DNA of 64,000 nucleotides, from the NCBI RefSeq assembly GCF_014334135.1, contig NZ_CP060497.1:930001-994000 (forward strand), given 5' to 3'. The DNA is from Olivibacter sp. SDN3 (GTDB lineage Bacteria > Bacteroidota > Bacteroidia > Sphingobacteriales > Sphingobacteriaceae). Below are positions 1-64,000 of the stretch, piece by piece. The notes under the pieces were generated by a model, which was not told the DNA's origin, searched no databases, and saw only the letters and a program-made list of their open reading frames with translations. The position numbers and the translations under genes are program-made. Each line of letters begins with the position of its first letter. The stretch's first letter is position 1.

Positions 1-1225
1 TTTGTGTAATAAACTGAAATACGGTAAGCAGCGTAAACAGTGAGAAATAAAAAATAAACAGATAGCTGTGATTTTCTAAAACACCTTGCCAACGCTCGGT
101 AAACGACAATTGCTCTCCACTCCTATTTCTCACAAAAAACAAAAAGAAAAAATAAACCAATACATAGGCCATAGATGGGTAAACTTTTGTTTTAAACTCC
201 CTTGTTCTAGCGGTAACTTCCCAGACCAACTTAAAACCTGCTTGCTCTAATGGTGTAGCCGTCAGTTTGTCAGCTATAAACGCTCCCAGAGAGAACCTTT
301 TTGTCTTCTGGATTTGTTTTGCTTCCACTACATCTGCCGTACCTAAATTGGTTAAGGCCCTGTTAAAACCGGGTGCAAGTCGTCTTACGATTAACCATCC
401 CGCAATAATAGGAGCAATTCCTGCTACCAGAGACAAAGCCACACTTAATTTGCTCAAGTTTCCGGCGCCCAGCTCCTGTAGCGCCGCAACCCAAGCACCT
501 GGTGTGAGCCAAAGCCAATAGCTATTCGCGAAATCAACTTCCTGCACCATCGCACTTTCTAATATACTGGGCATGGTATAATACAGCGCAAAAATCACGA
601 CTGAAAACACAATTTGCAGATAAGCAACAATATCTTTAAAGCGCTGCGGACTAAAAAAACGCATCGCAACCAGGTAAAACATATTTACCAATAAAATACA
701 TATCACCATGCTTATCAGCACCTGCACCACAAATATGCCTGCAGCAAGCAAACCCGAGACCGCCAGCATATATAGCAAGCCGGGCAGCGCTAAACCGATA
801 ACCTGCTTAAAAATACTAATGCCAATATGCAAAATGCGTGAAACAGCGAATGTGCGATCATCAACAGGACGAGGGAGTATAATAAAATTGTCACGAACAT
901 CCATTAATGTCACGGAAAAATCTGAAATCAACGAAAGACAAAGCATTGCCATAAATGCACCAAAGTATATCGTATGCGAAAGAAAAGGTTTATTCACCAA
1001 AACGAGGAAAATCAGTAAAACACAACCCATTACCCCCATCAGCAATAGATTAATCCACGAACTATATCTTGAAGCTTTCTTTTGACCACCAAAACCTGTT
1101 AAAGGTCTTCGGTCATCCATCGTTAGTTTCGTTAGTAAAATAATCTTGAGTTGCTGGACATCGACACCTAAATTTCTAAAGATAGGACGAAATAATAAGA
1201 TAAAGCGCACGATAACGTTATTCAT
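1..1225 (-). CDS. ABC transporter permease (partial, runs off left edge)
   Basis: An open minus-strand frame starts at the ATG at 1223-1225 and stays open to base 1, so the C-terminus is missing. The start reads MNNVIVRFILLFRPIF. Several hydrophobic segments are separated by basic loops, for example around INLLLMGVMGCVLLIFLVL and VIFALYYTMPSILESA. It begins 9 bases after the stop of the ABC ATPase at 1235-2011, so the two form an operon and this is the likely membrane partner. I recognise no named family beyond an ABC-2-like exporter permease; the substrate cannot be told. The assignment rests on the hydrophobic pattern and the ATPase neighbour. Confidence 0.75.
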   Translation of the reverse strand, partial: MNNVIVRFILLFRPIFRNLGVDVQQLKIILLTKLTMDDRRPLTGFGGQKKASRYSSWINLLLMGVMGCVLLIFLVLVNKPFLSHTIYFGAFMAMLCLSLISDFSVTLMDVRDNFIILPRPVDDRTFAVSRILHIGISIFKQVIGLALPGLLYMLAVSGLLAAGIFVVQVLISMVICILLVNMFYLVAMRFFSPQRFKDIVAYLQIVFSVVIFALYYTMPSILESAMVQEVDFANSYWLWLTPGAWVAALQELGAGNLSKLSVALSLVAGIAPIIAGWLIVRRLAPGFNRALTNLGTADVVEAKQIQKTKRFSLGAFIADKLTATPLEQAGFKLVWEVTARTREFKTKVYPSMAYVLVYFFFLFFVRNRSGEQLSFTERWQGVLENHSYLFIFYFSLFTLLTVFQFITQ

Positions 1226-1234
1226 ATGCTAGGT

Positions 1235-2011
1235 TTACGACAACGCCGACATAATTTTTGCTGCTTCACTTGCGGCACTTTCTTTTCCGGTAAGTTTAGC
1301 AAAAATATATTCCAATGTGTGCCCATGTTCTTGCTTTAACTGCTCAAAAGAGCCATCCGCCACTATAGCCCCTTCATTGATCAGTAGGATACGATCAGAC
1401 ACCTTTTCTACAACATCCATCATATGTGAACAATAAAAAATTGTCTTCCCCCGTTTAGCCAATAGAGCGATCAACTCTTTCACAGTGATAACTGCGTTGG
1501 CGTCCAAGCCTGATAGCGGTTCATCTAAAATCAGAATTTTCGGATTGTGTATAATTCCCGAGATGAGTAGTACCTTTTGTTTCATTCCCTTCGAGAAAGT
1601 GTCCATTCGTTTGTCCCTATTTCCAGCTAAACCAAACGCTGACAACAACTTGAAGGCTCTATCTTCAATGGTAAACGCCTCCATTCCATAAAGCTTCCCC
1701 ACAAAATCCAGGTACTCCATTGGTGTAAGGACGTCGTATATTTCGGCATTTTCAGGCACATAACCTATCAGCGATTTGATGGTCAGGGCATCAGCACGCA
1801 GGTCTTTTCCCGCTACGCTAACCGTTCCTTCAAAATCGTGAATAAGCCCCGTTAATATTTTGACGGTCGTAGATTTTCCAGCTCCGTTTGGTCCGATGTA
1901 ACCGATTACTTCCCCCGGATAAACTTCCAGATCAATTCCTTTTAAAACCTGCTTTTCACCATAGTTTTTATAAAGACGGCTCATCTTGATGATCGGCTCC
2001 TGTTGATTCAT
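1235..2011 (-). CDS. ABC transporter ATP-binding protein
   Basis: Cytoplasmic ATPase of an ABC exporter, 258 residues from the chosen start. Visible motifs are Walker A GPNGAGKST (about residues 40-48), an ABC signature-like FSKGMKQ (139-145), Walker B ILILDEP (159-165) followed by the D-loop SGLD, and the H-loop in FYCSHMM. The Q-loop position reads GYVPENAE, as in many ABC-2 drug/lipid exporters. An upstream ATG at 2065 would add 18 residues of non-domain sequence, so the start MNQQEPIIKM at 2011 is preferred; this leaves 59 bases after the GH3 stop. The permease follows 9 bases later. Substrate unknown. Confidence 0.93.
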   Translation of the reverse strand: MNQQEPIIKMSRLYKNYGEKQVLKGIDLEVYPGEVIGYIGPNGAGKSTTVKILTGLIHDFEGTVSVAGKDLRADALTIKSLIGYVPENAEIYDVLTPMEYLDFVGKLYGMEAFTIEDRAFKLLSAFGLAGNRDKRMDTFSKGMKQKVLLISGIIHNPKILILDEPLSGLDANAVITVKELIALLAKRGKTIFYCSHMMDVVEKVSDRILLINEGAIVADGSFEQLKQEHGHTLEYIFAKLTGKESAASEAAKIMSALS

Positions 2012-2070
2012 GTTATTTGCTCTGCTAAACGACAGCAAAATACGGAAATTAGGTAGAAGAAGCAAAACGA

Positions 2071-3783
2071 CTATATACCATCTCCGTATTTAAAGAAATT
2101 GTTAACCGTTACCGGAAGTTTGCCAGATGGTTTCAAGTCCCCTACGATCGCTTTAACTAATGAGCGTTGCAGGCTTAGGTCATTCTGATAGCCCACCAGC
2201 AATCCACCTGCATTTTCAATACCTGGCAAATGAGCTATGGTATATGGATTAGCCAGCACATTGAAAATTGTTTTTTCGGAAGTGGCCAATTCACGGATCA
2301 ATCTATTTACCTCATTGTTATAATTCAATTTACTTTGCGGTCTTAGGCGTTGATCGTGTAATGCAACAATTATTTGGTCATACTCTCCTAGGGAATTTAT
2401 CACCTTAGCCACTTGAGCAGCTGTAGCATCGGCCGCCAAAGTATAGTCTACATGATGTTTAAAGTGCTTGGCCAATTCCGTCTGAAACAATGTAGTACTG
2501 TCAGCTCCGACACTTATAATGGCGGTGTGTGCTTCGGTATCAAGGTGTTTGATAAGGCTATCGCCTTTCAACAAGGTAACAGCGGCATCCGCCAATTGCT
2601 GATTCAGCTCCAAAGCCCTATTATTATTTAATTCATTGTACAAATTTGATGTCTCAACGGGCCTTAACCGATCCAGTTGTAACCAATATTTCGCGGCAAG
2701 CACCTTTTTTATACGCTGATCCAGCTCTTCTTGCGAAATTCTTTTTTTCCGAACAGCCTTTCGGACGCTCTTGATTGCCCGTTTACTATTCTCTGACAAC
2801 TCGAGCACATCATTCCCTGCAATAATCGCCCGGACATCAGCTTCGCCATCTTTAAAGTGTTTCACTACTCCCTTCATGTCCATCGCGTCGGTAAAAACCA
2901 ATCCTCTAAAGCCCGAACGTTCTTTCAGTACGCCGTTAATAATTGCCCGCGATAAAGACGACGGTAAATCAGCAGTAGTGTCTAAACTCGGAATATTCAT
3001 ATGCCCCACCATTACCCCCGACGCACCTTCGCCTATCAATGTTTTGAAAGGGCTCATTTCCAGTGAATCGAGCCTCGAAACGGTGAAAGGTAAGGTTGGT
3101 AAATCGTGATGTGAATCGACGTCTGTATCACCATGACCGGGAAAGTGTTTTAAGGAGGTGATAATACCACCGTCTATCATACCCCTCATATAAGCCGAGG
3201 CCTTGCGTGCCACATTATCTTTGTCCTCACCAAATGAACGATAATTAATTACAGGATTATTGGGATTATTATTCACGTCAACTACTGGAGCAAAATTGAT
3301 ATTTAACCCCAAACGCTTAAAATTCGTAGCCACTTCTTGCCCCATTTGATAAATTAGCTGATCGTCCTGAATAGCACCCAAAGCCATTTGATAAGGGAAT
3401 GATATAGTGGAATCCATTAAACGCATACCCAAGCCCCATTCGCCATCCAAGGCCATAAATAACGGCACCTTCGCTAAACGCTGGTATTTGTTGATCACAT
3501 AAGCATGTCTTACCGGACCTCCCTGAAAAAGTACCACTCCCCCTAATTTTTCCTTCCGTATAACTTTAGCTACCGAATCGATATAAGCTTGTCCTAAATT
3601 GGTATGTGCCCTTACCATAAAAAGCTGAGCAATGCGCTGCTTTTTGTTTAACTTCTTATAGACGGAATCTACCCAATCATGCTCCTGATTAATAAAATCA
3701 ATAAAAGTGGTAGATGTCTGGCCAACAGCAAATCGAGTGGCAACCAAAAGCAGTATGATGCATAAGAGCACTTTTTTTAACAT
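2071..3783 (-). CDS. Secreted GH3 beta-N-acetylhexosaminidase-like protein, copy 1
   Basis: Glycoside hydrolase family 3 of the NagZ-type branch, which removes terminal beta-linked N-acetylglucosamine, for example from muropeptides or chitin-type glycans. The 570-residue product has a Sec signal peptide (about residues 1-21, ending AVGQ). The family motif KHFPGHGDTDVDSH is at 212-225 and supplies the His/Asp acid-base dyad; the nucleophile Asp lies in VFTDAMDM near residue 299. A GH3 C-terminal domain follows from about 390. Many Bacteroidota homologs are near 1000 residues with an added beta-lactamase domain, which is absent here. It sits directly downstream of a close paralog (3962-5680) and upstream of the ABC exporter genes. 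Confidence 0.92.
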   Translation of the reverse strand: MLKKVLLCIILLLVATRFAVGQTSTTFIDFINQEHDWVDSVYKKLNKKQRIAQLFMVRAHTNLGQAYIDSVAKVIRKEKLGGVVLFQGGPVRHAYVINKYQRLAKVPLFMALDGEWGLGMRLMDSTISFPYQMALGAIQDDQLIYQMGQEVATNFKRLGLNINFAPVVDVNNNPNNPVINYRSFGEDKDNVARKASAYMRGMIDGGIITSLKHFPGHGDTDVDSHHDLPTLPFTVSRLDSLEMSPFKTLIGEGASGVMVGHMNIPSLDTTADLPSSLSRAIINGVLKERSGFRGLVFTDAMDMKGVVKHFKDGEADVRAIIAGNDVLELSENSKRAIKSVRKAVRKKRISQEELDQRIKKVLAAKYWLQLDRLRPVETSNLYNELNNNRALELNQQLADAAVTLLKGDSLIKHLDTEAHTAIISVGADSTTLFQTELAKHFKHHVDYTLAADATAAQVAKVINSLGEYDQIIVALHDQRLRPQSKLNYNNEVNRLIRELATSEKTIFNVLANPYTIAHLPGIENAGGLLVGYQNDLSLQRSLVKAIVGDLKPSGKLPVTVNNFFKYGDGI

Positions 3784-3961
3784 AGTATTGCGTGATAAAA
3801 TTTAACTAAAAGCCATAACCAAACATGGAAATAACCGCGATCGAATCTCTTCGCCGACTGAAAAACAATTTTATAGAGAAAATACGACGATTTCAAGTTA
3901 AACATACGCATTATCATGCATTATCTCAAAACAAAAACGCAAAAAAATGCTAAATACACTA

Positions 3962-5680
3962 CTAGGGTTGTTTAATACCTCTTCCATAGGGAAAAAAGGC
4001 GTTAATGGTAACAGGAAGTTTTCCACTGGCTTTCAACTCTTTTCGCAATACTTTTGCTCCTGCAATTTGTAGTTCATCGCTATTTTGATAACCCACCAAT
4101 ATACTTTTACAGGCCTCTATACCGGGAAGCCCCGCGATGGCATAAGGGTTAGCGAATAAACAGAAAATACTGTTCATATTTGCGAGCTCATTGATGAAAA
4201 GGCGTACTGTGCCACTATAATTTATTTTAGACTGCGGTGTCCGTCGGTTATCATGTAAGGCGACTATTACCTGATTATACCGTAAGAGTTCTACCGACAC
4301 TTTGGCTATATCATTGGGCGTTGCATTGGGTGAAATCACGAAGTTCAGGGCATTATCGAAACGACTGTTCAAAGAATTCTGAAAGGGGGTTATTTCGGAA
4401 GAGCCAATGCTTATAATAGCCGTTCTGCGATTATAGTCCAAAGCATTGATTAGACTATCGCCTTTCAGTAAGGTGATGGCTGCATCGGCCAGCTGTTGAT
4501 TCAGATTTCTGCTCTCTCTTCTATTGAGGTCACGGTACAACCGAACAGGCTCCACCGGACGAGGCTGATCGAGGCCTAACCAGAGTTTTGCCGCTAATAT
4601 ACGTTTCACCCTTGCATCGATTGTTGCCTGTGATATGCGCTTATCTTTCACCGCTTTCATGATCATCTGAATAGCCCGCTTACTATTCTGAGATAATTCC
4701 AGAATATCATTTCCTGCAATAACCGCACGCACATCTGCCTCCCCGCCGCGGAAATATTTAATTACGCCGTTCATGTCCATTGCATCGGTAAAGACCAAGC
4801 CTTTAAACCCAAGCTCTCCTTTTAGTAAACCATTTACTACTTGCGGTGACAGTGAGGACGGCAAGCGTGGCGTCTTATCTAATGACGGAACATTCATATG
4901 GGCGACCATAATTCCTGACGCCCCTTCTTTAATCAAGCTTCGAAAGGGGTAGAGTTCTAAAGCATCTAAACGACTTCTAGAAAAATTTAACTGTGGAAGA
5001 TCTCTGTGGGAATCCACATCTGTGTCGCCATGGCCAGGAAAATGTTTCAACGTGACCAGTATCCTTTCATCCATCATACCCCGCATATAGGCCGTGCTCT
5101 TACGTGCTACGTTTTCTTTGTTCTCACCAAAGGATCGAAAATTGATTACTGGATTCAACGGGTTGTTATTGATATCCACTACCGGAGCAAAGTTTATATT
5201 AAGCCCCAAACGCTTAAAATCTTTTGCGACCTCCCGTCCCATTTTATAAATTAGATCTTCCTGCTGTATCGCGCCCAAAGTCATCTGATAGGGGTAGGCA
5301 ATCGTGGAGTCGCCTAAGCGCATCCCCAGACCCCATTCACCATCAAGGGCCAGCAAAAGTGGCACTTTGGCAACCGATTGGTATTTGTTGATTGCTGCAG
5401 CATGCCTAAGCGGTCCACCTTGAAAAAAAACTACTCCGCCAAGTTGCTCGTCCCGTATCACCCGCGCCACCGAATCAATATACCGTTGCCCCAAATTTGT
5501 ATGCGCCCGCACCATAAACATTTGGCCGATTTTCTCCTGCTGGCTCAATGTCTTGAAAACAGCATCCACCCAGGGATGTGCGGTATTGATAAAGGTGTTA
5601 AAATCCGATTTGCTTTGTGCCAAAGCATGTACGGCATATAACAAAAGGTTTAATAATATAAAAAATATCTGTTTGGTCAT
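3962..5680 (-). CDS. Secreted GH3 beta-N-acetylhexosaminidase-like protein, copy 2
   Basis: Paralog of the adjacent 2071-3783 gene, 572 residues, colinear with almost no gaps and with well over half of positions identical by eye. The signal peptide ends near HALAQ at residue 22. The NagZ-type motif KHFPGHGDTDVDSH is again at about 212-225 and the nucleophile-bearing VFTDAMDMNG near 299. Both catalytic motifs are intact, so neither copy looks dead. The 178-base gap between copies shows no gene. Tandem duplication followed by divergence is the simple reading; different substrates or expression are possible but not shown. Confidence 0.92.
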   Translation of the reverse strand: MTKQIFFILLNLLLYAVHALAQSKSDFNTFINTAHPWVDAVFKTLSQQEKIGQMFMVRAHTNLGQRYIDSVARVIRDEQLGGVVFFQGGPLRHAAAINKYQSVAKVPLLLALDGEWGLGMRLGDSTIAYPYQMTLGAIQQEDLIYKMGREVAKDFKRLGLNINFAPVVDINNNPLNPVINFRSFGENKENVARKSTAYMRGMMDERILVTLKHFPGHGDTDVDSHRDLPQLNFSRSRLDALELYPFRSLIKEGASGIMVAHMNVPSLDKTPRLPSSLSPQVVNGLLKGELGFKGLVFTDAMDMNGVIKYFRGGEADVRAVIAGNDILELSQNSKRAIQMIMKAVKDKRISQATIDARVKRILAAKLWLGLDQPRPVEPVRLYRDLNRRESRNLNQQLADAAITLLKGDSLINALDYNRRTAIISIGSSEITPFQNSLNSRFDNALNFVISPNATPNDIAKVSVELLRYNQVIVALHDNRRTPQSKINYSGTVRLFINELANMNSIFCLFANPYAIAGLPGIEACKSILVGYQNSDELQIAGAKVLRKELKASGKLPVTINAFFPYGRGIKQP

Positions 5681-5736
5681 GGGCTATCTATACATCAAAG
5701 ATAGTACCCAAAGTCTTTATTTCAACCAATATACGC

Positions 5737-6165
5737 TTACTTTCCTTCTTGTTTCACATTCATTTCTGAATCATGCCTATCCCGGAAGAGTACCAGCACC
5801 AACGCACATAGTATAGCCACACTTACCCATACTGCAGCATAAGGGTTGAGAATATTCACCGCCAATTCCTTAAAGGTCAAGGCCAAAATAATTACCGGCA
5901 TCTGTAAAATACAGGCCAGACGCACATAGGTACCCGTAAATAAAGCGATTGCCCCTAATATATGGGCTACAATAATTACATGGACAATGATACTGATCAG
6001 AACAGCAATCGGAAGTGTGCTTTTCATCATGATATCAGTGAAAGCATGGATATTGGCCACAAATTCAAGCCCTTTCCACAAAATAACAATGGATAGTATA
6101 ATCCTCGTGATTTCTAACCAAAGCGGGTGATGCCTTTCGCCCTTATGTTGCGCGTGAGATAGCAT
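5737..6165 (-). CDS. DoxX-like small membrane protein
   Basis: A 142-residue integral membrane protein with four predicted transmembrane helices (about residues 17-37, 48-75, 80-98 and 108-128) and charged ends. The layout and the segments LEITRIILSIVILWKGLEF and GAIALFTGTYVRLACILQ resemble DoxX/DoxD-type proteins. The function of such proteins is poorly defined; some are linked to redox or respiratory stress. It is 56 bases upstream of GH3 copy 2 on the same strand. Nothing in the sequence gives a specific role. Confidence 0.7.
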   Translation of the reverse strand: MLSHAQHKGERHHPLWLEITRIILSIVILWKGLEFVANIHAFTDIMMKSTLPIAVLISIIVHVIIVAHILGAIALFTGTYVRLACILQMPVIILALTFKELAVNILNPYAAVWVSVAILCALVLVLFRDRHDSEMNVKQEGK

Positions 6166-6405
6166 AACATTCGGTTTTTATAGTTTACATTACGTTAGCT
6201 TTACGTAATAATAAAGTTACGGATTTATAATAGAAATAACAAATGATTTTGCGATCGGCAAAAAAGCCATTCCCGGACAAGTGGATGATGCCGACTCAGA
6301 AGCCAATGGCATAGGCGCCTTTCTCTATAACAGATACCTCTGAAGGTACAATTGCATCAGCTTAGAAAGAAACCTACGATTGATATAACTTAAGTTTTTT
6401 TCTTT

Positions 6406-8064
6406 CTATTCATTTTTATCATCCATACTAAAAGAAAATTGAGCCTTAGCGTCATTTTCAGCATCAATCACGATCTCGAAATCACCCGTAAGATCACCGC
6501 CTATACCCTTTTTAACCGGCATATAAACCATTAGTTTTTCAAATGGCGCCAAGGAAGAAACATCGCTACTTGCCATTAGTTCCTTTTCCTTATCTTTTAA
6601 TCTATAAAGCAGTAGCTTACCCTTTTTTGATGCGACCTCTCCGAAATTCTGTATTTCCACTCGAATAGACCTTTCATTCTTTGCTGAGGATAATACTGGC
6701 TTACGTGCTGACAGGATGGAATACTTGTAATTTAACCATGGTGCGCGTGCATAGCCATATAGCAATTTACCTTGTTTTGTATTTCCTATCAATTTAGGAG
6801 CAAACTCTTTCTCAGTAATTCCATGCGCAGTTGCATCGAAGGTAACAATCAAGTCACTGCCGTCTTTCTCCATGCTTATTACGCGGCAGCCTTTACCAAA
6901 ATTAACCTGAGTGGACGCTCCGAACCTTAAACTTTGGGCATCTACTTCTTTTTCGGGGTCGAAATCCGGCTCCGAATGGATTTTTACCCTTATCGTCTTT
7001 GTCTTATTGGTAGGCATTTCTTGATTCAGTATCGTAATCAGTAATCCAGGATTTAAAGGTATTGCAATATTTTTTGAACTGTGATTATCATCGCCTTTAT
7101 CGTCTTCCTTTGGTACATCTATCACCGCGAAATTTGCTTGAATCGCTCGGCCGTATTGATCTTGAAAAATCTTCATCCGTTCAAATTTGAACCAAGCTTC
7201 TTTTGCGCCATCCTCATGTAATGCAATCTGGGGGGTGTATGCCTCCCCCGGATCCGTTACCCAGTGCACACCATCTTTTGATCTCAGATAAAAGGCAACC
7301 CTTCCCAACCAATCATTCACGATCAAATGATATTGTACATGATCTCTCCAAACCACTGGATCTTCGAATTCGCCGTCCACAGCAGGATAAACACGCCTAT
7401 CGGTAACTTGATAGTACGGAGACAGGCCATCGGTACTGAACCATATACCCCCACCTCTACACACCATAAGATAAGCGCCGTCTGACCTTTGAGCAAAAGT
7501 TAAATTGGAAAGCCCCTCAATAATCTTTCGGTCACGTTTATCAAACGTAAAGATATCCTGCTTCCAAGGCCCATTTAACGAAAAAGACGTATACCGTTTA
7601 TCGATTACATACAGAACATATGTCCCATTCTTGGCCCGATAAAGTTCTGCATTATGCCCGGGTCCGATAGTATCTCTGATGCTATACGGACCATTCATTT
7701 GTTTACTAACGGCATGATAAGTGATTGAATTAGGCCATTCAGCATGTCCTTTGACTGACTTTTCATCCCAACCGCAAACATATAGGTGATACAAATTAGA
7801 AGGACTATCATATGCGATGCTGCCACACCAATAGGAGCGCAGACTATCTTCAATACCATTGTCTACATATCGACTCTGTACGCCTTTGGCCCCCCATATC
7901 TCGGTCGCTTGCTTTCCCTTTTCCATCGGCAGAAAACGATCTATAAAACGCGCTCCCACCACAAGGCTATCCCAGCTTGCCGGACGCAGCCGCTCAACCA
8001 CTTGTCCATAGGCCGTATTACTTGCTATGAATAATACGTATAAAAAGTTAAATAGACTTTTCAT
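6406..8064 (-). CDS. Secreted beta-propeller protein, GH43/GH117-like
   Basis: A 552-residue secreted protein with a signal peptide ending NTAYGQ near residue 21. Residues about 60-320 show repeated propeller-like blades with motifs of the GH43/GH117/GH32 superfamily, such as GPGHNAELY, DGEFEDPVVW and WFKFERMKI. Acidic residues lie where a propeller hydrolase would keep its active site, but I cannot assign a family or triad with certainty. The C-terminal 200 residues look like beta-sandwich domains. The gene lies just downstream of a broken sigma factor gene (8204-8544) and on the same strand as the galactan/arabinan enzymes at 9.1-16 kb, so a role in plant polysaccharide breakdown is a reasonable inference. 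Confidence 0.6.
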   Translation of the reverse strand: MKSLFNFLYVLFIASNTAYGQVVERLRPASWDSLVVGARFIDRFLPMEKGKQATEIWGAKGVQSRYVDNGIEDSLRSYWCGSIAYDSPSNLYHLYVCGWDEKSVKGHAEWPNSITYHAVSKQMNGPYSIRDTIGPGHNAELYRAKNGTYVLYVIDKRYTSFSLNGPWKQDIFTFDKRDRKIIEGLSNLTFAQRSDGAYLMVCRGGGIWFSTDGLSPYYQVTDRRVYPAVDGEFEDPVVWRDHVQYHLIVNDWLGRVAFYLRSKDGVHWVTDPGEAYTPQIALHEDGAKEAWFKFERMKIFQDQYGRAIQANFAVIDVPKEDDKGDDNHSSKNIAIPLNPGLLITILNQEMPTNKTKTIRVKIHSEPDFDPEKEVDAQSLRFGASTQVNFGKGCRVISMEKDGSDLIVTFDATAHGITEKEFAPKLIGNTKQGKLLYGYARAPWLNYKYSILSARKPVLSSAKNERSIRVEIQNFGEVASKKGKLLLYRLKDKEKELMASSDVSSLAPFEKLMVYMPVKKGIGGDLTGDFEIVIDAENDAKAQFSFSMDDKNE

Positions 8065-8203
8065 CTGTTTATTTATTTGTTATTAGTTGTCAGATAACGG
8101 TTTTGACGATTAAATACTCATATCCTCCTGTAGTTGTTCACTATTTTAAACGCTTCGGATTCATACTTATGCAAAAAGCCCAAAAGGTTATTTTTATAAA
8201 AAA

Positions 8204-8544
8204 TCAATATTCGGGTAATAAAATTCTCGAAAAGATGTGATGGGAGAAGAACTGTTCGTTTAGTCGCCGTTTAGAACGCTCTCGGGAAATTTGTTGTCGA
8301 ACCGCTTTCATTAAATAAATTTTAAACAAGCCGGTTCATTCAAGTACTCCTTTCGTCCCCATAAAAACAGAAAAACTTCCTGAAAGCAATCCTTTACTAA
8401 TTCTTCATCTTGACATAATCGCATACTATAAATATGCAAGGTATCTGTATAAAGCATCATTAGTGCTGAGAAAACATGCTGCTGGCCTTTGATTATGCTA
8501 TCATTCCATATGGGATGGCCGTCCCATTCTATTTTGCGCTTCAT
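8204..8544 (-). pseudogene. Frameshifted, truncated ECF sigma factor (region 2 only)
   Basis: The 77-codon frame at 8311-8544 carries a clear sigma-70 region 2 (FSALMMLYTDTLHIYSMRLC, then DCFQEVFLFLWGRKEYL) and stops at 8311-8313. In the next frame the sequence continues as expected for the family (YLMKAVRQQISRERSKRRL) down to a stop at 8204-8206. Restoring one T in the short T run near 8315-8319 would join CLKF to YLMKAV, so a one-base loss is the likely lesion. Region 4, the promoter-binding helix-turn-helix, is missing altogether. The product cannot be a working sigma factor. It probably once controlled a polysaccharide-use locus. Confidence 0.75.
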
Positions 8545-9103
8545 AATCGGTTACTTGATTAGTTTAATACTTGCAATCTTACAAAGCTACCGAACAACTT
8601 ACGATAATAAATATGTGATATAATCCGATGTATAAGGAATTTTAGCATTTTCGGAATTTATTAGATCTGTAATTTTTATTGCTGCAAAGACAGTTTACTT
8701 CTTGATATGACACCGTTTTGCAACACTCCTAACTACTTTAATATTTCAGACGTGGTCAATCTGGCTATACATCTTTGGAGCTAAGTCAATGATCATCTGC
8801 GACTTCAACTGATCTACTGCTAATTTTTTAGTGCAGATTCAACTATTTTCCCCATGTGATTAAGTCGATGCTTCCGTACAGATTCTTCAGCTCTGAAAGG
8901 AGACATCAACATTTCAATCAACATACAACCAGATAATAGCGATGCAAGTCTTCCGTAACTTGTTCTTTTTTCTATTTGCAAACAATTTTTTGTTGGTATT
9001 TAATTTCTAACGGTACTTACCGACACGCGGTGTTGTTAGCTCAGTGCTCAGCTCCTTACTAACCGCAGGCGTGTCGACAGACAGAAAGTAGCATCTTTAC
9101 TGT
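8545..9103. other. Gene-poor stretch with one unexplained short open frame
   Basis: No recognised gene lies in these 559 bases. On the minus strand a frame of about 60 codons, 8820-8999, is open and ends in a helix-like, charged tail (EESVRKHRLNHMGKIVESAL then a stop). It could be the C-terminal scrap of a lost regulator or enzyme, but I do not recognise it and its upstream end meets a stop at 9000-9002 without a convincing start. The rest shows no hairpin-plus-T terminator or RNA gene. Confidence 0.3.
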
Positions 9104-10102
9104 TTAGTTAAAATAGTCGAGGCTCCATTCATCTATCCACTCAATGTTTATTCCGTCAGCATGCATTTGTATGGGTAACCAGATATAACGGCTGTCTTGC
9201 AATTTTTTGGGACGCCATTCATCGGCCATAAAAATAAAAGCATCTTTTTTTCCCTGCACCGGCAGTACAAAGGTAGACTGCCCGCCAAAGGTTTTCTTTG
9301 CCTCCCCCCCCCGCATAGGGTCGCCTATCAATTCCCAGGGGCCGAATAGCTGATCGGCCACATGTAGACTGGCCTCGTTGGGATCCCAGCCGGTACAGCC
9401 ACTGGTAATGAGGTAGTATTTCCCCCTGTGCTTAAACAGAGCCGGCGCCTCGCGATGGTTCCGGAAAAGCAGCGTGTCTTCGGTAGTAGGACCAAGGTAG
9501 TCCTCGCGCAAGCGGGCGATCCTCAGCGCATAGTTTTCATCAGAAGAATAAATATGATATGCCGCACCGTCATCGTCTACGAAAAGTCCCATATCCCTCG
9601 ACATGTTGCCATTGGGGCGAAAGCTTTCGATAAATTTAAACGGACCTGTAGGTGTGTCGCTGGTAGCCACTGCGGCTCTTGCTGCAGCATAACCCTGCCC
9701 CTTGAGCTCCAGGTGAAACCATAGCACAAATTGCCTTGTTTGCGCATTGTAAATGGCTTTGGGTCGTTCCATCACACAGCCCCAGGTGATATCACTGTCC
9801 GGATTATCCACTGGCGATAAAACGGCACCTTCATTTTTCCAATTGTACAGATCTTTGGAAGAGTAAACACTAATACCTCCCGAAGACGTTCGATCGCCAC
9901 GCCGTTCCCCATACCAGTAATAGGTGCCTTCATGAAACAGCACGCCACCACCATGCGCGTTGATGTGCTCACCATCGGTGTCCTTCCAAAGTGCTTTGGG
10001 AACAAACTTCGTGTTGCGCCTTGCCTCTTGGGCTGATAGTCCTCCTACCATAAATAGGCAGCTGGTGCAAATAAACAGCCTACAAAAACTTCTTCTCTTC
10101 AT
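9104..10102 (-). CDS. Secreted GH43 (subfamily 24/34-like) exo-beta-1,3-galactanase-type enzyme
   Basis: A 332-residue single-domain five-bladed propeller with a signal peptide ending GLSAQ at about residue 25. The N-terminal INAHGGGVLF (47-56) followed by YYWYGE is typical of GH43 subfamilies 24 and 34, where the usual first Asp base is absent. A plausible acid is Glu218 in HREAPALF. Gln275 in FGGQSTFV matches the position of the Gln known to replace the base in fungal exo-beta-1,3-galactanase. Expected substrate is the beta-1,3-galactan backbone or side-chain galactose of arabinogalactan. It ends a run that also holds an oxidoreductase, a double GH43 and a GH127 gene on the same strand. Confidence 0.82.
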   Translation of the reverse strand: MKRRSFCRLFICTSCLFMVGGLSAQEARRNTKFVPKALWKDTDGEHINAHGGGVLFHEGTYYWYGERRGDRTSSGGISVYSSKDLYNWKNEGAVLSPVDNPDSDITWGCVMERPKAIYNAQTRQFVLWFHLELKGQGYAAARAAVATSDTPTGPFKFIESFRPNGNMSRDMGLFVDDDGAAYHIYSSDENYALRIARLREDYLGPTTEDTLLFRNHREAPALFKHRGKYYLITSGCTGWDPNEASLHVADQLFGPWELIGDPMRGGEAKKTFGGQSTFVLPVQGKKDAFIFMADEWRPKKLQDSRYIWLPIQMHADGINIEWIDEWSLDYFN

Positions 10103-10176
10103 AAATTAGTTAGATACAGAGGGCTTCAATTTTTTCACCCTCTTATTAGCTTTAAGAGGATCAATTCCATTTTTTA

Positions 10177-11484
10177 TTAAATTTTCGGTATTTCGTAACC
10201 ATTATAATAGTTGGCCGTAATCAATTGATCAGCATCTGCGTCATTAAAGCTTCCCTTGGCCTCATCCCAATGGATCTTTTTCCCTGTTCGATAAGCAATA
10301 TTACCCATCTGCGAGAAAATAGCGATATGTGCGCCCGCTTCGATCGGTGCGTTGAGCGAGGATTTGTCCCGACTTTTTACCGCTTCTATAAAATTAACAG
10401 CATGCAAAGCCAGACCATCGTCCACTTTTTTCTGCAAAGGAACAGCTTCCATCCGATCACCTTCGGGAATGACCTCCCAACCGTCACGATTGACAACCAA
10501 GGTACCATTGTTTCCGATGAAAGCAACGCCATGATTTCGGCTATAGGGCCCCCCATCAATACCATTGGCATGTTCCCACTGAATATTAAAATCATCAAAT
10601 TCATAAACGGTTGTGAGCGTATCGGGCGTTTCCGCGGCATCATCCGGATAAGCGAACTTACCACCGGCAGCCATAACAGATTTTGGCGTCGTCGCTTTCA
10701 TTCCGATCAGCGCATAATCCAACATATGCACTCCCCAGTCGGTCATCAGTCCTCCTGCATAATCCCAAAACCACCGAAATTCAAAATGAAAGCGGTTAGG
10801 ATTGAAAGGCCTATTTTTTGTTGGCCCGAGCCACAGTTTATAGTCCACCCCCGCTGGCACCTCGGTATCGGGTTTTACCGGGATACTTTTCATCCAGCCT
10901 TGATAGGCCCAAGCCTTTACCAAACGGATTTTCCCCAGCTTCCCGGAGTGAACAAAGGCTACCGCATCCTTGAAATGTTGTTGACTACGCTGCCATTGTC
11001 CTACCTGCACGATACGATCATATTGTTTGGCAGCCGACACCATGGTTTGACATTCTGTGATAGAATTACCTAAAGGTTTTTCGACATAAACATCTTTTCC
11101 AGCAGCACAGGCCTCGACGGTTTGTAAGCAATGCCAGTGATCCGGTGTACCGATAACCACTACGTCGACATCTTTACTTTCAAGGAGTTCCCGATAATTA
11201 AGATACCCCTTAGTTTTGATGCCCTGATCAGCCAATTCTTTTGTACGTTTATCTAATACATTTTTATCTACATCACAGAGTGAGGTACATAGTACATCGG
11301 GATGTTTAATGAGTGCTTGCAAGTCCGCCCATCCCATACCGTTAATACCTATTGCACCGACTTTAATTTTTGTTTGCGACCTTTCACTGGCCAAGGTATG
11401 GAAACTGGGAAATGCTGAAGCCAATCCCGTTACAGTAGCCAAAACAGTTGATTGTTGAATAAATTTTCTACGTGAGTGATGCAT
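10177..11484 (-). CDS. Tat-exported Gfo/Idh/MocA family oxidoreductase
   Basis: A 435-residue NAD(P)-dependent dehydrogenase-like protein. The N-terminus MHHSRRKFIQQS with a following hydrophobic stretch is a twin-arginine signal, so the folded protein with its cofactor is probably exported. The Rossmann motif reads VGAIGINGMGWADL near residues 42-55, and the family's catalytic-loop motif is VYVEKPLGN near 132. A C-terminal Gfo/Idh/MocA alpha/beta domain follows. Such exported members are common in Bacteroidota sugar-use loci; some act as glycosidases that use bound NAD rather than as net oxidoreductases. The substrate cannot be told. Neighbours suggest a galactose- or arabinose-containing glycan. 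Confidence 0.88.
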   Translation of the reverse strand: MHHSRRKFIQQSTVLATVTGLASAFPSFHTLASERSQTKIKVGAIGINGMGWADLQALIKHPDVLCTSLCDVDKNVLDKRTKELADQGIKTKGYLNYRELLESKDVDVVVIGTPDHWHCLQTVEACAAGKDVYVEKPLGNSITECQTMVSAAKQYDRIVQVGQWQRSQQHFKDAVAFVHSGKLGKIRLVKAWAYQGWMKSIPVKPDTEVPAGVDYKLWLGPTKNRPFNPNRFHFEFRWFWDYAGGLMTDWGVHMLDYALIGMKATTPKSVMAAGGKFAYPDDAAETPDTLTTVYEFDDFNIQWEHANGIDGGPYSRNHGVAFIGNNGTLVVNRDGWEVIPEGDRMEAVPLQKKVDDGLALHAVNFIEAVKSRDKSSLNAPIEAGAHIAIFSQMGNIAYRTGKKIHWDEAKGSFNDADADQLITANYYNGYEIPKI

Positions 11485-11591
11485 AATAGGTAAATATTAA
11501 TTTTTGATGCGTTAGTTATTTTATCAAAAATATATTAATTTTCTAAAAATGCCAACGTTTTCAATAAACCTGCTGGTCGTTCTTTTTTCCC

Positions 11592-13541
11592 CTACCTGTT
11601 TGGCACCAGACTGTTTAACGTTGGTTTTACCGGTATAATAGCACCATCGGACTGAAAGTACATGGGATCCATACAAACTTCGCGATGATACCCTGCAGCT
11701 TCTCCCATGTTAATGCCCTCAGGTATGCTAAAACGGTGGTAGACGATATACCATTGATCCTTACCGGGTAGCTGAATCACCGAATTATGCCCTGTCCCGT
11801 AAATGCCCCGCTGCGGATCTTTTTCGAGGATCAAATTTTCTGTTGGAATTTCAATGGGCCCAAGGGGCGTCAGGGAGGTACCATATCGAACACGGTAATC
11901 TTCACTGCGCGTATCATTCTCCGACCACAGAAAATAATACTGATCGTTCCGCTTAAAGACATAGACCCCTTCACGAAAAGTTTGATCGGGCGTAATAACT
12001 TGAATGGTATTCGAGTCGATCGACATCATATCGGCATTTAGCTCTGCTACAGCTAAATAACCGTTACCCCAATAAAGATAGGATTTACCAGATGTGGGAT
12101 CCGTAAACACATCCGGATCAATTTCCTGCCCACCTTTAACCCCTTCGGGTTTCGATGCAATCAAAGGTTTGCCGCTATCCACAAAGGGACCTTCCGGACG
12201 ATCGCCAACCGCTACACCAATTTTCTGTGCACCGGTGAAATAGTAGAAATATTTGTATTGTCCGTCGATCATTTTTTCTTCGATAGCGGGAGCCCAAGCA
12301 TTTCTGCCAGCCCAGGGAACGTCTTTTTTTAGGTCTAGAATAATTCCTTCTTCTTTCCAATCGGTCAGGTTTTCAGAAGAAAATACTTTAAAAAAATAAC
12401 CATCCCAGTTATCAAAACCATCACTGGTAGGATATAGATAATATTTTTTTGTTTTTTTCGAATAAAGAATCTCTGGATCGGCGTGGTAACCTTCAAGCAC
12501 AGGATTACCGCCGATGTCAGCAACAGGAAAACCCTCCGGCACACCCCAAGTATCCGTCAGTTTTTTAAGCTCGCGGCGTGTAATCGGGAGAACCGTTCCA
12601 TGCCGCGGATGAAAGTCCATCGACACCTGGGCATCGATAACCTCGAAATGCTCGAGATCGGTACTTTTCGTAAACTGGTATTTTCCTTTTCCATACACAT
12701 CGTATATAAGCACGTAGGTTTCCGAACCGATTAATTGAAACACACAGGAGCCTTCCACCGCATCACTCGTTTGCTGTTTATACCCTTCTTGTTCTGTCCA
12801 TTCCCCTGATGTCAACGAACGACTGGTGGCTACTTTAATACCGTTTCCGTGACCCTCCGTTTTATAGAACAAATGGTATACGCCGTCTTTTAAAACAATA
12901 TCCCCATCGATACATGATTTCCCATTCCTTGGCAGAAACAAAGGTTTAGGCTCCCCTTCCAGGGCGGTAAAATCAGCATTTGCATAAGCGTAATAAATGA
13001 TGTCGGCTCCGTCACCATGTTTCATCGACCAATAGACCATGTATTGCTGCTCGTCCGGATCATAGATCGTCTGCGGTGCCCATACCCGCTTCAAATCCTC
13101 CTGATCAGCATAACTTTCCTGAATATTAATGATACTGGACGTCCAATTGACCAGATCAGTTGATTTCAATAAAATCATGGCACGATTCGAATCCCAACCA
13201 TTAGCCGATACCATATCTGTCAGCACCATATAAAAAGTTTTTCCATCCTCTCCCCGGAGTATGTGCGGGTCACGTACTCCTCCCGTGGAACTAATTTTTT
13301 CTGAATCGATTACGGGCTGATTATTATTCAGCGCCAAATACTGGTATCCATCCAGGCTAATCGCATAACGCACGGCCTCGCCCGATTCCTCGTTTCCCGT
13401 AAAATAGGTGAAAAGATAGGCTACATAATCCTTCTTTGCAGGTATCGGATTAAGCGTTTTACCGAAAATAGGGTTCCATGGTAAGCAGCAACTAATGGCT
13501 ATGGCGTATATGCCGAGTAGCGACCAATGATGAAATTTCAT
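11592..13541 (-). CDS. Secreted protein with two GH43 propeller domains
   Basis: A 649-residue protein with an N-terminal signal segment (about 1-28) and two successive GH43-type five-bladed propellers. Domain 1 (about 38-310) has acidic sites in GGVRDPHILRG (Asp91), CIDGDIVL and AVEGSCVF. Domain 2 (about 345-640) has YHADPEIL, EIDPDVF and FREGVYVF. Each domain therefore keeps a base, pKa-modulating Asp and acid Glu. GH43 enzymes act on arabinan, arabinoxylan or galactan side chains as alpha-L-arabinofuranosidases or related activities. It starts 14 bases after the GH127 stop, so the two are co-transcribed. Two different linkages may be cut by one chain; the exact activities are not resolvable by eye. 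Confidence 0.85.
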   Translation of the reverse strand: MKFHHWSLLGIYAIAISCCLPWNPIFGKTLNPIPAKKDYVAYLFTYFTGNEESGEAVRYAISLDGYQYLALNNNQPVIDSEKISSTGGVRDPHILRGEDGKTFYMVLTDMVSANGWDSNRAMILLKSTDLVNWTSSIINIQESYADQEDLKRVWAPQTIYDPDEQQYMVYWSMKHGDGADIIYYAYANADFTALEGEPKPLFLPRNGKSCIDGDIVLKDGVYHLFYKTEGHGNGIKVATSRSLTSGEWTEQEGYKQQTSDAVEGSCVFQLIGSETYVLIYDVYGKGKYQFTKSTDLEHFEVIDAQVSMDFHPRHGTVLPITRRELKKLTDTWGVPEGFPVADIGGNPVLEGYHADPEILYSKKTKKYYLYPTSDGFDNWDGYFFKVFSSENLTDWKEEGIILDLKKDVPWAGRNAWAPAIEEKMIDGQYKYFYYFTGAQKIGVAVGDRPEGPFVDSGKPLIASKPEGVKGGQEIDPDVFTDPTSGKSYLYWGNGYLAVAELNADMMSIDSNTIQVITPDQTFREGVYVFKRNDQYYFLWSENDTRSEDYRVRYGTSLTPLGPIEIPTENLILEKDPQRGIYGTGHNSVIQLPGKDQWYIVYHRFSIPEGINMGEAAGYHREVCMDPMYFQSDGAIIPVKPTLNSLVPNR

Positions 13542-13555
13542 ATATACTTGTTTTT

Positions 13556-15952
13556 TTATTCTTTTAATAACCTGACTTCAAAAAGTTTACCCGTACCCCG
13601 GTCGTTGCAGGCCTTGAAGGTAACTAGTAGTCTATCCGCTGCAAGTTTTGCGTGATCATCACCTTCCAGCGAGTAAATAAGCAGTTTAAATTGCTCGTCA
13701 ACAAGCAGTTCGTCTACCGGTTTTACAAGCAGATCATTTACCCATAGCTCATAGCAGGCATCACTTGTTCTCTCCTGTTTGACCCAAATTTTTCCAGCTT
13801 TATTCTTGCTGTTCTTCAGTTCATAAGCAAACCACGCTTTAGAGGCCCGCCAATGCGCATCCTCATCCACTCCCGTGTAGGCCTCTTCATGTTGTATATG
13901 GTGGTCAGATTCCGGCTGCTGTTCGCCCATGATTACGGCATCTACGGTATTGTTGTCCAATAGAAGCTGTAGGCTATCTAATCTTCGGTTCGAGGCCACC
14001 AAACTATCCAGCGTACTGGCGTCTGCCACCCGCCAATATAAAGTATAACGGGAATCGTGAATAGTATAGAAGGGTTGAAGGGTCATCGTCACATCCTCTT
14101 CCTCCCGCTTAAGCTGATGCAATTCAAATAATAGCTTGTCGGGATCTTTTATCGAAACAGCTGAACTGACCTGTTGATCTGCTGCCAGCATTACTGGGTT
14201 ATCTCTTAAAGGCAACAAGGTGCCGGAAGCAATATGTGCCATACGTTTATCATCTGCAAAAAGTCCTTTCAAACCCTCTTTTCCTTGTTTAGCTCCAAGC
14301 ACGATAGGCCCATAGCTAAAAGATACCCAAGGCTCACCACTTGGGAGAAACTCTTCCTTTATCGTCATCGGTAAGGCCATTTTTATAAAGGAAGAACCTT
14401 TTTTCCAAGCCTGACGAATCACCAAGAAACCATCCTTTTCCTCGTAATTTACACGTTTATCATCCAAGGTCAAATGAATATCCACTGCTTCCAACCAAAT
14501 CGGTTTACGAATATGGACGGCGAAATCCTGTTTCTTGTTTGTCTGAATTTCGATGGTTGTTTGCTGTTCATAAGGGAATGCGGTCTCTTGCCTCACTCGA
14601 ATTCCCTGCTCTCGCCAATCTAAGGTGGATGCCATAAAAAGATTGACGAAGAGGTCCGCTTTCCTATGAGCATAGATCAACTCACCATATTTACCATGAC
14701 TCTCCAAACCGCTACCCACACAGCACCAAAAGCCTTCCTGAGGTTGAGAATATACACGGTAATGATTCGGACGCATGGGAGTAAAATATACAAACCCGCC
14801 CATTTCCGGGTGTTGAGAAGAAAGGATATGGTTAAATACAGCCCGCTCATAGTAGTCGATGAATTTCCGTTCGCCCGATCGTAGAAAAAGGTTTCTGGAA
14901 AGTTTCATCATATTGTAGGTATTGCAGGTTTCAGGCCCCTCCCTTGAAGTCAGCATTCTTTGAAAATTATCCGCAGCATGAAAATGTTCCCGCTCACTAT
15001 TACCCCCTATAGACACACTACGATTTTGCACTACGGTTTCCCAGAAAAACGTTGAGGCTCGCTCCCAATCCGTCTTCTTCATTGCAGAAGCGACCTTCTC
15101 AAAGCCTATGACCTTTGGAATCTGCGTATTGGCGTGTAAGCCAGTCAGCTTATCCTGCTGTTTTCGCAGAGGATCCAAGATTGCATGGTGAGAAAGTCTC
15201 TCTGCCATCCTTAAATACTTCTTGTCATTAGTGATCGCTGCGACATCCACAAAAACTTCATTCATTCCTCCATGCTCCGATACCAAAACCTGCTGGATCT
15301 GATCATCGGTTAAGGGATCGAAAACGTCGAACCACCAGTCCGCTAGTGGCATCAGGATGTTTTTCGCCTGCTCATTTCCCGTCAGTATATAAACATCGAT
15401 TAGACCGGAAAAAAGTTTATGAATATTATAAATGGGCACCCACTTACCATTTAAGGCGAAAGATTCAGCCTTGATTTTCCCCGCTTTTATCTCTTCCCAC
15501 ATTTCTTTGCCTTCTGGTATACCACCTACATAGCCGTCAGGGTCACGTTGCTGACAACGCTGCAGTTCGCCCAACATATAAGCTAAACAATTTTTTGCCT
15601 CCGTATTGTCGTTAGCCGCCACCATCAATGCCAGGGCAGACAAATAATGACCGCCGATATGTCCATCCAATCCCGTATCTTCCCAATTCCCATAAGAGGG
15701 GGCTTTAGGTGTTAAGCCGGCTTCCCTTAAATAAGGAGCTAACAATCTATCGGGGTTTAATTCCAACAGATAACGCAAATCTGTTTGTTGGGCGGCTTGA
15801 AAAGGCCCTCCCAAAAGTCGGATATTAGCTAATGGAAAAAGTTCAATTTCGGAAGTTTGCGCGGCGAGTTTTATCGCTTTCAAAGAAAAAAGCAGTAGCA
15901 GTAACAACGTTGCGAGGCTTTTCTGTGCCACTAATTGACTTTTTTTACTCAT
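13556..15952 (-). CDS. Secreted GH127/GH146 beta-L-arabinofuranosidase
   Basis: A 798-residue protein of the DUF1680-type GH127/GH146 clan, which removes beta-L-arabinofuranose using a zinc-bound cysteine nucleophile. The signal peptide ends near KLAAQ (residue 32). An (alpha/alpha)6-barrel covers about 40-450 and beta-sandwich domains follow. The metal/nucleophile set is visible: Glu341 and Cys343 in ETCNTYNMMKL, Cys410 and Cys411 in FWCCVGSGLE, in the same order as Glu338, Cys340, Cys417 and Cys418 of HypBA1. The C-terminal roughly 100 residues form a DUF6805-like beta domain. It is the first gene of the block; a promoter and an 11-bp repeat array lie upstream. Confidence 0.92.
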   Translation of the reverse strand: MSKKSQLVAQKSLATLLLLLLFSLKAIKLAAQTSEIELFPLANIRLLGGPFQAAQQTDLRYLLELNPDRLLAPYLREAGLTPKAPSYGNWEDTGLDGHIGGHYLSALALMVAANDNTEAKNCLAYMLGELQRCQQRDPDGYVGGIPEGKEMWEEIKAGKIKAESFALNGKWVPIYNIHKLFSGLIDVYILTGNEQAKNILMPLADWWFDVFDPLTDDQIQQVLVSEHGGMNEVFVDVAAITNDKKYLRMAERLSHHAILDPLRKQQDKLTGLHANTQIPKVIGFEKVASAMKKTDWERASTFFWETVVQNRSVSIGGNSEREHFHAADNFQRMLTSREGPETCNTYNMMKLSRNLFLRSGERKFIDYYERAVFNHILSSQHPEMGGFVYFTPMRPNHYRVYSQPQEGFWCCVGSGLESHGKYGELIYAHRKADLFVNLFMASTLDWREQGIRVRQETAFPYEQQTTIEIQTNKKQDFAVHIRKPIWLEAVDIHLTLDDKRVNYEEKDGFLVIRQAWKKGSSFIKMALPMTIKEEFLPSGEPWVSFSYGPIVLGAKQGKEGLKGLFADDKRMAHIASGTLLPLRDNPVMLAADQQVSSAVSIKDPDKLLFELHQLKREEEDVTMTLQPFYTIHDSRYTLYWRVADASTLDSLVASNRRLDSLQLLLDNNTVDAVIMGEQQPESDHHIQHEEAYTGVDEDAHWRASKAWFAYELKNSKNKAGKIWVKQERTSDACYELWVNDLLVKPVDELLVDEQFKLLIYSLEGDDHAKLAADRLLVTFKACNDRGTGKLFEVRLLKE

Positions 15953-16029
15953 CTTACACTCGTCCTTAAATTCTGTTCGCTGAAATACCGTACGTTTACA
16001 ATTGTTAACAAACCTTGGTTATTAATTGT

Positions 16030-16060
16030 CAAATATACCATTAATACACCCCCCTACAAA
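16030..16060 (-). promoter_or_regulatory. Bacteroidota-type promoter upstream of the GH127 gene
   Basis: On the minus strand, TTTG (16057-16060) is followed after 19 bases by TATATTTG (16030-16037). This fits the -33 TTTG / -7 TAnnTTTG pattern of the Bacteroidota housekeeping sigma factor. The start codon at 15952 is about 75 bases downstream. The call is from pattern only. Confidence 0.5.
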
Positions 16061-16226
16061 TTCTTTGCATGATAAAAGGGCTCAATCAGTGCTTCCTGTT
16101 TTGAAATGGTACCGCATCTCACATTGTTTTCCCCCCAGAAATTAAAGACGAGTGATCATAATTTTCAAAATGGATACTAAAATAAAAGTAATAATACTTT
16201 ATAATGATCCTATAAAGATTCTCAGT

Positions 16227-16304
16227 TTTATCGTAAATCTACCGTAAATCTACCGTAAATTTATCGTAAAATATACGATGAATTTACGGTAGATTTACGA
16301 TAAA
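16227..16304. repeat. Phased 11-bp repeats forming a large palindrome
   Basis: Direct 11-bp units run at 16230-16240 (ATCGTAAATCT), 16241-16251 (ACCGTAAATCT), 16252-16262 (ACCGTAAATTT) and 16263-16273. They are followed by reverse-complement copies at about 16269-16279, 16280-16290 and 16291-16301. The outer 23 bases (16227-16249 against 16282-16304) are perfectly inverted. All direct units are spaced at one helical turn. The array lies between the end of the hydroxyproline operon and the GH127 promoter, about 170 bases upstream of the latter. It could be a multimeric operator or a cruciform/terminator element; unit length and lack of unique spacers exclude a CRISPR array. Confidence 0.75.
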
Positions 16305-16549
16305 AAAACGGTAAAATTGACTTTCTTTATACCTTTTTTATACTTTTTCTCTTATTTTATTTTACGCTTTTATAGATAAAACAAGGCTATTTAGCCATAA
16401 ATGTGGCAAAGAAAGATTAACAGGAAACGAAAATTATTCCTAATTCATACCTTGTAAGCGCTAAGTAGATTCCGACAAAAACACCGTCGTAAATAGAAAT
16501 ACTGATTGGCAAAATCGAAAATATCAGGTACAATAAATGAGAGGTTCTG
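16305..16549. other. A/T-rich intergenic stretch
   Basis: No gene is visible. With the repeat array and promoter it completes the roughly 600-base gap 15953-16549. At 16543-16557 the sequence GGTTCT/AGAACC forms a short hairpin over the stop codon of the next gene, which could help end the hydroxyproline transcript, but no T run follows. Confidence 0.35.
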
Positions 16550-17842
16550 TCAGAACCGATCAGGACTAAAAAGCCGGATGTTAGCCGAAGGTGTTACTTC
16601 TTCAGCAAGTTCGCTCACTATTTTGCCTACCGCCGGACCCAAACTCAAGCCCATCATCCCACAACCACCGGCTATCAATAGGTTCTTGATTTTTTTACTG
16701 TTTCCAAGATAGGGTAAACCATCGGGCGAACATGGTCTGAAACCAAACCATACATTTTTTCTTTCAGGCATTTCTACCTGCAAATTTGGATAATATTGCG
16801 GGATAGCATCTACGATACCCTGCACTCTATTCAAATTGATACGATCATTGACCGCCGCTAGTTCCATGGTTCCTCCAAAACGGATCTGACCGTTCATGGG
16901 TGTAACGGCTACCCTTGCTTCTAAAAGAAGAGCCGGATGCTGCAGCCTTTGTTTATGGGGTTCATACATAAATGAATAACCTTTACCGGGCATCAGGGAA
17001 ATCGTTAATCCCGCTTTCTTTGCCAATTCTGGAAGCCAGGCACCACCGGTCATCACCACTTTATGGGCTTCAAATCGCTGATGGCCCGCCAGTACGGCCT
17101 TAATTTCGCCGCGCTTTATTTCGAATCCTGTAACGGCGGTGTGGGGCTGAACCACTGCTCCCTGTTGCTTTACGTACTGTATCAGTTGCCCCATTAAGGC
17201 CTGTGGGTATAAATGTGAATCGCAACGGTAATGTACGCCGCCCAATACATTGAGCTTCATTTGCGGTTCCAAGGCCTGCACTTCTTGTCTACCTAATACC
17301 ATAGCGTCAAGGCCCAGTTCCTGCGCCTGTGCAGCCAGATGCATCTCCTCCTCAGCCGTTTGCTCCTTTTTATAAAGCATCAATATGCCTTTATGCTGCC
17401 ACTCGAAGTCGAACCCCGGCTCAGCCGCCAATGCATCATAAAGCGTACTGCTTAACAGGTTCAAATCACGTATGGCGGGCGCAGAACGCTCTACATGGCT
17501 GGCCCGGGCATGTCGGATAAATTTCAATCCCCAGGAAAACAGCTGCATACTGATGGATGGTTTGACATAAAACGGACTTTTGCTATTAAACAACCATTTC
17601 ATTCCCTGTGCTACTATTCCCGGCGCCGCTAATGGTGTAAAATGACTGGGAACAATCATTCCGGCATTTCCATAAGAACAATTATCGGTAATATCTCCAG
17701 CATCTAGTAAAGTTACTTTCCATCCGCTTTTTAGCAGGTAATAAGCGCTGCACAAACCTGCAATTCCGCCGCCTATAACCACGATATTTCCTTTATTTTT
17801 TTTGTTAAAGTTTATGCCTGACATAAAATATTCATCGTTCAA
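16550..17842 (-). CDS. FAD-dependent D-amino-acid oxidase, probable cis-4-hydroxy-D-proline dehydrogenase
   Basis: A 430-residue DAO-fold flavoprotein with the dinucleotide-binding motif GGGIAGLCSAYYL at about residues 24-36 and the C-terminal FAD segment GGCGMMGLSLGPAVGK. No signal peptide, so it acts in the cytoplasm or at the inner membrane. In this operon it would oxidise cis-4-hydroxy-D-proline to pyrroline-4-hydroxy-2-carboxylate, the second step of hydroxyproline breakdown. It follows the epimerase by 56 bases and is the last gene of the operon. A start at the second Met (17824, MSGINF) is equally possible. General D-amino-acid dehydrogenase (DadA-like) activity cannot be excluded on sequence alone, but the neighbours argue for hydroxyproline. 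Confidence 0.85.
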   Translation of the reverse strand: MNDEYFMSGINFNKKNKGNIVVIGGGIAGLCSAYYLLKSGWKVTLLDAGDITDNCSYGNAGMIVPSHFTPLAAPGIVAQGMKWLFNSKSPFYVKPSISMQLFSWGLKFIRHARASHVERSAPAIRDLNLLSSTLYDALAAEPGFDFEWQHKGILMLYKKEQTAEEEMHLAAQAQELGLDAMVLGRQEVQALEPQMKLNVLGGVHYRCDSHLYPQALMGQLIQYVKQQGAVVQPHTAVTGFEIKRGEIKAVLAGHQRFEAHKVVMTGGAWLPELAKKAGLTISLMPGKGYSFMYEPHKQRLQHPALLLEARVAVTPMNGQIRFGGTMELAAVNDRINLNRVQGIVDAIPQYYPNLQVEMPERKNVWFGFRPCSPDGLPYLGNSKKIKNLLIAGGCGMMGLSLGPAVGKIVSELAEEVTPSANIRLFSPDRF

Positions 17843-17898
17843 ATTTATGGTTATCGTCGTTTATCTTTCCTGTTTGTTCCATGTCGTCTTTCCAGTTG

Positions 17899-18897
17899 CT
17901 AAATTACCTGAAAACCGCAAGCATAAGGATCGTCATCGTCTATGATGATATGATTATAGCCCGTGATAAGGGCCCAGCCTTCGATCCTTGGAACAATGGC
18001 CGGTTTTCCTGCTACGGCTGTTTCTGTCTCAATGGTACCTATAAACTGGGAGCCTATATAACTTTCATGAGTAAAACGATCTCCTTTTTTCAATTTCCCT
18101 TTGGCATACCATTGTGCCATACGCGCCGAGGTACCCGTTCCACAGGGGGAACGATCAAGTGCATTTTCGCCTACCAGGACGGCATTACGGCCGCTAGCCT
18201 TCGGATCCACTGGCCTACCGGTCCACTGGATATGACTGAGACCAAAAATATGAGGGTCTTCGGGATGAATAAATTCATATTTTTCATTAAGTAGTCGACG
18301 AATAATTTTGCCATAATGGATAAGCTGACTGGCAGTAAAGCTATTAATATCGGAAAAGTTGTCCTGTGGATCAATAATACCATAAAAGTTACCGCCATAA
18401 GCAACGTCTACTTTTAAAGTGCCTAAATCCGGACAGTCAACAACCAAGGCGTCCGCATATAGAAAAGATTTTACATTGGTTAGCTTAACGGATTTCACCC
18501 GCTTTCCATCCTGTTGGTAATCGACCAGTATCAAGCCTGCTGGCGTTTCTAACCTTAGTTTACCCGGAACCTTAGGCCGTATCAGTCCTTCTTCGATAGC
18601 AATAGTAACCGTACCGATGGTTCCATGCCCACACATTGGTAAGCAACCACTCGTTTCGATATATAAAACGCCAATGTCATTGCCCGGATCACAGGGTGGA
18701 TAGAGCAGGCTCCCGCTCATCATATCATGACCCCTTGGTTCAAACATGAGTCCCTTGCGAATCCAATCGTACTCCTTCATAAAATGAAGGCGGCGTTCCA
18801 TCATGCTATCACCGTTCAATAAAGGAACACCTCCAGCCACCAGGCGCACTGGACAGCCACAAGTATGGGCGTCAATACAGAAAAATGTTCTCTTCAT
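17899..18897 (-). CDS. 4-hydroxyproline 2-epimerase
   Basis: A 332-residue member of the proline racemase family, which interconverts trans-4-hydroxy-L-proline and cis-4-hydroxy-D-proline by two-base proton transfer. Both catalytic cysteines are present: Cys89 in LPMCGHGTIG and Cys252 in DRSPCGTGTSARMA. The trans-3-hydroxyproline dehydratase branch has Ser or Thr instead of a Cys in one of these positions, so the epimerase branch is favoured. Cytoplasmic; no signal. It lies 7 bases after the aldehyde dehydrogenase and before the flavoprotein that would use its product. True proline racemase is the main alternative; the operon context speaks against it. Confidence 0.92.
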   Translation of the reverse strand: MKRTFFCIDAHTCGCPVRLVAGGVPLLNGDSMMERRLHFMKEYDWIRKGLMFEPRGHDMMSGSLLYPPCDPGNDIGVLYIETSGCLPMCGHGTIGTVTIAIEEGLIRPKVPGKLRLETPAGLILVDYQQDGKRVKSVKLTNVKSFLYADALVVDCPDLGTLKVDVAYGGNFYGIIDPQDNFSDINSFTASQLIHYGKIIRRLLNEKYEFIHPEDPHIFGLSHIQWTGRPVDPKASGRNAVLVGENALDRSPCGTGTSARMAQWYAKGKLKKGDRFTHESYIGSQFIGTIETETAVAGKPAIVPRIEGWALITGYNHIIIDDDDPYACGFQVI

Positions 18898-18904
18898 TTT
18901 TTTA

Positions 18905-20395
18905 TTAGCTTGCTGCTATGGGCTCCTTCGTCCATACATTATTCACCATACGGAAAACACCTAGAGGATTGCTATTTTTCAGTGCATCGGGCAGTAGACT
19001 GTCCGGCCAATTTTGAAAGGCTAACGGTCTTAGGAAACGTCTGATCGCATCAGGGCCTACGGAAGTAAAGCGGCTATCGGTAGTTGCCGGAAATGGTCCG
19101 CCGTGCTGCATCGCAGTGCAGACCTCTACTCCCGTGGGCATCCCATTAAAGAGCAAGCGCCCACATTTGTCTTTCAGTTCTTCTACCAAATCCTGATGCT
19201 GACGGATATCGTCCTCGTCCGCCACCAGCGTGATGGTTAGCTGTCCGTCCAACTTTTTGGCTACCGCTAGCATTTCTGCTTCATCACGACAGGAAACTAT
19301 GAGTCCGAAAGGACCGAAGACTTCTTCGAACAGGGCACCATTCAGTAACAAACGGTCAGCTGCGACCTCGGCCACTAAGGCGCGTCCCTGTCCTTCGGCT
19401 GCTTCCTCTCGCGCTGCAGCAAGCACCTCCACTTCCTCGTTCGCCAATAGTTGCTCCTGCTTCGACACATAGCTTGCGGCAATACCTCCATGTAACATAC
19501 GGGCCGGAGCAACCGCTTGGACGCCTCTAACAATATGCTCCTTCAATTGCTCAAATGCTGCCGATGAGATACCAGCCAGTACGCCGGGATTTGTGCAGAA
19601 CTGTCCAACACCCAAGGTTAGGGAAGCTACATATTGCACTGCTAAAGCCTCAGGATCTGCCTGCAATTTGTTGGGTAACACAAAAAGAGGGTTTATGCTT
19701 CCCATTTCAGCGAAAACCGGTATCGGTTCTTTACGCTTAGCTGCTAAATCAAATAGCGCTTTTCCACCTTGGAAAGAACCCGTAAAGGCTACCGCTTTCG
19801 TTGCTGGATGATGCACCAGAAAGGCGCCCGACTCCTTAGAATCCCCATATACATGATGAAAGACACCGGGATGTGCCTTGGCCTTCTCGATCGCACTTTT
19901 AATAGCCTCCGCCATGAGCGTAGAGGTTTTAGGATGCGCAGGGTGTGCCTTAACTATCACCGGACAGCCGGCAGCTAAAGCACTGGCCGTATCGCCCCCT
20001 GCGGTAGAGAATGCGAAAGGGAAATTACTTGCGCCGAAGACCACTACAGGGCCCAGTCCTACCTTCATCTTCCGTAAATCCGGTTTGGGCGGTGTCTTAT
20101 CAGGAACGGCTGTATCGATACTCAGCTCCAAGCAGTTCCCTGCCACCAATGCGTCCGCATAACTTCTCCACTGGAATACCGTACGTGCCCGCTCTCCTAC
20201 CAAACGCGCTTCCGGAAGGGCCGTTTCTGCCATTGCGGTATCGATCAAATTCGATCCGAGGGATGCAATTTTATCGGCAATAGCATACATAAGTGTCGCC
20301 CTATCGGCGATCGACTGATTTTTAAGGTACTGAAAAGCTTCTGTTGCTTTCTCAAATGCTGTTGTAATTTCTTCTTTCGACGTTTCTTTATACAT
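18905..20395 (-). CDS. Alpha-ketoglutarate semialdehyde dehydrogenase
   Basis: A 496-residue aldehyde dehydrogenase of the KGSADH branch, oxidising 2,5-dioxopentanoate to alpha-ketoglutarate with NAD(P). Catalytic residues are visible: Asn124 in GASNFPFAFS, Lys149 in VIVKAHPAHP, Glu230 in FAEMGSINP and the nucleophile Cys267 in GVGQFCTNP. The SNFPFAFS and EMGSINP signatures are those of the ketoglutarate semialdehyde enzymes rather than generic ALDHs. It catalyses the last step of hydroxyproline catabolism and also of some arabinose/glucarate routes. Spacing is 11 bases from the upstream DapA-like gene and 7 to the epimerase. Confidence 0.93.
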   Translation of the reverse strand: MYKETSKEEITTAFEKATEAFQYLKNQSIADRATLMYAIADKIASLGSNLIDTAMAETALPEARLVGERARTVFQWRSYADALVAGNCLELSIDTAVPDKTPPKPDLRKMKVGLGPVVVFGASNFPFAFSTAGGDTASALAAGCPVIVKAHPAHPKTSTLMAEAIKSAIEKAKAHPGVFHHVYGDSKESGAFLVHHPATKAVAFTGSFQGGKALFDLAAKRKEPIPVFAEMGSINPLFVLPNKLQADPEALAVQYVASLTLGVGQFCTNPGVLAGISSAAFEQLKEHIVRGVQAVAPARMLHGGIAASYVSKQEQLLANEEVEVLAAAREEAAEGQGRALVAEVAADRLLLNGALFEEVFGPFGLIVSCRDEAEMLAVAKKLDGQLTITLVADEDDIRQHQDLVEELKDKCGRLLFNGMPTGVEVCTAMQHGGPFPATTDSRFTSVGPDAIRRFLRPLAFQNWPDSLLPDALKNSNPLGVFRMVNNVWTKEPIAAS

Positions 20396-20406
20396 ATCTC
20401 TTTCCG

Positions 20407-21318
20407 CTAAGCGTCTATTGCCAAAGTTGGTCTATTTACGTTACTTTCTTCAATAATTTTTAATACACGTTCCCGCTCCTCTCCTATAAGCGGTAGACGT
20501 GGCGCCCGTACGTGCTCATTGCAGATACCCTCATTGGTTGCCGCCAACTTGATATATTGTACCAATTTGGGATGGATATCCAATTCCAGAAGAGGCATGA
20601 ACCAACGGTAAATATTTACCGCCTCTTCATAATTGCCCGATTGCACATGGTTATAAATCGCTACGGTTTCCTTCGGATAAGCATCAACCAACCCGGCTAC
20701 CAACCCGTCGGCTCCGATCATTAAGGATTCCAAAGATATAGGGTCCACCCCACCCAATACTTTAAAGCGATCGCCAAAACGATTGATCATCCGCGTAATA
20801 TTGGTAAGATCCCTGCTCGACTCCTTTACTGCTTGTATGTTGGGTAACTCAGCCAACTCGGCGAACATATCCACCGTGACATAAATACCGTAATCTATCG
20901 GATTATTGTAGATCATAATGGGTAAGCTGGTGCTTTTGGCTACCGCCTTAAAATATTCGACAGTTTCCCGGGTGTCTGCCTTATAACGCATAGGTGGGAG
21001 CAGCATTAATCCATCCGCGCCAAGCGCTTCGGCCTGCTGCGCAATAGCGGTAGCTTCCCGTGTTGCCTGCTCAGCGATATTCAATATTACGGGGTAGTCA
21101 TCACCTACTGTTTCTTTAGCTACCTTTAGCAATTCAAACTTTTCCTCCCTACTTAAGGTACTCGCTTCACCTAACGAACCTGCTAAAATCAGTCCGTGAA
21201 CCCCCGCATCGGTTTGAGCGCGAAGGTTTTTTTTAAACATATCATAATCAATGGCGCCCTCAGCAGTGAAGGGGGTCAGTAATGCAGGATAAATTCCTTT
21301 CCAAAGTTCTTTACTCAT
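20407..21318 (-). CDS. DapA-family aldolase/deaminase, probable pyrroline-4-hydroxy-2-carboxylate deaminase
   Basis: A 303-residue TIM-barrel Schiff-base enzyme of the dihydrodipicolinate synthase/N-acetylneuraminate lyase family. The Schiff-base Lys165 lies in IQAVKESSRD and the catalytic Tyr137 in IMIYNNPIDYG; the GSLGE substrate loop is at about 48-52. In hydroxyproline operons this family converts pyrroline-4-hydroxy-2-carboxylate to ketoglutarate semialdehyde with loss of ammonia. The start MSKELWKGIYP at 21318 is preferred over an in-frame ATG at 21384, because the extra 22 residues are not family sequence and would run into the intergenic operator. It is the first structural gene after the regulator. 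Confidence 0.88.
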   Translation of the reverse strand: MSKELWKGIYPALLTPFTAEGAIDYDMFKKNLRAQTDAGVHGLILAGSLGEASTLSREEKFELLKVAKETVGDDYPVILNIAEQATREATAIAQQAEALGADGLMLLPPMRYKADTRETVEYFKAVAKSTSLPIMIYNNPIDYGIYVTVDMFAELAELPNIQAVKESSRDLTNITRMINRFGDRFKVLGGVDPISLESLMIGADGLVAGLVDAYPKETVAIYNHVQSGNYEEAVNIYRWFMPLLELDIHPKLVQYIKLAATNEGICNEHVRAPRLPLIGEERERVLKIIEESNVNRPTLAIDA

Positions 21319-21393
21319 TGTCTGTATCTTTTTTCTCCAAAGGTAAAGCGTACTTTTTTTGTCATCCTTCCATGTATTAATCAATCATGTGCG

Positions 21394-21405
21394 TATTTTA
21401 ACCTG
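21394..21405 (-). promoter_or_regulatory. Putative AraC-regulator site in front of the hydroxyproline genes
   Basis: The minus-strand sequence CAGGTTAAAATA here is identical over 12 bases to 22365-22376 upstream of the regulator gene. It lies 76 bases before the start of the DapA-like gene, a suitable distance for an activator site. Binding is inferred from the repeat only. Confidence 0.5.
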
Positions 21406-21411
21406 TGAGTA

Positions 21412-22290
21412 TCACTGGATATTTCGTTGAAAATTGACCATATATTCTTTGGGAGAGTTCCCGATCACGCTTTTAAACACCCTATTAAAATTGGTAATGC
21501 TGTTAAAGCCACAATTATAGGCCACACCAGAGATGCTTTCACATTTCTGATGAGTCAGTTTTTTGCAGGCTTCATGTACACGCATCTCATTTAAGAAGGC
21601 AACAAATGTGTTTCCGGTATGTTTTTTAAAATAACGGCAAAAGGCCTGCGGTGTGAGATTTGCTTGGTCGGCAACTTCTTCCAAGGTGATGGGTTTGGTG
21701 AAATTACGCGAAATAAAGTTATATATAGACCCGATGCGGATACCCTCATTTTCGGAAATAGCTGAATTCTTACCACCTGAAAGTGGCATAATAGCTTTGG
21801 AAACATTATATAAAGAACGTAACAGATAGAAAAAATGCATGAGCTGGTCCATCTGCCCGGCATTTTTTAACCGTAGTACACGACGGGATACTTCCTTGAT
21901 GTATTCTGGAGGCACCTTAAATCCATTTGCATGGTCTTTGACAAAATTCTTGAGCATATAGCATTCAGGCAAGTGAAATAAAGATGCTAGTTTGCCATTT
22001 GGATCGAAGAATACCGATATGGAGCGTACCTGTTTGGGATGATGTTCATCGAAATAATCAGCATTACTTTTAAATACGTGCGATTGATTGGCTCCCAGAA
22101 GAAAAATATCATTTTCCCGAAATGCATGCATACTATTATCAACAATCAAGGTTCCCTTTCCTTCCAAAATCCACATCAGCTGCGCTTCCTGGTGACGATG
22201 GAGGTGAGGATAAAAATGTGACATGCAGTCCTCCTGAACGATTACTGTTCGGTCTGGCGCAACAGGGATGGTAAATTGAAGTGTCTTCAT
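21412..22290 (-). CDS. AraC-family transcriptional regulator of the hydroxyproline operon
   Basis: A 292-residue regulator with an N-terminal cupin-type sensing domain (HLHRHQEAQLMWILEGKG, about residues 28-45) and a C-terminal AraC double helix-turn-helix (about 190-290; ITLEEVADQANLTPQAFCRY and SISGVAYNCGFNSITNFNRV). The start MKTLQF at 22290 is chosen; an upstream ATG at 22350 adds 20 residues outside the domain. It lies 93 bases before the catabolic genes on the same strand and is divergent from the peptidase genes, so it is placed to control both. The ligand is probably hydroxyproline or an intermediate, by context only. Confidence 0.88.
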   Translation of the reverse strand: MKTLQFTIPVAPDRTVIVQEDCMSHFYPHLHRHQEAQLMWILEGKGTLIVDNSMHAFRENDIFLLGANQSHVFKSNADYFDEHHPKQVRSISVFFDPNGKLASLFHLPECYMLKNFVKDHANGFKVPPEYIKEVSRRVLRLKNAGQMDQLMHFFYLLRSLYNVSKAIMPLSGGKNSAISENEGIRIGSIYNFISRNFTKPITLEEVADQANLTPQAFCRYFKKHTGNTFVAFLNEMRVHEACKKLTHQKCESISGVAYNCGFNSITNFNRVFKSVIGNSPKEYMVNFQRNIQ

Positions 22291-22364
22291 TTCATTCCGG
22301 TTTGGTATATTAGGTAAAGTGAATTTGCCAATTTTAACCCGTAAAAGCAAGCAAATACAAAAAA

Positions 22365-22430
22365 CAGGTTAAAATATGGTTAATATTAGTTAATTGACAG
22401 TAACACACAATCAAAATGGTTAAAATATGG
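22365..22430. promoter_or_regulatory. Paired 13-bp direct repeats in the divergent control region
   Basis: GGTTAAAATATGG occurs exactly at 22367-22379 and at 22418-22430, 51 bases apart (about five helical turns). The first copy extends to CAGGTTAAAATA, which recurs at 21394-21405. An inverted half copy (TTTTAACC) lies at about 22332-22339. Such spaced direct repeats suit a dimeric AraC regulator. The remaining divergent region 22431-22764 shows no gene. Confidence 0.6.
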
Positions 22431-22764
22431 AAAGGATCAGAGAAAAACAGTATTGGGAGCTTCGACAAGAAGTATGAAATTTACTTTTCATCTGATTATT
22501 TTACTTTCAACTGTCAGATGGAGTCTTTGATGTTTAAAAAATGTAAGCACGTCCCTATGTGATATAATGCTTATTTTAATCATGTCAGGTTTATAATTTG
22601 GGTGATTTACCGATCGCTTATATTGACCCTAAGACCGTATCACTTTTGAAATGGATGTGGATGCCACAGCGCATAATAGCCTCATCTTAAGTTATTGGAG
22701 GATACATCTCTTACATGGCCGGCCCTTTTTACGGCGCGCGGATGGTAAGAGCAGAATAATTTGT

Positions 22765-22808
22765 AAAATGCCAGGCATTTTATCTATTTTGTCCTCCCGA
22801 GGCATTTT
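22765..22808. promoter_or_regulatory. Dyad AAAATGCC/GGCATTTT upstream of the Xaa-Pro aminopeptidase
   Basis: A perfect 8-bp inverted repeat with a one-base centre occupies 22765-22781, and a third half copy GGCATTTT is at 22801-22808. It ends about 20-45 bases before the start codon at 22827, where a repressor would block transcription. No T run argues for a terminator. Confidence 0.45.
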
Positions 22809-22826
22809 GATTTAACATGAAAGACG

Positions 22827-24227
22827 ATGTTCAGCACAGATACTTATAAGCATAGGCGCCGTGTTTTGGGGGAAGAGGTGGGCAGTGGCGTGCTTTTATT
22901 TTTGGGAAACGAGGAATCGCCTATGAATTATGCAGACAATACTTTCCCTTTCCGACAGGACAGCACTTTTTTATATTATTTCGGCATACAGGAGCCAAAG
23001 TTAGTGGCCATTATTGATATCGATGAAAATCGGACTATACTCTTTGGCGATGAATTGAGCATTGATGACATCATTTGGATGGGTAGACAGGAAACCTTGA
23101 CCGAAAAAGGATTCAAATCGGGCATAGACTACGTTTATCCAAGTAACGAGTTGCCGATTTACCTGAAAAAAGCGCAACAACAAGAGCGGCCGGTACATCT
23201 TCTCCCGCCCTATCGAGCGGAAAACAAGATCAGTTTATGGGGTTTACTGGGTGTCGCTCCACAGGACACCAAGCACAAGGCTTCGACTTCTTTTATACAG
23301 GCTGTCGTGGCGCAACGTTCGATAAAAAGTAGCGAAGAAATTATCGAAATTGAAAAAGCGGTTAATACTTCTGTTGAGATGCATTTGCTGGCCATGAACA
23401 TGGTACGTCCAGGCGTCACCGAATTGCAGATCGCTAATGCGGTGCAAGCCCTTGCGCAGAATAGTGGTGGTGCATTGGCTTACCCGACCATCCTCAGCAT
23501 TCATGGTGAAATTTTGCATAACCACAAGCATGTCCACACCTTGCAAGCCGGCCAGTTGATACTCCATGACTCCGGTGCCGAGACGGCGATGGGCTATGCG
23601 GGCGATCTGACACGCACTTTTCCGGTGAGTGATAAATTCACCGACAAGCAAAAGGAAGTATATGATGTTGTCAGGCAGGCACTGCTACAGGCTTCTGACC
23701 AGTTGGCTCCAGGGATCCGTTTTTTAGATATTCATTTTACGGCATGTAGAGCCTTGGTCGAAGGCTTAAAATCTATTGGACTTATGCACGGCAATACGGA
23801 AGAAGCCGTGGCGGCGGGGGCGCATACGCTCTTTTTCCAATGCGGTACCGGTCATATGATGGGGCTGGATGTGCATGATATGGAAGACCTTGGTGAACAA
23901 TATGTGGGTTATACCGACAGCTTAAAAAAAGATACAGAAACCTTTGGCTTAAAATCCTTAAGGCTGGGCAAGGAGTTAGTCGGAGGATACGTTTTAACAG
24001 TTGAACCTGGCATTTACTTTATTCCTGAACTGATAGACCTTTGGAAATCCGAAGATAAGCTGGAAGCGTTTATTAATTATCAAGCACTGGAACAATACCG
24101 GGATTTTGGGGGTATACGCCTGGAGGACAATTTTCTGATCACCGGTGACGGACACCGAAAACTCGGCAATGCGCTTCCTACCAGTATACAAGCGATTGAG
24201 GATATCAAGCAACAAAGAGCAAAATAA
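22827..24227 (+). CDS. pepP: Xaa-Pro aminopeptidase (M24B)
   Basis: A 466-residue cytoplasmic metallopeptidase that removes an N-terminal residue preceding proline. An aminopeptidase P N-terminal domain (about 1-150) is followed by the pita-bread fold. All five metal ligands are present: Asp248 and Asp260 (LHDSGAET and GDLTRTF), His343 (GTGHMMGLDVHD), Glu393 (VEPGIYF) and Glu433 (GIRLEDNF). It heads a plus-strand transcript divergent from the hydroxyproline operon. The next gene starts one base after its stop, so translation is probably coupled. In this setting it would free (hydroxy)proline-containing peptides from their N-terminal residue. Confidence 0.95.
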   Translation: MFSTDTYKHRRRVLGEEVGSGVLLFLGNEESPMNYADNTFPFRQDSTFLYYFGIQEPKLVAIIDIDENRTILFGDELSIDDIIWMGRQETLTEKGFKSGIDYVYPSNELPIYLKKAQQQERPVHLLPPYRAENKISLWGLLGVAPQDTKHKASTSFIQAVVAQRSIKSSEEIIEIEKAVNTSVEMHLLAMNMVRPGVTELQIANAVQALAQNSGGALAYPTILSIHGEILHNHKHVHTLQAGQLILHDSGAETAMGYAGDLTRTFPVSDKFTDKQKEVYDVVRQALLQASDQLAPGIRFLDIHFTACRALVEGLKSIGLMHGNTEEAVAAGAHTLFFQCGTGHMMGLDVHDMEDLGEQYVGYTDSLKKDTETFGLKSLRLGKELVGGYVLTVEPGIYFIPELIDLWKSEDKLEAFINYQALEQYRDFGGIRLEDNFLITGDGHRKLGNALPTSIQAIEDIKQQRAK

Positions 24228-24228
24228 C

Positions 24229-26427
24229 ATGAACAAGCCTATTATTATATATCGAGTTATCCGGATAAGTTTTTTCGTTTGCGGCTTCCTTTTTGCCATG
24301 CCAAGCCTTTGGGCGCAACCCAGCTTTAAAACCCAATGGACGCCTGATGGAAACAGCTACTATGAGCTTGCTGATGACGCGATCGTCGCTGTGAATTTGT
24401 TGGACCGGACGTCGATAGACACCTTCCTGAATCAAGCGGACCTGACGCCGGCCGACAGTGGTAACCCATTACCTGTCCGGAATTTCAGCATATCGCCCAG
24501 TCAGGAAAAGGTGCTCCTGTTTACCCATACCCAGCGGGTTTGGCGTTACCATACCCGGGGCGATTATTGGCTATACGATCGCAAGCAACAAAGCTTAAAA
24601 AAACTGGGTGCCTCACTTCCAGCTTCCTCGCTCATGTTTGCTAAATTCTCGCCGGACGAAACAAAGGTTGCTTATGTAAGCAAGCACAATATTTATGTGG
24701 AAGATTTAAGCACAGGAGCAATTACCACATTGACCGAAGATGGCACCGACCGCTTGATTAATGGTACGTTCGACTGGGCTTATGAAGAAGAATTTGGTTG
24801 CCGGGATGGCTTCCGGTGGTCGCCTGACAGTAAATCTATCGCATATTGGAAAATTGATGCACAGACGATCCGTAATTACCTTATGCTTAACACCACGGAC
24901 TCCACCTATTCGTTTACCATTCCCGTAGAATATCCGAAGGCCGGACAAGACCCGAGCCTTTGCGCAATTTATACCGTAGATATAGCGAATAAAAGGCATC
25001 AAAAAATGGACATCGTAGGCGATCCCGCCCAACATTACCTGCCACGCATGGAATGGACATTGGATGGGGCCTCCCTCATCGTGCAGCAACTGAATCGCAA
25101 GCAGAATCAAAGTAAAATCCTGCTTTGCGATGCGGCTACGGGAGCGAGCCAAAGCATTTACGAAGAGACAGACGATGCCTGGATTGATATCAAAGCACGC
25201 TGGAACGATGATGACCCCAGCGGTTGGGAATGGATAGAAGAGGGGAAAGCTTTTATATGGGTCAGCGAAAAAGACGGTTGGCGACACCTGTACCGTATTG
25301 ACCTCAAGGGTAAAGAAATCTTGCTTACACCTGGTGACTATGATGTGATCAATATAGACTTGATTGACGAGGCTGGGCGATCAATTTATTTCAGTGCTTC
25401 GCCAACTAATGCCACGCAAAAATACCTGTACCAGGTATCACTTAAGGGCGGTAAGGCCAAACGGCTTTCGCCGGAAGCTCAGGCAGGCACGCATAGTTAT
25501 CAATTTTCGCCTAATGGGAAATTTGCCATTCATGATTTCAGTAGTCATGAACACTATCAAAGCGGAGCTGTGATCAGCATACCGGATCATAAAGCGCTGG
25601 CACCAGCTGCGGTTGATCGTGGTTTGCCTGAACATATGGCAAAACCCGAATTTTTTAAAATCACTACGGTGGACGGTGTGGAAATGGACGGCTGGATGGT
25701 CAAACCGCAGCCCTTTGATTCGACAAAGCGATATCCCGTTGTGTTTCATGTTTATGGAGAACCTGCCGGCCAAACCGTTACCGACACTTATGGGGCTGGA
25801 TTCAACCGCCTTTACGATGGCGATATGGCGGGCGACGGTTATTTATACATTTCGGTCGAAAACAGAGGTACGCCAGCTCCGAGGGGGCGTGCTTGGCGCA
25901 AAGCGATTTATCGTAATATTGGTACGATCAACATTCGCGATCAAGCAATGGCAGCAAAGGAGATTCTAAAATGGGATTTTGTCGACTCTTCACGGGTAGC
26001 CGTTTGGGGATGGAGTGGTGGCGGATCATCAACGCTTAATTTATTATTTCAGTATCCCGAGATTTACCAGACGGGTGTCGCGGTAGCCGCTGTCGGCAAT
26101 CAATTGATGTATGATAATATCTATCAGGAACGTTATATGGGCATTCCGCAGGAAACAGAAGCAGACTTTTTAAAGGGTTCTCCAGTGACGTATGCAAAGA
26201 ACCTGCAAGGAAATCTGCTCTATATCCATGGTACGGCAGACGATAATGTACATTACCAGAACGCCGAATTGTTGATCAATGAATTGATTAAGCATAATAA
26301 GCAATTTGAGTTGATGTCCTACCCTAATCGGAGCCATTCGATCTCCGAAGGGGAAGGCACTACCACTCATTTACGTACTTTGTTCACTAATTATTTAAAG
26401 AAACATTGCCCGCCGGGCGGGCAATAA
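24229..26427 (+). CDS. DPP-IV-type S9 prolyl dipeptidyl peptidase
   Basis: A 732-residue exported serine peptidase that cuts Xaa-Pro dipeptides from peptide N-termini. The signal peptide ends PSLWAQ at about residue 24. A DPP-IV N-terminal beta-propeller covers about 80-450 and includes the substrate-anchoring YEEEFGCRDGFRWSPD. The alpha/beta-hydrolase domain carries Ser596 in GWSGGGSS, Asp671 in HGTADDNVHYQ and His703 in NRSHSIS. The start is placed at 24229 because it follows the pepP stop by one base and opens directly into the signal peptide; an in-frame ATG at 24145 would overlap pepP by 83 bases. The glycine-rich GWSGGG differs from the usual GWSYGG but keeps the nucleophile. Confidence 0.94.
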   Translation: MNKPIIIYRVIRISFFVCGFLFAMPSLWAQPSFKTQWTPDGNSYYELADDAIVAVNLLDRTSIDTFLNQADLTPADSGNPLPVRNFSISPSQEKVLLFTHTQRVWRYHTRGDYWLYDRKQQSLKKLGASLPASSLMFAKFSPDETKVAYVSKHNIYVEDLSTGAITTLTEDGTDRLINGTFDWAYEEEFGCRDGFRWSPDSKSIAYWKIDAQTIRNYLMLNTTDSTYSFTIPVEYPKAGQDPSLCAIYTVDIANKRHQKMDIVGDPAQHYLPRMEWTLDGASLIVQQLNRKQNQSKILLCDAATGASQSIYEETDDAWIDIKARWNDDDPSGWEWIEEGKAFIWVSEKDGWRHLYRIDLKGKEILLTPGDYDVINIDLIDEAGRSIYFSASPTNATQKYLYQVSLKGGKAKRLSPEAQAGTHSYQFSPNGKFAIHDFSSHEHYQSGAVISIPDHKALAPAAVDRGLPEHMAKPEFFKITTVDGVEMDGWMVKPQPFDSTKRYPVVFHVYGEPAGQTVTDTYGAGFNRLYDGDMAGDGYLYISVENRGTPAPRGRAWRKAIYRNIGTINIRDQAMAAKEILKWDFVDSSRVAVWGWSGGGSSTLNLLFQYPEIYQTGVAVAAVGNQLMYDNIYQERYMGIPQETEADFLKGSPVTYAKNLQGNLLYIHGTADDNVHYQNAELLINELIKHNKQFELMSYPNRSHSISEGEGTTTHLRTLFTNYLKKHCPPGGQ
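26405..26425 (+). repeat. Perfect GC hairpin across the DPP-IV gene end
   Basis: ATTGCCCGCC and its exact complement flank a single G, ending inside the stop codon region. The stem codes the last residues PPGGQ. There is no following T run, so it may be a 3'-end stabiliser rather than a terminator. Confidence 0.5.
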
Positions 26428-26547
26428 TTAGTAATTGATTTATAGCGCGCTGTGTTATGCATGTATAATTGCTCACTTTGCTGCTGATATTGCTAAAGTC
26501 GGCCTTGGCTGATGCGATTAGCAGGAGCTTACTAAAGCATAAAGGTT

Positions 26548-26608
26548 GTAACATCAGGCACAGCCGCGGCTTTTTTTGTTACTTTTTTCAGCTGCAGGAA
26601 AAAAGTAA
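26548..26608 (+). terminator. Tandem inverted repeats between the DPP-IV and M1 peptidase genes
   Basis: GTAACA...TGTTAC (26548-26553/26577-26582) encloses a GC-rich AGCCGCGGCT and a run of seven T. It overlaps a second perfect 11-bp inverted repeat, TTACTTTTTTC/GAAAAAAGTAA (26579-26589/26598-26608) with an 8-base loop. The first looks like a weak terminator and the second may be an operator for the following gene at 26657. Confidence 0.45.
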
Positions 26609-26656
26609 GTATAAATAATTTGCCAATTGTCGTATATTAACGTTATTACTTGCATA

Positions 26657-28345
26657 ATGAAAAGCTTTCCATACCTTTCACCAAAGAAATTTAGGTTGCC
26701 AATCCTTTATAGCTTTGGATTAATACTAATCCCTTTTTTAGCGGCTGCACAGTTGATGGAAAAAGATAAGACAGCGTTTAGCCGAGCGGATTCCTTGCGG
26801 GGAACATTGACACCTCTCCGGACTTGTTATGATATCCAATACTATCATTTGGACGTCCAGGTGGATATTGACAAAAAGTTTATTAAAGGCAGTAATCTCT
26901 TCCGTTTTGCCGCTACGGAAGATTTTGAGGCTTTGCAATTTGAACTGTTTGAGAACCTCTACATCGAAAAGATTCTTTATCAGGAGCAGGAGATTCCGTT
27001 TACCCGGGAGTTTAATTCCGTTTTTGTGCGTTTTCCACAAACAATCAGCAAAGGAGCGGTTGATTCGATGCGGGTATATTATTCCGGACATCCTCAAGTT
27101 GCAAAACGTGCCCCCTGGGATGGGGGTTTTGTATTTACCCAAGACAGTCAGGGCAAACCTTGGGTTTCTACCGCCTGCCAAGGTCTGGGCGCTAGCGTAT
27201 GGTGGCCGAACAAAGACCATCAATCCGATGAAGTAGATAGTATGCTCATCAGTGTAAGGGTTCCTGAAGGCTTAACCAATGTATCGAACGGTCGCTTACG
27301 AAAAAAGGAAACCAAAAACGGCTATACGCAATTCGACTGGTTTGTGAACAACCCGATCAACAATTACAGTGTTTCGCTCAATATTGGTGATTATGTCAAT
27401 TTTACAGACACCTATTCAGGCGAAAAAGGGCTTTTAGACATCAGTTATTGGGTATTACGGGAGAACGAGGCGAGAGCCAAAGCCTTCTTCCCGAAAAACG
27501 TTATCCCCATGTTAAAGGCGTTCGAACATTGGTTCGGCCCCTATCCTTTCTACGAAGACAGCTATAAATTGATCGATGCGCCATATAATGGGATGGAACA
27601 CCAAAGCGCCGTTACCTATGGCAACGGTTATGCCAATGGTTATCGGGGAAATGATGCTTCAGGTACGGGCTGGGGAATGAAATTCGACTTTATCATTGTC
27701 CATGAAAGTGGTCATGAATGGTTTGGCAATAACATCACCTCCAATGATCTGGCAGATATGTGGATCCACGAAAGTTTTACCAACTATTCCGAATCCCTGT
27801 TTATTGATTATAACTACGGGAAAGAAGCCGGACAGGAATACGTACACGGCATCCGATCGGGCATACAAAATGATGCGCCCATACAAGGACCTTACCATGT
27901 CAATCAGGAAGGATCGGGCGACATGTATCCGAAGGGCGGGGTATTACTCAACATGGTAAGGACCATCATCGACGACGATGAACAGTGGCGAAAAATACTA
28001 CGTGAACTGAACGAAACCTTTTACCATAAAACCGTTGACTATGAAGACGTGGTCGATTATATCGTAAAAGCATCGGGCAAGAACCTGGCACCGGTTTTTG
28101 CGCAATATGTGCAGCACAGCAATATTCCTACTTTAGAGTTTCGGTTTGATCAAGGGCGGGTAGCGAGCCGTTGGATCGCCGATGTATCCGACTTCAACAT
28201 GCCGGTAAAAATCCGGAAGAAGGGCGGCGATTATCAATTTGTCGAACCTTCAAGAAACTGGACACCTGTAGAGTTACCGGGCCTTACGAAAGAGAATTTG
28301 GAAGTAGATACCTTCAATTATTATATTGGGGTGTTGGTAGAGTAG
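26657..28345 (+). CDS. Exported M1-family aminopeptidase
   Basis: A 562-residue zinc metallopeptidase with a signal peptide (about 1-25, ending AAAQL). The gluzincin motif HESGHEWFGNN gives zinc ligands His349 and His353 and catalytic Glu350, and Glu372 in WIHESF follows after 18 residues as required. The substrate-binding GMEHQSAVTYG lies just before and replaces the GAMEN exopeptidase motif in this branch. It lacks the long C-terminal helical domain of PepN, as in many Bacteroidota M1 proteins. The start at 26657 is preferred because it leads directly into the signal peptide. It acts in the periplasm or at the cell surface with the neighbouring DPP-IV. Confidence 0.93.
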   Translation: MKSFPYLSPKKFRLPILYSFGLILIPFLAAAQLMEKDKTAFSRADSLRGTLTPLRTCYDIQYYHLDVQVDIDKKFIKGSNLFRFAATEDFEALQFELFENLYIEKILYQEQEIPFTREFNSVFVRFPQTISKGAVDSMRVYYSGHPQVAKRAPWDGGFVFTQDSQGKPWVSTACQGLGASVWWPNKDHQSDEVDSMLISVRVPEGLTNVSNGRLRKKETKNGYTQFDWFVNNPINNYSVSLNIGDYVNFTDTYSGEKGLLDISYWVLRENEARAKAFFPKNVIPMLKAFEHWFGPYPFYEDSYKLIDAPYNGMEHQSAVTYGNGYANGYRGNDASGTGWGMKFDFIIVHESGHEWFGNNITSNDLADMWIHESFTNYSESLFIDYNYGKEAGQEYVHGIRSGIQNDAPIQGPYHVNQEGSGDMYPKGGVLLNMVRTIIDDDEQWRKILRELNETFYHKTVDYEDVVDYIVKASGKNLAPVFAQYVQHSNIPTLEFRFDQGRVASRWIADVSDFNMPVKIRKKGGDYQFVEPSRNWTPVELPGLTKENLEVDTFNYYIGVLVE

Positions 28346-28377
28346 GAAGAATTATATTAAAAAACAAGGATATTAAT

Positions 28378-28395
28378 TGTACAATTTATTGTACA
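28378..28395. promoter_or_regulatory. Double TGTACA operator of the yefM-yoeB genes
   Basis: TGTACA occurs at 28378-28383 and again at 28390-28395, forming a palindromic region just before the antitoxin start at 28422. TGTACA is the known core of the YefM-YoeB operator in E. coli, so autoregulation is likely retained. Confidence 0.65.
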
Positions 28396-28421
28396 TAAAA
28401 ATAATATGCAATATTTGTGGT

Positions 28422-28673
28422 ATGATAACGACATATTCAGACTTCAGGCAGAAATTGAAAGGTTATTTAGACGAAGTATTTAAGAGTAACAGTCCTTTAT
28501 TTGTAACGCGTACGAAGGGGGAGAATATTGTAGTGCTTTCTGAATCGGACTATGAAAGCATTATGGAAACGTTTTATCTATTGAAGTCTCCTAAGAATGC
28601 TAAACGACTCCAGCAGGCCATCGCGCAATACGAACAAGGAAAGGGAAAAGCCAAAGAATTGATAGCCGAATGA
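28422..28673 (+). CDS. yefM: YefM/Phd-family antitoxin
   Basis: An 83-residue antitoxin of the Phd/YefM family. The N-terminal DNA-binding fold reads MITTYSDFRQKLKGYLDEVF with TRTKGENIVVLSESDYESIM, followed by a C-terminal toxin-binding tail. The start MITTYS at 28422 matches family length; an upstream ATG at 28377 would overlap the operator. It would repress its own promoter through the TGTACA sites and block YoeB. Its TGA overlaps the toxin ATG by four bases (ATGA). The frame is intact although the toxin is interrupted. Confidence 0.92.
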   Translation: MITTYSDFRQKLKGYLDEVFKSNSPLFVTRTKGENIVVLSESDYESIMETFYLLKSPKNAKRLQQAIAQYEQGKGKAKELIAE

Positions 28674-28924
28674 GCATTATTTTCATGGATAATGCCTAGG
28701 AAGACTATTTGTATTGGCAACAGATTGACAAAGCCATATTAAGGAAAATCAACGGGTTAATTAAAGAAATAGCAAGAACTCCTTTTCAAGGAACTGGTAA
28801 ACCTGAAGCACTAAAAGAAAATTTATCAGGTTTTTGGTCAAGACGAATAAACCAGGAACATCGGTTAGTTTCTAAGTTCGAGAACGACGCTGTAATCATT
28901 TTACAATGCAGGTATCATTATTAA
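28670..28924 (+). pseudogene. yoeB: YoeB toxin gene interrupted by an amber codon
   Basis: From the ATG at 28670, overlapping the yefM stop, the frame reads MSIIFMDNA, then TAG at 28697-28699, then EDYLYWQQIDKAILRKINGL to the terminal CRYHY. The product aligns without gaps to E. coli YoeB (84 codons), where codon 10 is Trp (TGG); a single G-to-A change would give TAG. The RNase residues expected for YoeB are still coded: Glu in KPEALKENLSG, Arg in WSRRINQEHRL and the final His-Tyr. Either the toxin is recently inactivated or a weak TTG restart at 28709 makes an N-terminally short form lacking the first strand, which is unlikely to fold. Confidence 0.88.
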
Positions 28925-28991
28925 TTTAGATATAGGCAAAGGGCCTTGGCTTATAGCGACTTTTTTGCAAACCACACGCTGATATTTCCCT

Positions 28992-30749
28992 TTATTCTTT
29001 TTTATCAAATTTCCATTGTGTTTGATAATTTTTATCCAATGGTTTTTCCAATAAGATCGCACGGATCATTTCCACGGGCATGGCATTGAGTCGCATCACA
29101 GCATCATGAAAAGCCTTTTCCGTCATTTTCCCTTGCGCCAAAACCTCCCGCTGCAAAGCATAAAACTGTAGTCCCCCAATATAATAGGAGACTTGATAGA
29201 GTGGAAAAGCCTGGCTGTCCCTGGAAAGTGGCCAGTTCAATTCACTTTCCACATTCGCCCGTTCATGCCCCACTTCTTCAACCAAAAAATCAGCGCATGC
29301 TTCTGGCGACCATTTCCCCAGGTGAAAATTTAACTGAAAGATCACCCTTGCACAGCGATACTTACGCCAGAACAGCATCCCTAGCTTTTCTTCCGGTGCA
29401 TGGGCAAATCCTTTATCCCACAACAGCATTTCCCAATAAAGCGCCCAACCTTCCATCCAAAAAGGTGTGCCAAAATTGCGATAGGACCGATTCCGGGCAT
29501 TCATAAAAAACTCCAGGTTATGGCCGGCGATGAGTTCATGATGCACAGTGGCGCGGGAAAAATAGGGATTATTCCCCAACATACGCATCTGCGCCAGATC
29601 GTAATCCATCGTATTGGTTGGATAGGTAATACTTATTTCCCAACCACCTGTAAAAAAGGCATTGCTCTTTTGCCTCTCGGGAGTCATCATGATCATGCCC
29701 CAGGTTTCTTCGGCTAAGGGCGGAATTGTAATTAGGTCATGTTGTTTAATGAAGCCGACCGATTCCTCATAAAGCTTTAAAATCGCTTCCGGCTGTTTGC
29801 CCGCCGGAACGGCACTTTCCTTTACTTTTTCAAGCGCAGCTTTCCAATCCTCACCGAAGCCCATTTCCTGCGAAGCTTTGATCATTTCATTTCGGCACCA
29901 AGCCATCTCCCGCTCGGCAATAGCCAGTAGCTCTTCCGGGGTATAGTTCACCATCTCCTGCTGGAGCAGATGCGATAATTCCGCTCTTCCAACGGGCGTA
30001 CGCGTATAGGTACCCATGCTATTTGGTTCTTGCTTGGAACGAAAAGCTTGCTCGTATTGGCTTAGCAGACTATCGGCTCGATGATAACTTTCAGGTACCC
30101 ACCAGGTAAACTGTGGTTCATAAGCATTGTAGAAGTCAAATACACCACGAGCCGTTCTCCGCAGGAGATCAACGATATTTCCTGTATAGTAGATTTCTTC
30201 CGGGGTGAATGCTTCGCTGCTTACTTGCTTTTGAAGCATCGGTATCGATTTTGCCATCCCAGAAAAAAATGCAGCGACCTGAGGAGCCTCAACGGCCCTT
30301 CCTCTCCTTCTGACCCGCTCCCAGGCAAACAGACTATCGGCGAAAGGAAACCAACCGCTCAACGATTGCAGCATTTGATCATCTTTGACGATCTTCCGAA
30401 GTCCTTCCCGAAGATCTCGTTTAAAAAGTAGGTAGTCAGCTTTACATTCTTGCGGTAATTGTTCGAAAGGTACGAGGGCCAGACGGTCGAGGTAGCTTTC
30501 CTGAAGTTCATGCAAGCGCTTATTTCTGTCAGGTGAACCCAAGGATTGATCAAAACGATATCGGGGTGCGTTTGTCGAAGGCGAATAAAAGCGCAAGATT
30601 GCCGCTTGGTCCGCCTGATATTCAAGCATCAGCGCAGGTATTTCCTGACAAGGCACAAAAGGTTCTTCCGAGACCTGTGCAAAAGCATGACCAAACAATG
30701 CGCAACAGCTTACTATTGTTGCGCTCGCCATATTCCGTAAGACCTTCAT
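28992..30749 (-). CDS. Exported DUF885 protein, probable metallopeptidase
   Basis: A 585-residue protein with a signal peptide ending GHAFAQ at about residue 25 and an all-helical DUF885 fold. The family zinc-type motif is VHHELIAGHNLEFF with His404, Glu405 and His410; a downstream Glu lies in FWMEGWALYWE. Related families are carboxypeptidase- or oligopeptidase-like, but few DUF885 proteins have been tested, so the activity is inferred. It converges with the plus-strand toxin-antitoxin pair and is 34 bases downstream of the SusD gene, so it is probably the last gene of the SusC/SusD transcript and acts on the peptides they import. Confidence 0.85.
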   Translation of the reverse strand: MKVLRNMASATIVSCCALFGHAFAQVSEEPFVPCQEIPALMLEYQADQAAILRFYSPSTNAPRYRFDQSLGSPDRNKRLHELQESYLDRLALVPFEQLPQECKADYLLFKRDLREGLRKIVKDDQMLQSLSGWFPFADSLFAWERVRRRGRAVEAPQVAAFFSGMAKSIPMLQKQVSSEAFTPEEIYYTGNIVDLLRRTARGVFDFYNAYEPQFTWWVPESYHRADSLLSQYEQAFRSKQEPNSMGTYTRTPVGRAELSHLLQQEMVNYTPEELLAIAEREMAWCRNEMIKASQEMGFGEDWKAALEKVKESAVPAGKQPEAILKLYEESVGFIKQHDLITIPPLAEETWGMIMMTPERQKSNAFFTGGWEISITYPTNTMDYDLAQMRMLGNNPYFSRATVHHELIAGHNLEFFMNARNRSYRNFGTPFWMEGWALYWEMLLWDKGFAHAPEEKLGMLFWRKYRCARVIFQLNFHLGKWSPEACADFLVEEVGHERANVESELNWPLSRDSQAFPLYQVSYYIGGLQFYALQREVLAQGKMTEKAFHDAVMRLNAMPVEMIRAILLEKPLDKNYQTQWKFDKKE

Positions 30750-30783
30750 CGATATAAAATTAAAATGGTTTTTATGCTATTAT

Positions 30784-32184
30784 TTATTCCGTATCCCACC
30801 AAACCCGAAGGGTCAAATTGTTTCCACTATGTTGTGGCTGCGGATTATTGGCCAATTCCCGCTGTGGATAAATCAACCGCCTGGGCATTGCAGACAAGGC
30901 ATTCGGTACCGGAGATAAGATCGGATATCCCGTTCTACGCCAGTCGTTAAAGTTCTCCGGCGAGAGAAAATTCGCAACCGTCTTCTCTTCCATAATGCGT
31001 TCCAGGGCATTCTCGCCAGTCAATGTACCTCTGGCGGCCAAATACTGGTTGATGGCATTTTCATCTGATATGCCCAGCTTTGCCATATCCGCTCGGATGG
31101 CTTCTTCGTAAATGGCTTGTGCTGCTTCAGCTCCTGCGGTAATGAGCGTTGCTTCAGCTCTGAGGAACAAGGCTTCTGTATAATTTAACAGATAAACTGA
31201 AGACCCTATACCTGCATAATAGCTTCCGCCTCGGGAGTAGGTATCAAAGGAGCCTATACCTGATGTCCCGATGGCACGACCGTTATAGTTGTTTCCAACC
31301 GCACTGCGCGATACCAAAAGCGGTAAACGGGGGTCTTCCCTATTAACAAGCGTATCGACGGTTTTTGTGGACATGACGATTGTTTGATCAGGCAGGAAAG
31401 CTACATACCAACGATTTCTCGTCGCAGCGTCACCTGGGTAAATCATCTTCATATCTTCCTCATTCGCTGTGAAGCCCTTTTCCAATGCTGTTAATGCCAG
31501 ATTGGCTTGCTCCTGCGCATTGTGACCGGGCGCTTTGGTTAAATGCATATAGTAGCGTGCTTTTAGCGTGTAAGCAGCTTTAATCCAATTAGCGGTATTG
31601 CCGCCATAATAGTAATCATCCGCCTCCGGCAGTATTCCACTCGCTTCGGTGAGCTGTGCAATACCCTGGTCCAGTAGTAATTGTATCTGCTGGTAGATTT
31701 CCTCTTGGCTATCATACGCCGGATGCAAGGCTTCTGTCCCTTCAAGCGCTTCAGTATAAGGAATATCGCCCCACATATCGGTCGTGTATCCGAGGGTATA
31801 AGCCATCAACACTTTGGCGATTCCGGCGTAACTACTGTTACCATTTTCTTCTGCCTGTTGATTTAATAACGAGAGATTCTGTAAACAGGTAATGTAAGCA
31901 TAGCCCCATGGATCATTGGCATCAACGGGGCTGTACAAATAGGTACCGACGTTGGGTACGGTTTGGTTCAGGGCAATCGCCTGCATGAAATGATTAGCCG
32001 TAATCGTTCCCCAACCCGCGATGAGATTATCGGCAAAGTTTAATTCAATCGGACGAAGCATCATGTTTTCCTGAACAGTTTCCGGTTCGTTGGGATTCTC
32101 ATTTACATCCAGGAATTTTTTACATCCCGGTAAGGCCTGTGTAATTACGAAAAAACACATCAAAAGCTTTATTATCTTGTTCAT
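30784..32184 (-). CDS. SusD/RagB-like surface lipoprotein
   Basis: A 466-residue lipoprotein of the SusD-like type with NENPNEP after the lipobox. The signal has lipobox ALPGC with Cys21 as lipid site. SusD proteins cap their SusC channel and bind substrate at the cell surface. Helical TPR-like repeats make up most of the chain, and the C-terminus shows the conserved NFNDWRRTGYP motif. The partner SusC ends 59 bases upstream. Because a DUF885 protein and several peptidases are next to it, a peptide ligand is more likely than a glycan. Confidence 0.92.
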   Translation of the reverse strand: MNKIIKLLMCFFVITQALPGCKKFLDVNENPNEPETVQENMMLRPIELNFADNLIAGWGTITANHFMQAIALNQTVPNVGTYLYSPVDANDPWGYAYITCLQNLSLLNQQAEENGNSSYAGIAKVLMAYTLGYTTDMWGDIPYTEALEGTEALHPAYDSQEEIYQQIQLLLDQGIAQLTEASGILPEADDYYYGGNTANWIKAAYTLKARYYMHLTKAPGHNAQEQANLALTALEKGFTANEEDMKMIYPGDAATRNRWYVAFLPDQTIVMSTKTVDTLVNREDPRLPLLVSRSAVGNNYNGRAIGTSGIGSFDTYSRGGSYYAGIGSSVYLLNYTEALFLRAEATLITAGAEAAQAIYEEAIRADMAKLGISDENAINQYLAARGTLTGENALERIMEEKTVANFLSPENFNDWRRTGYPILSPVPNALSAMPRRLIYPQRELANNPQPQHSGNNLTLRVWWDTE

Positions 32185-32243
32185 TTTTATCTTTTTTGAT
32201 TATATATGTCCTATGGTATTCTCTACCCGTAATTGTCGGTTTT

Positions 32244-35228
32244 TTAAAAGGTAACTGCTAAGCTGAAATTGTAGGAGCGGGACGCTGGTACAGCATAGGC
32301 AAATGTACCGATAGATCCGTTACCGGTACCGAAACTATTGACTTCCGGGTCCCCTCCGGTAAAATGTGGAGCATGGATCCAAAGATTCCTTCCTGTAGCC
32401 GTCAATGTTACTTTGCTAAATGGTGTCCGATCTATCCATTTTTGCGGGAAGTCATAACTTAGATTGACATTCCTTAATTTTATATATGTCCCATCCTGAA
32501 TGGCCGCCTCATAAATGAGATTGAGACGCTGGTAATAGTCTTGCGCTGGAACGGAAACGGCATTCGATTCTCCGGTATTGATATTCACTCCTTCTACAAT
32601 GCGATCCTCCCGGTTTTCGGTAACTTTTGGTGTACCATAGAAGAAACCATAACGATCGTCCGAATTCATGACATCGCCTCCTTTACGGACATCGAAGAAA
32701 AAGTTGAAATTAAAATTCTTATACGTAAAGCTGTTGTTCAGTCCACCCAGCCAATCCGGCTGTATATTGCCAATTTTCTGCAAAACCGATTGGTTTACTA
32801 CAGGAAGTCCACTATCGTCTATCAAGATTTGACCAGCATCGTTGCGTTCATAGCCGGTATTATAAAAGGTTCCATAGGGATCGCCCACGAAGAGATATGT
32901 TTGTCCGTTGGACAACATGTCCTGTCCTTCATATAAAGCCGTAATTTTATTACGAATACGCGTGAAGTTCAGGGTTATATCCCAGCTAAAAGAGGCGTTT
33001 CTTATAGGTGTTGCCGTCAGTAAAGCCTCCACCCCTTTATTATACATACTACCCGCATTTAAATTCGTGGTATTATAACCCGTTGACTGTGCTAATTCAA
33101 TGGTGGACAGCAAGTTTTTATGTTGCCGATCAAAATAGCTCGCTTCCAAACCGAGCCGACCACCGAAGAAGCGCGTTTCAAGGCCTATCTCGAACTCGTC
33201 CGTGTCCTCATTTGTTAACAAGGGGTTTCCTAAACGATCGCTGTACAAATAGCCCGGCAGATTATTCCAGCGATTGTCGATGAAGGGTGTCGTTGTAGCA
33301 TATGCGGCTACATTATCGTTCCCCACTCGCGAATAGGATATACGTACCTTACCAAAATCAACACGAGGAATATTTAATAATTCGGTAAAGATAAACCCTG
33401 CCGAAACAGAACCGTAATTATACGTTCTGTTCGCGGCATCAAACACCGAACTCTGATCGATTCTTCCGGTCAGCGAGAGGTTTAACATCCGTTTATACTC
33501 CAAATTACCCTGACCATAGAAGCCAACTTTACGCGTTAAGTAATAAGCCTCAGATGGTACTTGGTTTTCGACATTACTGATGTTCTGAAAACCATCGATG
33601 ATCAAACCGGAGCCGTCGATCATGTAATTTTGCGTGTAATTGGACAAAACGTTATTTCCCAACATGACAGACGCGTTAAAGTCTTCATTGAAATCTTTTC
33701 TCGCTTCAACAATCAGATCATGATTAAACTGACGGAAATTAGTATTAATATCACGTAGTCTACCCACCGTGCCCAAGGCATCGCTCGGTGCCTCATAGTA
33801 CTTATTTTGCTCGGAATAAATATCTGCTCCCAGACGTTCGGTTACGGTCAACCAGTTGAAAGGCTCGTAAGTAAATGTTGCCACAGGTATAAACCGGTTA
33901 TTTCTGACATCGCTGTATATGTTATCCAGTGCCCAATAAGGATTATTCCGTGATGGTCTGAAAACACGTTGATTGCCATTTTCATCTGTAGCAGGATTTG
34001 GATCCCAGGAAAAGGGAGCAGTATAGATGGTCCATAAAGGGCTTTCCAGACCGTAACCTTCTGCCGTACGGTGACTGGTAGACGACACATAGTTGAATTG
34101 AAAATTAGCAGTAAGTTTGTCGGTAATGTTGTTGTTGAACTTGGCGAAAGCGGAGTGACGCTTGTAATTTGTAGTAGGTACTGTACCCTCTTGATCTAAA
34201 TAGGAATAGGATAAGAAATAATTGGATTTATCGCTTCCTCCCTGCACACCTAAACTGTTGGTGTATGTTCTACCGGTCTGAAAAAACTCTTGCATCGGAT
34301 TGACGTTCCGTACCGGCATACCGTCAACAGTTAGCGTGTCGAGGCGCGGCCCCCAAATTAAGCTGTTCTTGACTGTTTCGCCGTCTTCATACACCCCCCG
34401 ATCTCCCTGTGCATAAACACTTTGTAACTGAGGAAAGATCGGCGTTTCCATCGATACCTGGGATGTGAAGTTAAAAGCGGGTCTGGTAAAGCCCCCGCCA
34501 TTTTTTGTCGTTATTAAAAGTACACCCCTTGCGGCCGCTGAGCCATAAAGTGCAGATGCCGCCGAACCTTTTAACACATTAATGCTTTCTATAATTTCCG
34601 GATCGATATCCGATAATCTACTTACTCCCGAAATAGGCGCATCGCCTGACTCACCTGTTTGACTATTATTGATGGGCACACCATCCAATACGATCAAGGC
34701 CTCATTATTACCTGTCAAGGAACTGGTTCCACGGACTATAATCCGGGACGAGCTACCCGGCTGACCGGAAGACGAGGTAACCTGTACACCCGACACCCGG
34801 CCTGTCATGGCATTCAGGACATTAGGCTCCCGGGTTTTCAGAATCTCTTCTCCACCCACCTCTTGCGTACTGTAGGTTAACTGTCGTCTTTCCCTTTTTA
34901 TACCCAAAGCGGTGACTACCACTTCACTTAGCGCTTGGTTATCTTCTGCCAGCTGAATAGTTAAGGTCTGTTGGTTGTTTAAGGGGATTTCCTGTGTCTG
35001 ATAGCCCAAAGCAGAAACCTGCAAGGTGGATCCGGGAGTATAATTAATGGAGAACTGACCTTCGGTATCGCTTGAGGTTCCCTGCGTAGTACCCAATATC
35101 CGAATAGAAGCACTCGGTAAGGGAGCATTTGCGGAGTCGGCCACCACACCCTTGAGTACATTTTGCGCATTAACCCCGAAAATGCTTAACAAGCAAAGCA
35201 AAAACGGGCAAAAAAACTTAATTTTCAT
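32244..35228 (-). CDS. SusC-like TonB-dependent outer-membrane transporter
   Basis: About 994 residues from MKIKFFCPF at 35228; upstream in-frame ATGs (35276, 35255) are not signal-like. The signal peptide ends FGVNAQ. A CarboxypepD-regulatory-like domain (GVVADSANAPLPSASIRILG), the SusC signature LSEVVVTALGIKRER, a plug domain (VPINNS region) and a 22-strand barrel follow, ending in an aromatic-rich SYNFSLAVTF. There is no STN domain, so it does not signal through FecR. The paired SusD follows by 59 bases. A TAAATTTG element at 35291-35298 could be its -7 box. Confidence 0.94.
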   Translation of the reverse strand: MKIKFFCPFLLCLLSIFGVNAQNVLKGVVADSANAPLPSASIRILGTTQGTSSDTEGQFSINYTPGSTLQVSALGYQTQEIPLNNQQTLTIQLAEDNQALSEVVVTALGIKRERRQLTYSTQEVGGEEILKTREPNVLNAMTGRVSGVQVTSSSGQPGSSSRIIVRGTSSLTGNNEALIVLDGVPINNSQTGESGDAPISGVSRLSDIDPEIIESINVLKGSAASALYGSAAARGVLLITTKNGGGFTRPAFNFTSQVSMETPIFPQLQSVYAQGDRGVYEDGETVKNSLIWGPRLDTLTVDGMPVRNVNPMQEFFQTGRTYTNSLGVQGGSDKSNYFLSYSYLDQEGTVPTTNYKRHSAFAKFNNNITDKLTANFQFNYVSSTSHRTAEGYGLESPLWTIYTAPFSWDPNPATDENGNQRVFRPSRNNPYWALDNIYSDVRNNRFIPVATFTYEPFNWLTVTERLGADIYSEQNKYYEAPSDALGTVGRLRDINTNFRQFNHDLIVEARKDFNEDFNASVMLGNNVLSNYTQNYMIDGSGLIIDGFQNISNVENQVPSEAYYLTRKVGFYGQGNLEYKRMLNLSLTGRIDQSSVFDAANRTYNYGSVSAGFIFTELLNIPRVDFGKVRISYSRVGNDNVAAYATTTPFIDNRWNNLPGYLYSDRLGNPLLTNEDTDEFEIGLETRFFGGRLGLEASYFDRQHKNLLSTIELAQSTGYNTTNLNAGSMYNKGVEALLTATPIRNASFSWDITLNFTRIRNKITALYEGQDMLSNGQTYLFVGDPYGTFYNTGYERNDAGQILIDDSGLPVVNQSVLQKIGNIQPDWLGGLNNSFTYKNFNFNFFFDVRKGGDVMNSDDRYGFFYGTPKVTENREDRIVEGVNINTGESNAVSVPAQDYYQRLNLIYEAAIQDGTYIKLRNVNLSYDFPQKWIDRTPFSKVTLTATGRNLWIHAPHFTGGDPEVNSFGTGNGSIGTFAYAVPASRSYNFSLAVTF

Positions 35229-35619
35229 GATAATTTTGTTGGTTTTTTGATTCATCAAGCACTGTATATCAGCCACAATAGCTCACCTAACAAATTTATC
35301 ACATGAAAACCACCTCTTGTTATCAAAAATTAACCAAACAAACACATATATTAACAACAATACAACTATACACCAAAAAATATAGCTATTTAATAATAAA
35401 TAGCCTTTTTTATCAGCACATTATTACTTTTTACTCATTTTATATAAAAAAACTTTTCATCGTCTACTATTACTAGCATATTACTATCTAAAACAATACA
35501 CTTCCGATGTTTCGTTAAGGAGATAAACTTACTAAAATGAATGCTAGTATACTTCCACAGGGATTTTTAGCAAAATTGATTTTGTGTCCTTGCTCCACGT
35601 CTAGATCCGGGCGCGCTAC
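35229..35619. other. A/T-rich region upstream of susC
   Basis: About 390 bases without a gene. The minus strand carries TAAATTTG at 35291-35298, a plausible -7 element for the SusC gene, without a well-spaced TTTG. The rest is low-complexity A/T sequence with no clear hairpin. Confidence 0.3.
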
Positions 35620-35868
35620 GCTGAAGTCTCCGAGGTCGTGTCTGCAAAGAGTAAAACCTGTCTGGGCTTCGACGGCTTTTTGGATATGCATAAGCAATCT
35701 TGTGGCGTGATTGCAGCGAGCCTTACATTTGCATGGCGTATCCAAATGCTTAAGCCAAATCCTATTTCCACTAACATGGGAACCTCTATGGGAGCGATGC
35801 ATACCTGGATATGGGGTAAGTATCTTCAGGAATTGTTGGAAGCGTCTGAACCGAAATCATTTAATTAA
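35620..35868 (+). pseudogene. Remnant of a MetX-like alpha/beta hydrolase
   Basis: The plus-strand frame ending at 35868 contains MGTSMGAMHTWIWG (35776-35817). This is the nucleophile elbow and following helix of homoserine O-acetyltransferase-like alpha/beta hydrolases, with Ser in GTSMG. The preceding DM near 35687 and YLQELLEA after it match the expected neighbourhood only in part, which points to further small frameshifts. No full reading frame of the normal 330-380 residues exists; N-terminal strands and the C-terminal Asp/His part are missing. It is read as a decayed fragment with no product. Confidence 0.5.
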
Positions 35869-35963
35869 GCAGCGATCGCTGACTTTTTTAGTACTTCGGT
35901 TCTTTTCACTATGGGCCTAGCTTAAAAGTGGCAAGCTATACATATGAAATGAAGTATTATGCC

Positions 35964-36008
35964 AAAAAGAGCCTCCAGAATAATCGCTAAATTTTGGAGG
36001 CTCTTTTT
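35964..36008. terminator. Bidirectional rho-independent terminator
   Basis: A perfect 14-bp inverted repeat, AAAAAGAGCCTCCA (35964-35977) and TGGAGGCTCTTTTT (35995-36008), has a 17-base loop and T runs on both strands. It ends the OmpA gene transcript on the minus strand and would also stop plus-strand transcription from the fragment at 35620-35868. Confidence 0.9.
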
Positions 36009-36050
36009 AATATATAATATATAAGCTGATGTTCTATCGTTATTACTGGA

Positions 36051-36968
36051 CTACCATTCTTGTTCCGTTGCAGGAGTCTCCTCTTCCAATACCGCAGGTT
36101 CTTCATCCGAAGTGTTTTCAGGCGCCTGATCAATCAGTTCCATAAATTGATCCAACTTCGGTGTGATTATAATCTGAGTCCGACGATTTTTCGCCCGCCC
36201 ATCTTCCGTATCATTACTGGCTATCGGATTGTATTCTCCTCGCCCACCTGCAGTTAACCTTTTAGGACTCACACCATAATCATTTTGCAAGGCCTGCACC
36301 ACTGACGATGCCCGGAGGGTACTTAAATCCCAGTTGTTACGTATATTGGTTTTCTTGATCGGCATAGTATCGGTATTACCTTCAATCAACACTTCATAAT
36401 CTTTGTAATCCATAATGATCTTGGCGATTTTACCAAGCGTCTCACTAGCTTGAGGTGATATCTCGTAGCTTCCAGATTTATAAAGCATGTTATCTGAAAG
36501 CGAAATGTATACTACGCCTTTTAAGACCTGTACATCGACATCCTGAGTTTCTTCGCGGCTCAGTGAGCGTGTCAGATTATTAGTTAAGACCATGTTCAAG
36601 GAATCACTTTTATTTTTGGTATTTACCAAATGTTGGATATAGCGATTAGAAGCATTGATCTCATCTACCAGTTTGGATATATTAGCATTGCCCTGGCTGC
36701 TATTACTAAGGCATTTATCCAATGCTGACTGCAGAGAAGCCACATTAGCGCGATAAGTAGCTAGCTGTTCTTCTAAGCTTTTCACCCTAGATTGTGCATT
36801 CGATAGTTCGTGCTGACTATTTAAATATTTCAAGTCTAAGTCTTTATACTTGGTCTGCAGCTCCTGATGTTCGGTCTGCAATAGCGTATACTTTTTACTA
36901 CCGCAACCTGTCATTGCCAATGCAAGTGCAAGAAAAACAACAAACAGGTTAAATATTTTACTCTTCAT
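36051..36968 (-). CDS. OmpA-family lipoprotein with coiled coil
   Basis: A 305-residue peptidoglycan-anchoring lipoprotein. Lipobox AMTGC places the lipid Cys at residue 22. Residues about 27-90 form a heptad coiled coil (LQTEHQELQTKYKDLDLKYL). An OmpA C-terminal domain covers about 145-270 with the peptidoglycan-binding residues in EGNTDTMPIKK, NWDLSTLRASSVV and GRGEYNPIASN...GRAKNRRTQI. The acidic C-terminal tail is unstructured. It tethers outer membrane to wall. It lies 109 bases after the BASS gene and ends in a strong terminator, so it may be the end of that transcript or a separate unit. Confidence 0.92.
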   Translation of the reverse strand: MKSKIFNLFVVFLALALAMTGCGSKKYTLLQTEHQELQTKYKDLDLKYLNSQHELSNAQSRVKSLEEQLATYRANVASLQSALDKCLSNSSQGNANISKLVDEINASNRYIQHLVNTKNKSDSLNMVLTNNLTRSLSREETQDVDVQVLKGVVYISLSDNMLYKSGSYEISPQASETLGKIAKIIMDYKDYEVLIEGNTDTMPIKKTNIRNNWDLSTLRASSVVQALQNDYGVSPKRLTAGGRGEYNPIASNDTEDGRAKNRRTQIIITPKLDQFMELIDQAPENTSDEEPAVLEEETPATEQEW

Positions 36969-37077
36969 AACTATTCATTTAATCTATTATAAAAAAATAC
37001 AGATTAATGAGTAGTAAAGATCATGCCAATTTTTTTTACCAGCGCATAAATACGCTGATAAATGGTATAAAAATGCT

Positions 37078-38214
37078 TTAATTCATTGAGCATTTTTTAT
37101 CAAGCGGCCGTTTCTTCCAAAAAGAAGCCAGCAAAGAGCCGGTGACATTCATCAACGGTCCAAACACTGCCGGAGCTAAGCCTACGGTGGCTATTTTCCC
37201 CATCTCCTTCGCAATCCCTGAAGCCAGTCCGCCGTTCTGCATACCGGTTTCGATAGCAAGCGTCCGGCAGTCTCTTTCTTCCAACTTCAATAGTTTACCT
37301 ACACCATAGCCTAATCCGTATCCTAATGTGTTATGCATGAAGACAAGGCATACTAACCATAAACCAATCTGTTTTAGACTTTCCTGTCCACTTGCGGTGA
37401 TCACTACAATAATGCAGATTATACCGACCATGGAAAGCAGCGGCATGATAGATGTTAACCATAATTTCCCTTTAATGAGCTTATTAACGATCAAGCCCCC
37501 ACCTATCGGAAGAATGACCATCTTTACAATATCCCACATCATAGCCATGGGGTCAATTGCAATAAAGGTACCTGCGAGGAATTTCATCAATAACGGTGTG
37601 GAAACAGGTGCTATTAAGGTGCTCATTGTGGTTATGGTTATGGATAACGCCAGATTAGCATTGGCCAAATAAGCGATGACATTGGACGCCATGCCACTGG
37701 GCGAGCACCCGATCAAGATTATTCCAGCCGCAATTTCTGTTGGCAGCTTACTTACGCTGGCAAGCATAAATCCCAGTAAGGGCATGATAGTCACTTGGCA
37801 AAGTACACCAATGCCCACCAATTTCGGTGTTTTTCCCACTGCTGCGAAATCCTTTACAGACATGGTTGTACCCATACCGAACATAATCAATTGAATGAAT
37901 GGTGTGATCAAGCCAGTATAGTAAAAACCTTTATACCGAATGAAGTATTCGGGGTGGTACATCGCTAAGCACACTGCCGCAAAAATTAGTGTGGTGTAAC
38001 TATACCCTTTGAAGGAGATATGGAATTTACACGCGAAAGCCAAGCTTACAAGCGCACCGACGAAAGACCAACCGGCGATCTGGTGGTTATTACCTAAGAC
38101 TAGACCGGTGCCCGTTAGTAGTAGCAGCACCGCCAGCCCGAGAAAGACATAAAAGAGAATACGATGATCTTGTTTCATTTTGGTCGGTTTAATAGGGTTC
38201 GTTAGCTTTTCCAT
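37078..38214 (-). CDS. BASS-family (bile acid:Na+ symporter-like) transporter
   Basis: A 378-residue inner-membrane protein with about ten transmembrane segments of the SBF/BASS family, sodium-driven importers of organic acids. Family segments are visible in MFGMGTTMSVKDF, GCSPSGMASNVIAYLANANLALS and ETGMQNGGLASGIA, where the broken-helix crossover and Na+ sites lie. The start at 38214 is three bases after the RraA-like stop; a second Met at 38178 (MKQDHR) is possible. The neighbours suggest a 2-oxo acid or similar anionic product of the periplasmic enzymes as substrate. That is inference. Confidence 0.9.
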   Translation of the reverse strand: MEKLTNPIKPTKMKQDHRILFYVFLGLAVLLLLTGTGLVLGNNHQIAGWSFVGALVSLAFACKFHISFKGYSYTTLIFAAVCLAMYHPEYFIRYKGFYYTGLITPFIQLIMFGMGTTMSVKDFAAVGKTPKLVGIGVLCQVTIMPLLGFMLASVSKLPTEIAAGIILIGCSPSGMASNVIAYLANANLALSITITTMSTLIAPVSTPLLMKFLAGTFIAIDPMAMMWDIVKMVILPIGGGLIVNKLIKGKLWLTSIMPLLSMVGIICIIVVITASGQESLKQIGLWLVCLVFMHNTLGYGLGYGVGKLLKLEERDCRTLAIETGMQNGGLASGIAKEMGKIATVGLAPAVFGPLMNVTGSLLASFWKKRPLDKKCSMN

Positions 38215-38217
38215 TGC

Positions 38218-39150
38218 TCACCAAGTTCGTTTAAGCATGAGTTCATCCAACTGTGCTTTATCAATTTGTGGCATTTCGGGATGTTTTCGTAACCATTCCA
38301 CAAAGCGTTTTTTGATCGTCTCGGTCCATTGGTTGTCGATCTCTCCGGTGGTGTACTGTTCCGTCTGTATCATCTCATCTCCGAAAGCATCTCTTAGCTG
38401 AATAAACTCGGCCGTAACGATGACGTCTTCAGCCAAGTGTGCGGGAATGAAGAGCACCCCTTCTTCATTTGCCAGGACAAGATCGCCGGGCAGCACGGTT
38501 GCCTGTCCGATCCTGATCGCTGTATTTATTCCGTAGAGCACTGCATCTTCCAGGTATGACGGATCGAAGCCCCGAACAAATGCATTAAAACCGTCGATCT
38601 CCTTTAGCCCTTCTAGATCACGCACAGCGGCATCAAAGACAACACCGTTTTTTGATCTGCCATAGATGGATTTTCCCAGGGTCTGCCCGATCAGCGTGCC
38701 ACCCTTTATCTTGCCAAAGCCGTCTGCCACATAGATATCGCCATCTACTAAAACATCAATTGGCCAGGAGTTATTGTTCCCTTTTCTGCCTTCATTTTCT
38801 CCCGTTTCGAGCACCAAAGATTCAAGATCTGGCCGACTGGGCATAAATTGAGCAGTAAGCGCCCTACCTACCATGTTTTGTTGTGGATGAATGATTTTCC
38901 AATTCCCTTCGAACTGATGGGCATACCCTTCATTCCGGAGTATCGTCCATGCGTCATCAAGGCCGACATGAGCGGCTCTTGATAATAGGGAATCCGACAA
39001 GCGCGGTCGTCCGTCCGAAAAACGTTCTCCTTGCCATTGTTTGGTTAGTCTAAGTATGGACGTTTTATCGAGGATCTGACCCAGCACCTGTGGTGTCCAG
39101 AGAGCCATAAGTAGCATCATGAGCCATAAACGGATTATCGGTAATTTCAT
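38218..39150 (-). CDS. Secreted RraA-like aldolase/lyase-family protein
   Basis: A 310-residue protein with a signal peptide ending TPQVLGQ at about residue 25, then an RraA-fold (former dimethylmenaquinone methyltransferase family). The family core is present: VDGDIYVADGFGKIKGGTL, GVVFDAAVRDLEGLK with the Arg-Asp pair, and PGDLVLANEEGVLFIP. Members include 4-hydroxy-4-methyl-2-oxoglutarate aldolase and oxaloacetate decarboxylase, which use a divalent metal; others bind RNase E. Export argues against the RNase regulator and for a carbon-carbon lyase. The N-terminal 90 residues extend beyond the core family. It sits between the amidohydrolase and the BASS transporter. Confidence 0.85.
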   Translation of the reverse strand: MKLPIIRLWLMMLLMALWTPQVLGQILDKTSILRLTKQWQGERFSDGRPRLSDSLLSRAAHVGLDDAWTILRNEGYAHQFEGNWKIIHPQQNMVGRALTAQFMPSRPDLESLVLETGENEGRKGNNNSWPIDVLVDGDIYVADGFGKIKGGTLIGQTLGKSIYGRSKNGVVFDAAVRDLEGLKEIDGFNAFVRGFDPSYLEDAVLYGINTAIRIGQATVLPGDLVLANEEGVLFIPAHLAEDVIVTAEFIQLRDAFGDEMIQTEQYTTGEIDNQWTETIKKRFVEWLRKHPEMPQIDKAQLDELMLKRTW

Positions 39151-39245
39151 CTGTTGCGTTATTTATTTTGGTTAAAATAAGTTGTATCGACGTTGTTTAA
39201 AGATTGTTCAACCCTATTCTTTTCTTTCTATATTTCAGTATATAC

Positions 39246-40496
39246 TTAGGGTGTACGAACAACCAAAGGTTCTGCTATGCCATTGAGATCATAGACAATT
39301 TTGCCGTCTCGAATGGTAAGTTCACATTCCAATTTCTTTTGACCCTTGACTTTGGTGCCTTTATAATCGAAGTAGCCAAAATTTCCTTTTCTTACATGGA
39401 GGATGGCAATATCTGCCAATGCACCTACAGAAAGATGACCAAGGCTTTCCCTTTTTATGATTTGGGCGGGTTGCCAAGTGCTGGCAGCGATTACATTCGG
39501 TAAATCCATGCCCATAACCAAAAATTTAGACATGACGGTTAACATATCTTTCATCGCACCGTTCATACTGCCGATATGGATATCGGTACTAATGGCATCG
39601 GGATAAAACCCTTCCTTCACTGCAGGCACCGCCTGCGAAAAGGAAAAGCTAATTCCGCCATAACCCACATCAAATTTAATCCCTTTCTTACGCGCATCGT
39701 GCACAAAAGGTTTTACGCGTTTTTTCTCTATGTCTACAATATATTCCCGACCAGGAATCTCTGCAAAGGCATGCGTAAAAATGTCACCGGGACGTAGATG
39801 GTCAAAGAACAACTCCTGGATAGGCAAAGGCGGGTTTGCACCTCCAAAATCAACCATTACCGGTAAACCTCCCGCCAAGTCGCTCGCTTTAACCGCCTGG
39901 TCTACCGGAGCCCATGATCGTCCTTCAAAATGTGCGACTTTGAATCCTACGATATGTTCGGGATTATCCTTTGCCACTTTAGCAGCCAGGGAGGCCTCCA
40001 TCTGGGTCGTATCTTGTTCAAAATGCCCTCCCCGCATGCCCTGTTTCGCTATATTCAAAAAGGCCAAAACACGAGTTTTAGACTGTTTAATGGTCTGTTC
40101 TTTATAGTAATAAAAAGTTTCCGCGCCAGGCGATCCTGCGTCTACTACGGTGGTCACACCATTACGCAGACTAAAGCCGTCGGGCGGAAAGGCATTGGGC
40201 CCGTTCATATATGCCTGATCGAGGTTCGTTCCCCAATAATGATGGGTATGAAGATCGATCAAACCTGGTGTAACGTAACTTCCAACGGCATCAACTAACT
40301 GTTTCCCCAGCTTCCCTTCTATTTCTGGCGCTACCTCAACAATACGCCCATCCTTTATAGCAACATCTCTCTTTTCATATATATTGTTTTTAGGATCAAT
40401 GACGGTGCCGCCTTTGATCACTAGATCATACTGTTGCGCCCACAGCGTACCTCCATACAAAAACATGCCAACTGCTATGCAAAAAATCTTCTTCAT
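39246..40496 (-). CDS. Exported amidohydrolase/deacetylase-family metal hydrolase
   Basis: A 416-residue amidohydrolase-superfamily TIM barrel with a signal peptide ending TLWAQ at residue 21. Metal ligands are visible in DLHTHHYWG (81-89), Lys186 in GFKVAHF (the likely carboxylated lysine), His242 in FTHAF and the active-site Asp in STDIHIGS. It resembles the EF_0837/AHA_3915-type dihydroorotase-like deacylases that are often next to SelA-like PLP enzymes, as here. A deacylation or ring opening of an N-acyl amino compound is the likely reaction; the substrate is unknown. Confidence 0.87.
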   Translation of the reverse strand: MKKIFCIAVGMFLYGGTLWAQQYDLVIKGGTVIDPKNNIYEKRDVAIKDGRIVEVAPEIEGKLGKQLVDAVGSYVTPGLIDLHTHHYWGTNLDQAYMNGPNAFPPDGFSLRNGVTTVVDAGSPGAETFYYYKEQTIKQSKTRVLAFLNIAKQGMRGGHFEQDTTQMEASLAAKVAKDNPEHIVGFKVAHFEGRSWAPVDQAVKASDLAGGLPVMVDFGGANPPLPIQELFFDHLRPGDIFTHAFAEIPGREYIVDIEKKRVKPFVHDARKKGIKFDVGYGGISFSFSQAVPAVKEGFYPDAISTDIHIGSMNGAMKDMLTVMSKFLVMGMDLPNVIAASTWQPAQIIKRESLGHLSVGALADIAILHVRKGNFGYFDYKGTKVKGQKKLECELTIRDGKIVYDLNGIAEPLVVRTP

Positions 40497-40576
40497 AATA
40501 GTTTACCTTTTGGGCAATAAAATGCCCGGACAACCTATAGGTTGTTCATAAAACAATGACTATCAAACAATTAAAC

Positions 40577-41113
40577 TTATCTTACTTCTACTATCATCTC
40601 GATTTCCACAGGAATGTTGTTAGGAAGTGAGCCAACACCTACCGCCGAGCGAGCATGCTTTCCTTTATCGCCGAACACTTCCACCATAAAATCGGAAAAA
40701 CCGTTGATGACCTTGGGCTGATCTTTAAAATCTGCAGTTGCATTAACCATTCCCAGCACTTTCACGACACGAACCACTTTGTTCAAATCGCCAATCTCAG
40801 CTTTCAAAGCCGCTAATAATGATATGCCCACCAATTTTGCTGCTTGCTGTCCTTCTTCGATCGTTAAGTCCTGACCTACCTTTCCCTGCACTTGTCGTCC
40901 CTCGGGTAAATCCGGACCATGACCGGAGAGGTAAATTAAATTCCCTGTACGAACCGCGGGCAAGAAATTAGCAATCGGGGGTTTTGGTTTGGGTAAGGTA
41001 ACACCTAAATCTGTCAAACGCTTCTCTACGTCTTGTGCAACATCTTGCCCCATAGCTATCATATGCCATCCGTGTACCGATAGACATAACAGCAGTAAAT
41101 AAGCTTTCTTCAT
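40577..41113 (-). CDS. Exported RidA-family imine/enamine deaminase, copy 1
   Basis: A 178-residue RidA/YjgF-family protein preceded by a signal peptide (about 1-23, ending AMGQ). The RidA fold begins near residue 45. The active-site Arg155 in HARSAVGVGSLP and Glu170 in PVEIEMIVE keep the 15-residue spacing of Arg105 and Glu120 of RidA. RidA proteins hydrolyse the reactive 2-aminoacrylate-type imines released by PLP enzymes. They normally act in the cytoplasm, so an exported form beside an exported PLP enzyme is notable. It is 21 bases after the second RidA gene and before the amidohydrolase. Confidence 0.9.
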   Translation of the reverse strand: MKKAYLLLLCLSVHGWHMIAMGQDVAQDVEKRLTDLGVTLPKPKPPIANFLPAVRTGNLIYLSGHGPDLPEGRQVQGKVGQDLTIEEGQQAAKLVGISLLAALKAEIGDLNKVVRVVKVLGMVNATADFKDQPKVINGFSDFMVEVFGDKGKHARSAVGVGSLPNNIPVEIEMIVEVR

Positions 41114-41134
41114 AATGAATTATTCTTTTACAAT

Positions 41135-41602
41135 TTAAACATAAGCGATACAATCCATTTCCACTAAGGAATCTCCCGGTACGCCTCCGTAAGTAGCTAC
41201 TGTAGTCCTTACTGGTGGCTTGTTTCCGAAACGACCTTTAAAAACCTCATTCATGGCTTTGTAATCTGCGAGATCTGCAAGATAAACATTTACCTTTAAG
41301 ACCTTCTCCATGCTGGACCCTGCTTTTACCAGCTCTTCTTCCAACTCTTTCAATACGTGGTCGGTATGTGCTTTGACATCACCTTCGAAGTGTGCACCTT
41401 TACCGGCGACGAACAGCAGGCCGTTAAATTTTGTACAGCCGGAAAAAAGTGGTACATCATCTTGTTTTTTCACATTGAAAACTTCTTTGGCCGCCGGATG
41501 ATTAGTTGTTTCAGTTGCTTTAGCCACGAGCCCAAAGCCAGTAACGCCTAATAGCGACGTGAATAATTTTTTCACTGCGGATCTACGTTCATTCTTTTTC
41601 AT
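41135..41602 (-). CDS. Exported RidA-family imine/enamine deaminase, copy 2 (Tat signal)
   Basis: A 155-residue RidA-family protein with a twin-arginine-type leader, MKKNERRSAVKKLF followed by a short hydrophobic stretch to AKA at about 29. Arg132 (PPVRTTVATYGG) and Glu148 (LVEMDCIAYV) are the expected active-site pair. It differs strongly from the neighbouring copy (40577-41113), both in leader type and in core sequence, so the pair is not a recent duplication. It follows the PLP enzyme by 71 bases. A role in clearing the imine product of that enzyme is inferred. Confidence 0.88.
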   Translation of the reverse strand: MKKNERRSAVKKLFTSLLGVTGFGLVAKATETTNHPAAKEVFNVKKQDDVPLFSGCTKFNGLLFVAGKGAHFEGDVKAHTDHVLKELEEELVKAGSSMEKVLKVNVYLADLADYKAMNEVFKGRFGNKPPVRTTVATYGGVPGDSLVEMDCIAYV

Positions 41603-41673
41603 TGTTTCAAATATTTAATTTTAATTTATCTATTCTTATACACGAAGTATACAAATCTAAGTCTGCTATCATG

Positions 41674-42900
41674 TTAGCTCATAGCGGCTTTCAGATGTGC
41701 TGCAACTACCAAGTCCTGTCCTGGTTGCAGCATCCATGACGTGATGGTTATTTCATCATCTGTAGCGCTACCGATTTCTATGGATGGATTTCCGGCACGT
41801 AATTTCTCCTGTACCTCTACACCCTTAACACCGAGTTGGTCCGGGTTCCATTTAATATGCAGCGTGGGGGTTATATTTCCTAAAGGAGGTACGACAATTT
41901 CGGTAGACACGGTTGGCAACGACTGTACGGCTACCGCGATCTTTTTCACGCTTTCCTCCTGTTGTTGCCATTCTGCATCGTGGTCGGCCTGTATGAACTT
42001 TTCCAGGGCCATATACATTCCTAGGATCTCCTCTTTATTCACTTTCATTCCGCGGCCAATATTAAAACCACGGGGAGGCATACTCAACCGGGCGGCATCT
42101 ATGAATTTTTTCTTTCCCATAAGAAGGCCTGCGCTTTGCGGGCCTCTAATGGCTTTACCTCCGGATACACAAACCAGATCGAAACCCATTTCGTGGAACT
42201 TCCACAGGTTTGATACCGGCGGAACATCAGCTGCGATATCAATCATCGTAGGTATATCAAACTCCCTTGCTATGCTCACCCACTCTTCATGCATGATCAG
42301 CCCTTGGTCGCTTTGGATATGAAGGAAAAAGAGCATCGCTGTCTTTGGATTTATGGCTTTACGCAGCTCTTCCGCCGTTTCTATTTGAACAATTTTACAG
42401 CCCGTATTGCGCAACGCGTGGGAATAAACGATATTATGCCCTTTCTGGCAGATGACTTCCGATTTCATGTCGGTTCCATCCAAATGAGGTAGTTGTTCCA
42501 CCTTTTTTTCGTCCATACCGGTCAATATTCCGGCCAAGCCTAAGGTCATTGCAGAAAAACAACCTGACGTTACTACGGCAGATTCTGCTTTTACCAAGTT
42601 CGCAATCCTTTCGCCTACCTTGTCCTGCAATTCATCCAACATACAGAATGTGGTAGAACTACTATTGATCGTTTCCAAAACTTCAGGCCGCATCAAAGAC
42701 CCCGTCATAGCGGTATACGTGCCTGCGGCATTGATAAAGGTACGCACACCTAACTCTTGAAATAAGTTCTTGGGAGATCCGACACGATGTTGTTCGATGG
42801 CATCTCTCCATAAGGGTTGCCCTACCGCACTGCCTATAGGCAGTACGGAAAGCAATTTTAGCAATGATCTTCTTTTCATCTGTAAATAATGTTTATCCAT
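41674..42900 (-). CDS. Tat-exported SelA-like PLP-dependent enzyme
   Basis: A 408-residue fold-type I PLP enzyme of the SelA/DgaE-like group. The leader MKRRSLLKLLSVLPIGSAVG (from residue 8) is a twin-arginine signal, fitting export of a folded, cofactor-loaded protein. The PLP-binding Lys249 lies in VSGGKAIRGPQSAG and the ring-nitrogen Asp221 in MIDIAAD; TSGCFSAMTLGL forms the phosphate loop. Relatives are D-glucosaminate-6-phosphate ammonia lyase and uncharacterised partners of EF_0837-type amidohydrolases. Selenocysteine synthesis is unlikely, since export and context do not fit. The start may be the second Met (42879). Confidence 0.88.
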   Translation of the reverse strand: MDKHYLQMKRRSLLKLLSVLPIGSAVGQPLWRDAIEQHRVGSPKNLFQELGVRTFINAAGTYTAMTGSLMRPEVLETINSSSTTFCMLDELQDKVGERIANLVKAESAVVTSGCFSAMTLGLAGILTGMDEKKVEQLPHLDGTDMKSEVICQKGHNIVYSHALRNTGCKIVQIETAEELRKAINPKTAMLFFLHIQSDQGLIMHEEWVSIAREFDIPTMIDIAADVPPVSNLWKFHEMGFDLVCVSGGKAIRGPQSAGLLMGKKKFIDAARLSMPPRGFNIGRGMKVNKEEILGMYMALEKFIQADHDAEWQQQEESVKKIAVAVQSLPTVSTEIVVPPLGNITPTLHIKWNPDQLGVKGVEVQEKLRAGNPSIEIGSATDDEITITSWMLQPGQDLVVAAHLKAAMS

Positions 42901-42956
42901 CGGTCAGATGGCACTTAACATGTTCCTTCTTGTATTTTATAAGTCTCGTTTTTTGA

Positions 42957-44492
42957 TTATTGATCCCACCATACACGGCTGGTAAGCGCGTTCGTTCCCC
43001 CTTGCCTTTGTACCGCTTCCCGGAAATTTTCACCGTTATAGTTTTCTTCGGTCAGAGGTACGACAAAACGTCTCGGGACTGTGCCTCCCGTCAGATTACC
43101 AGGGTAGTTAACGGGCGTTAGTATAGGGTATCCGGTTCTCCGCCAGTTCGCAAAGATTTCGTACTCATCCTGTAGAAATAAGCTCACCCACAAATGCGTA
43201 TACAGTTGCTCCAATTTATCTTCAAAGGTCCCGCTGCTGGCGAAAGGGTTTCCACTGAGGTAAAAATCGATCCGGTTTTGGGCAATTTCTGCATATGATC
43301 CGAACAAAGCCCATTGGCGCATCGCAGATTGCACCGCCTGCGTATAAAGCTCAGCGGCATCCGTATCATACCATCCCCTAAGACTCGCTTCCGCTAACAA
43401 GGTGTACATTTCTGTAGGGGTTAATACTAAATGTGGTGCATCGAAGCGAAGGATCGTATTCGGATTCGGTTCGGAGAAGGTGGCAAAATTTTCGGGGAAC
43501 GAGTTGTACCGAGCGTTCGGCATGCCCATTTGCAGGCTGCTAGTGGTATCGGGCACAAAGGTTCCGGTAGCATTTCTTACCCGTACCACCGAGATCACAT
43601 TTAACCGGGGATCGTTGGTGTTTTTCAAATGATTGATGAACGTTTCAGCCAGTTTTCCTCCTTCGATATTATCTACCGCCTGCTGATTGAGATAGTCTGT
43701 ATTTAGTAAACCACTGGCAATAAAATTGCGTTGACTGATCTGTGAGCCATCCACATAAGCTATACGTGCTAGATCTACGTCAGCCAGTACTACTCCTCCT
43801 TCTATCGCTTTCCTTACCCAGCTCTCGGCTGCAGCGATGTCAACGTTCGTTAAACGCATGCCTAACCTGAGCATCAGTGAGTAAGCAAACTTCCGCCACT
43901 TCGCAATATCACCCCCATAGATCAGGTCTGCATTGCCATAACTGGGTAAGTCTGCATTTAGTGCTACCGCCGCCTCGTCCAGTTCTTTTAGCAGATCGGC
44001 ATAAACAACGGATTGTTCGTCGTATTTGGGGCTATAGGTACCATTCAGTCCCAATCCTGATTCAAAATAAGGAATATCGCCGTAAAGGTCTGTCAGTCGA
44101 TGAAAAATAAAGACTTTCCAGATTCTTGCAATGGAAAGGAGGTTGGTCTGCTCCGGATCTTCTGCTACGGCGTCCATTACTTTTTGTATTTCAATCACTG
44201 CTGTTGAATACGCTTCCCAGCTGGTGTAAGAATAGGTTTCGTTAAAATATTTATCGCCTGCTGCGGGAACTTCTTTGTAGGTAGCGGTCTGTTGCATCGA
44301 TCCGCCGATAGTAAGATAAGCGGCTCCAATATAATTGTTGCTCACAGCGTCCAGTTGCGCTTTGGTGAACATATAACCAGGCACCACCGTAGTGGAGGCA
44401 TTTGGATTTACATTCAAATCTTCCAGATCTTTGGTACAATTGCTGAACGTCAGGGCCAGTATAAAGACCAGATAAGGATATATTTTATTCAT
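42957..44492 (-). CDS. SusD-like surface lipoprotein
   Basis: A 511-residue lipoprotein of the SusD-like type (motif NVNPNAS after the lipobox). The start MNKIYPYLVF at 44492 gives a compact signal with lipobox TFSNC; an ATG five codons upstream is also in frame. The helical body and NWRRTGYP near the C-terminus are typical. It caps the SusC transporter encoded 26 bases upstream and is followed after 56 bases by the PLP enzyme, so the surface receptor and the periplasmic enzymes appear co-expressed. Confidence 0.93.
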   Translation of the reverse strand: MNKIYPYLVFILALTFSNCTKDLEDLNVNPNASTTVVPGYMFTKAQLDAVSNNYIGAAYLTIGGSMQQTATYKEVPAAGDKYFNETYSYTSWEAYSTAVIEIQKVMDAVAEDPEQTNLLSIARIWKVFIFHRLTDLYGDIPYFESGLGLNGTYSPKYDEQSVVYADLLKELDEAAVALNADLPSYGNADLIYGGDIAKWRKFAYSLMLRLGMRLTNVDIAAAESWVRKAIEGGVVLADVDLARIAYVDGSQISQRNFIASGLLNTDYLNQQAVDNIEGGKLAETFINHLKNTNDPRLNVISVVRVRNATGTFVPDTTSSLQMGMPNARYNSFPENFATFSEPNPNTILRFDAPHLVLTPTEMYTLLAEASLRGWYDTDAAELYTQAVQSAMRQWALFGSYAEIAQNRIDFYLSGNPFASSGTFEDKLEQLYTHLWVSLFLQDEYEIFANWRRTGYPILTPVNYPGNLTGGTVPRRFVVPLTEENYNGENFREAVQRQGGTNALTSRVWWDQ

Positions 44493-44518
44493 ACAATAAA
44501 GTTTCATTATTACTACAA

Positions 44519-47500
44519 TTAAAATTTGACGATTAGGTTAAGGCCCAAACTTCTGGTCCGAGGCACACCGAAAGCTTCCAGTCCCTGTGCATTGCTGTTA
44601 GAGTAGCTAGATTCGGGGTCGAAATACTTATTCCGTTTATCTTTATACAGGATAAAGAGGTTCCGCCCCACCAACGATATAGACGCACCCTGCAGTTTGT
44701 TGAGCCAATGGATCTTGTCTGTTGGCAAATTGTAGGATAATATCAATTGACGAAGTTTGATAAAGTCATTATCGAACATAAACATGGATGTATAGAATTT
44801 GTCGTTATCATAATAGGTATCAATCTCTTCCGGATTCCAGGTTTTGGAAAAGGCTTGGCCGTTCTGATCTACACCATTTACTGTCAGGCCTGTTTCTCTT
44901 CCGGGCAAGGTCTCTTCGGGTAATCCGAAGCGATAAGCATACTGAAAGAGGTTGGAATAAATCATGCTTCCAAATTTTCCATCGATTAATACATTGAGTG
45001 AAAAGTTCTTATAATTAAACGTATTGTTCAGCCCCATAATCAACGGCGGAACCCCTTGTCCTATCTCTTCCAAGGGCCCTCTCTCTGCATAGCCACTGGC
45101 GCTATTGAATACCGTTTGTCCATTTCCATCCGTCAATTTACGATAACCCCATAACGTCCCGTAAGGCCTACCAACGACATTTTGTATAGAGCCGCCTCCT
45201 ACACCTTCCCCTACGGTAATGGCATTCAAGCCCTCTGCCAACTGTATGATTTCACTTTGATTATAGGCCAGGTTATAACTAATATCCCATTTGAAATTAT
45301 CGTTCCGTATGGGTGTTCCATTAAGCAAGAGCTCGATACCTTTATTACTTAGTTGTCCGACATTGAGCAGCGCCCTGTTATAACCCGAGGCTTGGGAGAT
45401 ATTTGACTCGACAATGTCGTCTGTGGTTTTCCGGTTATAAAGTGTTACATCAACTCCTAAGCGATTATCGAGGAACTGGGCATCAACACCGAATTCGTAT
45501 GTGGTTGACGTAAGCGGTCTCAGGCCAGGATTGGTTACCAAGTCGCTCGTTAATTCCTGTACCGGTCGCCCGTTATGGCCCCCTTGTACCATGCTATAGG
45601 TTTCATTCAGGATATAGGCATTGGGTGTAGCTCCTCCCACTTGTGCCCATGAACCCCTGAATTTTAACAGATTGAACAGCTCAGGTAGTTGAAAAGCATC
45701 ACTGGCCACAAAGGTGGCTCCTACGGAAGGGTAAAATATGCTATTGTTTTGCGGACTTAACGTAGAAAACCAATCTTGTCTACCGGTCATGGTCAGGTAG
45801 GCATAGCTTTTAAAACCGATATCGGCGGACGCAAAAACAGAGTTAATGCCCGTCTTTTGATAAAGTGGCGTTGTGGTCAGAATATTCAGATTGGTATAGC
45901 TATAGAAATGAGGTACAGTGAATTCGCTTCCGTCAATGGCTGTCTGATCATACTCGTTCCGTTGGATATTTCCACCTGCCATAGCTGTTAGGCTAAAGTC
46001 TTCGCCAATAGAAGTATCGTAGTTCAAGGTTAACATGCCATTCGTTTCGGCTGAAGTAGCGCGCATGCTCTGGAAGGTTCCCAATGGTCGAAAGGCATTT
46101 CCGGTTGGTTGCACAGCCTCATTATACGACTGATAAAAATCACGGCTGGCACTGGCGCGAATATTAAGGTTATCAAGTATATCGTACTGCACACTCCCCT
46201 GTAAGATAAAGCGGTCTCTTTTGTCATAATTAGAAAACCTGTTTACAATAAACCAAGGGTTCGGTGCTTCCACTACCGGATTCCAGCGAACCTCATCTCC
46301 ATTTTCATCATAACCTGGAGCGAGCGAGTTAATATCGACTGTGTTAGCGAGCATATACACCCCCCAAGCCGTATTATTATCGGCATACCCCACTTTTGGC
46401 CGGTTTGTTCCTTTATCAAAATTATATTGGGAAACTGCCTCTATATGTAGCCTCTTACCAACCTTAGCATTCACGGCTAAATTGGTGGTTAACCTATCAT
46501 ATGTTGAGTTTGGAACGATGGCTTTGGCATCGGTATTAGAAATACTTAGCCGGTAATTCAGCTCTTCAGAACCTCCGTTTAAAGCTAGGGAATTGATATA
46601 AGTTTGGCCGGTTTCATAAAAGCGGGCCGGGTTATCTTTTACCGGCGAATAGGGCCTGTATTGTCCGTCGAACTGGATATAGGGTTCACCATCCATCCGT
46701 GCGCCGTAAGAAAAGCGGCCTGTGGCGATAGCCTGTTCCTGCGTGGTAGGCTTTACGCCATCAAGTCCTTGGCCATAGATGTATTGCCATTCAGGATACA
46801 TCGATGGTCGTTCGAAGGTAGAAGTACTATTAAATTCAACTCCTATCCCTTTTCTGGCCACGCCCTTTTTAGTTGTTATGAGAATTACACCGTTTGCTGC
46901 ACGCGATCCATAAAGCGCAGACGCCGGACCTCCTTTCAATACCGATATCGACTCGATATCATCCGGGTTGATTCCTGCAATACCATCGCCTCTATCGACG
47001 TTCCAACCCATCCCTGAGGAGTTCGTTCCACCTCCGGGAATAGAGTTATCCATAGGCATACCATTAATCACATAAAGCGGCTGATTATTACCACTTAACG
47101 AACCATTCCCTCGGATAATTACACGACTTGAACCGCCAGGGCCAGTGGCCATACCAGCGACATCTACACCGGCTACCTTGCCTACCAAAGCATTCGCAAC
47201 GTTCACTTCGCGAGCCTGTGTAAATTGATCACCTCCTACCTCTGCTACTGAATAGGCTAGGGCTTTCTTCTGTCGGGAAATCCCCAGCGCTGTAACCACC
47301 ACTTCACTTAAAGATTGGTTGTCGGTGTCCATGACAACATCTATTGCCGTTTTTCCTTCTACGGCGACTGATTGTGAGACGTACCCCATATAGCTGAATT
47401 CAAGCGTTGCCGCTTGATCGGCATTAATGGTATAAAGACCATTCTCGTTGGTAACGGTGCCACTGGTTGTCCCTTTTACCCGGACACTTACGCCCGGCAG

Positions 47501-47938
47501 CGGATCTCCATTTTGATCTTTTACCGTACCGTTGATTGCTTTTTGTAATCCGCTGGATACGGATTGCCCTTTCACTTGCTGTATCGCTATCGTTTCAGCA
47601 ATAATGCGGTAATTTAAGCGATGGTTATGCAGTACCTTGTTCAGTACCAGTTCTACATCGCTGTCTTGAAAATCCACACTAAGTGGTGGAATGTTATCAA
47701 TGAGGTGCTCTTCATATAAAAATTTATAGTTTGTTTGACGCTCAATGCTCGTAAAAACCTCTTTCAATGAAACATTCTTCAATGAAATGTTAATCTTTTG
47801 CGCTATACTCCTAGCACTCACGGTGAGCGAGAACATGAAAGTCAGTGCGATTGTCAATTTCATGATCAGTTTAGCTTGTGAATAGTTTAGGCAATAGCTT
47901 TTACCAATAGGCTTTTGGCCTTTAGGAAAGTTATTCAT
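44519..47938 (-). CDS. SusC-like TonB-dependent transporter with STN signalling domain
   Basis: A 1139-residue outer-membrane transporter. After a signal peptide ending SARSIAQ (about residue 47) there is an STN domain (KINISLKNVSLKEVF...FKFLYEEHLIDNIPPLSV, about 48-120), which in FecA-type receptors contacts the FecR anti-sigma factor. A carboxypeptidase-like domain (GTVKDQNGDPLPGVSVRVKG), LSEVVVTALGISRQ, plug and barrel follow. The sigma and FecR genes lie directly upstream, so substrate passage should switch on this operon. The long N-terminus MNNFPKGQKPIGKSY is typical for this subgroup, so the first ATG is kept. Confidence 0.95.
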   Translation of the reverse strand: MNNFPKGQKPIGKSYCLNYSQAKLIMKLTIALTFMFSLTVSARSIAQKINISLKNVSLKEVFTSIERQTNYKFLYEEHLIDNIPPLSVDFQDSDVELVLNKVLHNHRLNYRIIAETIAIQQVKGQSVSSGLQKAINGTVKDQNGDPLPGVSVRVKGTTSGTVTNENGLYTINADQAATLEFSYMGYVSQSVAVEGKTAIDVVMDTDNQSLSEVVVTALGISRQKKALAYSVAEVGGDQFTQAREVNVANALVGKVAGVDVAGMATGPGGSSRVIIRGNGSLSGNNQPLYVINGMPMDNSIPGGGTNSSGMGWNVDRGDGIAGINPDDIESISVLKGGPASALYGSRAANGVILITTKKGVARKGIGVEFNSTSTFERPSMYPEWQYIYGQGLDGVKPTTQEQAIATGRFSYGARMDGEPYIQFDGQYRPYSPVKDNPARFYETGQTYINSLALNGGSEELNYRLSISNTDAKAIVPNSTYDRLTTNLAVNAKVGKRLHIEAVSQYNFDKGTNRPKVGYADNNTAWGVYMLANTVDINSLAPGYDENGDEVRWNPVVEAPNPWFIVNRFSNYDKRDRFILQGSVQYDILDNLNIRASASRDFYQSYNEAVQPTGNAFRPLGTFQSMRATSAETNGMLTLNYDTSIGEDFSLTAMAGGNIQRNEYDQTAIDGSEFTVPHFYSYTNLNILTTTPLYQKTGINSVFASADIGFKSYAYLTMTGRQDWFSTLSPQNNSIFYPSVGATFVASDAFQLPELFNLLKFRGSWAQVGGATPNAYILNETYSMVQGGHNGRPVQELTSDLVTNPGLRPLTSTTYEFGVDAQFLDNRLGVDVTLYNRKTTDDIVESNISQASGYNRALLNVGQLSNKGIELLLNGTPIRNDNFKWDISYNLAYNQSEIIQLAEGLNAITVGEGVGGGSIQNVVGRPYGTLWGYRKLTDGNGQTVFNSASGYAERGPLEEIGQGVPPLIMGLNNTFNYKNFSLNVLIDGKFGSMIYSNLFQYAYRFGLPEETLPGRETGLTVNGVDQNGQAFSKTWNPEEIDTYYDNDKFYTSMFMFDNDFIKLRQLILSYNLPTDKIHWLNKLQGASISLVGRNLFILYKDKRNKYFDPESSYSNSNAQGLEAFGVPRTRSLGLNLIVKF

Positions 47939-48095
47939 AACTTTGAAAAGTTAAGGGATTATTAAATTATACAAATAGTCGTTTGAACCTTAATATGTCC
48001 AGAGGTATGGCAGTACTTCTGGATTTTTGGTTTTCATTCCGGTGATTTCTTAATGTTTCTTTTTTATTTCATATCATAATCGTGTTAAATGGTGA

Positions 48096-49271
48096 TTAAT
48101 CTGTTTCCTTCACATAGAGATTACGGCCGTCAATCTCAAATTTCATATCACTGATAAGCGTTAACATTTCACATACTTCAGCTAAGGTGGCGGATCTTTT
48201 GATTCCTCCTCTATATTTTTTATTTCTTATGCCAGGCCCATATGTAACTTGCAGATCATACCATCTGGCAATTTCTTCCATAATTTGTGAGGCATCTTCT
48301 CCATCAAAATAAAAGTACCCTTTCTTCCAAGCCGTGGCCTTCTCGATTCCAATATCCTTTATGGAGAGCATCTGCTCCTTTACCTCAGCCGTTTGCCCTG
48401 GAGATAACATCTTCTCCGTACCTACGGCATTTACTTTAATAGCACCCTCTGTAAGCGTGGTAACGAGCTTATCATTATACGTATTAACGTTAAATGAGGT
48501 ACCAAGTGCTGTAATCAGCGAACCCTTGTATGCCACTTTAAAAGGACGATCAGCATCTTTCGCTACTTCAAAAAAAGCTTCACCACTCACGGCTACTCGC
48601 CTTTCATTTTCCCCGAATTGTACTGGAAATTCAATAGATGAAAAAGCATTTACCCACACTTTGGTGCCGTCTTCCAAGACGATACGATAGGTTCCCGACT
48701 TAGGCACCGTTAGTGAATGTACTTTATTTGCAAATGAAGTATATCGAGGACTGGAACTGTAAACAACCTCGCCATTACGGTCTTCCAACACCACATTATC
48801 ATACTGATAGCTACGCTCTTCCTCTCCCAAAGGAAACACATCACCGTTTGCTAAAAATAACTTCGCCTGATTAGTTCCGGGGAGTACATCATTTTTATAT
48901 TGTTTGGTTTTGTCTGCAATAATACCTGTATCGTTTTGTTTTTGAACAAACGGAGAAAAATAGAAATAAATGGAGATCGCAATGCAAAGGGTTAGGGCAA
49001 TAGAAGCTACCAAACGAATATTTATCTTGAAAGTCTTTTCTCGGCTTCGTTCTTGTAGTTTTAACCAAGCCGCATCGGCATCAATGCTAGACAGAAAACG
49101 AATATCTTTTTCAACCCCTTGAGCATCTTTAAAGCTCTCCATCATTTCCTGATGAAGACGGTGCTTCTCACACCACTGCTGTAATTGACGATCTTCGGCT
49201 CCATCGCTTTGATTACGAAGAAATTTTACAATAAGTACGGCTATTCCAAAGGATTCTCTATCCATATTCAA
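48096..49271 (-). CDS. FecR-family anti-sigma factor
   Basis: A 391-residue inner-membrane regulator. The cytoplasmic N-terminal part (1-80) binds the sigma factor; one transmembrane segment lies at about 87-107 (LVASIALTLCIAISIYFYF). A FecR domain (LTVPKSGTYRIVLEDGTKVW, EVAKDADRPFKV) and a C-terminal DUF4974 domain face the periplasm. It receives the signal from the STN domain of the SusC encoded next and controls the ECF sigma factor encoded just upstream. A start at the second Met (MDRESF) is possible. Confidence 0.95.
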   Translation of the reverse strand: MNMDRESFGIAVLIVKFLRNQSDGAEDRQLQQWCEKHRLHQEMMESFKDAQGVEKDIRFLSSIDADAAWLKLQERSREKTFKINIRLVASIALTLCIAISIYFYFSPFVQKQNDTGIIADKTKQYKNDVLPGTNQAKLFLANGDVFPLGEEERSYQYDNVVLEDRNGEVVYSSSPRYTSFANKVHSLTVPKSGTYRIVLEDGTKVWVNAFSSIEFPVQFGENERRVAVSGEAFFEVAKDADRPFKVAYKGSLITALGTSFNVNTYNDKLVTTLTEGAIKVNAVGTEKMLSPGQTAEVKEQMLSIKDIGIEKATAWKKGYFYFDGEDASQIMEEIARWYDLQVTYGPGIRNKKYRGGIKRSATLAEVCEMLTLISDMKFEIDGRNLYVKETD

Positions 49272-49419
49272 TTATTTTCTACCCAAAAGGCTAATTTCCC
49301 TCAGAATAAATGGCATAGCACCACAAATAAGGAATATATTGGTTATTTTTTTAGTAAGAAACGGAGAGGGCGGTTTTGGGTGACAATTTTTTTAAAAAAA
49401 ATGAAAGCCTATTTAAAAC

Positions 49420-49983
49420 TTATCTTGCCGAAAAGAAAAAATACAGCAATAACGTAAACATCTCAGGATCCAATTTACGTTTCAGTACTTTCATCCCTCT
49501 TTGTTTCTGTGTCTTTACCGTGTTGATGGTAACGCCTAATTTTTCCGAAATTTCCTGATTATTCAAACCTTCCAGGTAGCCCATTCGGAATATTTCGCGA
49601 CAGCCTTCGGGAAGATCATCAATAATCTTGTAGACTGCTGCCAACACTTCTGTCCTGATCATCGACGTAAGGTATTTAGCTTCTTCCACTTCACTGTCTT
49701 CCCGCAGCTTAAAATACCGTCGAATGACTTGTTGCCTTCTAATGGTATTGTAACAAGCATTCTTTACCGAACTGTACAGGAAACTCCTTATGACATCTGT
49801 ATCTTTTGACAGCTGGTTTCTTTTTTTCAGGTAAGCCATGAATGCTTCCTGAGCCAAATCTTCCGCCTCCTGTTTATCTCCAAGATGTTGAAAAGCAAAA
49901 AAACAAAGCTTAGCATAGTACGCTTTAAAAAGCTGTTCAGCATCAAGTTCAATGGGGGAAAAAGCAGAATATTTAGCTTCCAT
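49420..49983 (-). CDS. ECF sigma-70 factor
   Basis: A 187-residue extracytoplasmic-function sigma factor. Region 2 is visible in LCFFAFQHLGDKQEAEDLAQ and AFMAYLKK, and region 4 in GLNNQEISEKLGVTINTVK with the DNA-binding helix. It lies 148 bases upstream of the FecR gene on the same strand and, with it and the STN-SusC, forms a surface-signalling trio. By this design it would transcribe the SusC operon when the substrate is present. Its own promoter is not evident. Confidence 0.95.
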   Translation of the reverse strand: MEAKYSAFSPIELDAEQLFKAYYAKLCFFAFQHLGDKQEAEDLAQEAFMAYLKKRNQLSKDTDVIRSFLYSSVKNACYNTIRRQQVIRRYFKLREDSEVEEAKYLTSMIRTEVLAAVYKIIDDLPEGCREIFRMGYLEGLNNQEISEKLGVTINTVKTQKQRGMKVLKRKLDPEMFTLLLYFFFSAR

Positions 49984-50112
49984 TTTGTAAATATATCAAT
50001 AAAGTTAATAAAACATTAACATAAATATACCCCAAAATCAAATCCTTAGCATTTTTTCACAGCCTCTTCTTAGGTGACTCAACGGCAACTGCGCCGATTT
50101 CCCATAGGAATT

Positions 50113-51585
50113 TTAGAGAAACCTTTTTAGCCGTGGGCTAATCAATAGTAAAAGAAATCCGATTGCCAATGCATAAAAAGCGAGCTCCTGATAGCCTTTT
50201 GTATAAGCCATTAATTTATCCAGCAAACTCGCCCGTTCATTTGCAGTAGACATGCCTGCCCCCAACAACCCCGCCACGTATTGGCCATAAGCACTACCCA
50301 GAAACCATAGCCCCATCATCATCCCGGTCAATTTATTGGGCGATAGTTTAGTAATTACCGACATGCCAATAGGTCCAATACAAAGCTCACTTAGCGTAAT
50401 AAAGAAATATGCTAGCGTGAATACATTTAAGGACGTTATACCATGTTCATCGGCAAAAAAACGGGTGCTATAAAAAAAATAAAAACCAACCGCCAATAAT
50501 AGGAATCCAAGACCAAATTTTACGGTGGTATTAGGTTCAATTTTTCGCTTAGCCATCCATATCCACAATAAGCCTAGAGGAGAGCTCAATAGTATAATAA
50601 ATAAGGCACCGGAAGAATTATTTACCATATTTGGGTCAATACGAAAGAATAATACATGGTGCTTGAGATTATTGGCAGCGAAAAGATTTAGCGAACCACC
50701 CATTTGCTCGAAAAAGGCAATATAGAAAATGTAGGCAAAGATAAACACTAATGCAACTAACAAGGAACGTTTAAATTGTTTTTCAGGCATTTGTATCCAC
50801 TGATAACAAAAATAAATCAAAGCAAGGGGCCCTATGGTATACATAAAATAGTCGGTATACTGGGTGTTTTGAATCATGATCAAGATAAATGGAATGGCTG
50901 CTATTGCCGCGACATATACCAGGATTTCCCTAAAATAACGTTGTTTTCTTCCGCCAGGTTGGGCTGGTGTTTTTCCTATAGGCCCCAGGGTATGCTTGGT
51001 GAGCTGAAAAGTAAACAAACCGAAGGCCATCACTACACCTGCAGCTGCGAAAGCAGCGCTCCAGCTGACATATTTACCTAGATATACGCATATTATTCCT
51101 CCCAAGAACGCACCTACGTTGATACCGGCATAAAATAGGCTAAATCCGGCATCCCTTCTAGCGTCGCCAGGCGCATATAACTGTCCAACCATCGAAGAGA
51201 TATTGGGCTTAAAAAAGCCCGTACCAATAATTGACAAGGATATCCCAATATAGAAAAAAGCGGTCGGCGAAGCTGCAATGAGGATATTTCCAGCAATCAT
51301 GATAGTTCCTCCGAAGAATAGGGATTTTCTAAAGCCCAGCACTTTATCGGCAGCAATCCCGCCAATAAATGTAAAAGCATATACAAAGGCCTGGATAGCA
51401 CCATATTTCAAATTAGCCGCATGATCATTTAGCTCGAGTTGGCTCACCATAAAGAGCGCCAATATCGCCCGCATACCGTAAAAGCAAAAGCGCTCCCACA
51501 TCTCCACTGCGAACAGGTACCATAACTGCTTTGGGTATTTACCCTCAAACTGTTGAATTTGCTCCAAAGTTTTTTGAGACATCAT
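50113..51585 (-). CDS. POT/PTR2-family peptide:H+ symporter
   Basis: A 490-residue inner-membrane transporter with about 12-14 transmembrane helices. The POT proton-coupling motif EMWERFCFYGMRA (ExxERFxxYG) is near the N-terminus and a second signature FSLFYAGINVGAFLGG follows. It imports di- and tripeptides. The start at 51585 or 51582 (MMSQKTLEQ) is preferred over 51657, because the family begins directly before FEGKYPKQLWYLF. It lies 143 bases downstream of a SusD gene, suggesting that peptides released outside are taken in here. Confidence 0.93.
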   Translation of the reverse strand: MMSQKTLEQIQQFEGKYPKQLWYLFAVEMWERFCFYGMRAILALFMVSQLELNDHAANLKYGAIQAFVYAFTFIGGIAADKVLGFRKSLFFGGTIMIAGNILIAASPTAFFYIGISLSIIGTGFFKPNISSMVGQLYAPGDARRDAGFSLFYAGINVGAFLGGIICVYLGKYVSWSAAFAAAGVVMAFGLFTFQLTKHTLGPIGKTPAQPGGRKQRYFREILVYVAAIAAIPFILIMIQNTQYTDYFMYTIGPLALIYFCYQWIQMPEKQFKRSLLVALVFIFAYIFYIAFFEQMGGSLNLFAANNLKHHVLFFRIDPNMVNNSSGALFIILLSSPLGLLWIWMAKRKIEPNTTVKFGLGFLLLAVGFYFFYSTRFFADEHGITSLNVFTLAYFFITLSELCIGPIGMSVITKLSPNKLTGMMMGLWFLGSAYGQYVAGLLGAGMSTANERASLLDKLMAYTKGYQELAFYALAIGFLLLLISPRLKRFL

Positions 51586-51728
51586 CGTGGGGAGTAAATT
51601 AGCCGATTTTTTCCAAATTAATACAATCTTGGGACTTTTCTTACATGGATGCACCAATCAACAATAAAAGTAGGCCATTTGCTTCACAACAGAAGGCCTA
51701 AACACATAAAAACAGCGATTATTAACAT

Positions 51729-53333
51729 TTAATATCCAGGGTTTTGAGTCAAATTGGGATTGGTATTCAACTCCGCAAAAGGAATCGGAAATATCGTGCG
51801 GCTCTGCGCCTGAGCGTGTGGGCGATGGTTAAACCATGTTTTGGTCTGAAAAACGCCAAAACGGATGAGGTCTTGCCGACGGTGTGCTTCTGCTGCAAAT
51901 TCCCATCCAAGCTCATCCAGGAATCTTCCGTATGGAATATCTGCGCCACCATTTGTTTCAGCAACTGTTCCGTCGGTCGCCTGCCACCCATATTGATATC
52001 GGCTACCCGTCCTCAGTTGGCTCCCGGTAACCGTGGCTCTTTCCGGATTATCCTTAAAAGCTCTTTGGCGCACTTGTGTAACCAACGCCGCTGCTTCATC
52101 TGCATTTCCCGTTCTTAAAAGGGCTTCTGCTTTCATCATCAACACATCGCCATAACGAAACATGGGATAATCATTATCCAAATTGGCAGTAGCCCCTTGT
52201 TTAATGGCATATTTACCTATGCGGAAACCATGATTGGTGGCAGCAACTGTTCCATCGCCGCCTATGCCGGGTACGAAATTGACGTAATTTATAACCTCGT
52301 CTCCAGTTGTAGCGTGATACTGCGGCCCCTGTATCCAAGTCTCCTGTAATCGACTGTCTTCCGGATCGTATGTATCAATAAATTGTGGTACAGCGCAATT
52401 GCCTCCCCAGGGTCCCGCGGCCATATTGTAAACTAACCTACTCAGGGGATCAAGCGTTTTCATATGGATTTGACTCCCTTGCCCGTAAATTTCATCATAG
52501 GGTACCGCAAATATAATCTCACCGGAATTTTCGTTAGTCCAAGTAAAGACATCGACATAATTAATATCCAATGTATACGCGTTAGCCGCGATGATCTCAT
52601 TCGTTTCTTCGATTACTTTCTCCCATTGAGAGACACCTGTATATACTTCTGCATTTAGGTAGATCTTTGCCAATAAAGCTTTTGCCGCCCATTTGTTCAT
52701 CCTTCCATACATCGAGGAAACGTCTTCGGAAAGCAATGGTAAATTTTCTGTTAATTCAGCCACGACAAAATCATACACCTCCTGACGCGTATTCTGTTCA
52801 GGCAGTGAAGCGTCACGATAGTCCGTGACGATGGGCACATTGCCATGATTATCTAGTAACAGGTAATATGCTAAAGCACGTGTTGCTTTCAGTTCAGCGA
52901 TAGCCCGCTGCGCCAGCTCTTCTTCCAAGGGTAGCGTACCGTCTTCAATTTGCATAATGACCATATTGGCACGGGTGATACTGGAATATGCTTCATTCCA
53001 GGTATTTTGTGGTTGCCATTGTTCTGAGGTCCAGGTATGTTGATGCATTCTTCTATATGTTCCACCATCATCCCAACCATTGGGACGAACCGGCGTAATG
53101 ATGATATCTCCGGGCTCCTCCTGTAAATCAAAGTAGCCTTGCCAGCCAAACATGAGGGTTCTGAAAGACGCGTAAACCGGAGCTATTATTTTAGGCAAAT
53201 CTCGCTCTGTAGGTTGAAAAGAACTAGCGAGCACCTCTGAATATACCTCTTCATCAATTTTTGTGCATGATAGTATAGCTGTTGTGAATATTGAGAACAC
53301 TATCAGGTTGTATATCATTATTTTCGTTTTCAT
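51729..53333 (-). CDS. SusD/RagB-like surface lipoprotein
   Basis: A 534-residue SusD/RagB lipoprotein with signal and lipobox TAILSC (lipid Cys near residue 23), RagB-type N-terminal helices (YASFRTLMFGWQGYFDLQEE) and the C-terminal GWEFAAEAHRRQDLIRFGVF and FPIPFAELNTNPNLTQNPGY motifs of the classical family. It is the partner of the SusC gene 30 bases upstream. It belongs to a different SusD subtype from the two others in this window, so its ligand is probably also different. Confidence 0.95.
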   Translation of the reverse strand: MKTKIMIYNLIVFSIFTTAILSCTKIDEEVYSEVLASSFQPTERDLPKIIAPVYASFRTLMFGWQGYFDLQEEPGDIIITPVRPNGWDDGGTYRRMHQHTWTSEQWQPQNTWNEAYSSITRANMVIMQIEDGTLPLEEELAQRAIAELKATRALAYYLLLDNHGNVPIVTDYRDASLPEQNTRQEVYDFVVAELTENLPLLSEDVSSMYGRMNKWAAKALLAKIYLNAEVYTGVSQWEKVIEETNEIIAANAYTLDINYVDVFTWTNENSGEIIFAVPYDEIYGQGSQIHMKTLDPLSRLVYNMAAGPWGGNCAVPQFIDTYDPEDSRLQETWIQGPQYHATTGDEVINYVNFVPGIGGDGTVAATNHGFRIGKYAIKQGATANLDNDYPMFRYGDVLMMKAEALLRTGNADEAAALVTQVRQRAFKDNPERATVTGSQLRTGSRYQYGWQATDGTVAETNGGADIPYGRFLDELGWEFAAEAHRRQDLIRFGVFQTKTWFNHRPHAQAQSRTIFPIPFAELNTNPNLTQNPGY

Positions 53334-53363
53334 CTTCTTAAATTCAATTAACCGTTAATGTTA

Positions 53364-56339
53364 TTAAAAAGTGACATTCAGTCCCGCAGTAAAGGTTCGG
53401 GTAGTTGGGTATTTGTCCCGATGGTCCATTCCCGGCGCAAAGGTAAAATCTCCTGTATAGCTTACTCCCTCAGGGTCAATACCTTTATAATTAGTGAATG
53501 TATGGAGGTTCAATGCAGAAACATAAACCCGGAGACGACTCATCCCTTTGATGCTATTTGGCTTAAAAGTATACCCGAAAGTCACATTATCGATTTTAAG
53601 AAAATCGCCGTTCTCGATATAATGTGAAACATAGACCAAGTCGTTATTCAGCTGTTTTCCATAAACCGGGTCATATGCGGTTTTCAATACGTTGTAGGCT
53701 TTATTAACCGGATTTTCATAATACAAGCGCTGCATATTCAGGATTTGATGCCCAAAGGCCCCGCGAAAGTTAATAGCCATATCGAAGCGTTGTAGCTGCA
53801 CACTATTGTTCCATCCTATCAAATGTTTTGGTATACCATTGCCGTAATATTGACGATCTTCGGGTGTAGCATCTGCGATAGAAATTACTTCTCCATTCCT
53901 ATTTTCAACCAACCACCTACCATCATCTCCTACACCAACACTTTTGAGTACAAAAAACTGTCCGATAGGCTCTCCCACGGCTACTCGGTGTGTGGATACC
54001 TGAATAGGTTCACCGGTATGACCTGCATCAAAAAACTCTTGCGTTACGTCAAATTGATCATTGGAAAGGTTCACCAATTTATTCTTGTTAGCAGAAAAAG
54101 TGAGATTAGTATTCCAGGTTAACGTCTTTTTATCGATGACCGCTATATTGATCAACGCCTCAAAACCAGCGTTTTGCATCTCTCCAGCGTTAAGCATCAT
54201 GCTCCCGTAGAGATAAGGGGGCGTGGGAACATTAAAATCATATAGTAGATCTTTCACCCGACGTGTATAATAATCCAGTGAGCCTGTTAATCTATTATTA
54301 AAAAATCCAAAATCCAGCCCTACATTCCATTCTTCTTTCTTCTCCCATCGTAAATCGGGATTAAAATTGCGTACTGGCACAAAGCCGGGCACCCACTCAC
54401 CATCGATAAATGCCCCTTGCGCCATATCAAAGTTATAGCTGGTTTGTGACATGTAAGGCAAAGAAGCAATAGTTCCTGTTATACCAAAACCAGCTCGGAG
54501 CTTAAAATCTGACATGAAAGTAGTTCCCTGCATAAAATCTTCGTTGGCGAGGTTCCACCCCAGCGAAAAGGCCGGAAAAGTACCCCATTGATAGTTTTCA
54601 CCGAAAGTTGAAGAGCCTTCCCGTCTTATACTAGCCGTAGCCATATAGCGATCTTTCCAGGTATAATTTAGGCGTCCAAAAAAACCTACCAGCTGCCATT
54701 TATTTTTCTCGCTTTCCATAGTTGCCAAACCTTCTTGTAGCGCCAAACCTGATTGCAAACGGTTATAGGAATACTCATCTGTTGGAAAATTAAAGTTATA
54801 GGCCTGAAACCGCTCGTATGTATTATCCTGCCAGCTATAACCACCCAAAAGGTTAAACCGGTGATCGTCAAAAGCTTTGGTATAGTTAGCGGTCAGCTCC
54901 ATTAAATTCTCTGTATTGGAAGCAGTCCATTGGCTAGCGGTACCATTTAGGTTGTTTTTGGTTGTATTAACGTGTTGAAAACTTGTCGAATTACCACGTA
55001 ACTCGTTGTTTTGTACGCGAGAAACTAGCATTTTTAAGCTCAGATCGCCTATTGGTCGATATTCCAGTGACCCGCTTAAACGGGTTTCACGCAGAAGACG
55101 ATCATTTACCGTTTCATGAATGATTCCCAAAGGATTGTCGTACATATAAGCATTCTGTTCCTGCCAGCTTCCTTCATTATTTCGAATGCGATCAGTTGGG
55201 TTTCGAATCATTGCTTGTCGCCATACCAAACCACTGGGGACATCGATATCATTTGAACCAGCGCCACCCTGTCTGGAATTCGACGTCAGACTAATCACCT
55301 GAATATTTGTACGCAATTTACCATCAAACATATCATGGTTCAGATCGGCACGAACGGTTAACCTTTCCTGCCCGGTTTTCAATAAAATCCCTTCCCAATT
55401 ACGGTAATTTACCGAACCGGTAAAATTCGTCCGGGAATTTCCTCCAAAATAGGTGAGATTATGATTATGACTCACTGGATTCTGTATAATTTCATCGAGC
55501 CAATTGGTACTATTTCCGAGATCTTCATAAGCATGTCCTTCTGCTATTAACCGCCGGTAATCGTCCGCATTCATCATATCCGGTCGTCGAAAAAGGGTTT
55601 GTACGTTAGCGTAGGCATTGTATTCTATAGTTGACTTCGACTCACTACTCTTATTTTTCTTGGTAGTGATCAAAACCACTCCGCTAGTTGCTCTAGTACC
55701 ATATATAGCTGCTGCCGAGCCATCTTTCAGTACATCAATAGATTCAATGTCTTCGGGAGCCACGGTATTGATATCTCCGGGGATACCGTCGACTAAAACC
55801 AGTGGGTTTTGAGAGCCATTGATAGAATTAAGTCCGCGTAGGTTGATTTGGGTAGTAGCATTGGGGTCTCCATTCGGCGTGGTGATACGTAAGCCAGCCA
55901 CTTTACCTTGCACTAACTGTGCGGCATCCCGTACGGTTCCCTGAATAAAATCTTCTGCCTTCACACTTGCTATAGCGCTGGTTACATCTCCTTTCCGTTG
56001 GGTACCATAACCTACCACGACCACTTCGTCTAAGGTCTCGTCACTGGGTTTCAGTTGGATATCCAAGGTTGTTTGATCACTTAGACTAAACTCCTGTGCT
56101 AAGTAACCCACTGCGCTAACGGTAAGCACAGCGGGAGAAATGTACGACAATATAAAATTTCCAGACTCATCTGAAGAGGTTCCGCCGTCCATATCCTTTA
56201 TCTTCAAACTAACCCCTGGTAGCGGAACTCCAGTTTCATCAACTACCTTACCCCTGAGGGTAATACTTCGTTGTGCATGTACCCAAATTGGTAACAACAA
56301 ACACAAGATAATCCCATAATAACTGATAATTTTTCTCAT
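53364..56339 (-). CDS. SusC-like TonB-dependent transporter
   Basis: A 991-residue outer-membrane transporter with signal peptide ending WVHAQ (about 22), a carboxypeptidase-like domain (LRGKVVDETGVPLPGVSLKI), the signature DEVVVVGYGTQRKGDVTSAI, plug (NSINGSQNPLVLVDGIPGDI) and barrel ending FTAGLNVTF. No STN domain is present. It pairs with the SusD at 51729-53333. A truncated hydrolase domain (56369-56758) and a DUF5695 protein lie upstream on the same strand. Confidence 0.95.
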   Translation of the reverse strand: MRKIISYYGIILCLLLPIWVHAQRSITLRGKVVDETGVPLPGVSLKIKDMDGGTSSDESGNFILSYISPAVLTVSAVGYLAQEFSLSDQTTLDIQLKPSDETLDEVVVVGYGTQRKGDVTSAIASVKAEDFIQGTVRDAAQLVQGKVAGLRITTPNGDPNATTQINLRGLNSINGSQNPLVLVDGIPGDINTVAPEDIESIDVLKDGSAAAIYGTRATSGVVLITTKKNKSSESKSTIEYNAYANVQTLFRRPDMMNADDYRRLIAEGHAYEDLGNSTNWLDEIIQNPVSHNHNLTYFGGNSRTNFTGSVNYRNWEGILLKTGQERLTVRADLNHDMFDGKLRTNIQVISLTSNSRQGGAGSNDIDVPSGLVWRQAMIRNPTDRIRNNEGSWQEQNAYMYDNPLGIIHETVNDRLLRETRLSGSLEYRPIGDLSLKMLVSRVQNNELRGNSTSFQHVNTTKNNLNGTASQWTASNTENLMELTANYTKAFDDHRFNLLGGYSWQDNTYERFQAYNFNFPTDEYSYNRLQSGLALQEGLATMESEKNKWQLVGFFGRLNYTWKDRYMATASIRREGSSTFGENYQWGTFPAFSLGWNLANEDFMQGTTFMSDFKLRAGFGITGTIASLPYMSQTSYNFDMAQGAFIDGEWVPGFVPVRNFNPDLRWEKKEEWNVGLDFGFFNNRLTGSLDYYTRRVKDLLYDFNVPTPPYLYGSMMLNAGEMQNAGFEALINIAVIDKKTLTWNTNLTFSANKNKLVNLSNDQFDVTQEFFDAGHTGEPIQVSTHRVAVGEPIGQFFVLKSVGVGDDGRWLVENRNGEVISIADATPEDRQYYGNGIPKHLIGWNNSVQLQRFDMAINFRGAFGHQILNMQRLYYENPVNKAYNVLKTAYDPVYGKQLNNDLVYVSHYIENGDFLKIDNVTFGYTFKPNSIKGMSRLRVYVSALNLHTFTNYKGIDPEGVSYTGDFTFAPGMDHRDKYPTTRTFTAGLNVTF

Positions 56340-56368
56340 ACAAAAAAGATTAGGTCTGATAGTAATCG

Positions 56369-56758
56369 CTATTCTGTGATAGTTCTCGTAACAAAGAGCG
56401 GCCTACCCCTACTTCTTTTGTGGGGGACAATCTTTACCCGCACCGTCTTTTTTCCGGTTACGATGGCTTCTGGTAAATCATATTCAACAGTAACGAAGGA
56501 ACCGTCTTTTAAACCGCCGACATGCTGTGTAGCAACTTTCTGATTATCTATCAATAGGTCAAATTTCTTGCTACAAGTATAACCTCCCCAATACTCGAAT
56601 ACTATCAAAAGCAATAAGCAAACCGGTCTATGACTACCATGGATATTCATATACATTCGTTTTATTCGATGAAACTCGTCCCCTAAAAAGCTGTTAATAA
56701 AAGCTACAATTGGTTTATAGGGGTCAGTCCCCTCTTTACACAAATGTATGCATGACAA
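56369..56758 (-). pseudogene. Orphan C-terminal DUF6805-like domain, remnant of a large hydrolase
   Basis: The frame holds a C-terminal beta domain of the kind that ends GH127-type proteins: FEYWGGYTCSKKFDLLIDNQ, then TVEYDLPEAIVTGKKTVRVK and a normal stop. The upstream part (first 36 residues) looks non-coding, and no catalytic domain precedes it. It is therefore most likely the tail left after deletion of the gene body. A short secreted protein starting at MNIHGSH cannot be fully excluded, because a hydrophobic stretch CLLLLIVF lies there, but that stretch aligns with the domain's own first strand. Confidence 0.65.
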
Positions 56759-56861
56759 TTATTATGTTTTTCGCAGATTTTAACGATTAATCATCGGATA
56801 TGAACCATAAAAAAGCTATCCTTACAGGGTGACTGCTTACCATGGCAATCGCTATACAATT

Positions 56862-59579
56862 TTAATGGGAAAAATGGTTTAATTCGACGACAGTGTCATC
56901 GTCGGCGAGTGCTATAGCATAAGCCCCTCGGTCTGTTTGCTGTTGATCGGGCAGTGTATACGCATTATTTTCATGGTCTATCCGAAGAAATGCCCGAGGT
57001 AAAAAATCACTTTTTTCAGCCAGCTTAATGCGGACATTTTTGCTTTGCTTATGATAAGCGATCGCCGTAAATTGTCCAGCATCGAGTGTTAACCATAATT
57101 TAGCAGGAGCTATGAATACGCGCGACTTAGCGGCGGTTGTGGGCGTCAAGGTTATCCATTCCTCTGTTTCTTTTAGATTAGCGCCAAAGCCTAGCCATCC
57201 GAAGGTAGTATCTTGTACCAAATAACTGGAGGTATTAACTGCATAGCCAAAAAAACCGCTACCGTAGTCGCCCGACAGCGCATCATTCGCTAAGGTACTT
57301 GGGAAGGAGTGAAAGGCACAAGGGCCGAACCCATCTTGTGTAACATTAGCAATACCACCCAGTAAACCTCCGTAGCCTACACGTAGTAAATAAAGGTCGT
57401 CTAGATGGTCGCGATAGTTTTTTAGTACCGGAATGGCGTTAAGTGCCGAACCGTAGTGATGAATCTGCCGTTCTACGCGTGAGATTTTCCCGCCGTAAAG
57501 GAAGTCCCAATAGCGATGGGCATTGCCGTTATATGCCCAATGGGGTACGGTGGGCATATAAGCCAATATCGCATTTAATGTAACTTTCGCCTTATCGTCA
57601 TAACCGAAATAATCCGACCACATATACACCTCCTCCTGGCCGGTTGAATCCCAAGGCATCTCACTACCAAAGGGATAGTTTAAGCTTCGCCAATGATCTG
57701 CACGGGCTTTCATCGACCTTTCCAATTCCTCCGCCATTTGATGAAAACCCTCAGCTTTAAGATCCATCAAAACCATTAGAAAAATCGTACCTTCCATTTG
57801 CCCGAACTGTGCATAATGCGGCGCCTGTTTGACCATCGCCATACCGGTGTGGAACGCTTTCTCCAGATACCAACGCCAGTTCTCCTGTGTCACTAAACCT
57901 TGGTAGTTACGTGCCAGACGATATAGCACCCAGTGCGCCGCGGTAACATGGGGGTAATTATAGGACCTACCGACGTCATCAGCTCCCTTTTTATTCCAGG
58001 CAGACCATATCTCCCAGTTAATTTCTGTGTCATAAGTCCCTGCCGGCATGGAGTCCGGTTCATAATAGAAAACGCTTTTCTTTACCCCGTATTTTTGCGG
58101 ACCTTCCTTATGCTGTATGTTGCCCCACAGGGTTTGATGTACAAATTTTTGTAATTTCTCGAGTTCCTCCTTGTCTGGCTGCACAAGTTGTTTCATAATG
58201 GCGGCCAGCCAGCTTCCGGCACCTCCTTCATCACTTAGACCTGCCACCCAAGCTCGGTTATCCTGTGTTACCTGCTGTTTGGTTTCATGATCATAGCTGA
58301 TCACTGATGGGCTTCGCTTAAATACATCACTGGGCTCATCAAACCACTGTTCATTCGTATAGAAGCGCCCCATATCGGCTACAAGCTCACTTTCCGATTT
58401 GATGATCTTATAATGGATGGTCTGCACCAATCCGTCCTCATAAGTTATAGTTAATCGAGCCCTACCCCATTTTTTGCCCGTAACTTGATATGCCTGCTGT
58501 GTGTTTCCACTGATCTCTTCCAGCTTTAGCGCATCTTTGGGATGAACCTCAATGGATTGAACCAGTCGCTGATATTTCAAAAAAAGTTTAGCCTCAACAT
58601 CCTCCGGCAACACATAACCCGGGAACCCCGTCGCAACCGGGCGATAATTAGCCTCTAAGCTTTGTTCAATCTGCTTGATATCATCGGCCAATACAAACCT
58701 TATACCGTAACTTACCTGTTCATGAGGTTTTAGCAACAATGACGTAGGTTCGTTCCATTGTTCTACGCCTTTCCATTCCTGCTCCGCATACGCTTTACTA
58801 TGTACCATCCACTCGTGAAAACCTTCAAAAGTAATTCCACGTGGTGTGGGATCATCCAATAATGGCCGATAAGCTTCAAAAGGTGTTTTACCATAAGGCA
58901 ATACCAATAATGCCTGTCCGGTACCACTTAATTTTGCTACCTGCAGATAACCGGCATCCTTGCCAATATAAGGATCGAAAAAAACATTTTGCGCATGCGC
59001 CTCATCAAGTGTCCGCTCCTGTAAAATATTATTAAATATCATTGGGATTCCCAGTGCGCCAATTTCTATTATTTCTTCGGATCGGTTTTGCAGTTCGAAA
59101 CGAAGAACTAACTTTCCGTCAATATTCTCCCAATAACGTGTTATTTGGAGTGGCATCGTTGCATTTAGGGTATTGGATAGGTCAGCCGCTGCAAGTGTAT
59201 TACCGCTTGCTGACAAGATTTTTATCGGTTTTCGTTGACTGGCAGTGGAGAATTTTTGCCATTCGGCATTTCCAACGGGCCGTAACCTCAAATTGATATC
59301 GCCCAGGTGATACAGGCTATCGCCTTCTCTGATAGCTAAACGGTCTCCCGGTGTAAAATCAAATCCATGATCCTGCCGCAGATGCAGGGCAGCTACCGTC
59401 TGCGATTCCTTTACCAGTTTCAACTCGAAAGCAGTTGTCAGGAAAGATTCCACTCCTTGAGATATGCCCAGAGTTTTCGGTCTCTTCGCCAACAGCTCCC
59501 AGGGGTTATTTTGTGCAAAAGATGGGTATAGTGAGCACAGCAGACTTAATAGAAGTGCTATTTTTCTAATGATCTTCAT
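56862..59579 (-). CDS. Secreted DUF5695 protein, likely (alpha/alpha)-barrel carbohydrate-active enzyme
   Basis: A 905-residue secreted protein with signal peptide MKIIRKIALLLSLLCSLYPS to FAQ. An N-terminal beta-sandwich (about 30-400) precedes a helical toroid-like region (about 480-780; SYNYPHVTAAHWVLYRLARN, FGQMEGTIFLMVLMDLKAEG) and a C-terminal beta domain. This matches the DUF5695 family, whose members resemble lyase or hydrolase toroids but are untested to my knowledge. The start at 59579 is used; the ATG at 59606 adds nine residues before the signal. It may serve the SusCD pair downstream. Substrate unknown. Confidence 0.72.
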   Translation of the reverse strand: MKIIRKIALLLSLLCSLYPSFAQNNPWELLAKRPKTLGISQGVESFLTTAFELKLVKESQTVAALHLRQDHGFDFTPGDRLAIREGDSLYHLGDINLRLRPVGNAEWQKFSTASQRKPIKILSASGNTLAAADLSNTLNATMPLQITRYWENIDGKLVLRFELQNRSEEIIEIGALGIPMIFNNILQERTLDEAHAQNVFFDPYIGKDAGYLQVAKLSGTGQALLVLPYGKTPFEAYRPLLDDPTPRGITFEGFHEWMVHSKAYAEQEWKGVEQWNEPTSLLLKPHEQVSYGIRFVLADDIKQIEQSLEANYRPVATGFPGYVLPEDVEAKLFLKYQRLVQSIEVHPKDALKLEEISGNTQQAYQVTGKKWGRARLTITYEDGLVQTIHYKIIKSESELVADMGRFYTNEQWFDEPSDVFKRSPSVISYDHETKQQVTQDNRAWVAGLSDEGGAGSWLAAIMKQLVQPDKEELEKLQKFVHQTLWGNIQHKEGPQKYGVKKSVFYYEPDSMPAGTYDTEINWEIWSAWNKKGADDVGRSYNYPHVTAAHWVLYRLARNYQGLVTQENWRWYLEKAFHTGMAMVKQAPHYAQFGQMEGTIFLMVLMDLKAEGFHQMAEELERSMKARADHWRSLNYPFGSEMPWDSTGQEEVYMWSDYFGYDDKAKVTLNAILAYMPTVPHWAYNGNAHRYWDFLYGGKISRVERQIHHYGSALNAIPVLKNYRDHLDDLYLLRVGYGGLLGGIANVTQDGFGPCAFHSFPSTLANDALSGDYGSGFFGYAVNTSSYLVQDTTFGWLGFGANLKETEEWITLTPTTAAKSRVFIAPAKLWLTLDAGQFTAIAYHKQSKNVRIKLAEKSDFLPRAFLRIDHENNAYTLPDQQQTDRGAYAIALADDDTVVELNHFSH

Positions 59580-59780
59580 CCATATATTGTTTATAACCCT
59601 TAGCATATCGATTACGTTTATAAATCGGTGACCGAAATCACAAATGTACTTAAGACACTTATGATATTACAATTACATTTTGCTTTATTCTACCTAAATT
59701 TTAGCAAAAAGCGCTGGCTAATGGTGTCAGATAAAAACAGCTATCAAGATCAGTTGTTATATATTTATTAATGATAAGCT

Positions 59781-60014
59781 ATGAAAGCGACGACAGCACT
59801 GATTTTATTAACCATATATTTGTTAATCCACGTGATCCTAGGCCAAATAGGTACTTCGCCGATACTAATTTATTTTGTATTCTTTACGTCTCCGTTTTTA
59901 ATTATTTGGACCGTTCTTATTATACTGAAGGACAAAAGGAAAAATTATCCTGAACTCAGCGAAAACCAAGAATGGGGTTATGCCGATCGTGACGACCTCA
60001 CTACCGACCCGTAA
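59781..60014 (+). CDS. Small two-TM membrane protein
   Basis: A 77-residue protein with two transmembrane helices (about 5-22 and 28-48) and a charged tail ending NQEWGYADRDDLTTDP. Similar short membrane proteins with an EWGY tail motif are frequent in Bacteroidota. It has no known function. A clear terminator follows at 60060-60084. It is the only plus-strand gene in this part of the window, so it is its own transcript. Confidence 0.75.
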   Translation: MKATTALILLTIYLLIHVILGQIGTSPILIYFVFFTSPFLIIWTVLIILKDKRKNYPELSENQEWGYADRDDLTTDP

Positions 60015-60059
60015 AATTTTACTGGTGGACCGCACGCAGTCAACATTTGCCAAAAAGAA

Positions 60060-60084
60060 AAACGGACGTAAAAAACGTCCGTTT
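60060..60084. terminator. Rho-independent terminator between convergent genes
   Basis: AAACGGACGT (60060-60069) and ACGTCCGTTT (60075-60084) form a perfect 10-bp stem with a five-base loop, flanked by A-rich sequence on the left. It serves the small plus-strand gene and the converging TonB receptor gene. Confidence 0.85.
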
Positions 60085-60108
60085 CACCTATGTATTGATT
60101 GCTAACGA

Positions 60109-63100
60109 TCAAAATCCATATCGGACCCCTAATTGGAATTGGTAAGGGTTACCGGAAGGAACAACGACTCCCGAGTTATTGACACGGTAATTAAAACGCC
60201 GGTTTTCTCGGTCGAACTGCGGCAAGCCTTCCGCGGGGACGCCAATCGCATATAATGCCTGGTTCCCTAAGGTCTCATTCACACCCCAGCTTCTATTCAA
60301 TAAATTGGCCACATTAAATATATCGGCAGATAATTCCAATGCATGGGTTTTATATAAGGTAAATTTCTTTGTAACACGTATATCCCAAACACCGAAGAAA
60401 CCATTCACGCCACCATTACGCTCAGCTATTTGTCCTTCATACTTCAATATATACTCTTTTAAACTTTGGCTAGCTTCGGCATTATCCAGAATAGCTTCCA
60501 GTCCGGTGCGGATGCGATCTGGGGTTGCTGGACTATTTCGATCAAAGATGAATGCTAAATCATTCGTACCGGAGACAAAGTCGCCATTCGTATTCCCACC
60601 GGAAAGCAAGCTATAGCGGGTACCTCCAATTCCTGAGTACCGGACACCGATACTTATACCATAAAAGGTTGGTAGGGAACCATAGAAAACAACTTTACTT
60701 CTAAAGTGACCGTTGGAATAACTCATGGTGCTAAGGTCCCGCGGATCATCCCTAACGGGTAGGGAAAGCGTTGCTGAATTGGCCACATTACCGTTAAAGG
60801 AAGTATTGTCTTTCGTGTCGTTCCAGGTATAACTCAACGAGATTTCTCCGTCTCTGAAGTATCGGTAGGTGCCATCAATGACGACAGCAAACTGATTGAC
60901 CCGTCCTTCACTATTCAGTTCAAGCACACGCCCAAACTGTTCGGTGATACGCCCTCTTGTCCAATCGGCAGCACCATTTTCAGGCATCGTATTCAGGGGT
61001 ACAAACACCCCACGGCTACCTTCTTCCGGGAGCGTAAAGAATGGATCTACAGCCATATTTCGATCAACATACATATAGTTGTTTCGTCCCAATGTTGCGT
61101 AACCTGTTATCCCCAGTCGCAGGTTCTCATTAATATATCGGTTATAAGAAATATTCGCCTTATAGATAATGGGCACCTTGGCGTCCGGACCATTGGTATT
61201 AATTGTTGCTAATTGAAATTGCTCCATGGCCGGGATGGTGGATGGGTTATCACGATAAGCACTAAAGTCAGGTGTAGGAACGTCATTTCCCTGAACATCT
61301 ACTGTTGCCAGATGTCTACCATCAAAAGTAAGGTTATTGATCACGACATAATTATTAATATCGGAAGCAAAGATTCCTCCGCCGATACGGATGTAGTCTC
61401 TATGCCTTTCATTTACGTCCCAATTCAGTTGAAACCTTGGTTGAACCACAAAATTGCTGATGCGATGATCTGTCCTGACACCGAGCGCATCAAATAATTC
61501 TTGATTAAGTGGTGATCTTGGGTAATGGCCATAATCTAAACGAAGACCACCAATTACCTCCATTCCTTTTGCCACTTGCGTACGCATCTGTCCATATAGG
61601 CCGACGTTAAATATATTAGAAAGTACGCTAGGATCATCCATTAAGGGAACCTCGCGATAGTAACGATAAGGTCTTAAGTTATTGAAGTTTTCGAGGGAAG
61701 AAACGTCGGTACTATTTGTAAAATGGAAGCGTCCGTTAACTTCACTCCCGTAGATGGAGTTGGCGTGTGTATACATCAGATCGGTACCGAATAAATAATT
61801 GACCTTATCTGTATTGTAATAAAGATTGTTAATCAGCTGAATAACGTTGTTCGTAAAGCCCTCTTGAGCAAAGCGATGTCCACCCAGTTGAATATTTGTC
61901 GAACGATTGGTTTCATCTATATTGGAAATGACATTTTCCACAATCGCCCGTGGAATATTTGCGTCAGGCAGCTCATCCCCCGGGCTACTTTCCTGATAAG
62001 TATAGAGATGCTGTAGTTTCAGTTCGTTCGTTATACGTGGACTGACTGTTGTCCGAAGTGTTGCCAAAAAGCTGTTATCTACATTGTAGTCATTTCCATA
62101 GGATTCATATAGATTAATGGATGTATTGTCGGCCAAACCCAGTTTATTGCGATCGCTGGTAAAGTTGTTACGTACGGTGAGGAGATTTTTATCGTTTATC
62201 TGCCAATCGATCCGGCCAAAGACCGCGTCGGAGCCGCGCCTTTTATCGAACGAGCCGTATTGTGCCCCACTCCCCAATCCGTACTGTCGACGTCCGATGT
62301 CGACAAATTCATCCAGAGTTGCCCGCGTAATATTAAACCTGCTTTCATCTAAAGGAGACTGCACGTCAGCGATAATTAGTGGGCGGGCATCCCGTTGATG
62401 ATCCCACGCTACAAAAAAATGCAATTTGTCTTTTACAATTGGTCCGCCCAAGGTAAATCCGTATTGATACGTTGAGAAATCATTTTCTCTTCTATTTCCC
62501 CGGATATCATACGGGCTTGACAACCAATCCGCTCTTGCGTAATTCCAGGCGCTCCCAGTCAGCGTATTTGTTCCGGATTTTGTTACCGCACTAACGGTAC
62601 CTCCCCCTGCACGACCAAAAGTGACGTCGTATTGATTGGTGACCACCTTAAACTCTCTTACCGCTTCTATCGATATGGAGTAGGGTGCACCACTTCTACT
62701 GGTCGTTGGTCCTGCTGAAGTAGGATTTTTTGCGGTCATACCATCGATGGTGAAATTCGTGGATGACCCCAGCTGACCTGCTAAGTTCCCTCCGACGGTA
62801 AGCGGAGAAAGTTCCATTAGAGAGGTAAAGTTTCGCCCATTTACGGGAAGTCTAACCATATCCCTTGAATTAACAGCTGTTGCTGCACCAATATTTTCCC
62901 GCCGGTTTATTAACGTATTCGCGTTGATTTCTACTGCTTCCAAGTCTTGCGAGGTGGTAGTCATTTGAATGTTAACGCGCACCACGTCTCCTTGATTTAA
63001 CATATAGCCGTTTTGCGTCTGTTCGCCATATCCAATAAATGCACTTTTTACGGTGTATGGACCACCTAAGGGAAGCTCACGAAAGGTGAAATCACCGTTC

Positions 63101-63282
63101 GTATTTGTTGTTGTTCGAGTAGTAAATCCGGTAGATTCGTTGCGGATTTCGATTGACGCGCCAGCGATAGCGTTCTTCTGGTCATCTGTGATTTTTCCAG
63201 TAATGGATGCCTCTGTTGTTTGGGTGTAGGCAGGTAAAACCGATATAAAAATAAGGGCTAATAATAGTAAGGAATGTTTCAT
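60109..63282 (-). CDS. Oar-like TonB-dependent receptor
   Basis: A 1057-residue outer-membrane receptor with signal peptide ending PAYTQ (about 21), an N-terminal carboxypeptidase-regulatory-like domain (ITGKITDDQKNAIAGASIEI, TNTNGDFTFRELP), a plug (RLPVNGRNFTSLMELSP; FTIDGMTAKNPTS) and a large barrel ending FQLGVRYGF. The plug and the repeated NGRNF/GGGTVSAVTKSGTN signatures are those of Oar-type receptors rather than SusC. No SusD partner follows. A peptidase gene ends 117 bases upstream on the same strand, suggesting a peptide- or protein-related role. Confidence 0.93.
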   Translation of the reverse strand: MKHSLLLLALIFISVLPAYTQTTEASITGKITDDQKNAIAGASIEIRNESTGFTTRTTTNTNGDFTFRELPLGGPYTVKSAFIGYGEQTQNGYMLNQGDVVRVNIQMTTTSQDLEAVEINANTLINRRENIGAATAVNSRDMVRLPVNGRNFTSLMELSPLTVGGNLAGQLGSSTNFTIDGMTAKNPTSAGPTTSRSGAPYSISIEAVREFKVVTNQYDVTFGRAGGGTVSAVTKSGTNTLTGSAWNYARADWLSSPYDIRGNRRENDFSTYQYGFTLGGPIVKDKLHFFVAWDHQRDARPLIIADVQSPLDESRFNITRATLDEFVDIGRRQYGLGSGAQYGSFDKRRGSDAVFGRIDWQINDKNLLTVRNNFTSDRNKLGLADNTSINLYESYGNDYNVDNSFLATLRTTVSPRITNELKLQHLYTYQESSPGDELPDANIPRAIVENVISNIDETNRSTNIQLGGHRFAQEGFTNNVIQLINNLYYNTDKVNYLFGTDLMYTHANSIYGSEVNGRFHFTNSTDVSSLENFNNLRPYRYYREVPLMDDPSVLSNIFNVGLYGQMRTQVAKGMEVIGGLRLDYGHYPRSPLNQELFDALGVRTDHRISNFVVQPRFQLNWDVNERHRDYIRIGGGIFASDINNYVVINNLTFDGRHLATVDVQGNDVPTPDFSAYRDNPSTIPAMEQFQLATINTNGPDAKVPIIYKANISYNRYINENLRLGITGYATLGRNNYMYVDRNMAVDPFFTLPEEGSRGVFVPLNTMPENGAADWTRGRITEQFGRVLELNSEGRVNQFAVVIDGTYRYFRDGEISLSYTWNDTKDNTSFNGNVANSATLSLPVRDDPRDLSTMSYSNGHFRSKVVFYGSLPTFYGISIGVRYSGIGGTRYSLLSGGNTNGDFVSGTNDLAFIFDRNSPATPDRIRTGLEAILDNAEASQSLKEYILKYEGQIAERNGGVNGFFGVWDIRVTKKFTLYKTHALELSADIFNVANLLNRSWGVNETLGNQALYAIGVPAEGLPQFDRENRRFNYRVNNSGVVVPSGNPYQFQLGVRYGF

Positions 63283-63399
63283 TTAAAATCGCTTTTAATG
63301 GCGATAAAAATAAACAGCCTTGATTAAGCGTACCTTTAATTAGTGTTAAGAATAAAAAATATTATTGATTAGGCCTCAATCTTCACCGTTACGGGCATA

Positions 63400-64000
63400 C
63401 TACCAGCCCGGAGGTTCTACTCCCAATAAATGCTTGACAAAGTAATCCCGTCGTTTATGCTCACCGAAATCTCCTCCGGAAGAATGCCCCATCCCTGGCA
63501 CCATCAAAAAATCAAAATTCTTATCCGCTTTGATCAGGGCGTCCACCACCTGTAATGTAGAAGAAGGATCTACATTATCATCCAGTTCACCGACAATCAA
63601 CATCAGTTTTCCTTTCAGCTTATGGGCGTTGACCACATTGGACGATTCCGCGTAATGTGGACCGATGGGGTATCCCATCCATTGCTCGTTCCACCACATC
63701 TTATCCATACGGTTATCATGGCATCCGCAGGAAGACACCGCTACCTTATAAAATTCCGGATGAAATAATACTGCGCCAGCAGCACTTTGTCCGCCCGCAG
63801 AAGTGCCAAAAATACCAACACGATCTATATCCATGTAAGGATATCGTTGAGCAGCAGCCTTCATCCAAGCGATACGGTCCGGAAAACCGGCATCTTTCAA
63901 ATTTTTCCAACAAACATCATGGAATGCTTTGGAACGGTTGGAGGTACCCATACCATCCATTTGTACCACTATGAAACCCAGTTCGGCCAGTTCCTGCGCA
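63400..64000 (-). CDS. S9-type peptidase catalytic domain (partial, runs off right edge)
   Basis: The last about 200 residues of an S9 prolyl-oligopeptidase-like protein; the frame is open to base 64000. Catalytic residues are visible: Ser in [10 protein letters not shown], Asp in GELDDNVDP and His in GMGHSSGG. Upstream the frame reads [17 protein letters not shown], as expected before the nucleophile. The propeller domain lies outside the window. Its terminal VEPPGW ends at a TAG at 63400-63402. A dipeptidyl-peptidase or acylaminoacyl-peptidase activity is likely, but the N-terminal part is needed to tell which. Confidence 0.92.

Follow-up and report, generated by a model that had tools for sequence, protein, structure and literature searches.

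Ten genes lie on the minus strand between positions 37078 and 49983 of the window (the whole stretch of 64,000 nucleotides of Olivibacter sp. SDN3 DNA that was analysed), with families assigned by Pfam and NCBIfam models:

49420..49983, minus strand: ECF sigma factor of the Bacteroidetes type (TIGR02985, 139.5 bits, above its cut-off)
48096..49271, minus strand: FecR-type anti-sigma factor/sensor (FecR and FecR_C domains)
44519..47938, minus strand: SusC/RagA outer-membrane transporter with N-terminal STN signalling domain and plug (TIGR04056, 649 bits)
42957..44507, minus strand: SusD-like_2 protein (Pfam)
41674..42900, minus strand: DgaE/SelA-like PLP enzyme with Tat leader, predicted 2-aminoaldonate ammonia-lyase (TIGR01437, 189.1 bits, below the cut-off of 385.3)
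41135..41602, minus strand: RidA with Tat leader, active-site Arg motif kept (PF01042)
40577..41113, minus strand: second Rid protein (Rid2), YjgF_endoribonc type, with Sec leader, active-site Arg kept (PF14588/PF01042)
39246..40496, minus strand: EF_0837-type amidohydrolase with Sec leader, predicted N-deacylase (NF006689, 446.2 bits)
38218..39150, minus strand: RraA-like protein with Sec leader, predicted class II aldolase for 2-keto-3-deoxyaldonates (PF03737, 62 bits)
37078..38214, minus strand: SBF/BASS carrier, predicted to import pyruvate or a related oxo-acid (PF01758, 124 bits)

All ten frames were open where the preliminary description had placed them, and the Pfam and NCBIfam models agree with the names it had given. 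From SusC to the BASS carrier every intergenic gap is 3-95 bases (SusC-SusD 11, SusD-SelA 56, SelA-RidA 71, RidA-Rid2 21, Rid2-amidohydrolase 80, amidohydrolase-RraA 95 and RraA-BASS 3), and the gaps at the head are 148 (ECF-FecR) and 157 (FecR-SusC) bases; ECF and FecR may together form a unit separate from the SusC-BASS run. A terminator-like repeat (47997-48024), called on the plus strand only, is located in the FecR-SusC gap, and a scan for promoter and terminator patterns found no excess of sites over shuffled sequences (28 promoter-like sites versus 30.4 expected, 6 terminator-like versus 13.9). Across the 6.1 Mb genome, a single match to the PLP enzyme was found, together with two strong matches to RraA and a third, remote one (6e-6).

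Export leaders and active sites

The leaders of the PLP enzyme (KRRSLLKLL) and of RidA (ERRSAVKKLF) are twin-arginine, and Sec-like leaders were called on Rid2, the amidohydrolase and RraA by a simple hydrophobicity script (not SignalP), which also flagged as Sec the Enterococcus amidohydrolase and the Rhizobium PLP enzyme, though both are presumed cytoplasmic. Among homologues, the twin-arginine motif was found in 54 of 55 SelA-like and 24 of 26 RidA rows and in none of the 14 Rid2, 49 amidohydrolase and 27 RraA rows, while script-flagged leaders were found in 48 of 49 amidohydrolase, 25 of 27 RraA and 11 of 14 Rid2 rows. TatC is encoded in the Olivibacter genome. The earlier assignment of Sec or Tat leaders to all five enzymes thus holds at the level of predicted leaders, which are kept in homologues; cytoplasmic enzymes, the outcome named beforehand as contrary to it, are not what the leader calls gave. 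On a tree of 64 SelA-like rows the Tat label requires three changes; because one Tat call (L075) is a script artefact, its frame extending far upstream of the annotated start, and because the branch of L081 is very long, export is not claimed to have arisen once.

The PLP enzyme scored 161.1 bits against a further family model with a cut-off of 600. A true SelA, selenocysteine synthase, is ruled out (TIGR00474, 34.7 versus a cut-off of 267.9 bits), and the broad Pfam SelA model is passed in hmmscan (31.6 versus 22.8 bits); a genome-wide search with that Pfam model listed no match and was therefore given no weight. By sequence, its first PDB relative is DgaE (E 6e-35) and the second is Cap15 (8t7j, E 8e-26); the predicted structure is poor (mean pLDDT 56.0, 12 sequences), and a fold search with it, which again put DgaE and Cap15 on top, adds little. 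The Schiff-base lysine is kept as Lys249, which corresponds to chain index 213 of DGL by our own count and is present in 65 of 65 aligned rows. The same lysine is called Lys-217 in the text of the DGL paper.

The three phosphate arginines of DgaE are T, G and W in the window protein; 52 of 54 Bacteroidota rows retain none of them and the other two retain one. The column of His163 holds a His in 0 of 54 Bacteroidota rows (a gap in nine), in a shorter loop that is loosely aligned; a His is found somewhere in this loop in 17 of 54 rows, and a few residues upstream of the column in 10 of 54, the window protein included, where it could serve. As judged by alignment, His163 has probably been lost from the window enzyme. 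A rule by which loss of His163 entails a Rid protein is weakened by relatives in Rhizobium and Thalassospira, which keep both histidines yet adjoin a Rid, and further by the loose loop alignment.

Both Rid proteins exceed the PF01042 cut-off of 27.3 bits (67.3 for RidA and 52.1 for Rid2), and the arginine motif, which we take to be that of the active site, is present in 24 of 24 RidA and 14 of 14 Rid2 rows. The amidohydrolase scored above the NF006689 cut-off of 371 and, at 238.8 bits, below that of TIGR03583 (EF_0837; 432.15). Its metal ligands are presumably HxH, Lys, His, His and Asp, and H83, H85, K186, H242 and D305 are invariant in 29 rows; the strand-5 His of the Klebsiella and Enterococcus enzymes is replaced by Asp in 47 of 48 rows and by Glu in one, so deacylation by this enzyme is not assured. 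Relatives of EF_0837 are deposited under several annotations, and a search of open-licence PMC papers for EF0837/Atu3266 listed nothing useful.

The RraA-like protein exceeds the PF03737 cut-off of 24.5 bits, and the A2 profile of RraA rows matches 3noj at 1.3e-18; the predicted structure is poor (mean pLDDT 47.4, two sequences). With the HMG/CHA aldolase motif assumed to read Asp-X20-Arg-Asp, the Arg-Asp pair is kept as R177-D178 in the window protein and in 24 of 25 rows of A2, and Gln156 occupies the place of the first Asp, a position that by pattern is D in 16, Q in seven and another residue in four of 27 RraA rows; the Gln counts against the aldolase assignment.

Recurrence of the gene set

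The synteny across Bacteroidota that had been expected was found: the gene set recurs, in shuffled order, in a sample of 35 SelA-anchored Bacteroidota stretches. An amidohydrolase is present in 31, a Rid in 29 and both in 29, with SusC and SusD in 21 each, BASS in 16 and RraA in 15; amidohydrolase, Rid, RraA and BASS occur together in nine. Within 8 kb, RraA is missing from 20 stretches and Rid from six, and four lack amidohydrolase and Rid alike.

Enzymes of sugar oxidation recur as neighbours: by BLAST, with examples confirmed by Pfam, a sugar dehydrogenase (GSDH)-cytochrome c is present in 17 of the 35 stretches and an SGL gluconolactonase in 13, and CBM9-like proteins are found in three clusters. 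On a plasmid of Granulicella (Acidobacteriota), genes for RraA, SelA-like, RidA and amidohydrolase proteins are joined by those for a BBE-type FAD oxidase and a lactonase. In some g21 clusters there are genes for gamma-glutamyltranspeptidase, M81, sulfatase or permeases, and substrates therefore vary.

Twelve further RraA loci were chosen where SelA is not nearby, and eight of them hold an MR_MLE protein, in each case with the Tat motif; six of these partners were scanned with Pfam, all scoring over the cut-offs, and five with NCBIfam, where the nearest models are those of galactonate and gluconate dehydratases, at scores below the cut-offs. One such locus (L098) sits in the Olivibacter genome itself. 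Both partners of RraA, the PLP enzyme and the dehydratase relative, would yield a 2-keto-3-deoxyaldonate.

A putative periplasmic route and its rivals

We propose, with a probability of roughly 0.55, that the putative operon serves to break down N-acylated 2-amino-2-deoxyaldonates in the periplasm by a phosphate-free route; such compounds are amino sugars oxidised at C1, for example N-acetyl-glucosaminate (GlcNAc1A). SusCD would import the ligand, which the STN-FecR-ECF chain would sense, and the amidohydrolase would strip the acyl group to leave the aminoaldonate. The Tat-exported DgaE-like PLP enzyme would then eliminate water between C2 and C3; since the His163 proton donor of DgaE seems absent, its product may be an enamine, to be converted to 2-keto-3-deoxyaldonate and ammonia by the exported Rid proteins. 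Exported RraA would split the 2-keto-3-deoxyaldonate into pyruvate and an aldehyde, which for a hexonate is glyceraldehyde, and the BASS carrier would take in pyruvate or the keto acid. What each enzyme does and on which substrate, which acyl group is removed, the stereochemistry and the BASS cargo are inferred from sequence.

The logic of deacylation, PLP-dependent elimination, Rid action, cleavage and import was already in the preliminary description, and the sequence evidence supports it. Its generic N-acyl amino compound, demoted to a rival by the sugar-oxidation neighbours, is narrowed to what is most likely an N-acylated 2-amino-2-deoxyaldonate, because sister clusters add a dehydrogenase and a lactonase and because RraA also pairs with enzymes like aldonate dehydratases. 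LPMO_10 found no match in the Olivibacter genome, so that LPMO-fed chitin oxidation there is rejected, and the cluster-type sugar dehydrogenase and lactonase have only remote relatives (27-31%); the substrate must therefore reach Olivibacter already oxidised.

The breakdown of carbon compounds, up to and including C-C cleavage, normally takes place in the cytoplasm. A wider reading, more tentative and at somewhat under even odds, is that in some Bacteroidota an entire Entner-Doudoroff-like branch of the non-phosphorylative kind runs outside the inner membrane. In it, a dehydrogenase linked to cytochrome c, together with a lactonase, would oxidise sugars and amino sugars to lactones and aldonates. 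An aldonate dehydratase or a Rid-helped aminoaldonate ammonia-lyase, both Tat-exported and interchangeable as entry enzymes, would convert these to 2-keto-3-deoxyaldonates, exported RraA aldolase would cleave the latter in the same compartment, and only small acids would cross the inner membrane; export of the Rid proteins is perhaps required by the loss of the lyase's proton-donor histidine. Provided that these enzymes work in the periplasm, Bacteroidota can use oxidised amino sugars, such as those released when chitin is broken down oxidatively, without phosphorylation, and exported Rid proteins handle reactive enamines or imines outside the cytoplasm. Testable functions are thereby offered for exported RraA-like, SelA-like and EF_0837-like proteins.

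The same exported logic might instead serve N-acyl D-amino acids, beta-hydroxy amino acids (D-Ser and D-Thr types) or peptide-derived compounds, with RraA cleaving or decarboxylating another oxo-acid such as oxaloacetate. The several annotations of EF_0837 relatives, the gamma-glutamyltranspeptidase and M81 metallopeptidase of g21 clusters, and the title of a DgaE paper in the reference list of PMC9529869, which names D-amino acid specificity, all fit this reading; it is nevertheless unlikely, as the sugar dehydrogenases, lactonases, CBM9-like proteins and the aldonate-dehydratase relatives beside RraA point to sugar acids.

Less likely again is RraA as a dehydratase/decarboxylase on 2-keto-3-deoxyaldarate, by which an amino sugar diacid, N-acylated, would give 2-oxoglutarate semialdehyde and not pyruvate. 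That activity is described in PMC8563752 for FlDet of Flavobacterium sp. UMI-01, an RraA-like KDGR dehydratase/decarboxylase of the alginate pathway. As an RraA-family enzyme whose substrate is a 2-keto-3-deoxy sugar acid, FlDet also lends support to the favoured route, although its reaction and pathway, compared here by description, are other than those proposed. The Gln in place of the aldolase Asp fits this alternative, whereas the near-invariant Arg-Asp pair and the GSDH and gluconolactonase, which produce aldonates rather than aldarates, speak against it. Finally, an oxygen-dependent PLP enzyme resembling 8t7j ('Oxygen- and PLP-dependent Cap15'), with Rid clearing the imines of the oxidation, is improbable: Cap15 is second by sequence, as by fold of the poor model, but DgaE is closer, the EF_0837-type amidohydrolase and aldolase-type enzyme form the context of DgaE, and the same product is implied where a dehydratase takes the place of the SelA-like enzyme.

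Relation to described pathways

The earlier statement that no pathway of this form was known to have been described was not fully right, as the same chemistry is described, in the cytoplasm, for dga (PMC9529869) and ong (PMC9537276). An exported, phosphate-free version was not recognised among the open-licence PMC papers listed, judged mostly from the listings.

In the Salmonella dga pathway, as described in PMC9529869, a PTS (DgaABCD) phosphorylates on entry, and DgaE (DGL) and DgaF act in the cytoplasm. Klebsiella (with a lactonase) and Enterococcus offer a cytoplasmic parallel of amidohydrolase, DgaE and KDPG aldolase, in which the amidohydrolase is homologous; by analogy, RraA is what stands in the place of that aldolase. 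These systems share with Olivibacter a homologous PLP enzyme, and their reactions follow the same sequence, with an aldolase last. Known DgaE, however, keeps His162/163 and the three phosphate arginines, lost or probably lost here, whereas the Olivibacter side has export leaders and two Rid proteins, and its ten genes include neither a kinase nor a PTS; no Rid match was found in the Klebsiella, Enterococcus and Lacticaseibacillus stretches.

The ong pathway for GlcNAc1A in Pseudoalteromonas prydzensis (PMC9537276) has enzymes for deacetylation and deamination as well as a RidA-family protein that is essential, and it yields 2-keto-3-deoxygluconate; these components, outer-membrane import and a 2-keto-3-deoxyaldonate-type product are shared with the Olivibacter proposal. 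By that paper's annotation the two are set apart: OngB and OngC are a D-aminoacylase and a D-amino acid deaminase predicted to be cytoplasmic, an SSS carrier imports GlcNAc1A before catabolism, KdgK phosphorylates KDG and the regulator is OngR. The uptake and sensing head resembles that of SusCD utilisation loci under ECF/FecR control, but the ten Olivibacter genes are without a glycoside hydrolase and their enzymes are those of small-molecule catabolism.

Operon layout and conservation of the gene set

Ten genes had been placed on the minus strand at 37078-49983 in the preliminary description (ECF sigma factor, FecR, SusC, SusD, a SelA-like PLP enzyme akin to DgaE, RidA, Rid2, an EF_0837-type amidohydrolase, an RraA-like protein and a BASS carrier), and their places and families were borne out by open frames and Pfam/NCBIfam models. 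The intergenic gaps from SusC through BASS are 3-95 bases, whereas FecR is separated by 148 bases from the ECF gene and by 157 from SusC; the genome is one contig of 6.1 Mb. Flanking the operon are, presumably, a second SusC (window 32244-35276), a POT-like transporter (50113-51657) and SusCD-like genes (51729-56339). A presumed OmpA-like gene (36051-36968), which comes 109 bases after BASS, was not seen within the recurring gene set of the compared loci.

Conservation was surveyed in 35 SelA-anchored Bacteroidota stretches of at most 21 kb each: the window, 20 chosen regions (L032-L051), L053-L058 and eight further chosen regions (L083-L090), with L052 dropped as it shares a contig with L033. 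Within 8 kb of the SelA-like gene, an amidohydrolase was found in 31 stretches (BLAST) and any Rid in 29 (RidA in 22, Rid2 in 13), with SusC and SusD each in 21, BASS in 16 and RraA in 15. Amidohydrolase, Rid, RraA and BASS are all present in nine stretches (the window, L032, L033, L036, L048, L050, L085, L086 and L087). Inside the same 8 kb, neither amidohydrolase nor Rid was found in L035, L044, L058 and L090, and no Rid was found beside the amidohydrolase of L039 and L045. As five of the 35 come from Larkinella species that share one layout and at least five come from Olivibacter, the stretches are not 35 independent events; in addition, SelA served as the anchor for all of them. The order of genes is shuffled among loci (SusCD-SelA-RidA-Rid2-AHase-RraA-BASS in the window, AHase being the amidohydrolase; SusCD-AHase-RidA-RraA-BASS-SelA in L032, L033 and L036; SusCD-RidA-SelA-AHase-RraA in L047-L049), a pattern that speaks for a functional link. 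The gene set is real, conserved and functionally coherent, as first described; the generic N-acyl compound then proposed as its substrate has been narrowed by dehydrogenase and lactonase neighbours and by the pairing of RraA with MR_MLE proteins, relatives of aldonate dehydratases.

The PLP enzyme is uncommon: of 395 genomes sampled across the phylum (own genome counted), eight have a match at E <= 1e-50. By best E-values within the family, it was matched in 24 of 151 genomes at E <= 1e-50 and in 39 at E <= 0.001. On a Granulicella plasmid (L073), RraA, SelA-like, RidA, a second PLP protein, amidohydrolase, a 7-bladed lactonase and a BBE-type FAD oxidase are encoded consecutively, and this enzyme set in Acidobacteriota points to transfer or an old origin. 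Genomes of one genus (g21; for example, G085, G097 and G113) carry at least 12 SelA-like matches each, some of ~550 aa with a C-terminal extension, in clusters that also hold gamma-glutamyltranspeptidase, M81, sulfatase and lactate permease genes. CBM9-like proteins lie within clusters at L085:8623-9720, L087:11090-12271 and L097:6424-7659.

Export leaders

Leaders were scored with a simple hydrophobicity script, and the twin-arginine motif was counted as a pattern inside the first 55 residues of homologues, these counts including L052, a repeat of the L033 region. By the script, the PLP enzyme and RidA of the window carry Tat leaders, and Rid2, the amidohydrolase and RraA carry Sec leaders. 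The twin-arginine pattern occurs in 54 of 55 SelA-like rows (the lone exception is an upstream-extended frame with RR at 59-60), 24 of 26 RidA rows (both exceptions are RK) and 9 of 9 MR_MLE rows, but in none of the 14 Rid2, 49 amidohydrolase or 27 RraA rows. For SelA-like export the motif count is preferred over the script count (28 Tat and 24 none; n=52), which is low because many hydrophobic cores fall below the script threshold. Leaders were scored in 48 of 49 amidohydrolase rows (46 Sec, 2 Tat), 25 of 27 RraA rows and 11 of 14 Rid2 rows (none in L042, L043 and L051) by this script, which is not free of false calls, as an Enterococcus amidohydrolase and a Rhizobium PLP enzyme, both presumed cytoplasmic, were scored Sec. 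The own genome has TatC. By eye, several Rid2, dehydrogenase and lactonase rows bear a lipobox-like Cys at the leader end. RidA (41135-41602) is small and without known cofactor, yet its Tat leader is conserved, whereas the leader of the second Rid is Sec or lipoprotein-like; RidA may be exported in a folded state.

The PLP active site and a probable phosphate-free substrate

The SelA-like alignment comprises 65 rows, 54 of them from Bacteroidota (53 distinct), and the Schiff-base lysine is K in all 65. In DgaE, docking puts Arg301, Arg332 and Arg346 near the substrate phosphate (PMC9529869). None of these arginines is kept in 52 of the 54 Bacteroidota rows and one is kept in the other two, both from L039, the third position being loosely aligned (W389 or M390 in the window). 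The DgaE rows of Klebsiella, Enterococcus and Lacticaseibacillus and one Streptomyces row have all three, and the rows of Rhizobium and Thalassospira have two. The periplasm is without ATP; the loss of the phosphate site, together with the lack of a kinase among the ten operon genes, would therefore fit an unphosphorylated substrate.

The column of DgaE His163 holds His in none of the 54 Bacteroidota rows and a gap in nine, evidence that is weaker than it appears as the loop is shorter. His occurs elsewhere in the loop in 17 rows; in 10 (the window protein and most Larkinella rows among them) it stands a few residues upstream, where most others have Asn, and in pairwise alignment the window loop places His at DgaE 162 and Ile at 163. 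His163 serves C3 protonation in DgaE, and its alanine mutant gives off an enamine rather than an imine (PMC9529869), so that its loss would explain the Rid genes. However, the Rhizobium and Thalassospira relatives keep both histidines and have an adjoining Rid, which argues against a strict rule. The uncertainty over His163 concerns a detail of the Rid step and leaves the proposed route untouched.

Sugar oxidation, RraA and the proposed route

A Glucose/Sorbosone-dehydrogenase-type protein with C-terminal cytochrome c was found in 17 of the 35 stretches (BLAST count; examples by Pfam), and an SMP-30/gluconolactonase in 13 (BLAST), every one of which also has the dehydrogenase. A sugar dehydrogenase and a gluconolactonase are the type of pair that converts an aldose to an aldonate. 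A lactonase gene likewise adjoins the cytoplasmic amidohydrolase-DgaE-KDPG aldolase cluster of Klebsiella. A search of the own genome found no LPMO_10 and nothing closely related to the dehydrogenase and lactonase of the clusters; the Olivibacter strain thus probably takes in an already oxidised amino sugar.

Twelve RraA loci were inspected, 11 chosen for having no listed SelA match nearby; the twelfth, L097, lies ~15 kb from the L034 SelA gene on the same contig and holds amidohydrolase, RidA and BASS. Exported MR_MLE proteins occur in eight (L092, L093, L095, L096 and L098-L101), all with SusC and an MFS or BASS carrier, and with SusD in all except L095; neither MR_MLE nor an amidohydrolase/RidA partner was found in L091, L094 and L102. 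All six MR_MLE scanned, of the eight loci, exceed Pfam cut-offs, and for the five scanned with NCBIfam the top model was galactonate dehydratase (174-271 bits, below the cut-off of 311). One locus of this kind (L098) is in the own genome (contig 4322300-4342299; SusCD, a Tat-leader, galactonate-dehydratase-like MR_MLE, exported RraA and an MFS carrier), where it forms a second locus that likely encodes an exported route for aldonates. Aldonate dehydratase and aminoaldonate ammonia-lyase yield the same product, 2-keto-3-deoxyaldonate, so the likeliest role of the RraA found with both is to act on this compound. Pyruvate aldolase is the presumed function of most homologues in the RraA fold family (PMC5065237), and the RraA-like FlDet has a 2-keto-3-deoxy sugar acid as substrate (PMC8563752).

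In the proposed route, to which we give a probability of about 0.55, an N-acyl-aminoaldonate would be deacylated in the periplasm, the aminoaldonate converted with Rid to 2-keto-3-deoxyaldonate, and this cleaved to pyruvate and an aldehyde, with import by BASS. The carrier scores below NCBIfam cut-offs (PanS, 220 versus 400 bits; bass, 224 versus 326 bits), and its cargo is presumably pyruvate, judging by the family (plant BASS2).

The Salmonella dga route (PMC9529869), EF_0837-DgaE-aldolase modules and the Pseudoalteromonas ong route (PMC9537276) share this chemistry, but theirs is cytoplasmic. For chitin-degrading haloarchaea a glucosaminate route has been proposed whose gene cluster includes a homologue of DgaE and a member of the RutC family (PMC12343721). 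A term search of the main text of a later OngB paper returned neither Bacteroidota nor periplasm (PMC12017989), and no exported version was recognised among the open-licence PMC papers listed. Judged from sequence, the operon pathway is a predicted exported, phosphate-free, Rid-assisted and RraA-terminated form of already known chemistry.

Amidohydrolase residues H83, H85, K186, H242 and D305 do not vary across 29 rows, among them the enzymes of Klebsiella and Enterococcus. In place of the strand-5 His of these two enzymes, however, 47 of 48 exported EF_0837-type rows, the family of the window protein (39246-40496), carry Asp and one carries Glu. All 24 RidA and all 14 Rid2 rows retain the active-site Arg of Rid proteins. 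Of the 25 rows of the RraA alignment (A2), 24 retain Arg177-Asp178, the exception being L039. At the third motif position the window protein has Gln; by pattern, 16 of 27 rows have Asp there, 7 have Gln and 4 have another residue.
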